The translations under genes and the position numbers were made by a program. A stretch of 35,149 nt of DNA from Alphaproteobacteria bacterium CG_4_9_14_3_um_filter_47_13 (GTDB taxonomy: Bacteria > Pseudomonadota > Alphaproteobacteria > Micavibrionales > Micavibrionaceae), in the NCBI GenBank assembly GCA_002789675.1, contig PFTR01000117.1, forward strand, positions 3,613-38,761, written 5' to 3'. Shown here one piece after another: positions 1 to 35,149 of this stretch; position 1 is the first letter of the stretch, and each line of letters begins with the position of its first letter. The notes under the pieces are model-generated. The model made no database searches. It was not told where the DNA came from and was given only the letters and a program-made list of their open reading frames with translations.

Positions 1-656
1 AAAAAAGAGCTTTTTTCTTCACCCCAAGCAAAAACTTTTCTAAGATCGGGATGCCTGTCCACATTTTTTCCGTTTACATGAGTCAAGCGAATAGCTAGCG
101 GTTGAACTTTAACGTTCTCTCGTAATGCCTCGCCGGACGTATTATTAAACAGAACACTTAAAACACCACTTTTAAAGGGGAGAACCTTGTCGCCCCGTGT
201 TGTTGTTCCTTCAGGAAAGACAATAACATTGCGTCTTTTATTCAGGGTTTCGGCAACAGCTTTATGAACGAGAGGAATGCCTTCTTTCCCTTTTCCCCTT
301 TCAACAAAAATTGTTCCCATAGCCTGTGCCAGTTTTCCTATAACAGGCCATTTGCTGATTTCGCCTTTAGCGATAAAAGCGCCACCGGAAAGACTTTGCG
401 CTAATATGATATCCATTGAGGATACATGATTAGCGACAAATATTCTCGGATTTTCGGATTTATTGGAATTAAGATGTTCTGCCCCGTCAATTTCAACTTT
501 AATACCACTTGCTCTGGTGAGCAGCTTTCCGGCAAGTTTAGGGATCGTGTCATAATTTTTGGAACCCAAAGCAATGGCTGCCAATTGCACGAGCGCCAAA
601 GGCGCTGCGATTAAAGCTACTGCCGTTGACCGCATCAAAGCCCGCATGGATATCAT
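1..656 (-). CDS. plsC: 1-acyl-sn-glycerol-3-phosphate acyltransferase (PlsC-like), 3' end outside the window
   Basis: Manual minus-strand translation gives MISMRALMRSTAVALIAAPLALVQL...FVANHVSSMDII...FVERGKGKEG...VIVFPEGTTTRGDKVLPFKSGVL, with the acyltransferase motifs NHxxxxD and FPEGTxxR. An SD-like AAGGAG precedes the ATG at 656. It is absent from the ORF track because it runs off the window edge. Confidence 0.88.
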   Translation of the reverse strand, partial: MISMRALMRSTAVALIAAPLALVQLAAIALGSKNYDTIPKLAGKLLTRASGIKVEIDGAEHLNSNKSENPRIFVANHVSSMDIILAQSLSGGAFIAKGEISKWPVIGKLAQAMGTIFVERGKGKEGIPLVHKAVAETLNKRRNVIVFPEGTTTRGDKVLPFKSGVLSVLFNNTSGEALRENVKVQPLAIRLTHVNGKNVDRHPDLRKVFAWGEEKSSF

Positions 657-1000
657 TTTGCTCTCCTTAAGCTAGTCCCTGTTTTATGGGCATATTCTTG
701 CTATGCCTCTTTTTTTAGTTTTTTACTTTAAAACAAGCTTTTAAAATACAAGTCATCATATTCGGATACACTGTAAATTTCAAACCTGTCCAGTTTAATT
801 ATCCACAGATACTTTATTTCAAATTTTTATCGTGGATTGTTATTAATGAAAAAATATACTCCTTTTATACAAAGATTACAAACATATTTTATTTTTCTTA
901 TATAGTGTTTTCAGAACAATGCTGCGATGTTCTCTTGTTGCCTTGTGCGGCCTGTCATGTTTTGATGGCGATGGATAAAAATGACAAAATGAACTGAATT

Positions 1001-2353
1001 GTGGGGATTTATATTGTGACAAAGCCTGTCTGGCCAGATGATTTTGATTTGAAAGATGTTCCTGACATCGAGGGGCGTGTTACGACGTTTATTACGATGC
1101 AGATGGCTGTCCTTAAAACCTTTGATAAAAAACGGCAGGAATGGGTCAAGGATAATCTCCCTCCTTTTTACCGGATGACCTATTTTTTTCATGACCACGC
1201 TTACCGCGTTGCCGAAGATATTAGAAAAACAGCCCTGCATATGGGGCTGTCTTCTCTTGCCGCTGAAAATCTTTATCGTGCCATGCTTCCCCATGATATT
1301 GGAAAAAGTCTGCTGCCGCTCCATATCTGGGATACAATTGAAAAACCGGAGAATGCGATTAAAATGCTGCGGCGTTCCCATACCGAGCTTGGCGTAGGAA
1401 TTATTGCCGAAGTTCTGGGAAATATCAGTCATCCCTTTATTGATCTGATGGCGGATATTATGATGAACCATCATGAACAGATGGATGGTAACGGCTTTCT
1501 GCATAAAAAAGGGGCTGATATTTCAGCGCCAGCCCGCCTTGCCTGTATCGTTGAAAGTTTTGATGGCTATAGTATATCGCGTCATCATTTCGGGGATCGT
1601 GATATCTCTGTGGAAGGGGTTCTCAAGCGGATGCGTGAGGAAAAAGGCGCAGCCATTTATGATATGGATTTATTTGAAGCCTTTGCCGATATGAAGATTT
1701 CAGAGTATAAAGAGAATAGGAAAGAGGAACGAGGAACGATAAAGATGCAGGCTTTTAAAAAATTGATTGCCATTGCTGCCCCTCTGCCGATGGCCAATAT
1801 TGACACCGATATGATTATTCCCAAGCAGTTTTTGCGCAGCATTAAACGGACGGGCTTTGGCATCAATCTTTTTAACGATATGCGTTATGACGGGCAGGGC
1901 GAAGAAAATCCCGATTTTGTCCTTAATAAAAAGCCATACCGGGCGGCAGAGATTCTGATTGCCGGCGATAATTTCGGGTGCGGCAGTTCGCGTGAACATG
2001 CACCATGGGCGCTGCTTGATTTTGGAATACGCTGTATTCTTGCAACATCTTATGCCGATATCTTTTATAATAACTGTTTTAAAAACGGGATACTGCCTGT
2101 GCAATTGCTGCAGGAGGAGATTGATATTCTGATGGATCGGGCGCAGCAATTTCCATCCGAGCCGCTCTGTATTGATCTTGAAAAGCAGGAAGTCACTGCC
2201 GGAAATAATATCTTTGCTTTTGAGATTGAACCGTTTCGCAAACAGTGTCTGCTGGAGGGGCTTGACGATATTGGTCTGACGCTGGCAAAAGAGAAAATGA
2301 TTGCGGCTTATGAAGAGAAAAACCGACGTAATAAATCCTGGCTGTGGTCGTAG
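1001..2353 (+). CDS. leuD: HD-GYP-like domain fused in frame to the 3-isopropylmalate dehydratase small subunit (LeuD)
   Basis: Continuous 450-aa ORF. The N-terminal ~248 aa contain HDIGK and [10 protein letters not shown] (HD-GYP-like). From M at 1745 it reads [30 protein letters not shown]...[17 protein letters not shown], typical LeuD of about 202 aa. An internal ATG at 1745 with an upstream purine-rich GAGGAACGAGG could also start a standalone LeuD. Confidence 0.88.
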
Positions 2354-2364
2354 AAGGAATAAAA

Positions 2365-3465
2365 ATGACTCATAAACTTGTTCTGCTTCCCGGAGACGGC
2401 ATTGGCCCCGAGGTAATGGCGGAGGTCAGAAAAATTATTGACTGGCTATCGCAAAATACGCAGACGGATTTTGACATTACCGAAGATGATATTGGCGGTG
2501 CGGCTTATGACCGTTATGGCGTTCCGCTTGATGAGGGAACGCTGGAAAAGTGCCGAGCGGCTGACGCTGTGATTATGGGGGCTGTCGGTGGCCCGAAGTG
2601 GGATCATGTCGATTACACTCTCCGTCCGGAAGCGGGGCTTTTAAAATTGCGCAAGGAGCTTGATCTGTTTGCCAATCTTCGTCCGGCGCTTGTGTTCGAT
2701 GCGCTGATTGATGCCAGCACACTTAAGCCAGACATTATCAGAGGTCTTGATATTATGATCGTCCGCGAACTTACGGGCGGGGTGTATTTTGGCGAACCAC
2801 GCGGGATTGAGGATCTTGGAAATGGAGAGCGTCGCGGGTTTAACACGCAGGTTTATACAACGAAAGAAATCCGCCGGATCGGGCGCGTGGCATTTGAACT
2901 GGCGCGTAAGCGCGGCAATAAAGTATGCTCTGCTGAAAAGGCCAATGTCATGGAGTCGGGAAAATTATGGCGCGAGGAAATTACGAAATTGCATGAGGAA
3001 GATTATCAGGATGTGATGCTGACCCATATGTATGCCGATAATTGCGCGATGCAGTTGCTGCGTAATCCACGACAGTTTGATGTGATTGTCACCGATAATC
3101 TGTTTGGTGACATTCTTTCTGATGAGGCCTCGATGCTGACCGGGAGTCTCGGGATGCTGCCTTCTGCTGCGCTGGGTGCGAAGAAAGGGCAGGGGCTTTA
3201 TGAGCCTGTCCATGGCTCTGCCCCCGATATTGCCGGACAGGGCAAGGCGAATCCGCTGGCAACAATTCTGAGTTTCTCTATGGCGCTGCGCTATTCCCTG
3301 GATGAGGCGGCGCTGGCAGATCATATTGAACAGGCGGTGCAGACTGTCCTCAATCAGGGTTTGCGTACAGCCGACATTATGGAGCAGGGTTGTATAGAGC
3401 TTTCTACGGATGCCATGGGTAACGCGCTTGTAAAAAAACTGGCGGAGGCTATATCAGTCGTATGA
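2365..3465 (+). CDS. leuB: 3-isopropylmalate dehydrogenase
   Basis: [24 protein letters not shown]...GAVGGPKWD...[15 protein letters not shown]...[28 protein letters not shown] at 2365 preceded by a GAAGGA SD. Confidence 0.97.
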
Positions 3466-3779
3466 TTCTATATTCCTTATTGACAGTCGAACTTTCCCCC
3501 GTGCTCTGGATGACGATTTCCGGTGTCACTATTTTTCTTCTTGGTCTGATCCTTTATCTGACTGTTAAAGCTTATCGCCAAAAGGCTGTAACGGGCATTG
3601 AGGGTATGATCAATGAAAAAGCTTTTGTCACTGAATGGAAAGAGAAAAAAGGCCGCGTCCGGTTGCAGGGTGAAATCTGGCATGCTTATTCTGACGAGTA
3701 TCTTGATCTGAAAAAAAATGATAAGGTTTTTATCAGTGCGGTTGAGGATCTTGCCGTGAAAATCAGAGCGACAAAATAA
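3462..3779 (+). CDS. Short NfeD-like membrane protein (one TM segment plus a C-terminal OB-like region)
   Basis: TM segment [24 protein letters not shown] followed by [35 protein letters not shown]...[15 protein letters not shown], an NfeD C-terminal pattern. Lies immediately upstream of an SPFH gene. Confidence 0.75.
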
Positions 3780-3793
3780 AGGGGATTTTTTAA

Positions 3794-4549
3794 ATGGAAT
3801 TTTTAGCCGGATTTATTGTTTTTATTCTTATCCTTGTTGCCGTTTCGTTTCGTATTGTCAAAGAATATGAACGGGGCGTTGTTTATACATTTGGAAAATA
3901 TTCAAGTATTCGTGAGCCGGGAATCCAGCTCGTTCTGCCGATGATCCAGCAAATGCTGCTGGTTGATATGCGGATTCGTACTGAAGATGTTCCATCGCAG
4001 GACGTTATTTCGCGTGATAACGTCTCGGTCAAGGTCAATGCCGTTTTATATTATCGTGTGGTAGAACCTTCTTTCGCGATTAATCGGGTCGAAGATTTTA
4101 TCATGGCCACAAGCCAGCTTGCGCAAACAACATTGCGTTCTGTTCTTGGCAAGCATGAGCTTGATGATATGCTTACCAAGCGTGACCAGCTTAATAATGA
4201 TGTGCAGGATATTCTTGATACCCAGACAGATGGCTGGGGAATTAAAGTGACCAATGTTGAAATCAAACACGTTGATATCGACCCCACTATGGTACGTGCC
4301 ATTGCCAAACAGGCCGAAGCCGAGCGTGAACGCCGCGCCAAAATCATTAATGCCGAAGGGGAGTTTCAGGCTGCCAAGCAGCTTGACGAAGCTGCCAAAA
4401 TTCTGGCGCAGCGCCCCGAGACCATGCAGCTTCGTTATCTCGGCACACTCGGTGAATTCACAAATTCCAAAGGCAGTACGATTGTCTTGCCTTTACCGCT
4501 TGATCTATTTAAAAGTGCGATTGACGGGATGACAAAGAAATCCGGGTAG
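3794..4549 (+). CDS. SPFH/stomatin (slipin) family protein
   Basis: N-terminal TM, then RIVKEYERGVVYTFGKYSSIREPGIQLVLPMIQQMLLVDMRIRTEDVPSQDVISRDNVSVKVNAVLYYRVVEP; typical slipin. Confidence 0.93.
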   Translation: MEFLAGFIVFILILVAVSFRIVKEYERGVVYTFGKYSSIREPGIQLVLPMIQQMLLVDMRIRTEDVPSQDVISRDNVSVKVNAVLYYRVVEPSFAINRVEDFIMATSQLAQTTLRSVLGKHELDDMLTKRDQLNNDVQDILDTQTDGWGIKVTNVEIKHVDIDPTMVRAIAKQAEAERERRAKIINAEGEFQAAKQLDEAAKILAQRPETMQLRYLGTLGEFTNSKGSTIVLPLPLDLFKSAIDGMTKKSG

Positions 4550-4553
4550 GCTT

Positions 4554-4582
4554 CTTCCTGTTTTCGCAGGAAGGCTTTTTTG
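4554..4582 (+). terminator. Rho-independent terminator after the SPFH gene
   Basis: Hairpin CTTCCTG-TTTTCG-CAGGAAG followed by GCTTTTTTG, just after the stop at 4549. Confidence 0.8.
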
Positions 4583-4599
4583 TAGGTTGCGGAGTCGTT

Positions 4600-6006
4600 C
4601 TATGATAAATCCCGTACATCTACCAGCCGTCCAGTAATGGCGGCGGCGGCGGCCATGGCCGGGCTCATGAGATGTGTCCGGCCACCGCGTCCTTGTCGTC
4701 CCTCGAAATTACGGTTCGAGGTTGACGCGCAGCGCTCCCCCGGTTCCAGACGATCTGCATTCATGGCAAGACACATGGAGCATCCCGGTTCGCGCCAGTC
4801 AAATCCGGCGGCCATCAGGATGACATCAAGGCCTTCTTTCTCGGCCTGTTCCTTGACGAGACCGGAGCCGGGAACAACCATCGCATAAATTCCTTCTGCA
4901 ACGTGGCGGTCTTTGGCAATTTCAGCCACGGCACGAATATCCTCGATCCGGCCATTGGTACAGGAGCCGATAAAGACTTTATCAATTTTTATATCCTGCA
5001 AAGCCATATCCGGTGTGAGCCCCATATAATCAAGCGCCCGCTCCATGGCCTGACGTTTATTTTCATCAGGTTCCTGCGCAGGATTTGGAACCTGTCCTGT
5101 AATGGGTAAAACATCCTGCGGACTCGTTCCCCATGTGACAACCGGAATTAATCCGGAAGCATCAAAAATAATTTCTTTATCATAGGTCGCGGCGGCATCG
5201 CCGGGGAGGGTCTTCCAATATGAAACGGCGTTCTCCCAGTCTACGCCCTTAGGGGCTTTGGGACGATTTTTCAAATAGGCAAACGTTGTTTCGTCCGGCG
5301 CAATCAGACCCGCACGTGCCCCGCCTTCAATCGTCATGTTGCAGATGGTCATGCGTCCTTCCATAGACAGATTCTCTATGGCTTCACCCGCATATTCTAT
5401 GACATGGCCTGTGCCGCCTGCCGTGCCGATTTGCCTGATAATGGCCAGGATAAGATCTTTGGCTGTAACCCCGGAGGGCAAAGCGCCTTTGACAGTGATT
5501 CTCATATTTTTTGCGGGTTTCTGGATCAGGGTTTGTGTTGCCAGAACATGCTCGACTTCTGAAGTACCAATACCGAAGGCAAGTGCACCAAAAGCACCAT
5601 GTGTAGCAGTGTGGCTGTCACCGCAGACAATTGTAGTTCCGGGCAGGGTAAAGCCCTGTTCGGGGCCGATAATATGAACGATACCCTGTCTTTTGTCATT
5701 TATTTCAAATAGCTCGACACCGAATTCATGGCAGTTATCTGTCAGGGTCTGAACCTGTATCCGGCTGTCTTCTTCACGTATGCCTTCGCTGCGGTTGCTG
5801 GTGGGGACGTTATGATCGGCCACAGCCAGCGTACCGGCAATATTGCGAACCTTGCGGCCATTCAGGCGCAACCCGTCAAAGGCCTGCGGCGAGGTCACTT
5901 CATGGACAAGGTGACGGTCGATATAAATCAGGCAGGTGCCATCTTCCTGTTTATCAATAACATGATCGTCCCAGATTTTTTCAAATAATGTGCGTGGTTT
6001 GTTCAT
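4600..6006 (-). CDS. leuC: 3-isopropylmalate dehydratase large subunit
   Basis: [43 protein letters not shown]...[31 protein letters not shown]...[14 protein letters not shown]...GCSMCLAMN. Confidence 0.98.
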
Positions 6007-6166
6007 ATTACTAAAATAGGCCTGAACAGGGTATCAGGGCAAGTACGGAAAGAAAAAATATTAATATTCCGGATTCCTTGAGGGCGTTAATATAAAATTA
6101 TCCGGTTATTCTGCATAATGATCCTGTGCCTGTTTTTTTTGGTGTAACAAAAAGCGGTAGGAGATC

Positions 6167-6496
6167 ATGAAGATGAGTGCGCAATTATGTAATTCTCAGC
6201 ACGAAATGGAAGGGATTCAAGCCGCTTTTATGAGTAATCACCGGGGCGAGGTCTGCATTTCGTTTTCGGATCCTGTTTATGCGCGGGCTGATTCCATTTT
6301 GGTGGATGTAAAAAAGGGATTTATTTATGTGATTATCCATGAAAATTCTTTTTTTATCAGTGGTGTCTCGGAGATAATGACTCAGTCTTTCAGTAATAAT
6401 AAACGGGTTCTGCTGACTGCGGTCAGACCCGATGGAAGTTTGCTGGAGCTAACGGCACCAATCAGACTTGAAAGTGGAGCGCAGGGTAACAAATAA
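6167..6496 (+). CDS. Hypothetical protein
   Basis: 109-aa ORF with an upstream GGTAGGAG SD; MKMSAQLCNSQHEMEGIQAAFMSNHRGEVCISFSDPVYAR...; no family recognised. Confidence 0.6.
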   Translation: MKMSAQLCNSQHEMEGIQAAFMSNHRGEVCISFSDPVYARADSILVDVKKGFIYVIIHENSFFISGVSEIMTQSFSNNKRVLLTAVRPDGSLLELTAPIRLESGAQGNK

Positions 6497-6537
6497 AAAA
6501 ACAATGGGTTGAACAGACTTTCCTATGGGGGGAAACA

Positions 6538-6675
6538 ATGGTTAAACGAACATTTAATGATTTTTCAGAAGGCAATCCCGATAATATTACGGTAGAGCTT
6601 TCATCGGCTGGAGGGCCTGCAATCAACACTATAGCTGGTGCAGTGACAACTGTGGTTTCTCCGCCCACCAGATAA
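6538..6675 (+). CDS. Small hypothetical protein (45 aa)
   Basis: Manual reading: MVKRTFNDFSEGNPDNITVELSSAGGPAINTIAGAVTTVVSPPTR*. Strong SD-like GGGGGGAAACA before the ATG. Not in the supplied ORF track, probably because it is too short. Confidence 0.45.
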   Translation: MVKRTFNDFSEGNPDNITVELSSAGGPAINTIAGAVTTVVSPPTR

Positions 6676-6681
6676 AAGCAA

Positions 6682-6704
6682 ATCACCCGCATGAAGCGGG
6701 TGAT
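6682..6704 (-). terminator. Terminator hairpin downstream of rplS
   Basis: Perfect 9-bp stem ATCACCCGC-ATGAA-GCGGGTGAT. On the minus strand it is followed by TTGCTTTTA; rplS (minus) ends at 6729. Confidence 0.65.
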
Positions 6705-6728
6705 AAATGGCCAGACTCTCTGCCTATC

Positions 6729-7286
6729 TTATTCTTTGGAAGATGTTTCTTCTGTGGTTGCTTCAGGTGCTGCTTTCTTTGCTTTGACCTTTTTGCCTTT
6801 TTCTTTTTTAGGCGCAGCCTTTTTCTCTTCCCGGGCTTTTTCTTTTCTGGCTTTGGCTTCTTTTTTCGCGATTTTTCTCGCTTCTTTTTCCTCCGCCATC
6901 AGCGCACTGGCTTCTTGCAGACCATGTCCGGTTGTCCGTTCGGAAATACGGGCAGATTTGCCACGAAGATCGCGCAGATAATAAAGTTTGGCGCGTCTGA
7001 CCGAGCCGCGACGGACGAGATCAATACTGTCAATACGGGGGCTGAAAAGCGGAAAAACCCGCTCTACGCCTTCGCCATAGCTGATTTTACGCACGGTAAA
7101 GCTGGCATTGATATCACTGCCTGATCTGGCAATACAGACACCTTCATAAGCCTGGATACGCTCGCGGTCACCCTCACGAATTTTGACGTTGACACAGACG
7201 GTATCACCGACTGAAAACGCGGGTATTTTAGAATTCTGTTTTAATTCTTCGAGCTGCTTTGCTTCGAATTTCTGTAGAATATTCAT
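6729..7286 (-). CDS. rplS: 50S ribosomal protein L19 with a long Lys/Ala/Glu-rich C-terminal extension
   Basis: [114 protein letters not shown] is L19; the low-complexity tail runs to residue 185. Confidence 0.97.
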
Positions 7287-7417
7287 TTTTTCGTCCTTTT
7301 CCCTTTATTGTGGAACCCGATAATCAGGCCATTGCCCGGCGGTTCGCTTGTCTTTTTTCATGGGGTGTCTTTATAGACGCGCCTTTTTACAGTGTTAGAG
7401 CAAGGAATGCAAGGGTT

Positions 7418-8125
7418 TTATTCTTTTTTTACAAGTAAGTCGGGACGACGCAGGCGCGTGATCTCCTGGGTCTGTTTTCGCCGCCACTCTGCAATTTTTG
7501 CGTGATTGCCGGAGGTTAGTGTTTCCGGCACGCTATAGTTTTTTCCGCTTGCATCTGTCCAGACTGCCGGACGGGTATAATGGGGGTATTCCAGTAATCC
7601 ACCGGAAACAGAAGAAAAACTTTCCTCCTGCGCGGTGTTCACATTGCCCATGACCCCGGGCAGCAGGCGGATACAGGCATCCATGAGGATCAGCGCTGCC
7701 GGTTCGCCTCCGGACAGAACGTAATCACCAACAGAGATTTCCTCGAATGCGCAGGCATCAAGAATGCGCTGGTCAACACCTTCATAGCGCCCACATAACA
7801 GGGTCAGAGAGGGTTCATGACTTAACTCCTGCACCAGTTCCTGCGTTAGCGGTTTACCACGGGGGGAGAGGTAAATCAGGCGTCCGGGCGTTTTAAGAGA
7901 TAACAGCGCTTTTTCGATGATATCCGCACGCATCACCATTCCTGCCCCGCCGCCATAGGGGGTATCATCAACGGTTTTGTGAATGTCCTGTGCAAAATCA
8001 CGGATATTCACGGTATGGTAATCCCACAGCCCGTTTTCCCGCGCTTTTCCGGCAAGAGAATGACCGAGAAACCCGGGAAACATTTCCGGAAAGAGGGTAA
8101 GAAGAGTGACTTGAAATTTTTCCAT
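7418..8125 (-). CDS. trmD: tRNA (guanine-N1)-methyltransferase
   Basis: FQVTLLTLFPEMFPGFLGHSLAGKA...DDTPYGGGAGMVMRADII...LSPRGKPLTQ...LCGRYEGVDQR...SVGDYVLSGGEPAALI. Confidence 0.98.
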   Translation of the reverse strand: MEKFQVTLLTLFPEMFPGFLGHSLAGKARENGLWDYHTVNIRDFAQDIHKTVDDTPYGGGAGMVMRADIIEKALLSLKTPGRLIYLSPRGKPLTQELVQELSHEPSLTLLCGRYEGVDQRILDACAFEEISVGDYVLSGGEPAALILMDACIRLLPGVMGNVNTAQEESFSSVSGGLLEYPHYTRPAVWTDASGKNYSVPETLTSGNHAKIAEWRRKQTQEITRLRRPDLLVKKE

Positions 8126-8146
8126 ATAATATTGACTATAAGAGCT

Positions 8147-8656
8147 TTATTCCGGCGCAACAATCTGTACCGTTCCTTCTGTAATATCTACGGAAGGAAC
8201 GTTTTTTTTGGTGAAGGGCAGGTAGTAGGGAGTGCCTGCAGGAGGGCGGATTTCAAGCAGGGTTCCGGCACCGAAATTATCAACGGCAATGATGGTTCCT
8301 GCATCCGCGCCGTCCTTTGTAAGGGCTTTGAGACCAATGAGATCTTCGACATAAAATTCATCTTCCTCCTCAAGGGCGGGCAGCGCGGCACGGTCAAGCC
8401 AGAGTTTTGTACCGCGCAGTTTTTCAGCCTCTGTACGGTCGGAAATGCCTTCTATCCCGGCAAGCCAGTATTTTCCCATTGAATTCTTCATACGCAGATC
8501 AAGTGTGTCATGACCCGTTTCTGATGTCCAGAGTAACCCGTTTAACATTTGCGGATCATCGCCATAGCAATGAATTTTGACAAGTCCCTTGACACCATGT
8601 GCGGTGGCAATGACACCAAGACAAATACGCTTTTCTATCGTTTCTGTTGTCTGCAT
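8147..8656 (-). CDS. rimM: Ribosome maturation factor RimM
   Basis: RICLGVIATAHGVKGLVKIHCYGDDP...FYVEDLIGLKALTKDGADAGTIIAVDNFGAGTLLEIRPP...YYLPFTKKNVPSVDI. Confidence 0.95.
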   Translation of the reverse strand: MQTTETIEKRICLGVIATAHGVKGLVKIHCYGDDPQMLNGLLWTSETGHDTLDLRMKNSMGKYWLAGIEGISDRTEAEKLRGTKLWLDRAALPALEEEDEFYVEDLIGLKALTKDGADAGTIIAVDNFGAGTLLEIRPPAGTPYYLPFTKKNVPSVDITEGTVQIVAPE

Positions 8657-8693
8657 GTTACCGGACTGTTCAGGGGTTGTGCTTCATCAGAAG

Positions 8694-8727
8694 AATCTCT
8701 CTCCCTTTTAATAAAGGAAGAGAGATT
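8694..8727 (-). terminator. Hairpin between rpsP and rimM (terminator or attenuator)
   Basis: Inverted repeat AATCTCTCTCCCTTTTAATAAAGGAAGAGAGATT in the rpsP-rimM intergenic gap; minus-strand continuation is TCTTCTGATG, so only a weak U-tract. Confidence 0.45.
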
Positions 8728-8733
8728 AATGTT

Positions 8734-9180
8734 TTATTCCGCAGATGTTTCTGCGGGCGCTTCTTCTGCTTTGGCTTCTTCAGCAGCGGGAGCTTCTTCT
8801 TTTGGTGCTGCGGCGGCAGCTTTGGCTGCTTCTTCTGCAGCCAGTTTTTTGCCTTCTTTTTCTTTGATACGCTCTACAGCTTTATGGCCGGGAGCAGACT
8901 TCTTCGGTGTTTCATTGATTTTTGGCATGTCGGCAAGACCGGCTTTTGCCAGAAACAAATGAACACGTGTCGAGGGTTCAGCCCCTTGCTCGAGCCAGTA
9001 TTTCACGCGCTCGGCATTAAGTACAACGCGGTTTTCATCATCATTGGCAAGAAGCGGGTTATAAGTGCCCAGTCTTTCGACATAGCGCCCATCACGTGCC
9101 ATACGCTTGTCCGCAACCACGATCCGGTAGAAAGGGCGGCCTTTGCGTCCGCTTCTTGATAGTCTCATTGATAGTGCCAT
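8734..9180 (-). CDS. rpsP: 30S ribosomal protein S16 with an Ala/Glu-rich C-terminal extension
   Basis: MALSMRLSRSGRKGRPFYRIVVADKRMARDGRYVERLGTYNPLLANDDENRVVLNAERVKYWLEQGAEPSTRVHLFLAKAG; tail ...EEAAKAAAAAPKEEAPAAEEAKAEEAPAETSAE. Confidence 0.97.
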   Translation of the reverse strand: MALSMRLSRSGRKGRPFYRIVVADKRMARDGRYVERLGTYNPLLANDDENRVVLNAERVKYWLEQGAEPSTRVHLFLAKAGLADMPKINETPKKSAPGHKAVERIKEKEGKKLAAEEAAKAAAAAPKEEAPAAEEAKAEEAPAETSAE

Positions 9181-9286
9181 TTTTCGTTCTCCTTTTATAT
9201 GTTTTGTTTGTCAGTTTGTCTTATTGGATCAATGGATAACCGGATGTTTAGAATATTGTCTGTCATCCAGTCATCAAGTCATCCAA

Positions 9287-10852
9287 CTATCGGTGTTTCT
9301 TTTTTTTCCGATCCTTTTTCTTGCCGCCATGTGAAGGGAGGTTCAGCCCGCTTATACCACCCATGCCAGGCATCATGCCACTGCCGCCCTGCAAAAAGGG
9401 ATTGCTTCCCAGGGGGCTGCCGGGCGCACCTTCCTTTTCAAGAGCCGCCATGTCTGTTGCCAGAGACTTTGGATCCATACTCTGCATCAGCATTTCGGCA
9501 TCGTCGTTACCCATCATGTTTTTCATCATCCCCATCATGCCGCCCATGCCCATTTTCTTGATACGTTTCATTACAGTCTGCATTTGCTGCAATTGTTTGA
9601 TGAGTTTGTTAAGGTCATTCACACTTCTGCCAGATCCGGCGGCAATGCGTTTTCTGCGGCTGGCATTCATGATTTGTGGTTTGGCACGCTCTTCCGGTGT
9701 CATGGACAGGATCATGGCTTCATGGTGCTTGATGACATCATCGCTCATGCCGGCTTCTTCCATTTGCGCAGCAATTTTGCCAAGACCCGGCATCATTTTC
9801 ATGATGCTGCCCGCGCCACCCATTTTGCCGATCTGCCGCATTTGTTGCAGCAAATCATTAAAATCAAGCTGGCCTTTGCTGAATTTTCGCGCCAGTTTTT
9901 CGGCCTCGGCACGGTCAACGGTTTCAACCGCTTTTTCAACAAGGCTGACAACATCGCCCATGCCCAGAATCCGTCCGGCCATACGATCAGGATAAAAGGC
10001 TTCCAGCGCATCCGTTTTCTCGCCAACGCCGAGAAGTTTGATCGGCTTCCCGGTCACGGCCTTCATCGACATGGCTGCGCCGCCACGGGAATCGCCATCC
10101 ACACGGGTAAGGACAACGCCTGTAATGCCAATTTTCTCGTTAAATTTCTGCGCTGTATTGACAGCATCCTGACCCGTCATGGCATCGGCAACCAGAAGCG
10201 TTTCTACGGGGCGGGCAGCGGCCTTGACATCGGCAACTTCCTGCATAAGGGCTTCGTCAATCGACAGGCGGCCTGCCGTATCCAGAATCACAAGATCAAA
10301 GCCGCCTTTGCGAGCTTCATCAAGGGCGCGGCCTGTAATTTGTACCGCGTTCTGGCCTTCAATCACCGGAAGTGTTGCAATACCGGTCTGCACCCCTAGC
10401 TGGCGGAGCTGTTCCTGTGCTGCCGGACGGTGAATATCAAGGCTGGCCATCAGGACTTTTTGTTTATGCTTTTCCTGTAAAAAGCGGGCAATTTTAGCAG
10501 TGCTGGTGGTTTTTCCGGAGCCCTGCAGTCCGACCATCAGATAGGCGCAGGGCGGAGACGCAAATTGCAGTTTGCTGTCATCTTCCTTGCCGCCGAGTAG
10601 TTCAGTCATCGCATCATTGACGATTTTGACGACTTGCTGTGCCGGGTTGACACCTTTAATAATGTTCTGGCCGACGGCCTGCTCTTTGACAGTCGCAACA
10701 AACTGTTTAACAACAGGAAGTGCAACATCGGCTTCAAGCAACGCCACGCGGATTTCGCGCATGGCCTCGTCAACATCGGATTCCTTCAAAGCGCCTTTAC
10801 CGCGCAATGTCGTGAAAATACCGCCTAATCTGTCACTGAGGGAGTTAAACAT
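9287..10852 (-). CDS. ffh: Signal recognition particle protein
   Basis: MFNSLSDRLGGIFTTLRGKGALKESDVDEAMREIRVALLEADVAL...VGLQGSGKTTSTAKIA...DTAGRLSIDEALM...TRVDGDSRGGAA, then a Met-rich M-domain. Confidence 0.98.
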   Translation of the reverse strand: MFNSLSDRLGGIFTTLRGKGALKESDVDEAMREIRVALLEADVALPVVKQFVATVKEQAVGQNIIKGVNPAQQVVKIVNDAMTELLGGKEDDSKLQFASPPCAYLMVGLQGSGKTTSTAKIARFLQEKHKQKVLMASLDIHRPAAQEQLRQLGVQTGIATLPVIEGQNAVQITGRALDEARKGGFDLVILDTAGRLSIDEALMQEVADVKAAARPVETLLVADAMTGQDAVNTAQKFNEKIGITGVVLTRVDGDSRGGAAMSMKAVTGKPIKLLGVGEKTDALEAFYPDRMAGRILGMGDVVSLVEKAVETVDRAEAEKLARKFSKGQLDFNDLLQQMRQIGKMGGAGSIMKMMPGLGKIAAQMEEAGMSDDVIKHHEAMILSMTPEERAKPQIMNASRRKRIAAGSGRSVNDLNKLIKQLQQMQTVMKRIKKMGMGGMMGMMKNMMGNDDAEMLMQSMDPKSLATDMAALEKEGAPGSPLGSNPFLQGGSGMMPGMGGISGLNLPSHGGKKKDRKKKKHR

Positions 10853-10854
10853 AT

Positions 10855-11691
10855 TTAAGCGGCCATCCTTTTCTGCTGTTGCGCCAGATCCATGGCGATC
10901 TTGCCGAGTTGCTCATAAATCCCGGCATAAGTGCTGTCCCAGTCTTTCAAGGCCTGTAAATGACTTTCAAAAGTTTGCATGTCACCACGCGCCACAGAGC
11001 CTGTCAGGGCGCAAGCCGTGCCCTTCGTCTGGATATTATGGATTGTTTCCGCAACCATCGGTTTTGTGATTTCCACAGCAAATTCGCGTGGTATTCCAGC
11101 CCGCTCATAGCACTGGAAGCCAATCTCCATAAGGGCAGTCAGATCGTTGCAGATAAGGACGTTGGCAGCATGGTATAATATTTTTTGCTGCGGGCTAATG
11201 GCAAATGTTTTTGCGCCGCATTTATGCAGAGCCTGCTCAAGAATAGCGAGGGCTTCTTTATCGCCTTCCATTCCGCAATAGGTTCCGGCAAAGGTTTTGA
11301 CGCTGTCTGCGGTATCGGCAAAACTTTTGACAGGATGGAGCGAGGCCGTCAAAGCGCCTGATTGTTTTGCGGATTTTAAGATAGATGACGATAGGGCGCC
11401 GCTGCAATGAAATACAGTTGTTTTGTCAAGAGAATGCGTCTTCGCAAGCTCGGAACACAGGGATTCTATCTGGTCATCACCGGAAGCAATCATAACAAGA
11501 TCCGCAGGAGGAAGAGCGGAAATTGTTGCAATAGCCCTCCCTGCGCCAATGAAGGAAACAGCTTTTGCTGCACTATTTTCTGTTCTGTTGACAATGCCGT
11601 TAATGGAAAAAAGCCCTGCCTCATGCCAGAGACGCGCCAGTGTCCGGCCAACTTTGCCGCATCCGATAATATGAAGAGTTTTAACCGTCAT
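10855..11691 (-). CDS. Rossmann-like / DUF2520 family protein
   Basis: MTVKTLHIIGCGKVGRTLARLWHEAGL... (NAD(P)-binding GxGxxG), VFHCSGALSSSIL...SLHPVKSFA...YHAANVLICNDLTALMEIGF; typical DUF2520 layout. Confidence 0.85.
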   Translation of the reverse strand: MTVKTLHIIGCGKVGRTLARLWHEAGLFSINGIVNRTENSAAKAVSFIGAGRAIATISALPPADLVMIASGDDQIESLCSELAKTHSLDKTTVFHCSGALSSSILKSAKQSGALTASLHPVKSFADTADSVKTFAGTYCGMEGDKEALAILEQALHKCGAKTFAISPQQKILYHAANVLICNDLTALMEIGFQCYERAGIPREFAVEITKPMVAETIHNIQTKGTACALTGSVARGDMQTFESHLQALKDWDSTYAGIYEQLGKIAMDLAQQQKRMAA

Positions 11692-11844
11692 TCTTTCGTC
11701 TTTTTACAAAATATTTTTGCCGCAGTGAGCGATCCTATTCGCCGACTGCGGTGTACCGTTAAGCACGACATACAGAATATATGAGTAATGCCGCTGAATA
11801 AAAACTAACTTAGGGGTTTGTGACTAAACTGTCAAGAAAATCTG

Positions 11845-12483
11845 TTATAGAGACGGCGCTTTTTCAGAGGGTCGCGGAGATCGTTCTTCTTTACTCATCT
11901 CTTTTTGTGCCTGTTTCAAGCAGTCAAGCGGAGAAAGTACTTTCCCCGCATAAAGGGTTTTCGCGCATAATTCGGCATAACGCAGGGTCATTTTTACATT
12001 TTCCGGTGTGATGGCCCAAGTATCTATTGGCTCGCTTATTGTTCCATCCTGATGGATGACAGGGCAATAGAGTTTTAAAATTTGCATATCCTGCATTCTA
12101 ACATCGTGGGTTCCTGTGATGCCGACAAGTAAGGAACTCTGATTGTTTTTTACGTTGTTAAGATCATCGCAAATTATTATGGTAATAATATCGGTATTCG
12201 GTATCATTGCATGATATGTTTCCCGGGTGTAAGAAACACAGGCAGATGTCATTCTCCCCGGCGGCGCATAGAAACTGTAGCAATCTCCATTATGATGATC
12301 CGGATTCATGTTAAGTCTTTCCATGACCCGGGAGTGGGACATGCGATCCATTCTAAAATCATTATGTTTACTTTTATGAAGCCCCAGTTGCGTGAAGAGA
12401 GCCTCCTTATTAACAGACACTAAAACCGGATCTGTGTAGTTGATGCTTTTAAAGAAATCTGTCAGGGACTTTATAAAACCCAT
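11845..12483 (-). CDS. Hypothetical protein, paralog of the adjacent 12508-13140 ORF
   Basis: 212-aa ORF; shared landmarks with the neighbour: 'CYSFYAPPGRMTSACVSYTRETY' vs 'CKSYFAEPENASAANVSFTQDSY', and 'ITPENVKMTLRYAELCAKTLY' vs 'VTPENLALGLRFAALCADAVY'. Confidence 0.75.
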   Translation of the reverse strand: MGFIKSLTDFFKSINYTDPVLVSVNKEALFTQLGLHKSKHNDFRMDRMSHSRVMERLNMNPDHHNGDCYSFYAPPGRMTSACVSYTRETYHAMIPNTDIITIIICDDLNNVKNNQSSLLVGITGTHDVRMQDMQILKLYCPVIHQDGTISEPIDTWAITPENVKMTLRYAELCAKTLYAGKVLSPLDCLKQAQKEMSKEERSPRPSEKAPSL

Positions 12484-12507
12484 TACTGGCGCTCTTTTAA
12501 AATGCTT

Positions 12508-13140
12508 TTACAGGTTTCTGGTAGATGCAGGTTCTTTTACTGCCGCCTGGTTCTGATTTTTTGCCTTTTGCATCAGCTCTCCAAGACGGATTTCGGTATT
12601 CGTATATACTGCGTCTGCACATAGAGCTGCAAAACGAAGGCCAAGAGCTAGATTTTCAGGTGTTACCTCAACTTTTCCGGGCTTTAGAACTATATTAAAG
12701 TTATCAATATTCGGCATAATAATTTGTGAGACTTTCATTTGGTCACTGTTATCAGTGTAAATTCCGGAAATAGCAAATGCCACACGATTTTTCCCCCAGT
12801 TGCGATCATCGGAGGTCGAGTTGCTATCTAACTCAAAAGGCTTGTCCAGGTTATCGCGAATGCTTAAAACAAAACGCTTTTTTCCAAAATAACTATCCTG
12901 CGTAAAGGAAACATTTGCCGCACTGGCATTCTCCGGTTCTGCGAAATAGCTTTTGCAGGGACCTTCGGGGCTTTCTGCGGAAACTCCAGCATCTCTCATG
13001 ACAATAACGTGGTATTCTGTATTATTTTTAAATCCCTCATGACGGGTTACACCGAGTTGATCCAGAATACTGTTTTTGCTCATAAGAACGCCCGTTGCTT
13101 CTTTGTTTAGAAGGTTCTTGATTGAATTTATTATATTCAT
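12508..13140 (-). CDS. Hypothetical protein, paralog of the adjacent 11845-12483 ORF
   Basis: 210-aa ORF with the same orientation and layout as its neighbour; MNIINSIKNLLNKEATGVLMSKNSILDQLGVTRHEG.... Confidence 0.75.
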   Translation of the reverse strand: MNIINSIKNLLNKEATGVLMSKNSILDQLGVTRHEGFKNNTEYHVIVMRDAGVSAESPEGPCKSYFAEPENASAANVSFTQDSYFGKKRFVLSIRDNLDKPFELDSNSTSDDRNWGKNRVAFAISGIYTDNSDQMKVSQIIMPNIDNFNIVLKPGKVEVTPENLALGLRFAALCADAVYTNTEIRLGELMQKAKNQNQAAVKEPASTRNL

Positions 13141-13281
13141 TTTTATTCTCCCTGTTGAATGCCGGATTGTGAAAAACTAGCAAATCATTAAAATTATGTC
13201 AAGATATACTTTGTATGAAAAATCTGTTTTCATTTTTAATTGTAGGGGTTTCTGCTATAGCTTCTGGTGAAAGGGAAAATA

Positions 13282-14106
13282 ATGACAAAAAATCTATCTT
13301 TTAGGAAAATGCATGGTCTGGGCAATGATGTTGTTGTTGTTCGTGCGGCGCAAGGCACATTTAGTCTGCAGGATATTCGCCATATTGCGGATCGTCGCCA
13401 TGGTGTCGGGTGTGACCAGCTTCTGGTGATGGAAGCGCCACAGGCCGGCAATGCCGATCTTTTTATGCGGATCTATAATGCCGATGGTTCGGAAGCGCAG
13501 GCCTGCGGTAATGGAACGCGCTGTGTTGCCCATTTGTGGATGACAGAAAATAACAGGGATCACTGCACAATAGAAACTGTTTCCGGATTACTGGCGTGCC
13601 GGATGGTGGACGGCGGCGGGGTTGAGGTTGATATGGGGGTGCCGCGTTTTGGCTGGCAGGATATCCCGCTGGCCGAGGAGCGTGATACACTGCATCTGGG
13701 GGTCATGAGCGGGTCATTGACCGATCCGGTTGCCGTTAATGTCGGGAATCCGCATACGGTCTTTTTTGTTGATGATATTGAGCAGGTCGATGTTGAAGGG
13801 CTGGGACGTCAGGTCGAGCAGCATGTCCTTTTTCCCGAGCGCACCAATGTCGGGTTTGCGCAGGTTCTGGCACCGGAAAAAATTCGTCTGCGGGTGTGGG
13901 AACGTGGAACAGGGGTTACGCAGGCCTGTGGTTCTGGTGCATGCGCCGCGATGGTGGCTGCCGTACGCAGGGGGCTTAGCAGTCACAAAGCGGAGGTTCT
14001 TCTGGATGGTGGTTCGTTATTCTTGCAATGGCGCAGGGAGGACGAGCATATCCTGATGACGGGATCTGTAAGTTATGTCTTTCAGGGTGAGCTTGAATGT
14101 CTATAA
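13282..14106 (+). CDS. dapF: Diaminopimelate epimerase
   Basis: MTKNLSFRKMHGLGNDVVVVRA...GVGCDQLLVME...IYNADGSEAQACGNGTRCVA...GNPHTVFFVDD...ERGTGVTQACGSGACAA. The track starts at GTG 13267; the ATG at 13282 with AAAGGGA is more likely. Confidence 0.97.
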   Translation: MTKNLSFRKMHGLGNDVVVVRAAQGTFSLQDIRHIADRRHGVGCDQLLVMEAPQAGNADLFMRIYNADGSEAQACGNGTRCVAHLWMTENNRDHCTIETVSGLLACRMVDGGGVEVDMGVPRFGWQDIPLAEERDTLHLGVMSGSLTDPVAVNVGNPHTVFFVDDIEQVDVEGLGRQVEQHVLFPERTNVGFAQVLAPEKIRLRVWERGTGVTQACGSGACAAMVAAVRRGLSSHKAEVLLDGGSLFLQWRREDEHILMTGSVSYVFQGELECL

Positions 14107-14136
14107 AGAAACAGAAGAGAAAAACGAGGGGTTATT

Positions 14137-15237
14137 ATGGGATTTAATTGCGGAATTGTCGGGTTGCCGAATGTTGGAAAATCAACGCTTTTTAATGCTT
14201 TGACGGCAACAGCCGCAGCACAGGCCGAAAACTTTCCTTTTTGTACGATCGAGCCGAATATCGGGCGTGTTGCCGTTCCCGATGGCCGTCTGGATCAGCT
14301 TGCAGTGCTGGCAAAATCGGTCAAAACTGTTCCGGCGCAGCTTGAATTTGTTGATATTGCCGGACTGGTCAGAGGCGCAAGCAAGGGGGAGGGACTGGGT
14401 AACCAGTTTCTGGCCAATATCCGGGAGACCGATGCGATTATCCATGTGCTGCGCTGTTTTGAGGATGGGGATATTGTCCATGTCGAAGGCTCGGTTGATC
14501 CGCTGCGCGATGCGGAAACGATTGAAACGGAACTGATGCTGGCGGATATCGAAAGCCTTGGTAAACAGATTGAAAATATCGCACGGAAAACGAAATCCGG
14601 CGATAAGGAATTGAAAGCGCAGCATGAATTTATGCTCAAAATCAAGGAAGCTCTGGATTCTGGCAAGGCTGCGCGCACGGTGGATGTCTCCGAAGATCAG
14701 GCGCAGACCTTCAAATTATTGCAGCTTTTAACCTCCAAACCGATTCTTTATGCCTGTAATGTAAATGAATCCGAGGCGGCCACAGGCAATGAATGGACGA
14801 AGAAAGTCGCGGCGATGGCCGCAGCGCAGAACGCGCAGCATGTAGTGATTTGTGCCAAAATAGAATCCGAGATTGCCGGACTGGAAACAGCGGAAGAAAA
14901 GCAGGAGTTTCTGGAAGCCATGGGTCTTTCTGAACCGGGTTTGAACCGGATCATTCGGGTCGGTTATCAGCTACTCGGCCTGCAGACCTATTTTACTGTC
15001 GGCCCCAAGGAAACCCGTGCCTGGACTCTGCGCATCGGTGCCAAAGCCCCCGAAGCAGCCGGATGCATCCATTCCGATTTTGAAAAAGGCTTTATCAAAG
15101 CCGAGGTCATTGCCTTTGAAGACTATGTCACTCTCGGCGGCGAACAAGCCTGTAAAGACGCCGGAAAAATGCGTCAGGAAGGCAAAAGCTATGTTGTTGC
15201 GGATGGGGATATTATTTTGTTCCGGTTTAACGTTTAA
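14137..15237 (+). CDS. ychF: Redox-regulated ATPase/GTPase YchF
   Basis: [49 protein letters not shown]...[38 protein letters not shown]...[16 protein letters not shown]...[18 protein letters not shown]. Confidence 0.99.
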
Positions 15238-15240
15238 ACC
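15224..15240. repeat. Candidate attL-like sequence at the ychF 3' end
   Basis: GGTTTAACGTTTAAACC spans the last ychF codons and stop. A near copy, GGTTTAACGTCTAACCG, lies at 24499-24515. The left copy is also nearly palindromic. Confidence 0.5.
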
Positions 15241-15350
15241 GATTTAGTCATTTCAGGACATTTCACGAAGTCTCATAACAGCAAAAAGCACCTGATTTTA
15301 AAAGATTATTTGTCTTTCTAAGAATCATCTTCTATCCTGTCATCTCATAG

Positions 15351-15408
15351 AAAACCGGGTATAGCACCGGGTACAACGTAAAAATACCCGGTTTCAAAAC
15401 CGGGTATA
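15351..15408. promoter_or_regulatory. Cluster of AACCGGGTAyA motifs upstream of the integrase (possible integrase arm, excisionase or repressor sites)
   Basis: AAAACCGGGTATA, CACCGGGTACAA and the inverted repeat TACCCGGTTT-CA-AAACCGGGTA (15385-15406). Related motifs occur at the right end (24417-24440). Confidence 0.55.
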
Positions 15409-15425
15409 ATAGGCAGGAGACGGAG

Positions 15426-16697
15426 ATGCTCACAGAAACCCAATGCAGAGGCGCAAAACCCAAGGACAAGCCTTACAGGCTGGCAGACGGCAAGGGGCTG
15501 TATCTGGAGGTTAAGCCCAACGGCACAAAGGCATGGCGCTATCGCTTTGAGCTTTTTCATGAGGGGAAGCCCAAGGAAAGCATGTTTGCCATCGGCGATT
15601 ATGTTTACGTTACCGGCAAGGAATCTGAGGAAGAAGCACAAATCCGCCGTAATGGGCTGCGCTTTACATCGGCAGAAGCGCGTAAAGAACGTGATAAGGC
15701 GAGGGCGCTGGTCAAGCAGGGGATCAATCCGGCCCATAACCGCCAGCTTGATAAAATCAAAAGGGAAAACGAGTTTACCAATACCTTTGAAGCCGTGGGG
15801 CGTAAATGGATCACTCTGCGGGACTGGGAAGAAATTACCAAAAAACGGCGGCTTGATATGCTGGAGCGGGTTGTATTTCCGCATATTGGCAAGCTGCCGG
15901 TGCGTCAGATTATCCCCGCGCACATTCTTGACGTTCTCAAAAAAGCCGATGAAAAGAACGGCCCTTCCGTCAAGGACGAAGCCAAGCGCACCATGTCGGC
16001 GATTTTCGAGTTTGCGATTGCGAACCTGCTGGCGGAAACAGATCCGGTTTATCCCGTCCGCAAGGCGCTTCCGCCAAATAAAACCCAGCACAAGCGGCCA
16101 TTGGCTGCTGAGGAAATCGGCGAACTTCTGCGCGATCTGGCCAAGTATGACAGAAACATTCAAGTCGTTTCGGCCTTCAAGCTCATGTGGCTAACATTAT
16201 GCCGTCCGAACGAGATTGTCGGCGCACGATGGGAGGAAATCGATCTTGAGGCGGGCGTGTGGCACATACCCGCTGAACGGATGAAAAAGCGCAAAAAGCA
16301 TGATGTGCCTCTGCCGAGGCAGGCCGTAGAGGTGCTGGAAGGGATAAAAAATTTTACAGGACGCTATCAGCACGTTTTTCCGCACAGGGACAAGCGCAAT
16401 GAAGCTATGACGGACAATGCTTTCCGTCAGGCGCTCAAGAATATTGGCTGGTCTGGCCGCTATAGCCCTCATGCGACCCGCACGACCGGCAGCACTCATC
16501 TTAACGAAATGGGCTTTCATGCCGACTGGATCGAGCGTCAGCTTGCCCATACGGAGCCGAACGCTGTACGCCGGACGTATAATCACGCTGACCATCTCGA
16601 AGATCGTAAGAAAATGATGCAGCAATGGGCCGATTATCTGGATGCTGTTGCCAACAGCGGGAATGTTATCGCAGGAAACTTTAAAAAGAGCGCATGA
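15426..16697 (+). CDS. Tyrosine recombinase/integrase, P4 type with DUF4102-like N-terminal arm domain
   Basis: MLTETQCRGAKPKDKPYRLADGKGLYLEVKPNGTKAWRYRFEL (arm domain); LTLCRPNEIVGARWEEID, HATRTTGSTHLNEMGFHADWIERQLAHTEPNAVRRTYNHADHLEDRKKMMQQWADYLD (catalytic R, H-x-x-R, H and Y context). Confidence 0.96.
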   Translation: MLTETQCRGAKPKDKPYRLADGKGLYLEVKPNGTKAWRYRFELFHEGKPKESMFAIGDYVYVTGKESEEEAQIRRNGLRFTSAEARKERDKARALVKQGINPAHNRQLDKIKRENEFTNTFEAVGRKWITLRDWEEITKKRRLDMLERVVFPHIGKLPVRQIIPAHILDVLKKADEKNGPSVKDEAKRTMSAIFEFAIANLLAETDPVYPVRKALPPNKTQHKRPLAAEEIGELLRDLAKYDRNIQVVSAFKLMWLTLCRPNEIVGARWEEIDLEAGVWHIPAERMKKRKKHDVPLPRQAVEVLEGIKNFTGRYQHVFPHRDKRNEAMTDNAFRQALKNIGWSGRYSPHATRTTGSTHLNEMGFHADWIERQLAHTEPNAVRRTYNHADHLEDRKKMMQQWADYLDAVANSGNVIAGNFKKSA

Positions 16698-17437
16698 CCA
16701 TGGCCAACCTTAAATTTCCATCATCTTTTCCTGAGAAACTTAAGCCTCTTGCAGAAAGGCATTATGAGGAATTTAAGCAGCTCGTATGTAGAAAAAAGAA
16801 GGACAGGCTTGAATGCTATCAACGATTTATAGCTGATAAACCAATGCCTGATTTTTGGGGGGCTGTTGCTAAATTACCGCTGACTCTGACCCCGGAGAAT
16901 AATAAAGAAAATCAGGTTATTCCCCGTACCGCTGATAGTGTGTTTGCCACTTTCAATATGGCTTTTATTTCATGGTTCACGCGGCCAACATCCAGCAAGA
17001 AAAACCACACAAAAGCTTTAAAAAGAGCAGAGAAGATCCTTTTAGAATTAGGTGGCATTTGCAATTCAAGCCAACATATAAAATCCAGACTGGATACGTA
17101 TTTTATAGCCTCCTTAAATGACATTCCCCGCACTAACAGTAGTTTTTCTACTGTGACAAAAGCTATGGCTGAAAGGATTCGCGCTGCTGAAAAACTTGAT
17201 GCGCTTGCTATCGAATATCATCTATTGCCAAAACGATATGATCGTTCTCATGAGGCGGATCTTCAAAAAACTCATTTTCAAACCCTCTTTCAGGATATTG
17301 TGCGCATTGCGTATGGGAAAAATCATCATGCAGAAGTTATAAAAATATCTGCCTGTGTAATGCCTGAAATTGAGATTGATTACTCTGCTGTGGCGAAATC
17401 ATCTGCTGCACGGAAGAAGCGTGAGAGTGACAGATAG
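16694..17437 (+). CDS. Hypothetical protein encoded next to the integrase
   Basis: 247-aa ORF with a 4-nt overlap with the integrase stop; no recognisable motif. Confidence 0.7.
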   Translation: MTMANLKFPSSFPEKLKPLAERHYEEFKQLVCRKKKDRLECYQRFIADKPMPDFWGAVAKLPLTLTPENNKENQVIPRTADSVFATFNMAFISWFTRPTSSKKNHTKALKRAEKILLELGGICNSSQHIKSRLDTYFIASLNDIPRTNSSFSTVTKAMAERIRAAEKLDALAIEYHLLPKRYDRSHEADLQKTHFQTLFQDIVRIAYGKNHHAEVIKISACVMPEIEIDYSAVAKSSAARKKRESDR

Positions 17438-17547
17438 CTTTCGATCTGGAGTAATCTGCTAAATTTCTTCCTGAATGCTCCAAGTAAAAATTGAATCTTC
17501 ATGTCTAACATGGCCTCAGAAACATTCAGAGAATATGAGGCTATATC

Positions 17548-17793
17548 ATGAAAGAAAATGAAACAGACCGGAAGAGAGGCGAGAGCAATTTCTTGGGCAA
17601 GTTGCCTGCCGATGGGTATGTGAGGCTATCGGAATTGATCCCAAACCCCATTCCATTTTCACCCGCTACCCTGTGGCGGAAGGTTAAGGACGGCACTTTT
17701 CCGGCTCCCGTCAAACTTTCCGAGCGCGTGACAGCATGGCGTGTGGAAGATGTCCGTGCGTGGATGCAGGCGCTTTCGCATGACAGGGTGTAA
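17548..17793 (+). CDS. AlpA-family helix-turn-helix regulator
   Basis: YVRLSELIPNPIPFSPATLWRKVKDGTFPAPVKLSERVTAWRVEDVRAWMQAL, the AlpA/excisionase-type wHTH pattern. Confidence 0.88.
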   Translation: MKENETDRKRGESNFLGKLPADGYVRLSELIPNPIPFSPATLWRKVKDGTFPAPVKLSERVTAWRVEDVRAWMQALSHDRV

Positions 17794-17795
17794 GC

Positions 17796-18731
17796 ATGGA
17801 ACCCGGACAAAAAGAAAGCCCCGCTGCGAACGGGGCTGAGAAATTTACACGCCATCACCGTACCAATTCCCGGGCATTTCCACAAGATATAGCTGTGGCA
17901 TTCAAAGCAGCACTGGATAAAGCGGGCCTGCCCACGAAAGACAAAATCACAGCGGGTGGCAAGATGCATCGTTTTACAGTGGAGGGCGACAAGCCGGGAT
18001 CGAAAAACGGCTGGTATATCCTTTATGGTGATAGCCTGCCTGCCGGTGCATATGGATGCTGGAAACGGGGCATATCGGAAACATGGTGCTTGAAGCCTGA
18101 CCAGCAGATGACGGCGGCAGAGCGGGTAGAGTTTTCCCGCCGCATGATAGAGGCCCGCAAAGCCCGCGAGGCGGAAGAAGAGGCGCGGCGCAGAGCGGCA
18201 CGGGAGAAAGCAGCGGCGATCTGGCAGGCCGCGCCCCCGGCCCCTGACAATCACCCCTATCTCGCGGCAAAGGGCGTTCGCAATCACGGCCTGCGCCAGC
18301 ACAACAGGGCGCTGGTTATTCCGCTGCGGGATAGTTACGGAATCCTTCACTCTTTGCAATTCATTGACGGCACGGGAAACAAGCGGTTCCTGTCCGGCGG
18401 ACGGATACAGGGCTGCTATTTTGCGATAGGAAGCCCCATAGAATCCCTCTGTATCGCGGAAGGGTATGCTACTGCCGCCAGCATAAATGAATCCACGCAC
18501 TTGCCTGTGGCCGTGGCATTCAACTGCGGGAACCTGCTGCCAGTGGCACAGGCGCTGCGGGCGAAATTTAAGACTATTGAGATTATTCTCTGCGCGGATA
18601 ACGACACTCGCACACCGGGCAATCCCGGCCTAACAAAGGCAATGGAAGCGGCTGCCGCCGTTGGCGCAAGACTGGCCGTTCCGTCCTGTCATGGCGATTT
18701 TAACGATCTATACAGGGGCGCAGGACAATGA
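17796..18731 (+). CDS. Toprim-domain primase of mobile-element type
   Basis: DNHPYLAAKGVRNHGLRQHNRALVIPLRDSYGILHSLQFIDGTGNKRFLSGGRIQGCYFAIG...LCIAEGYATAASINEST...IILCADNDTRTPGNPGLTKAMEAAAAV (Toprim E and DxD). Confidence 0.9.
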   Translation: MEPGQKESPAANGAEKFTRHHRTNSRAFPQDIAVAFKAALDKAGLPTKDKITAGGKMHRFTVEGDKPGSKNGWYILYGDSLPAGAYGCWKRGISETWCLKPDQQMTAAERVEFSRRMIEARKAREAEEEARRRAAREKAAAIWQAAPPAPDNHPYLAAKGVRNHGLRQHNRALVIPLRDSYGILHSLQFIDGTGNKRFLSGGRIQGCYFAIGSPIESLCIAEGYATAASINESTHLPVAVAFNCGNLLPVAQALRAKFKTIEIILCADNDTRTPGNPGLTKAMEAAAAVGARLAVPSCHGDFNDLYRGAGQ

Positions 18732-20200
18732 CCGATAATCAGAACCCTGACGCGGTACGGGATGCCATCAATGCCGCCGCGCCGGTGGAAGAAACAATTT
18801 CCGAAGCCGTTGCAAGATTATCGGCATTGCCGCCGCTGGAGTATGAAAGGGTGCGAAAAGCCGAAGCAGAAAAGCTAGGCATTGACCGTGTGACTGTTCT
18901 GGATAGAGAGGTGGAGAATGTCCGCCGCCCTGCCCAGACAGAAAACGGCCCTGCGGAAATGTTCCCTGCTATCGAGCCATGTTCTGAAGCCGTTGACGGC
19001 GCGGCCTTGCTGGAAGAGATAGCGGAAACCATCCGGCGCTTTATCGTATGCGATCCTGAAACCGTTACGGCGGCGACACTCTGGATCGTCTTTACCTGGC
19101 TTATAGACCGCGTACAGGTTGCGCCGCTGGCCGTTATCACGGCACCGGAAAAGCGTTGCGGTAAATCGCAGTTGCTTGACCTGATCGGCAGGCTTTCACG
19201 CCGCCCGCTGGTAGCGTCAAATATTTCACCGGCTGCAATATTCAGGGTGATCGAAGCCCATGCCCCCACACTTTTGATAGATGAGGCCGATGCCTTCCTG
19301 AAGGACAATGAAGAAGCGCGGGGCATTCTAAATTCCGGCCATACCCGGCAATCCGCCTATGTCATCCGGGTTGTAGGGGAAGACCATATCCCTACGCAAT
19401 TCAGCACATGGGGAGCCAAAGCCATATCAGGAATTGGCGTGCTGGCCGATACGCTCATGGATAGGGCTGTTGTTCTGGAACTGCGCCGCAAACTGCCCCA
19501 TGAAAATGTACAAAGGCTGCGCCATGCCGACCCAGCTGATTTTCAACGCCTGACTTCCATGCTGGCGCGATATTCCGAAGATACGGGACGGATGACGGAA
19601 GCGGCCCGTCCTCTTCTGCCAGACTCCCTAAATGACAGGGCGCAAGACAACTGGGAGCCGTTACTTGCGATTGCTGACAATGCTGGCGGCAACTGGCCAC
19701 AGCTGGCAAGAGAAGCGGCATTGAAAATTTCAGGTATCGAGCAGGAATCGTCTTCCCTGACTGCCGAATTACTGGCGGATATTCGGGAAATTTTTGAAAT
19801 AAAACGAGTGGAAAGACTTTCGACAGTAGACTTGCTACAGGAATTAAATGTCGATGATGTAAAGCCATGGGCAACATATAACAGGGGCAAGCCCATGAAC
19901 CCCCGGCAACTGGCGAAGCGGCTAGGAGAATACAGAATAAAACCGCAGACCATCCGCATGGGCACCGGCACGGTGAAAGGCTTTCAGAAAGCATGGTTTG
20001 ACGATGCTTTCACGCGCTACCTGTCACCCCCTTCCAGCCCTTTCCTCAATTCATCCGTAACATCCGGCACATCATTGAAAAATAATGATAATTCTCGGCT
20101 TTCTATCCGTAACAGCGAAGAAAATGTTACCGATGCAAAAGGCCATAGTGCCTTGAATAATAAGGATTGTTACGGCGTTACGGATGCAGAGGTGTTTTGA
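18728..20200 (+). CDS. DUF3631-like ATPase, probably replication associated
   Basis: APLAVITAPEKRCGKSQLLDLIGRLSRRPLVASNISPAAIFRVIEAHAPTLLIDEADAFLKDNEEARGILNSGHTRQSAYVIRVVGEDHIPTQFSTWGAKAISGIG. ATGA overlap with the primase gene. Confidence 0.87.
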   Translation: MTDNQNPDAVRDAINAAAPVEETISEAVARLSALPPLEYERVRKAEAEKLGIDRVTVLDREVENVRRPAQTENGPAEMFPAIEPCSEAVDGAALLEEIAETIRRFIVCDPETVTAATLWIVFTWLIDRVQVAPLAVITAPEKRCGKSQLLDLIGRLSRRPLVASNISPAAIFRVIEAHAPTLLIDEADAFLKDNEEARGILNSGHTRQSAYVIRVVGEDHIPTQFSTWGAKAISGIGVLADTLMDRAVVLELRRKLPHENVQRLRHADPADFQRLTSMLARYSEDTGRMTEAARPLLPDSLNDRAQDNWEPLLAIADNAGGNWPQLAREAALKISGIEQESSSLTAELLADIREIFEIKRVERLSTVDLLQELNVDDVKPWATYNRGKPMNPRQLAKRLGEYRIKPQTIRMGTGTVKGFQKAWFDDAFTRYLSPPSSPFLNSSVTSGTSLKNNDNSRLSIRNSEENVTDAKGHSALNNKDCYGVTDAEVF

Positions 20201-20469
20201 TGGAAGCGGGCATACTCATACAGGAAATCAAAACGCACGGACTGGATATTCAGGTCATAGACGGCAATCTGCATGTTCGGCCCCGCGACCGGATCACTGA
20301 AAGCATACGGCAGGCAATACAGGGACAGAAAAGGGCGCTGGTGGATTTTATCGAAGCCTATGAGGAACGCGCCGCGATCATGGAATTTGACGGCGGCATG
20401 TCGCGGCAGGAAGCAGAGGCAGAAGCTTTTAAAGATTGTGTGGCTCTGTGCGGAGAGTACAAACCATGA
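20200..20469 (+). CDS. Small protein resembling a TubC N-terminal docking domain
   Basis: MEAGILIQEIKTHGLDIQVIDGNLHVRPRDRITESIRQAIQGQKRALVDFIEAYEER follows the I..L...G......G.L.V.P...I....R..I...K..L pattern. ATG overlaps the upstream TGA. Confidence 0.65.
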   Translation: MEAGILIQEIKTHGLDIQVIDGNLHVRPRDRITESIRQAIQGQKRALVDFIEAYEERAAIMEFDGGMSRQEAEAEAFKDCVALCGEYKP

Positions 20470-21017
20470 CCGGGTCCGCCATATATCCGCAGTTTGAGGG
20501 GCTGAAACTCACGGCCAAGCAGCAAGAATTTGTTGTCCTCTATTGCCGTCCTGACATGGGTTTCAATGCCGCCCGTGCGTACCGGAAGGCTTACGGACTG
20601 AGTACAAAGGACTCTGAAAGCGCCAAGAGAAGCGCCAGCCGTTTGTTGACCAAAGTCCACGTTTCAACAGCCATTCACATTGAATGTTCGCGCCGCCTTG
20701 CCCTGCATGATGATATTGCGCGGCAGGTTATGGCTGAGTGGTACAAGATGATGACGCTGGATATTTTCTCAGTGCTGACCATAGAGGGAGGCGTCGTGAA
20801 GCTGAGGCCTTTAGAGGAAATCCCGCCTGTAGCCTTGAGTTGCATTAAAGAGCTACACAATACGCAGCAGGGTATCAGCGTGACCTTCATGGATAAACAC
20901 AAGGCTATGGAAAGCTTGGCGAAGGCCTTGGGAGTTTACAGCAGCAGCCATTCCCAGACTGGCAATGAGCCATACGAGGCACTTGTGGTGCGGCTGGCAC
21001 GTGAAAATCCCGAATAA
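20466..21017 (+). CDS. Phage terminase small subunit-like protein
   Basis: LTAKQQEFVVLYCRPDMGFNAARAYRKAYGLSTKDSESAKRSASRLLTKVHVSTAIHIECSRR...; typical TerS HTH region (LT.KQ..FV..Y.....N...AY..AY) and a C-terminal KALGVY segment. Confidence 0.85.
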   Translation: MTGSAIYPQFEGLKLTAKQQEFVVLYCRPDMGFNAARAYRKAYGLSTKDSESAKRSASRLLTKVHVSTAIHIECSRRLALHDDIARQVMAEWYKMMTLDIFSVLTIEGGVVKLRPLEEIPPVALSCIKELHNTQQGISVTFMDKHKAMESLAKALGVYSSSHSQTGNEPYEALVVRLARENPE

Positions 21018-21215
21018 ATCTTGCTCTACAGAGCGTTATTTCATACGGTAGCTGTGCAGAGGTGAGAACCTTTGCCGGGGCATTACAACCCCGCAATGAA
21101 CGGTGGCGTGTCCGTCATCACGTCGCTTCTCGGCTTATGCCCGGGGAGCGGCGGCGCATGTCCAAGCTTCGGCTAAAGGCCGTCGCGGTCGTTTCATTGC
21201 GGCTTGTAAATCCCC

Positions 21216-21241
21216 GGTCACCAGCGGAAACGCCGGTGACC
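21216..21241 (+). other. Stable hairpin with a GAAA (GNRA) tetraloop in the terS downstream region
   Basis: GGTCACCAGCG-GAAA-CGCCGGTGACC: 11-bp stem including one G-U pair; lies between the TerS-like stop (21017) and the ATG at 21274. Confidence 0.55.
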
Positions 21242-21273
21242 GTTTTACATTCAGGCAAGAGGAAGGCGCAGCC

Positions 21274-21954
21274 ATGACATTGGATATATCTCTAATAATG
21301 ATTTTATGTGCTGCGTGCACATATCTGACCTTTTCAAAAATTCAAAAAAAGATTTGGAAAATTCTGTCCTTCACAGGCGTTTGGTTTATGGGATTTGTGT
21401 TAACGATTTTGCTGGGAATCTATGTTTCCAGCGAGCTTCATGGCGGCGATTTTAGTATTATGCAGCGCTATTTAGGCAATAGCATCTTTATGCCGTTGGC
21501 AGGATGTGTGCTGGGTGCTTGGGCTTTTACAAAAAAGGCTAAAGCGAAAAAAAACATAGATGTAGAGAGTGCAAAAATTTCTTCATCGTTAATCTTCCTG
21601 TCCTGTGCATGTGCCCTGTCCTTATCAGCGTGCGCCGCAAAAGGGCCAGTTATCACGCCACAAGACGCTGCAATGAACGAAGCGCTTAATGTTTGCGGCT
21701 ACACCGGTACAATTGATCCCAAAATTCACGAATGCGCACAGAATGTTTATCCGCAGATATTGCCTGCATATATGCAGGTGGCGCAGCAACAGGGGCAGCA
21801 ACGGCGTGCGGATGCCAGGTATGACATGCAGCAGGCAAGTCAGGCCATGAGTAATACAGCAGACGCATGGCGCTCAGTCGCACAAACACCCACCATGACC
21901 GACTGCCGCGTGCACGGTTACAACAATGACAAAATATCCTGTACGAGCCACTGA
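21274..21954 (+). CDS. Membrane protein with an internal lipobox-like segment
   Basis: MTLDISLIMILCAACTYLTF..., WFMGFVLTILLGIYVSS and FMPLAGCVLGAWAF hydrophobic segments, then SSSLIFLSCACALSLSACAAKGPV (signal-peptide plus lipobox-like LSAC). C-terminal TDCRVHGYNNDKISCTSH. The upstream part of the track ORF (21103-21273) is doubtful. Confidence 0.65.
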   Translation: MTLDISLIMILCAACTYLTFSKIQKKIWKILSFTGVWFMGFVLTILLGIYVSSELHGGDFSIMQRYLGNSIFMPLAGCVLGAWAFTKKAKAKKNIDVESAKISSSLIFLSCACALSLSACAAKGPVITPQDAAMNEALNVCGYTGTIDPKIHECAQNVYPQILPAYMQVAQQQGQQRRADARYDMQQASQAMSNTADAWRSVAQTPTMTDCRVHGYNNDKISCTSH

Positions 21955-22184
21955 TGAAATTCAAAAAATTATTAGGCATATTTGGCGTTGTTTATCTCAT
22001 TCTTTGTGTGGGCATACTGGGCTATATTTTTCTTGCCGATTGGAAAAATGCTTTTTTTGCTTTTGGAGGTACGGCCCTGCAAGTAGGGGGCGCTGTTTTA
22101 GGTTTTTGGTTGTTAAAGTCATTGTATTCAAAATACTCTCAAAGAAATCGGCTCGACACAGAAGAGAAAGCTCGGAAGGATTAA
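21954..22184 (+). CDS. Small two-TM membrane protein
   Basis: MKFKKLLGIFGVVYLILCVGILGYIFLADWKNAFFAFGGTALQVGGAVLGFWLLKSLYSKYSQ; ATG overlaps the upstream TGA. Confidence 0.65.
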   Translation: MKFKKLLGIFGVVYLILCVGILGYIFLADWKNAFFAFGGTALQVGGAVLGFWLLKSLYSKYSQRNRLDTEEKARKD

Positions 22185-22257
22185 GGGCTATTTTTTACCC
22201 TGCGCATTTACTATAATTTCTCACATTCAAGGGATAATTAGCTTGGGAGCAGCAAAA

Positions 22258-22722
22258 ATGGAAAAAGAGCAGGAAACCAAAAAGCCGACAAGCAAGATCA
22301 TGGGTATTGTCATGTTTCTCATCGTTGCCGCTATTTTCGTAGGGCCGAGGGTGATGCGGGAGCAAGGCGTTCCTTCTGCGGCAACCTTGTCCGGCGTGGA
22401 AGCGCTCAGAGAAAAGATCGGATCCGACAGGTTTGAAAGCCTGATGAAGGGAACCCTTCCGATAGGATATACCGGTATATGCGTGAAAGAGCATGGCGAA
22501 AATCCAGCACTTATGGCTGCGGCTCAGTCATACAACACCCGCAACCAAGCTAAAATGACCGCCATGCTGCAATCCATTGAAGCCAGTGGCGGGCTGACTG
22601 CCGATGAAAAAGAGGCCATCGATAAATACGCTTATTCGAGAGTGGTGGGGGACATTCACAATGGCCATATATCCTGTGACACCGTTGCCGACCGTATCAA
22701 TGGCGGCGAATGGGATTTTTGA
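22258..22722 (+). CDS. Hypothetical single-TM protein
   Basis: MEKEQETKKPTSKIMGIVMFLIVAAIFVGPRVMREQGVPSAATLSGVEALREKIGSDRFESLMKGTLPIGYTGIC... Confidence 0.65.
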   Translation: MEKEQETKKPTSKIMGIVMFLIVAAIFVGPRVMREQGVPSAATLSGVEALREKIGSDRFESLMKGTLPIGYTGICVKEHGENPALMAAAQSYNTRNQAKMTAMLQSIEASGGLTADEKEAIDKYAYSRVVGDIHNGHISCDTVADRINGGEWDF

Positions 22723-22729
22723 GCAGAGC

Positions 22730-23356
22730 ATGAGCAAAAAGATCGAAAATTCCAGCGCCATGCGGGATTTGTACTGCGACCTCATGGAAGAGATAAAGCG
22801 GCGGATAACGGTTGTCACGAATATAACGGCGGGCCTTCTTCCTCTTCCGCGCATTGTTGCCTATGAAATTTGCTATTTGCAACTTCGGATGGTTTGTGAA
22901 CTGATTGCGTTGTCGTGTCTGGCCGCGCATGGCGATCTGCCGGAGGCCAAAGGCAAAAAGCTCTCTAAAGCCTATAACGCCGATGAAATCATAAAGCAGT
23001 TGGAAAAACTGCACTCCAATTTTTATCCCATTCCCAGCCGCCAGATATGCAACGCTCAGACCGGACGCCCTGAAAGGGTGGAACCGATTACCCAAGGGTA
23101 CTTAAAAAAAGAGGATTTGCTGAGATTGTACGGCGAATGCGGCGATGTTCTGCACCGTGGCAATCTGCGCCATATCCTCAGCGGGAAGGAAAAAGAAATC
23201 AGTTTTGAAAAAATCAATGGGTGGGTACAGAGAATAACGACTCTGCTTAACCATCACCAAATCCAGCTTATCCGCGAGGATGAGATGTTCTGGATTTTGA
23301 TGCAGTCCGGTACGGACGGCAAGGTGCATGGAGCACTGATGAAAAAGGCGGCGTAA
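22730..23356 (+). CDS. Hypothetical protein upstream of the trypsin-like protease
   Basis: MSKKIENSSAMRDLYCDLMEEIKRRITVVTNI...YEICYLQLRMVCELIALSCLAAHGDLP...LLRLYGECGDVLHRGNLRHIL; ATG at 22730 is more likely than the track start at 22604, which overlaps the upstream CDS. Confidence 0.7.
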   Translation: MSKKIENSSAMRDLYCDLMEEIKRRITVVTNITAGLLPLPRIVAYEICYLQLRMVCELIALSCLAAHGDLPEAKGKKLSKAYNADEIIKQLEKLHSNFYPIPSRQICNAQTGRPERVEPITQGYLKKEDLLRLYGECGDVLHRGNLRHILSGKEKEISFEKINGWVQRITTLLNHHQIQLIREDEMFWILMQSGTDGKVHGALMKKAA

Positions 23357-23375
23357 ATGGCCTAAGGAGACAAAC

Positions 23376-24380
23376 ATGCCATTCCCGTATTTGCCAAGGG
23401 GCGGTGAGGATGAAACGTTGTTTCGGATTGATGATCCTTTCGGGTTGCGCTCTGTCATCATCCCTTTGTTTGCTATTGATAGAGAAACCGAAGAAATCAG
23501 TGGAATAGGGACTGCTTTCCGGGTTGATCCTTTTGGCACATATCTTACGGCTTATCATGTGCTGGAAAGCCGGGAGACGCGAAACTTTTTTAATAGCCCT
23601 GAGCTTGGGACTGTATTTGGTTTTTTTAGCCCCGGACTGGTTTTAGGAAGGCCGCCGATCCCGCGTGACAGCTTTGTTTTTCTACATGAAGCGGCAACGA
23701 TACGGGGAGAAAGGGAAAGCCCCTTGCTCCATCTGCCGAATGAAACAGTAAATGTCTTTGATTGTGCAAAGCTGATTTTTGATCCGCGCAGTCCAAAGGT
23801 GCAGCAGCATCGTGGGTTTTTGCCTTTGCAAGTTTATGGTGGCAACCCTCCCGCGATAGGGGATCGTGTCATGGCGGTAGGTTATCCCGGTGTTATGAAT
23901 GTGCAACATGTTCCTGAGGGCAATCTTGTTCATTTTACGGAGGGGTTGTTTGGTGCTGTAGGCACTATTACCGAGATATTGCCCCAAGGACGCGATAGGA
24001 CTAGGCCTTGGCCTACTTTTGTTGTTTCGTCCAAATGGCCCAGCGGTATCAGCGGCGGCCCTATTTTCAACCAAGATGGATATGTGATTGGCGTAGTTAG
24101 TTCCAGCGGTCATAATCCAGATGTTGACGAACTGACCGAAGGCTATGCCTTCTGGTTTCGACCATTGCCAGCGATGCGAGGATTTTTGCCTTCGGTTGAT
24201 ACGGATAATGAGGGATCGCTCCGAGTCTGGGGTGTGTTAAGACAAAATCCGTGGAGGTTGGCAGGAATTTTTGCTATTCGGGAACAGGCAGAGGCTTATA
24301 GAGCTGAGCTTGGCGCTGAGTATGAGGTTATTTTTGGCAGTAATCGTTTTGGGACGGATGATTTTGTATATTCTTCCTGA
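23376..24380 (+). CDS. Trypsin-like serine protease domain protein
   Basis: GIGTAFRVDPFGTYLTAYHVLESRE (His), NVFDCAKLIF (candidate Asp), SSKWPSGISGGPIFNQDGYVIGVVSSSG (GxSGGP Ser). No N-terminal signal sequence is apparent. Confidence 0.85.
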   Translation: MPFPYLPRGGEDETLFRIDDPFGLRSVIIPLFAIDRETEEISGIGTAFRVDPFGTYLTAYHVLESRETRNFFNSPELGTVFGFFSPGLVLGRPPIPRDSFVFLHEAATIRGERESPLLHLPNETVNVFDCAKLIFDPRSPKVQQHRGFLPLQVYGGNPPAIGDRVMAVGYPGVMNVQHVPEGNLVHFTEGLFGAVGTITEILPQGRDRTRPWPTFVVSSKWPSGISGGPIFNQDGYVIGVVSSSGHNPDVDELTEGYAFWFRPLPAMRGFLPSVDTDNEGSLRVWGVLRQNPWRLAGIFAIREQAEAYRAELGAEYEVIFGSNRFGTDDFVYSS

Positions 24381-24416
24381 TAAGATAGCCTCATGAAAAT
24401 TTATGGCAGCTCACAC

Positions 24417-24440
24417 AAAACCGTGTATAAAACCGGGTAC
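24417..24440. promoter_or_regulatory. Right-end copies of the AACCGGGTA-type motif
   Basis: AAAACCGTGTATAAAACCGGGTAC matches the motif family at 15351-15408. Confidence 0.5.
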
Positions 24441-24498
24441 AAAAGGAGTGATGCCCAAAATAATTGATTCAATATCAATTACTTAGATTCAAAATTCA

Positions 24499-24515
24499 GG
24501 TTTAACGTCTAACCG
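24499..24515. repeat. Candidate attR-like sequence
   Basis: GGTTTAACGTCTAACCG against GGTTTAACGTTTAAACC at the ychF 3' end (10 identical, one mismatch, then TAA). Confidence 0.5.
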
Positions 24516-24519
24516 TTTC

Positions 24520-27285
24520 CTATGCACTATAAACTGTTGGCAAAGGGCGGGTGTAGTTTTCCTGTGGTTGTGAAGAAGGGGTTGGCTGCTGCTCTTGTGC
24601 GGCAGGGGGGCAGGGGGCGGCTTTGTTTCCGAATTTTGTTGTCAGGTCATTTGTTTGGGTTGTGCTCTCTCTGGTTGAGGGTATAATTTTTGCGCTGACT
24701 TCTGCAAAGGCCTGAGTCCATTCTTCGGGGAGTGCCGTAATCGTTGTGTCGTTGGCGTAAGCGGAGATAATCTGCAGCAATTGCGGGTCATTGACGGAGA
24801 ATTCACTGATCGGTTTTGCGCCTATTTCATCGGCGATTCCGGCCAGTTTTATTTTTTCGTCATCGGACAGCTCACGGGTGAAATCCTCATCATGTAATCT
24901 GTGATAGGCAAGCGCCGCCTGCGTGATTGTGACTTTCCCGTCGACATGGTCAAAAGCAATGGCATTACCAAGCGTGACGGCTTGCCTGATGATTTGTGTT
25001 TCATCTGTCAGTGCTGTTACGGGGACAGCCATCCGGAACGGGTTATTAGAGTGAAAATCAGAGCCGTCATTGATGGAGATCGGCGCAGCAGATGGGTCAG
25101 ACTGTGATTCACCGATAGAAAGGGCGCTCAGACGCTCTGATTCAAGATCATTGAATTTTTCAAGGAAAGCGTCAAAACCTGCTTTTTCTTCCATAGAAAT
25201 GATCCCTGTCGCGGCTCTGAAATCTGTCAGGGCGCTCAGGCTTTTTTGGGCTGGGCGGTTTCTTAGCGATTCCAGAAGGGTTTCTACAGAGCTGATATTA
25301 ATTCCCGCCGTGGCGAGCATGTCTTTCTGCCGTAGAAAAAAACCGCCATGCTGTTCCAGCGTTTCCTGAAGGAATGCTTTTTGCTGCAGATCAATGATAA
25401 AGGCTTTATTACTGTGCTGCGCCTCCAGATCATTGAATTTTTCAAGAAACTGCGTCATATCTTGCCTGATCTGCGGCGGCAGGTTTCCTTGTTCAGCACT
25501 GAAATTGATATAAGAGGAGAATCCGTTTTGTACGGATTTCTCCCTTAGGGTGTCAGTGAAAGTCTGTGCTGATTCAATATTGATATCTGCGCTGGCGAGC
25601 ATGTCTTTTCGGGGCGCTAAAAACTGATTATACTGCTCAAGAAAATTCTGAGCCAGTGTAATCTGGAGTGCATTGATTTCAGAAGCAAAGGGCGCAGTAT
25701 TTTCCTCTATTGGCGCGACCGTCAGAGGAATTTCCTCGGATATGGTTGGGTCATTTTCAGGTTTGTTTTCCGCTTCAGGCGCGGGTTGTGGCGGTGACTC
25801 TCCAGCTTTGGGAACAATCCCTCTGGTGATGCTGTCATAGCTGGCCTGCATGGTCTGTTCGAGATTTGTCTGTCTATAAAGACGGTAACCGCCGCCATAC
25901 ATGCCGGTATAGAAATCCAGTGTGCTGGCGCGGCTTAGATCCTGATCTTCGCGACCATATAAAGCAGCCATTTCTTTTGAAACACCGCCATCATGTTCCG
26001 CAAGGGCGCGATCACGCAGCCAGCTTTCCATTTTGCTGATATCAGCCTGATAAGAGCCATGATTTTCATCAACGATGGATTGTTCGGAAACACCGCGCTC
26101 CTTATCTATTATAGCGCGCATATCAACGGCAGCACGGGCTGTCGCTGTCTGGCTATCGAGCGCGCCGCCTTCGGGGGACTGGTAATGTGTTATTTTCTGT
26201 TCTGCAATTTTCATGTAATTATCAACTGTGTCGGGAAGATCTTTACTTTTTCCTTCCCAGTTCTCGCGCAGAATTTTTAAGCCTTCTTCGCGGGTCACCG
26301 TTAATCCTTCATAGGTTTTTACTGCGTTATGAATGGCGTGAATTGCCTGTAATTCTTTGTCTATCTGTTGTCGTAAGGCCGGGTCATTCTGACCTTCCAT
26401 CTGCGTCTCAATGGCATCCTGAGCAGACAGACCCTGCTGTTTCATCGCGTCCCATGCCGCACGGCTTTGCGGACTGATTTCGGGAATGACGCGGCTTTTG
26501 ACAAAGTTATCAGCAAGATGTTCTGGTGTTGGCCTGATATTGGTAATATTTTTGCTGATTTCCTGAAGATGGGTAATCTGGCTTTCAAGAGGATTTCTTA
26601 ATTCTATCCGCTGTTTGATCGTGAATTCCTGCCCGTTATTGGCTTGTTGGTAAAGTGCGGCATATTCATCCAGATAATTGTCGATGATCTGATTGACGGT
26701 TAAAGCAGGGGTTTCCTGCATATTTTCCCAGATTTTGCGGGCATGAATATCATAGTTCCCATTGTTGAGAACAACATTATTCATGTAATATTTTTTATAA
26801 TCTTCCGAGGTTACCTCAGGAGCTTGCGCTGAAGTTGGTACGCTTTCCTGTGCAAATAAAGCCAGAAATCCTAATGTCTGTGAAAACCACTGCCCGCTAT
26901 TCCCCGCCGCTTCCGGCCTTTCGGCTTCGCGGGACTCCACATTGTATTTTTCAGGATCATACAGGCCAAGAACAGCCTGCATCATTAAAATGTCCGACGT
27001 ATCTGCCGCAGCAGGGTTGACAGAGATATCACGGGCTTTGTTTCTGATTGTTTCGGGATTATTTTGGATCGCGCCCTGAATGGCGCGGTAATCGGAAATG
27101 TTGTCAATATCACCGATTCTTTCCTGTAATGCGCCGGAGGCCAGATTATTCTGTTTAAGAAAGCCAAGACCTCTTTGCGCCATGCTTTTCTGGCCGTCTG
27201 TCAAAGCATCATCATCTTTGTCAGTCGCAGAGATGTGTGATTTATTTTTTATATTGCGCCCTGAGCCAAGGACGGAATCTGCCAT
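24520..27285 (-). CDS. Large hypothetical protein (921 aa) with an internal duplicated domain
   Basis: Long ORF with no recognised family. Repeat units '...RKDMLASADINIESAQTFTDTLREK...FLEKFNDLEAQHS' and '...QKDMLATAGINISSVETLLESLRNR...FLEKFNDLESERL'. Proline-rich linkers. Confidence 0.85.
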   Translation of the reverse strand: MADSVLGSGRNIKNKSHISATDKDDDALTDGQKSMAQRGLGFLKQNNLASGALQERIGDIDNISDYRAIQGAIQNNPETIRNKARDISVNPAAADTSDILMMQAVLGLYDPEKYNVESREAERPEAAGNSGQWFSQTLGFLALFAQESVPTSAQAPEVTSEDYKKYYMNNVVLNNGNYDIHARKIWENMQETPALTVNQIIDNYLDEYAALYQQANNGQEFTIKQRIELRNPLESQITHLQEISKNITNIRPTPEHLADNFVKSRVIPEISPQSRAAWDAMKQQGLSAQDAIETQMEGQNDPALRQQIDKELQAIHAIHNAVKTYEGLTVTREEGLKILRENWEGKSKDLPDTVDNYMKIAEQKITHYQSPEGGALDSQTATARAAVDMRAIIDKERGVSEQSIVDENHGSYQADISKMESWLRDRALAEHDGGVSKEMAALYGREDQDLSRASTLDFYTGMYGGGYRLYRQTNLEQTMQASYDSITRGIVPKAGESPPQPAPEAENKPENDPTISEEIPLTVAPIEENTAPFASEINALQITLAQNFLEQYNQFLAPRKDMLASADINIESAQTFTDTLREKSVQNGFSSYINFSAEQGNLPPQIRQDMTQFLEKFNDLEAQHSNKAFIIDLQQKAFLQETLEQHGGFFLRQKDMLATAGINISSVETLLESLRNRPAQKSLSALTDFRAATGIISMEEKAGFDAFLEKFNDLESERLSALSIGESQSDPSAAPISINDGSDFHSNNPFRMAVPVTALTDETQIIRQAVTLGNAIAFDHVDGKVTITQAALAYHRLHDEDFTRELSDDEKIKLAGIADEIGAKPISEFSVNDPQLLQIISAYANDTTITALPEEWTQAFAEVSAKIIPSTRESTTQTNDLTTKFGNKAAPCPPAAQEQQPTPSSQPQENYTRPLPTVYSA

Positions 27286-27429
27286 TTTTTACCTCTTTTC
27301 TTATTTTGTATAATTACAGGAAAAGAGTTAAGAATTTATAAATATTTTGAATTCAAAAATGCGCTATGTAAAAAATGGATTCCCCTGCAATTTTCTGATG
27401 TAAGTCGGAAAATAATAAAGAGAAATAAA

Positions 27430-28329
27430 TCAGGCTGTTTTTCGTGGCGCCACTTTCTGCCGCGTCAGATCCTTATAGGCTTCCTGCATTCTCTTTGTGA
27501 TGGAGCCAGGGGTGTATTCCTTGTTATCTATTTTTCCAACGGCGGTGATTTCGGCAGCGGTTCCCGTAACAAAGACTTCGTCATAATCGCTGATTTCATC
27601 GGGCATGATGGTTGTCTCTTCTATCGGGATGCCCATATCTTTAGCCATTTGTATGACTGTCTGGCGGGTGATGCCATTGAGAAAACAGTCGGCTTTAGGT
27701 GTTCTGATCGCGCCATCTTTGATAAAAAAGATATTAGATCCTGAAGATTCCGCGACACGGCCTTTATAATCAAGCATAAAGGCATCGTCGTAACCGGCAT
27801 CCATGGCCTCATGCTTGGCCATAGTGCCAATGGCATAGTTTCCTGCAGCCTTGGCATGGACAGGGGCGGTTAGTGGATCGGGGCGCCGCCATTTGACAGT
27901 TTTAAGGGCAACGCCGCTGCCTTCGCCGCCTTTGGGAAAGAAATATTTTGGCCAGTCCCAGCATGTGAAGGCAACATGAATTTTATTGGATTTTGCCGAA
28001 ACGGCCATTTCTTCGCAGCCGCGCCAGGCGATCGGACGGAGATAGCCGTTTGCCACGTTATTGGCTTCGAGGACATCGCGTGAGGCATCTTCAATTTCTT
28101 CAACGCTCATCCCAATCTTCATATCCAGCATAGTGGCAGAATCAATCAAACGCTGCGAATGTTCGTGCAATTTGAAAACCGTGCCGTCATAGACACGCTC
28201 GCCTTCAAAGACAGAGCCGCCATAATGAAGCCCATGTGACAGAACATGGAGTTTTGCTTCGCGCCAGGGAAGCATTCTTCCGTCAAGCCAGATAAAACCA
28301 TCGCGATCATCAAAGGGGGCATTCATCAT
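27430..28329 (-). CDS. ilvE: Branched-chain amino acid aminotransferase
   Basis: LHVLSHGLHYGGSVFEGERVYDGTVFKLHEHSQRLIDSA...YLRPIAWRG...KAAGNYAIGTMAKHEAMDAGYDDAFMLDYKGRVAESSGSNIFFIKDG...GITRQTVIQMAKDMGIPIEE. Confidence 0.97.
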   Translation of the reverse strand: MMNAPFDDRDGFIWLDGRMLPWREAKLHVLSHGLHYGGSVFEGERVYDGTVFKLHEHSQRLIDSATMLDMKIGMSVEEIEDASRDVLEANNVANGYLRPIAWRGCEEMAVSAKSNKIHVAFTCWDWPKYFFPKGGEGSGVALKTVKWRRPDPLTAPVHAKAAGNYAIGTMAKHEAMDAGYDDAFMLDYKGRVAESSGSNIFFIKDGAIRTPKADCFLNGITRQTVIQMAKDMGIPIEETTIMPDEISDYDEVFVTGTAAEITAVGKIDNKEYTPGSITKRMQEAYKDLTRQKVAPRKTA

Positions 28330-28413
28330 AATTTACTACTTTTGTGGTTCATTGCACTCATAATTCTGATAAAACTCTATCAGAGTTTGAATTGATGATA
28401 AAAGTAAAAAGTC

Positions 28414-29124
28414 GTGTCCCCACTAGAAAAACGTGCAGATTTACCTCATATTCTCGTCATTGATGACGATGAACGCATTCGCCAGCTTGCGTCCCGTTAT
28501 TTACAGGAAAACGGTTTTATTGCCTGTGTGGCAGCAGATGCTGTGCAGGCATGGGATTTGTTGGAGTTACTGGAATTTGATGCACTGGTTGTCGATATTA
28601 TGATGCCGGGGCAAAGCGGCCTTGATTTTACAAGGGTTTTGAGGCAGACAAACGATATTCCTGTATTGTTGTTGACGGCGCTTGGCGAAGCGACTGACCG
28701 GATTGCGGGGCTTGAATGTGGCGCCGATGACTATCTTGCCAAGCCGTTCGAGCCGAAAGAGCTTGTCCTGCGGCTTAAAGCAATTTTAAGACGACGCCCA
28801 AAAACAAAAATCGAGGTGGAAAATAGTACATTTAAAGTCGGGCGCTGGTGTTATAATTCTGTTTATAAGGAATTACAGGATGGAGCGGATATTGTGCGGG
28901 TGACGGCGGCGGAAGATAACCTGCTGCGGGCGCTTGCCAGTCGGGCGGGAGAGGTTATTAGCCGAGAGGAGCTGGCGCAGATATGCGGGTTTGATTCCGG
29001 TGAACGTACGATAGATGTGCAGGTGACACGTTTGCGCCGCAAAATTGAAGATGATCCTAAAATGCCGCGTTGTCTGCAAACAATCCGTGGTAAGGGTTAT
29101 CTCCTGCGGATTGAAAGAGTTTGA
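28414..29124 (+). CDS. OmpR/PhoB-family response regulator
   Basis: ILVIDDDERIRQLASRYLQENGF...LVVDIMMPGQSGLDFTRVLR...LLTALGEATDRIAGLECGADDYLAKPFEPKELVLRLKAILRR, then a winged-helix DNA-binding domain ending RTIDVQVTRLRRKIEDDPKMPRCLQTIRGKGYLL. Confidence 0.96.
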   Translation: MSPLEKRADLPHILVIDDDERIRQLASRYLQENGFIACVAADAVQAWDLLELLEFDALVVDIMMPGQSGLDFTRVLRQTNDIPVLLLTALGEATDRIAGLECGADDYLAKPFEPKELVLRLKAILRRRPKTKIEVENSTFKVGRWCYNSVYKELQDGADIVRVTAAEDNLLRALASRAGEVISREELAQICGFDSGERTIDVQVTRLRRKIEDDPKMPRCLQTIRGKGYLLRIERV

Positions 29125-29131
29125 GCGTCTT

Positions 29132-30466
29132 ATGAAGAGTAGTTTAAAAAAATTTCTGCCGCGCACTTTGTTTGGCCGTTCGCTCCTGATTTTGGCAACG
29201 CCTGTCATTCTGGTGCAGATGGTGACGATGTTTGTATTCTTTGACAGCCATTGGGGGAAAATGACGGCGCGTCTTGCTTTCGGCGTTGCTGGCGAGATTG
29301 CCGTGATTGCTGACCAGATTGAAAAAGATCTCGAGCCTGCTTCCATCAGGAGTGTTGCGGGCTGGGCAGGGCAGAATCTCGAACTTCTCATCAGTTATGA
29401 ACCGGACTCTATTCTTGAAGTGAAACACGATGCGCATTACCGTGCATTGCGCCATTATGAAATCGAACATATGATGTCCCGCGCACTGGAAGCGCAGGTG
29501 CGACGGCCTTACCGTGTCTATCCTGATGTACTGGAAAAAAAATGGGTCGAGGTTACGATCCAGCTTGAAAAAGGCCTGCTCAGGGTTTCGATACCGGAAC
29601 GGCGGTTATTTTCTACGTCCGTCTATTTATTTCTTCGCTGGATGATTGCGTCATCTATTATCCTGCTGATTGTGGCTGTGCTGTTTATGCGTAACCAGAT
29701 CCGCCCCATCCGGCGCCTGGCGATTGCGGCGGAGCGTTTTGGCAAGGGTAAGGATATCCCGGCATCATTTAAACCTGAGGGCGCACGCGAAGTCCGGCAG
29801 GCCGCGCATGCCTTTCTAAAAATGCAGGAGCGTATTAAACGCCAGATCCAGCAGCGGACAGCGATGCTATCCGGTGTTTCTCATGATCTGAGGACGCCGT
29901 TGACGCGTATGAAATTACAGGTTGCGATGCTGGAGGATTGTCCGGATATTGAAGGGCTCAAGCAGGATATCCTTGCCATGGAGCGCATGATTGATGCCTA
30001 TCTTGATTTTGTCCGTGGTGAAGGGGGCGAACAGACAATGCGCATTGACCTAAAAGATATTTTGATCCGTATCGTATCTGATATGGCGCGTCAAAATTGT
30101 GAGGTTGATCTTGAAATTGAGGGTGATCTTTCTTTACAATTGCGTCCTGTGGCATTTGAGCGCTGTCTGACAAATATCGTGAGCAATGCCCAGAAATATG
30201 GTGGAAAAATATGGATAAAATCAAGGCGCTTAGAGGACTCTATTGAAATTATAGTTGATGATAACGGAACGGGCATTCCCGAAAATAAAAGGGAGGATGT
30301 CTTTAAACCATTTTACCGCCTGGAGGATTCCCGCAATCCTGAAACCGGTGGTATCGGTCTTGGTCTTCCGATTGCGCAGGATATTATCCATAGCCATGGT
30401 GGAGAGATATCATTGTCTCAAAACGAACAGGGGGGCTTACGGGTTACAATTCTGATCCCTGTTTAA
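29132..30466 (+). CDS. EnvZ-type sensor histidine kinase
   Basis: Two TM segments, HAMP-like QIRPIRRLAIAAERFGKG, SGVSHDLRTPLTRMKLQVAML (H-box), VSNAQKYGG, DDNGTGIPENKREDVFKPFYRLE, GGIGLGLPIAQDI. The ATG at 29132 follows the response regulator closely. Confidence 0.95.
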   Translation: MKSSLKKFLPRTLFGRSLLILATPVILVQMVTMFVFFDSHWGKMTARLAFGVAGEIAVIADQIEKDLEPASIRSVAGWAGQNLELLISYEPDSILEVKHDAHYRALRHYEIEHMMSRALEAQVRRPYRVYPDVLEKKWVEVTIQLEKGLLRVSIPERRLFSTSVYLFLRWMIASSIILLIVAVLFMRNQIRPIRRLAIAAERFGKGKDIPASFKPEGAREVRQAAHAFLKMQERIKRQIQQRTAMLSGVSHDLRTPLTRMKLQVAMLEDCPDIEGLKQDILAMERMIDAYLDFVRGEGGEQTMRIDLKDILIRIVSDMARQNCEVDLEIEGDLSLQLRPVAFERCLTNIVSNAQKYGGKIWIKSRRLEDSIEIIVDDNGTGIPENKREDVFKPFYRLEDSRNPETGGIGLGLPIAQDIIHSHGGEISLSQNEQGGLRVTILIPV

Positions 30467-30798
30467 AATAACCTGCCGCCATCGGGAATATTCTGGTCCG
30501 GTGCAATGAGAACGATTTTGCCATTTTCATCGGGAAAGCCGAGGACAAGGACTTCGGACATAAATTTTCCGATTTGCCGGGGCGTAAAATTGACCACAGC
30601 CACAACCTGTTTTCCCTTGAGGGTTTCGGGCGTGTAATGATCGGTAATTTGCGCAGAGGATTTTTTGATGCCCGTCTCTCCGCCAAAATCAATTAGAAGT
30701 CTATAAGCAGGTTTTCGAGCTTCAGGAAAACTCTGTACATCAATAATTGTACCAACGCGAATGTTTACTTTTAGAAAATCATCAAAAGAAATCGTCAT
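30463..30798 (-). CDS. csaA: CsaA-like tRNA-binding domain protein
   Basis: MTISFDDFLKVNIRVGTIIDVQSFPEARKPAYRLLIDFGGETGIKKSSAQITDHYTPETLKGKQVVAVVNFTPRQIGKFMSEVLVLGFPDENGKIVLIAPDQNIPDGGRLF. Confidence 0.93.
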   Translation of the reverse strand: MTISFDDFLKVNIRVGTIIDVQSFPEARKPAYRLLIDFGGETGIKKSSAQITDHYTPETLKGKQVVAVVNFTPRQIGKFMSEVLVLGFPDENGKIVLIAPDQNIPDGGRLF

Positions 30799-30803
30799 TT
30801 TTT

Positions 30804-31196
30804 TTATATTTCAAGCGTTTTTGCAACGACATCAAGAATGTTCGCAGAGAGATTTTGTCGCACTTTTGAGTTATGTGTTCCTTTGGCCGTATAGTGGTCA
30901 ACAAATTCTGTAATGATATCTTTGATGGCAGGTAGAGAGTTTGTAACAGCCGCATTAAATTCAGGACTCATATTTTTTTTCGCGGCAAGGAGGGCTTGTT
31001 CTATATCATTTGCCATACGTCTGGAGAACAGCTCTCTTTCTTTAGGGCGATCTGCATATTGTCCCGCTTTTCCCTCAAGAGGGCGCACTGCCTGAAAAGA
31101 GGCGCGAAGTAAAGTATACATATCACGTCCACATTTTGTGTTCTGGGTCAGTTGCTCCAAGCGATATGAAGTGTTTTCATTGGGCAATAAGGTCAT
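30804..31196 (-). CDS. Hypothetical protein
   Basis: 130-aa ORF ending 6 nt upstream of csaA on the same strand; no family recognised. Confidence 0.65.
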   Translation of the reverse strand: MTLLPNENTSYRLEQLTQNTKCGRDMYTLLRASFQAVRPLEGKAGQYADRPKERELFSRRMANDIEQALLAAKKNMSPEFNAAVTNSLPAIKDIITEFVDHYTAKGTHNSKVRQNLSANILDVVAKTLEI

Positions 31197-31279
31197 TTTT
31201 GTCTCTCTTGATTCAAAGTTATGAAAATTGTATCATATCAGGGTTTTTATTGTAAATAGAAAAAACCATTATAATAAAA

Positions 31280-31306
31280 AAGGGATCCGCAAGCGAACCC
31301 CTCTTT
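31280..31306 (-). terminator. Probable terminator after the phasin-like gene
   Basis: Minus strand reads AGGGGTTCGCTTGCGGATCCCTTTTTTA: imperfect stem followed by a T-tract; the phasin-like gene ends at 31347. Confidence 0.6.
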
Positions 31307-31346
31307 AGTCATTTGACAAATATTCTTTGTGAAGAACAGGAGTGTT

Positions 31347-31802
31347 TTATGCTGCTTTTTTATTTTCAGCTTTTTTGTCTTTTTCTATAATGGATTTGAT
31401 TTCCGTTAATGAGGCAGTAACGCGTTTATTGATGATATCGGAGGCTTGTTGATTGGACTTGCTCACCATATCACTGATTTCTTTCATGTTCCCCATAGAT
31501 TTTTCGTAATTTTTTTTCATCAGATCTGTTTGTTTTGCAACTTTTTGTTCTGGTGAACCTTCACCCATAATTTCTTTGGCAAAGACAGAACTATCTTCAA
31601 TAAGCTGTGTCAGAAGCTCGCTTTGTTTTTGTGCGGCAGCTTGAAGTCCTTCTATCGCACGTTGATGTGCTTCAGAAAAAGCCTGAAGATTTTTACGCTG
31701 TGTTTCCATTAAAGCATTCATATCAAAAGGAAAAAAACCAAAAACGGGCATGTTTTTAGCCATTTCCGGATCAAAAAATTTCATAAAGTCATTGTTCGTC
31801 AT
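31347..31802 (-). CDS. Phasin-family protein
   Basis: MTNNDFMKFFDPEMAKNMPVFGFFPFDMNALMETQRKNLQAFSEAHQRAIEGLQAAAQKQSELLTQLIED...; typical phasin core. The ATG near 31802 is preferred over the track start. Confidence 0.85.
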   Translation of the reverse strand: MTNNDFMKFFDPEMAKNMPVFGFFPFDMNALMETQRKNLQAFSEAHQRAIEGLQAAAQKQSELLTQLIEDSSVFAKEIMGEGSPEQKVAKQTDLMKKNYEKSMGNMKEISDMVSKSNQQASDIINKRVTASLTEIKSIIEKDKKAENKKAA

Positions 31803-32031
31803 AGTATCCTCCATCTGGGTTCGAATATGAGTTTGTTGCTATGCAGCATAGCGTAACCTTAGAATTATCTTTTTTTCTCGAAATTGTCAAGTGTTGCACT
31901 GCAAAAAACATAATTATATATGAAATTAGCAAATGTTTAACAAATCTTGTTCACATTAGAAGGGGGGAGCCTACGTAATACCCGTCATATTTGCGTGCCC
32001 GCCATATTCGTCATAATGGGATTTTTTTAAA

Positions 32032-34641
32032 GTGTTTACGGGAGTTCTCCGAGTGTTAGAAGCAAGACGTTTTCAATCAGAAAATGTACAGAATATTCCG
32101 GGTCGAAGCAGGTTATCCATGAATATTATACAACTAGCGGTTTTATTATCAGGGTTGGCGTTCACGACTTTTGTTTATATTGTTCTGAATTTTCTAATCC
32201 ATCAGATGATCACGGATGATTCGCGCAGAATATCGGCAGAGGCTCAGCATATGATTACAGAAAATATAGTCTCTCTGGAAGAATCTCTTCGTGCTGCAGC
32301 AGCCATAATGCGTCTTTCCGGAAATAATTCTGAAACCATAAGGGATGATATCGTTAGTGCCTTTCCCGGCACTTCCAATTTTGATCATATTTTGTGGGTT
32401 CGCCCTGAAAGTGGAAAGATCTGGCGTAGCATTTCTCTCTTTTCACAAGAGACATCCCGTTTTTCCCAAACATCTATAAAAGGATTTATATATACCATCC
32501 AGAGCAGAAAGCAGCAAAGTACGAGTTCTGATGATGTAACTGTTATTATTGATGTTCCGGGAACACAATATTTGCAAGAATATATGGATCCGGTTGTAAA
32601 GAGTCGGCGTTTTGTTATGGCGAGTCCCTTGGTTTCCGACGGAAAAAATATGGGATTTCTTGTTGGTGTCAGCAGAGTGAGCAGACTGATTGGTAAAGAA
32701 TGGCTGGAAAACAAGAAAGCGATAGAACGCCTTGCTATCCGAGATATGGAATCAAACGAGCGTCTCTATTTCATGGATCGTAATTTCCAAATTGATGATG
32801 TTAATTTCGAGACAAGCGGTGAAAATTTTACATTTAAGCTGGGAGATCGCCAATGGCAGTTGAATATCTTGCCTGGTCTTGATCAAAAAGCCCGTTTTCT
32901 TATGCAGGTGCCATGGCTGATTCTGTTTTTTGGTGTCATGCTGACGCTGACTGGAACATTCTATGTCCGAAATAACCAGCAGTATTTATATAAGTTGGCA
33001 TATATAAATGGGAAACTGGCGCAGAAAAGCTATGAGCTTCATAGTGAAGTTGCAGAGCGGGAGCGCCTCAATCAATCGTTACATAAGATTGAAAAAGAGT
33101 ACAAGGCCATCATTGATTCTGTTAGTGATATAATTTTTGAAACATCTGTCACAGGCGAAATCATATTTTTAAATAATACATGGCACAAAGTCACAGGCTT
33201 CGAAAATGAACAGGTCACCGGACGGAATTTGTTTGATTTATTACATCCGCAGGATCAGGAAGAACAAAGAACCAGTTTTGATATGCTGGTGAAGGGTAAA
33301 AAAGAAGCCTATCGATCGCTCACGAGGTTAAGGACTTCGGATGGTAGATTCCGTTCTGTTGAACTGGCTGTATCTATGATGAGGCAGGATAAAAACAGCA
33401 ATATGCGGGTGGTTGGTACAATAACCGATATTGAAGAGCGCCGCCGTGCGAAGCAGGCGCTTCTTGAGGCCGAGAAAAAATATAAGACGATCGTTGAGAA
33501 TGCGGCAGGGGGAATCTATCAGGTGACGCCTGAAGGACAGTTCCTGAGTGCAAACCCCTCTATGGCCAGGATTCTTGGATATGACACACCGGAACAGCTT
33601 TTGCGTGAGGTTAAAAACGCCCATGACTATCTTTATGTCAGTGCCCACGACAGAGTGGCTTTTATACGTGAGCTTGAAACATCAGGTATTATCTATAATT
33701 TCAAATCCGAGGTTAAAACGAAAACCGGATCCAGAATATGGGTCAATGAAAACGCCCGTATTGTGAAGGATGATGAAGAAAATATTTTATATTACGAAGG
33801 CAGTATGGAAGACATTACTTTGCGGAAGGTCGCTGAAACCAAGCTTAAGGAAGCAAAAGTTCTGTCCGATATCTCCAGTCGCTCTAAATCGGAATTTCTT
33901 GCCAATATGAGCCATGAATTGCGAACACCGCTTAATGCGATTATTGGTTTTGCAGAAATTATGAAGAATGAAGCGCCAGGGGTGGTTCAAAACCGCCAGT
34001 ATCTGGAGTACGCAAAAGATATCTATGACAGCGGCAGGAAGCTGTTGCTGATTATTAATGAAATTCTTGACGCTTCACGAATTGAAGCCGGCGACAGGCA
34101 GATAAGCGAGAGTGTAATCAATCTGAATATTGTTCTGACGTCATGTATAGAGTTTATGAGCCAGAAAGCCGAGAGCCGCCATTTGAAAATTTTTGATATG
34201 ACCCGGGAACAATTGCCTCCTGTGATTGGCGAAGAGCTTGCCATTAAACAAATTTTACTGAATTTGATCGGGAATGCCATTAAATATACACCGGAAGAAG
34301 GACGCATTAGCATTTCTGGTGAAAAGGACGTGGATGGCTGTCTTCGCATTTCAGTAACCGATACCGGAATCGGGATGGACGAGCAGGAAGTGGAAAAGGC
34401 TTTATCGCCCTTCGGCCAGATTGAAACATCGTTAAATCGTTCCGGATCGGGAGCGGGTCTTGGTCTGACACTTGCGAAGTCTCTTATGGAGCTTCATGGA
34501 GGTAAGCTGGAAATTTTCTCGCAAAAAGGAATCGGAACAACGGCTACGATTATATTTCCGGTTCAGCGGATTATCATTGAAGACAGTCAGGAACAGGCAG
34601 AAGGATATACCAGTTCTTCTAGCGACAGACAGATTCATTGA
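32032..34641 (+). CDS. Membrane-bound sensor histidine kinase with tandem PAS domains
   Basis: N-terminal TM, ~200-aa periplasmic sensor region, second TM (VPWLILFFGVMLTLTGTFYV), two PAS/PAC segments, SRSKSEFLANMSHELRTPLNAIIGFAEIMKNEA, and HATPase NLIGNAIKYTPEEG...GAGLGLTLAKSLMELHGG. Confidence 0.93.
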   Translation: MFTGVLRVLEARRFQSENVQNIPGRSRLSMNIIQLAVLLSGLAFTTFVYIVLNFLIHQMITDDSRRISAEAQHMITENIVSLEESLRAAAAIMRLSGNNSETIRDDIVSAFPGTSNFDHILWVRPESGKIWRSISLFSQETSRFSQTSIKGFIYTIQSRKQQSTSSDDVTVIIDVPGTQYLQEYMDPVVKSRRFVMASPLVSDGKNMGFLVGVSRVSRLIGKEWLENKKAIERLAIRDMESNERLYFMDRNFQIDDVNFETSGENFTFKLGDRQWQLNILPGLDQKARFLMQVPWLILFFGVMLTLTGTFYVRNNQQYLYKLAYINGKLAQKSYELHSEVAERERLNQSLHKIEKEYKAIIDSVSDIIFETSVTGEIIFLNNTWHKVTGFENEQVTGRNLFDLLHPQDQEEQRTSFDMLVKGKKEAYRSLTRLRTSDGRFRSVELAVSMMRQDKNSNMRVVGTITDIEERRRAKQALLEAEKKYKTIVENAAGGIYQVTPEGQFLSANPSMARILGYDTPEQLLREVKNAHDYLYVSAHDRVAFIRELETSGIIYNFKSEVKTKTGSRIWVNENARIVKDDEENILYYEGSMEDITLRKVAETKLKEAKVLSDISSRSKSEFLANMSHELRTPLNAIIGFAEIMKNEAPGVVQNRQYLEYAKDIYDSGRKLLLIINEILDASRIEAGDRQISESVINLNIVLTSCIEFMSQKAESRHLKIFDMTREQLPPVIGEELAIKQILLNLIGNAIKYTPEEGRISISGEKDVDGCLRISVTDTGIGMDEQEVEKALSPFGQIETSLNRSGSGAGLGLTLAKSLMELHGGKLEIFSQKGIGTTATIIFPVQRIIIEDSQEQAEGYTSSSSDRQIH

Positions 34642-35149
34642 GGGCATCTGCCATATCCCTATCAAACTGCAGAGCTTTGCAGGCAATGTCATAGCTGAAA
34701 CCCGCCCGTGCCAGTATGGCCAGCGCCTTGTTTGAGTGATCATGTGTTTTTTCAAGAGCGTAGGGGCCAATTTTTTTGCGCCGCGCCAACCGGAGCGCGG
34801 CAATAAGCTCGGCATCTTCATGAAACTCTGACTCCAGTGTCTGCGTATAAGCCTGTAATATACGGTCAATCATTTCATATTCCAGACCTTTGGCTTGTAG
34901 TCTGGCATGGATCATACGTGCAGACAGACCTTTGCGTCTCAGGGACAGAACCATATTCTGTGTAAAAACGGAATCATCCAGCAGGCCAACATTCTGGAAT
35001 TTTATAACAAGACGATCCAGAGTCTGTATGCACTCCTCTCGTACCTGATCCTTGTGAAAGGCACAGGAACGGTCTATTTTTCGCAGCATTATTTTTTTGA
35101 AATGCGCGGAACTGGCTGCAAAGCGCTCAAGATAATATAACCCCGCATT
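34619..35149 (-). CDS. recX: Regulatory protein RecX, 5' end outside the window
   Basis: Manual extension to the window edge reads NAGLYYLERFAASSAHFKKIMLRKIDRSCAFHKDQVREECIQTLDRLVIKFQNVGLLDDSVFTQNMVLSLRRKGLSARMIHARLQAKGL, the RecX pattern. Confidence 0.88.
   Translation of the reverse strand, partial: NAGLYYLERFAASSAHFKKIMLRKIDRSCAFHKDQVREECIQTLDRLVIKFQNVGLLDDSVFTQNMVLSLRRKGLSARMIHARLQAKGLEYEMIDRILQAYTQTLESEFHEDAELIAALRLARRKKIGPYALEKTHDHSNKALAILARAGFSYDIACKALQFDRDMADALNESVCR

Follow-up and report, generated by a model that had tools for sequence, protein, structure and literature searches.

The window, i.e., the whole stretch of 35,149 nt that was analyzed (contig PFTR01000117.1 of Alphaproteobacteria bacterium CG_4_9_14_3_um_filter_47_13), harbors at the 3′ end of ychF an element of 9.3 kb, the final two genes of which encode a 208-aa protein and a trypsin-like protease. 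The features recognized in and at the borders of this element were as follows:

15220–15237, plus strand: attL core, the last 18 nt of ychF with its stop codon included; a repeat of 24495–24512 at 89%
15338–15413, plus strand: left arm-type repeats of the integrase, AACCGGGTA; conserved in G389, G339 and G342
15426–16697, plus strand: tyrosine integrase; Pfam Arm-DNA-bind_3 and Phage_integrase
17548–17793, plus strand: AlpA-type regulator; Pfam Phage_AlpA, 1.5e-7
17796–18731, plus strand: Toprim primase; Pfam Toprim_3, 3.4e-13; phrog_2249 (DNA primase), 1.8e-66
18728–20200, plus strand: DUF3631 (helicase-like) replication protein; Pfam, 1e-50
20436–21017, plus strand: terminase small subunit; Pfam Terminase_2, 2.6e-19; phrog_51, 2.7e-17
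22243–22722, plus strand: membrane-anchored protein of 159 aa that borders the cargo slot on the left; conserved, 86% identical in G342
22730–23356, plus strand: cargo gene 1, encoding a predicted helical protein of 208 aa from the phrog_13799 family; 5.6e-25
23376–24380, plus strand: cargo gene 2, 334-aa Trypsin_2 protease with a C-terminal phrog_4280 domain; Pfam, 1.5e-12; phrog_4280, 1.3e-20
24404–24446, plus strand: right arm-type repeats of the AACCGGGTA type, from repeat comparison; also in relatives
24495–24512, plus strand: attR core, an imperfect repeat of the attL core

The two att cores were identical at 16 of 18 positions, and the arm repeats sit inside both element ends, with an 82% match between the stretches 15338–15376 and 24404–24442. 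Elements in G389, G339 and G342 have this core and these arm repeats at both ends, i.e., attachment-site repeats and arm sites recur in four genomes, which substantiates the right att-like site that the preliminary description of this DNA had proposed. In further relatives, G336 and G329 among them, ychF has the attL 18-mer at its end as well (18/18), but no arm repeats accompany it. PICIs and phage satellites are defined by an integrase, an alpA regulator, a replication module, sometimes terS, the absence of structural or lytic genes and a size of about 8–20 kb. Here, int, AlpA, primase, DUF3631 and Terminase_2 were found within 9.3 kb, no structural genes were recognized (the island proteins scanned gave no match to capsid or tail genes), and the 3′ end of ychF provides a specific att site with flanking direct repeats. 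Judged by this gene set, which is that of a phage satellite, we consider the element at ychF to be integrative and phage-satellite-like. With SaPI/PICI/P4-type satellites it shares integrase, AlpA, primase/rep, TerS and the lack of structural genes, but it differs from them in its ychF site and its unrelated cargo, and its mobilization by a helper is putative. Directly beyond the right att site, a 921-aa protein is encoded at 24520–27285 (minus strand), for which Pfam gave no significant match; elsewhere in the window, two neighboring genes at 11845–13140 (minus strand), encoding 212 and 210 aa, resemble tandem paralogs.

A sister element was found at the same ychF site in a genome of another genus (G342), with identities to the window of 81% for the integrase, 67% for the primase and 86% for the gene preceding the cassette. 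DNA homology between both elements stopped at window position 22724, at the end of the gene at 22243–22722, and resumed at 24382, 2 nt past the protease stop codon, from where it continued through attR at 86%. Between these breakpoints, G342 has six different genes, none of which (0/6) matched a window protein; this alternative cargo (L105, G342:C9, 5430–10020) comprises partial TauD-like, weakly DUF3644-like and zinc-finger-like genes, and also two similar-looking genes without an assigned family (6970–7581 and 7656–8297). Because the homology breaks off and resumes around them, the 208-aa gene and the protease gene exactly fill an exchangeable slot. The satellite-like element thus ends, on its right, in a slot for exchangeable cargo that spans positions 22725–24381, and the earlier proposal of cargo at the island end was borne out with gene-precise borders. 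This organization resembles that of the SaPI 3′ end, the accessory genes of PICIs and the int-psu hotspot of P4, in which a swappable block lies next to a conserved core, beside an att end. Satellites with accessory or defense genes at fixed slots have been documented (PMC6092414, PMC8628076).

Besides the window's own genome, five from its family have the element or its remains at ychF (G342, G389, G339, G294 and G357). G389 (also L044, a MAG of Alphaproteobacteria), a genome of the window's genus, carries a mini-element of 1.6 kb (L043, G389:C118, about 8452–10030) with no integrase and with both arm-repeat sets, organized as attL and arms, an 80-aa gene, a protease 90% identical to that of the window, and arms with attR; its match to the window begins at the protease start codon. 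It is possibly a non-autonomous, trans-mobilized cassette. In G339 (L032, G339:C256, 11865–12698), the integrase (residues 1 to about 300) continues in frame into the protease (from residue 213 onward). The two share a few bases at the junction (AGGC/GGCC), and the integrase already has an in-frame stop (TAA), a configuration that we read as a decayed element whose integrase–protease fusion was formed by deletion. Only the left arms remain in G294, and in G357 an integrase of 80% identity lies beside ychF at a contig end. In addition, a genome of another genus (G324) encodes a 208-aa homolog (56% identical) directly after ychF, with neither a protease nor recognizable arm repeats at that locus. 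As the relatives' genomes are draft assemblies, single junctions could be assembly errors, which is less likely for the G342 and G389 boundaries, these being long alignments.

Both open reading frames of the cassette were confirmed at 22730–23356 (208 aa) and 23376–24380 (334 aa), on the same strand and with a gap of 19 nt. Upstream, the first frame extends without a stop as far as an ATG at 22604 (250 aa); as the gene before it ends only at 22722, the start at 22730 was preferred. Matches to a promoter or terminator of the cassette's own were no more frequent than expected from shuffles.

The two genes had initially been regarded as a sensor–protease pair. Their common strand, short gap and shared slot would suit a dedicated two-gene defense system of the Hachiman/AVAST-like kind, with the 208-aa protein as sensor or pro-effector and the protease as effector or activator, and a protease with an upstream partner is a known defense logic (PMC12799240). 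This contrasted with the distribution of both genes. No trypsin-like gene was found near relatives of the 208-aa protein (0/16). Of these loci, the class scan contributed five, one of them the paralog in the genome that the window comes from, and the family scan two more; three lie on plasmids and six on viral contigs. Since the five class-scan loci had only 1.5 kb flanks, a distant partner could be missed there, an adjacent one not. Conversely, the 208-aa protein was absent near the protease relatives (0/8: two close and six distant homologs; several loci in the two comparisons had only 1.5 kb flanks), and the G389 protease is preceded by the unrelated 80-aa gene instead, whose product gave no match in Pfam and NCBIfam. 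Because the two genes do not co-occur elsewhere in the collections searched, an obligate sensor–protease pair was rejected, in keeping with the outcome that the preliminary description had itself named as contradicting its proposal. A two-gene defense system, the upstream member of which would come from a family that usually occurs as a single gene and without a match to an MBL or other nuclease, is thus highly improbable. From this distribution, the 208-aa gene and the protease gene are probably independent, exchangeable passengers.

The 208-aa protein matched phrog_13799 over nearly its whole length (E = 5.6e-25), and Pfam, PADLOC and NCBIfam gave no match; residues R53, E57 and H142 were invariant in the family alignment. 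Structure prediction, which had been suggested for both cassette proteins, worked for this one, with a helical AlphaFold2 model of mean pLDDT 81, and failed for the protease, whose model was poor (mean pLDDT 47, from a six-sequence alignment). Foldseek comparison of the helical model with PDB and BFVD yielded no significant fold match, and HEPN toxins (8yuf, 5yep, 7bxo) appeared only among the non-significant matches (E > 1). Single-sequence scans of viral contigs, with either the 208-aa protein or the protease, found nothing. Elsewhere in phrog_13799, the genes stand by themselves, on chromosomes, plasmids and viral contigs. The 208-aa protein would represent a separate accessory gene, found alone elsewhere. 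A second copy of the family in the window's own genome (L007, G000:C62; 31% identical) sits alone amid metabolic genes, and in G185 (L004, 1318–2610) a relative is fused behind a cysteine-rich, zinc-finger-like N-terminal half.

With regard to the protease, the 334-aa protein matched Trypsin_2 (PF13365) at residues 45–240 (E = 1.5e-12; 48.9 bits versus a cut-off of 27.6), the protease domain spanning residues ~20–260. The putative triad H61/D129/S226, with the serine in GISGGP, was invariant in an alignment of seven sequences of 26–90% identity to the window protein (alignment A1), so that the His, GxSGGP Ser and Asp pointed out beforehand form an intact predicted triad. Neither a signal peptide nor a transmembrane stretch was found in the protein, with maxima of 19-residue hydropathy of 1.19 overall and 1.03 within the first 45 residues, and a secreted protease was rejected on these grounds. 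Given an N-terminus without a hydrophobic stretch, cytoplasmic action is most likely, and the predicted intracellular location of the protease, already assumed in the preliminary description, was upheld as the most likely one. Comparison with the G389 protein gave dN 0.054 and dS 0.65 (dN/dS about 0.08), with similarly low ratios in both domains, i.e., the protease is under strong purifying selection.

Residues 274–333 of the same protein matched phrog_4280 (1.3e-20); by this match, a small phage-protein domain makes up the C-terminal part of a fusion with the protease. The last 60 residues are about 45–50% identical to the small phage proteins of this family (e.g., mEp237 43238–43459), which differ in being stand-alone: among the best 80 of 90 relatives in viral contigs, all (80/80) were separate ORFs of 64–96 aa. 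In annotated records, these relatives lie close to lysis or tail genes and are labelled hypothetical. A fold search with the domain gave weak matches to solved structures only, and its match to DUF7336 (0.003) stayed below the cut-off. The distant trypsin-like relatives in alignment A1 have no phrog_4280 domain, and the fusion has so far been found only in three ychF elements, the close homologs of the window protease being two only, that of G389 and the decayed fragment of G339.

Two other functions were weighed against these data. The protease could serve the life cycle of the element, e.g., by processing capsid or tail proteins of the helper, which would thereby be remodeled or interfered with; the phage-derived domain would then be the docking part. 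The protease gene lies downstream of terS-like and replication genes, and the C-terminal domain is typical of phages, where it is found near tail or lysis genes. However, the sister element of G342 has no protease, and that of the integrase-less G389 mini-element has been kept intact, which fits a host-beneficial cargo better than a core function and makes a life-cycle role rather doubtful. Alternatively, the protein could be a housekeeping-type or neutral passenger protease, involved in regulation or quality control, with no part in phage conflict. Trypsin_2 proteases are common, and the distant trypsin-like relatives are found singly at unremarkable chromosomal loci; that of G136, for instance, lies between ordinary metabolic genes. 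Against this stand the fusion to a phage domain, the presence of the protease only on these elements and its swap with other cargo, so we regard such a passenger as unlikely, too.

Intracellular trypsin-like proteases take part in bacterial immunity in the nuclease–protease pairs of Hachiman and AVAST (PMC12799240) and in the CARD-NLR-like LypABC system (PMC13236601). The window protease resembles those of the protease–HamA, Avs1b and LmuA fusions and of CARD-NLR LypA/LypC in that it is trypsin-like and intracellular and belongs to a locus that is mobile and exchangeable, but these have an MBL nuclease, ATPase or NLR partner, in place of which the window protease has its phage-domain fusion. 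Beside it, no canonical partner (MBL nuclease, ATPase/NLR or reverse transcriptase) is encoded; PADLOC matched only via the generic trypsin domain, with no family beyond it, and the fused partner is phrog_4280 rather than HamA, Avs, LmuA or RT. As none of their partners is present, the protease falls outside the Hachiman/AVAST pairs and LypABC. An MBL-nuclease/trypsin pair of the Hachiman/AVAST/Lamassu/DRT type (PMC12799240) was likewise rejected, the 208-aa protein having no nuclease match.

The explanation that we favor, with a probability of roughly 0.45, is that the slot carries independent passengers and that its main cargo is an intracellular, phage-domain-fused protease that this domain would guide as an adaptor. 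The C-terminal domain would bind a phage component, and this binding would either switch the protease on or bring it to its substrate, whereupon the incoming or helper phage would be damaged or the host arrested. With moderate confidence, the likeliest single mechanism would be interference with phages or with the helper, in which the phage-derived domain guides the protease. The protease is a plausible, if unproven, effector of such interference, and the defense role initially suggested for the cassette is possible, though undemonstrated. An integrated-decoy effector, in which the captured phrog_4280 domain would be the bait or adaptor and phages engaging phrog_4280 would trigger or suffer proteolysis, is a considerably less probable proposal; if true, it would constitute a new architecture of intracellular protease immunity. 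If the fusion acts as bait or adaptor, proteases would be added to decoy-type immune logic. The unusual protease–phage-domain fusion would also open the function of a widespread small phage protein to testing. In addition, the satellite-like element offers a cleanly bounded cargo slot, in a family of Alphaproteobacteria remote from the common model hosts.

A parallel in G292 lends plausibility to a role in conflict for proteases of this kind on such elements, and is not proof for that of the window. A satellite-like element there has a primase of 60% identity and, close to one of its ends, a trypsin-like protease of 28% identity, encoded about 20 bp after a gene that matches a PADLOC TIR effector model (9.5e-8). 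The protease and the TIR-like gene occupy 1115–3069 of this locus (L106, G292:C58), and perfect repeats of 15 nt lie near the element ends, at 142–156 and 9272–9286.
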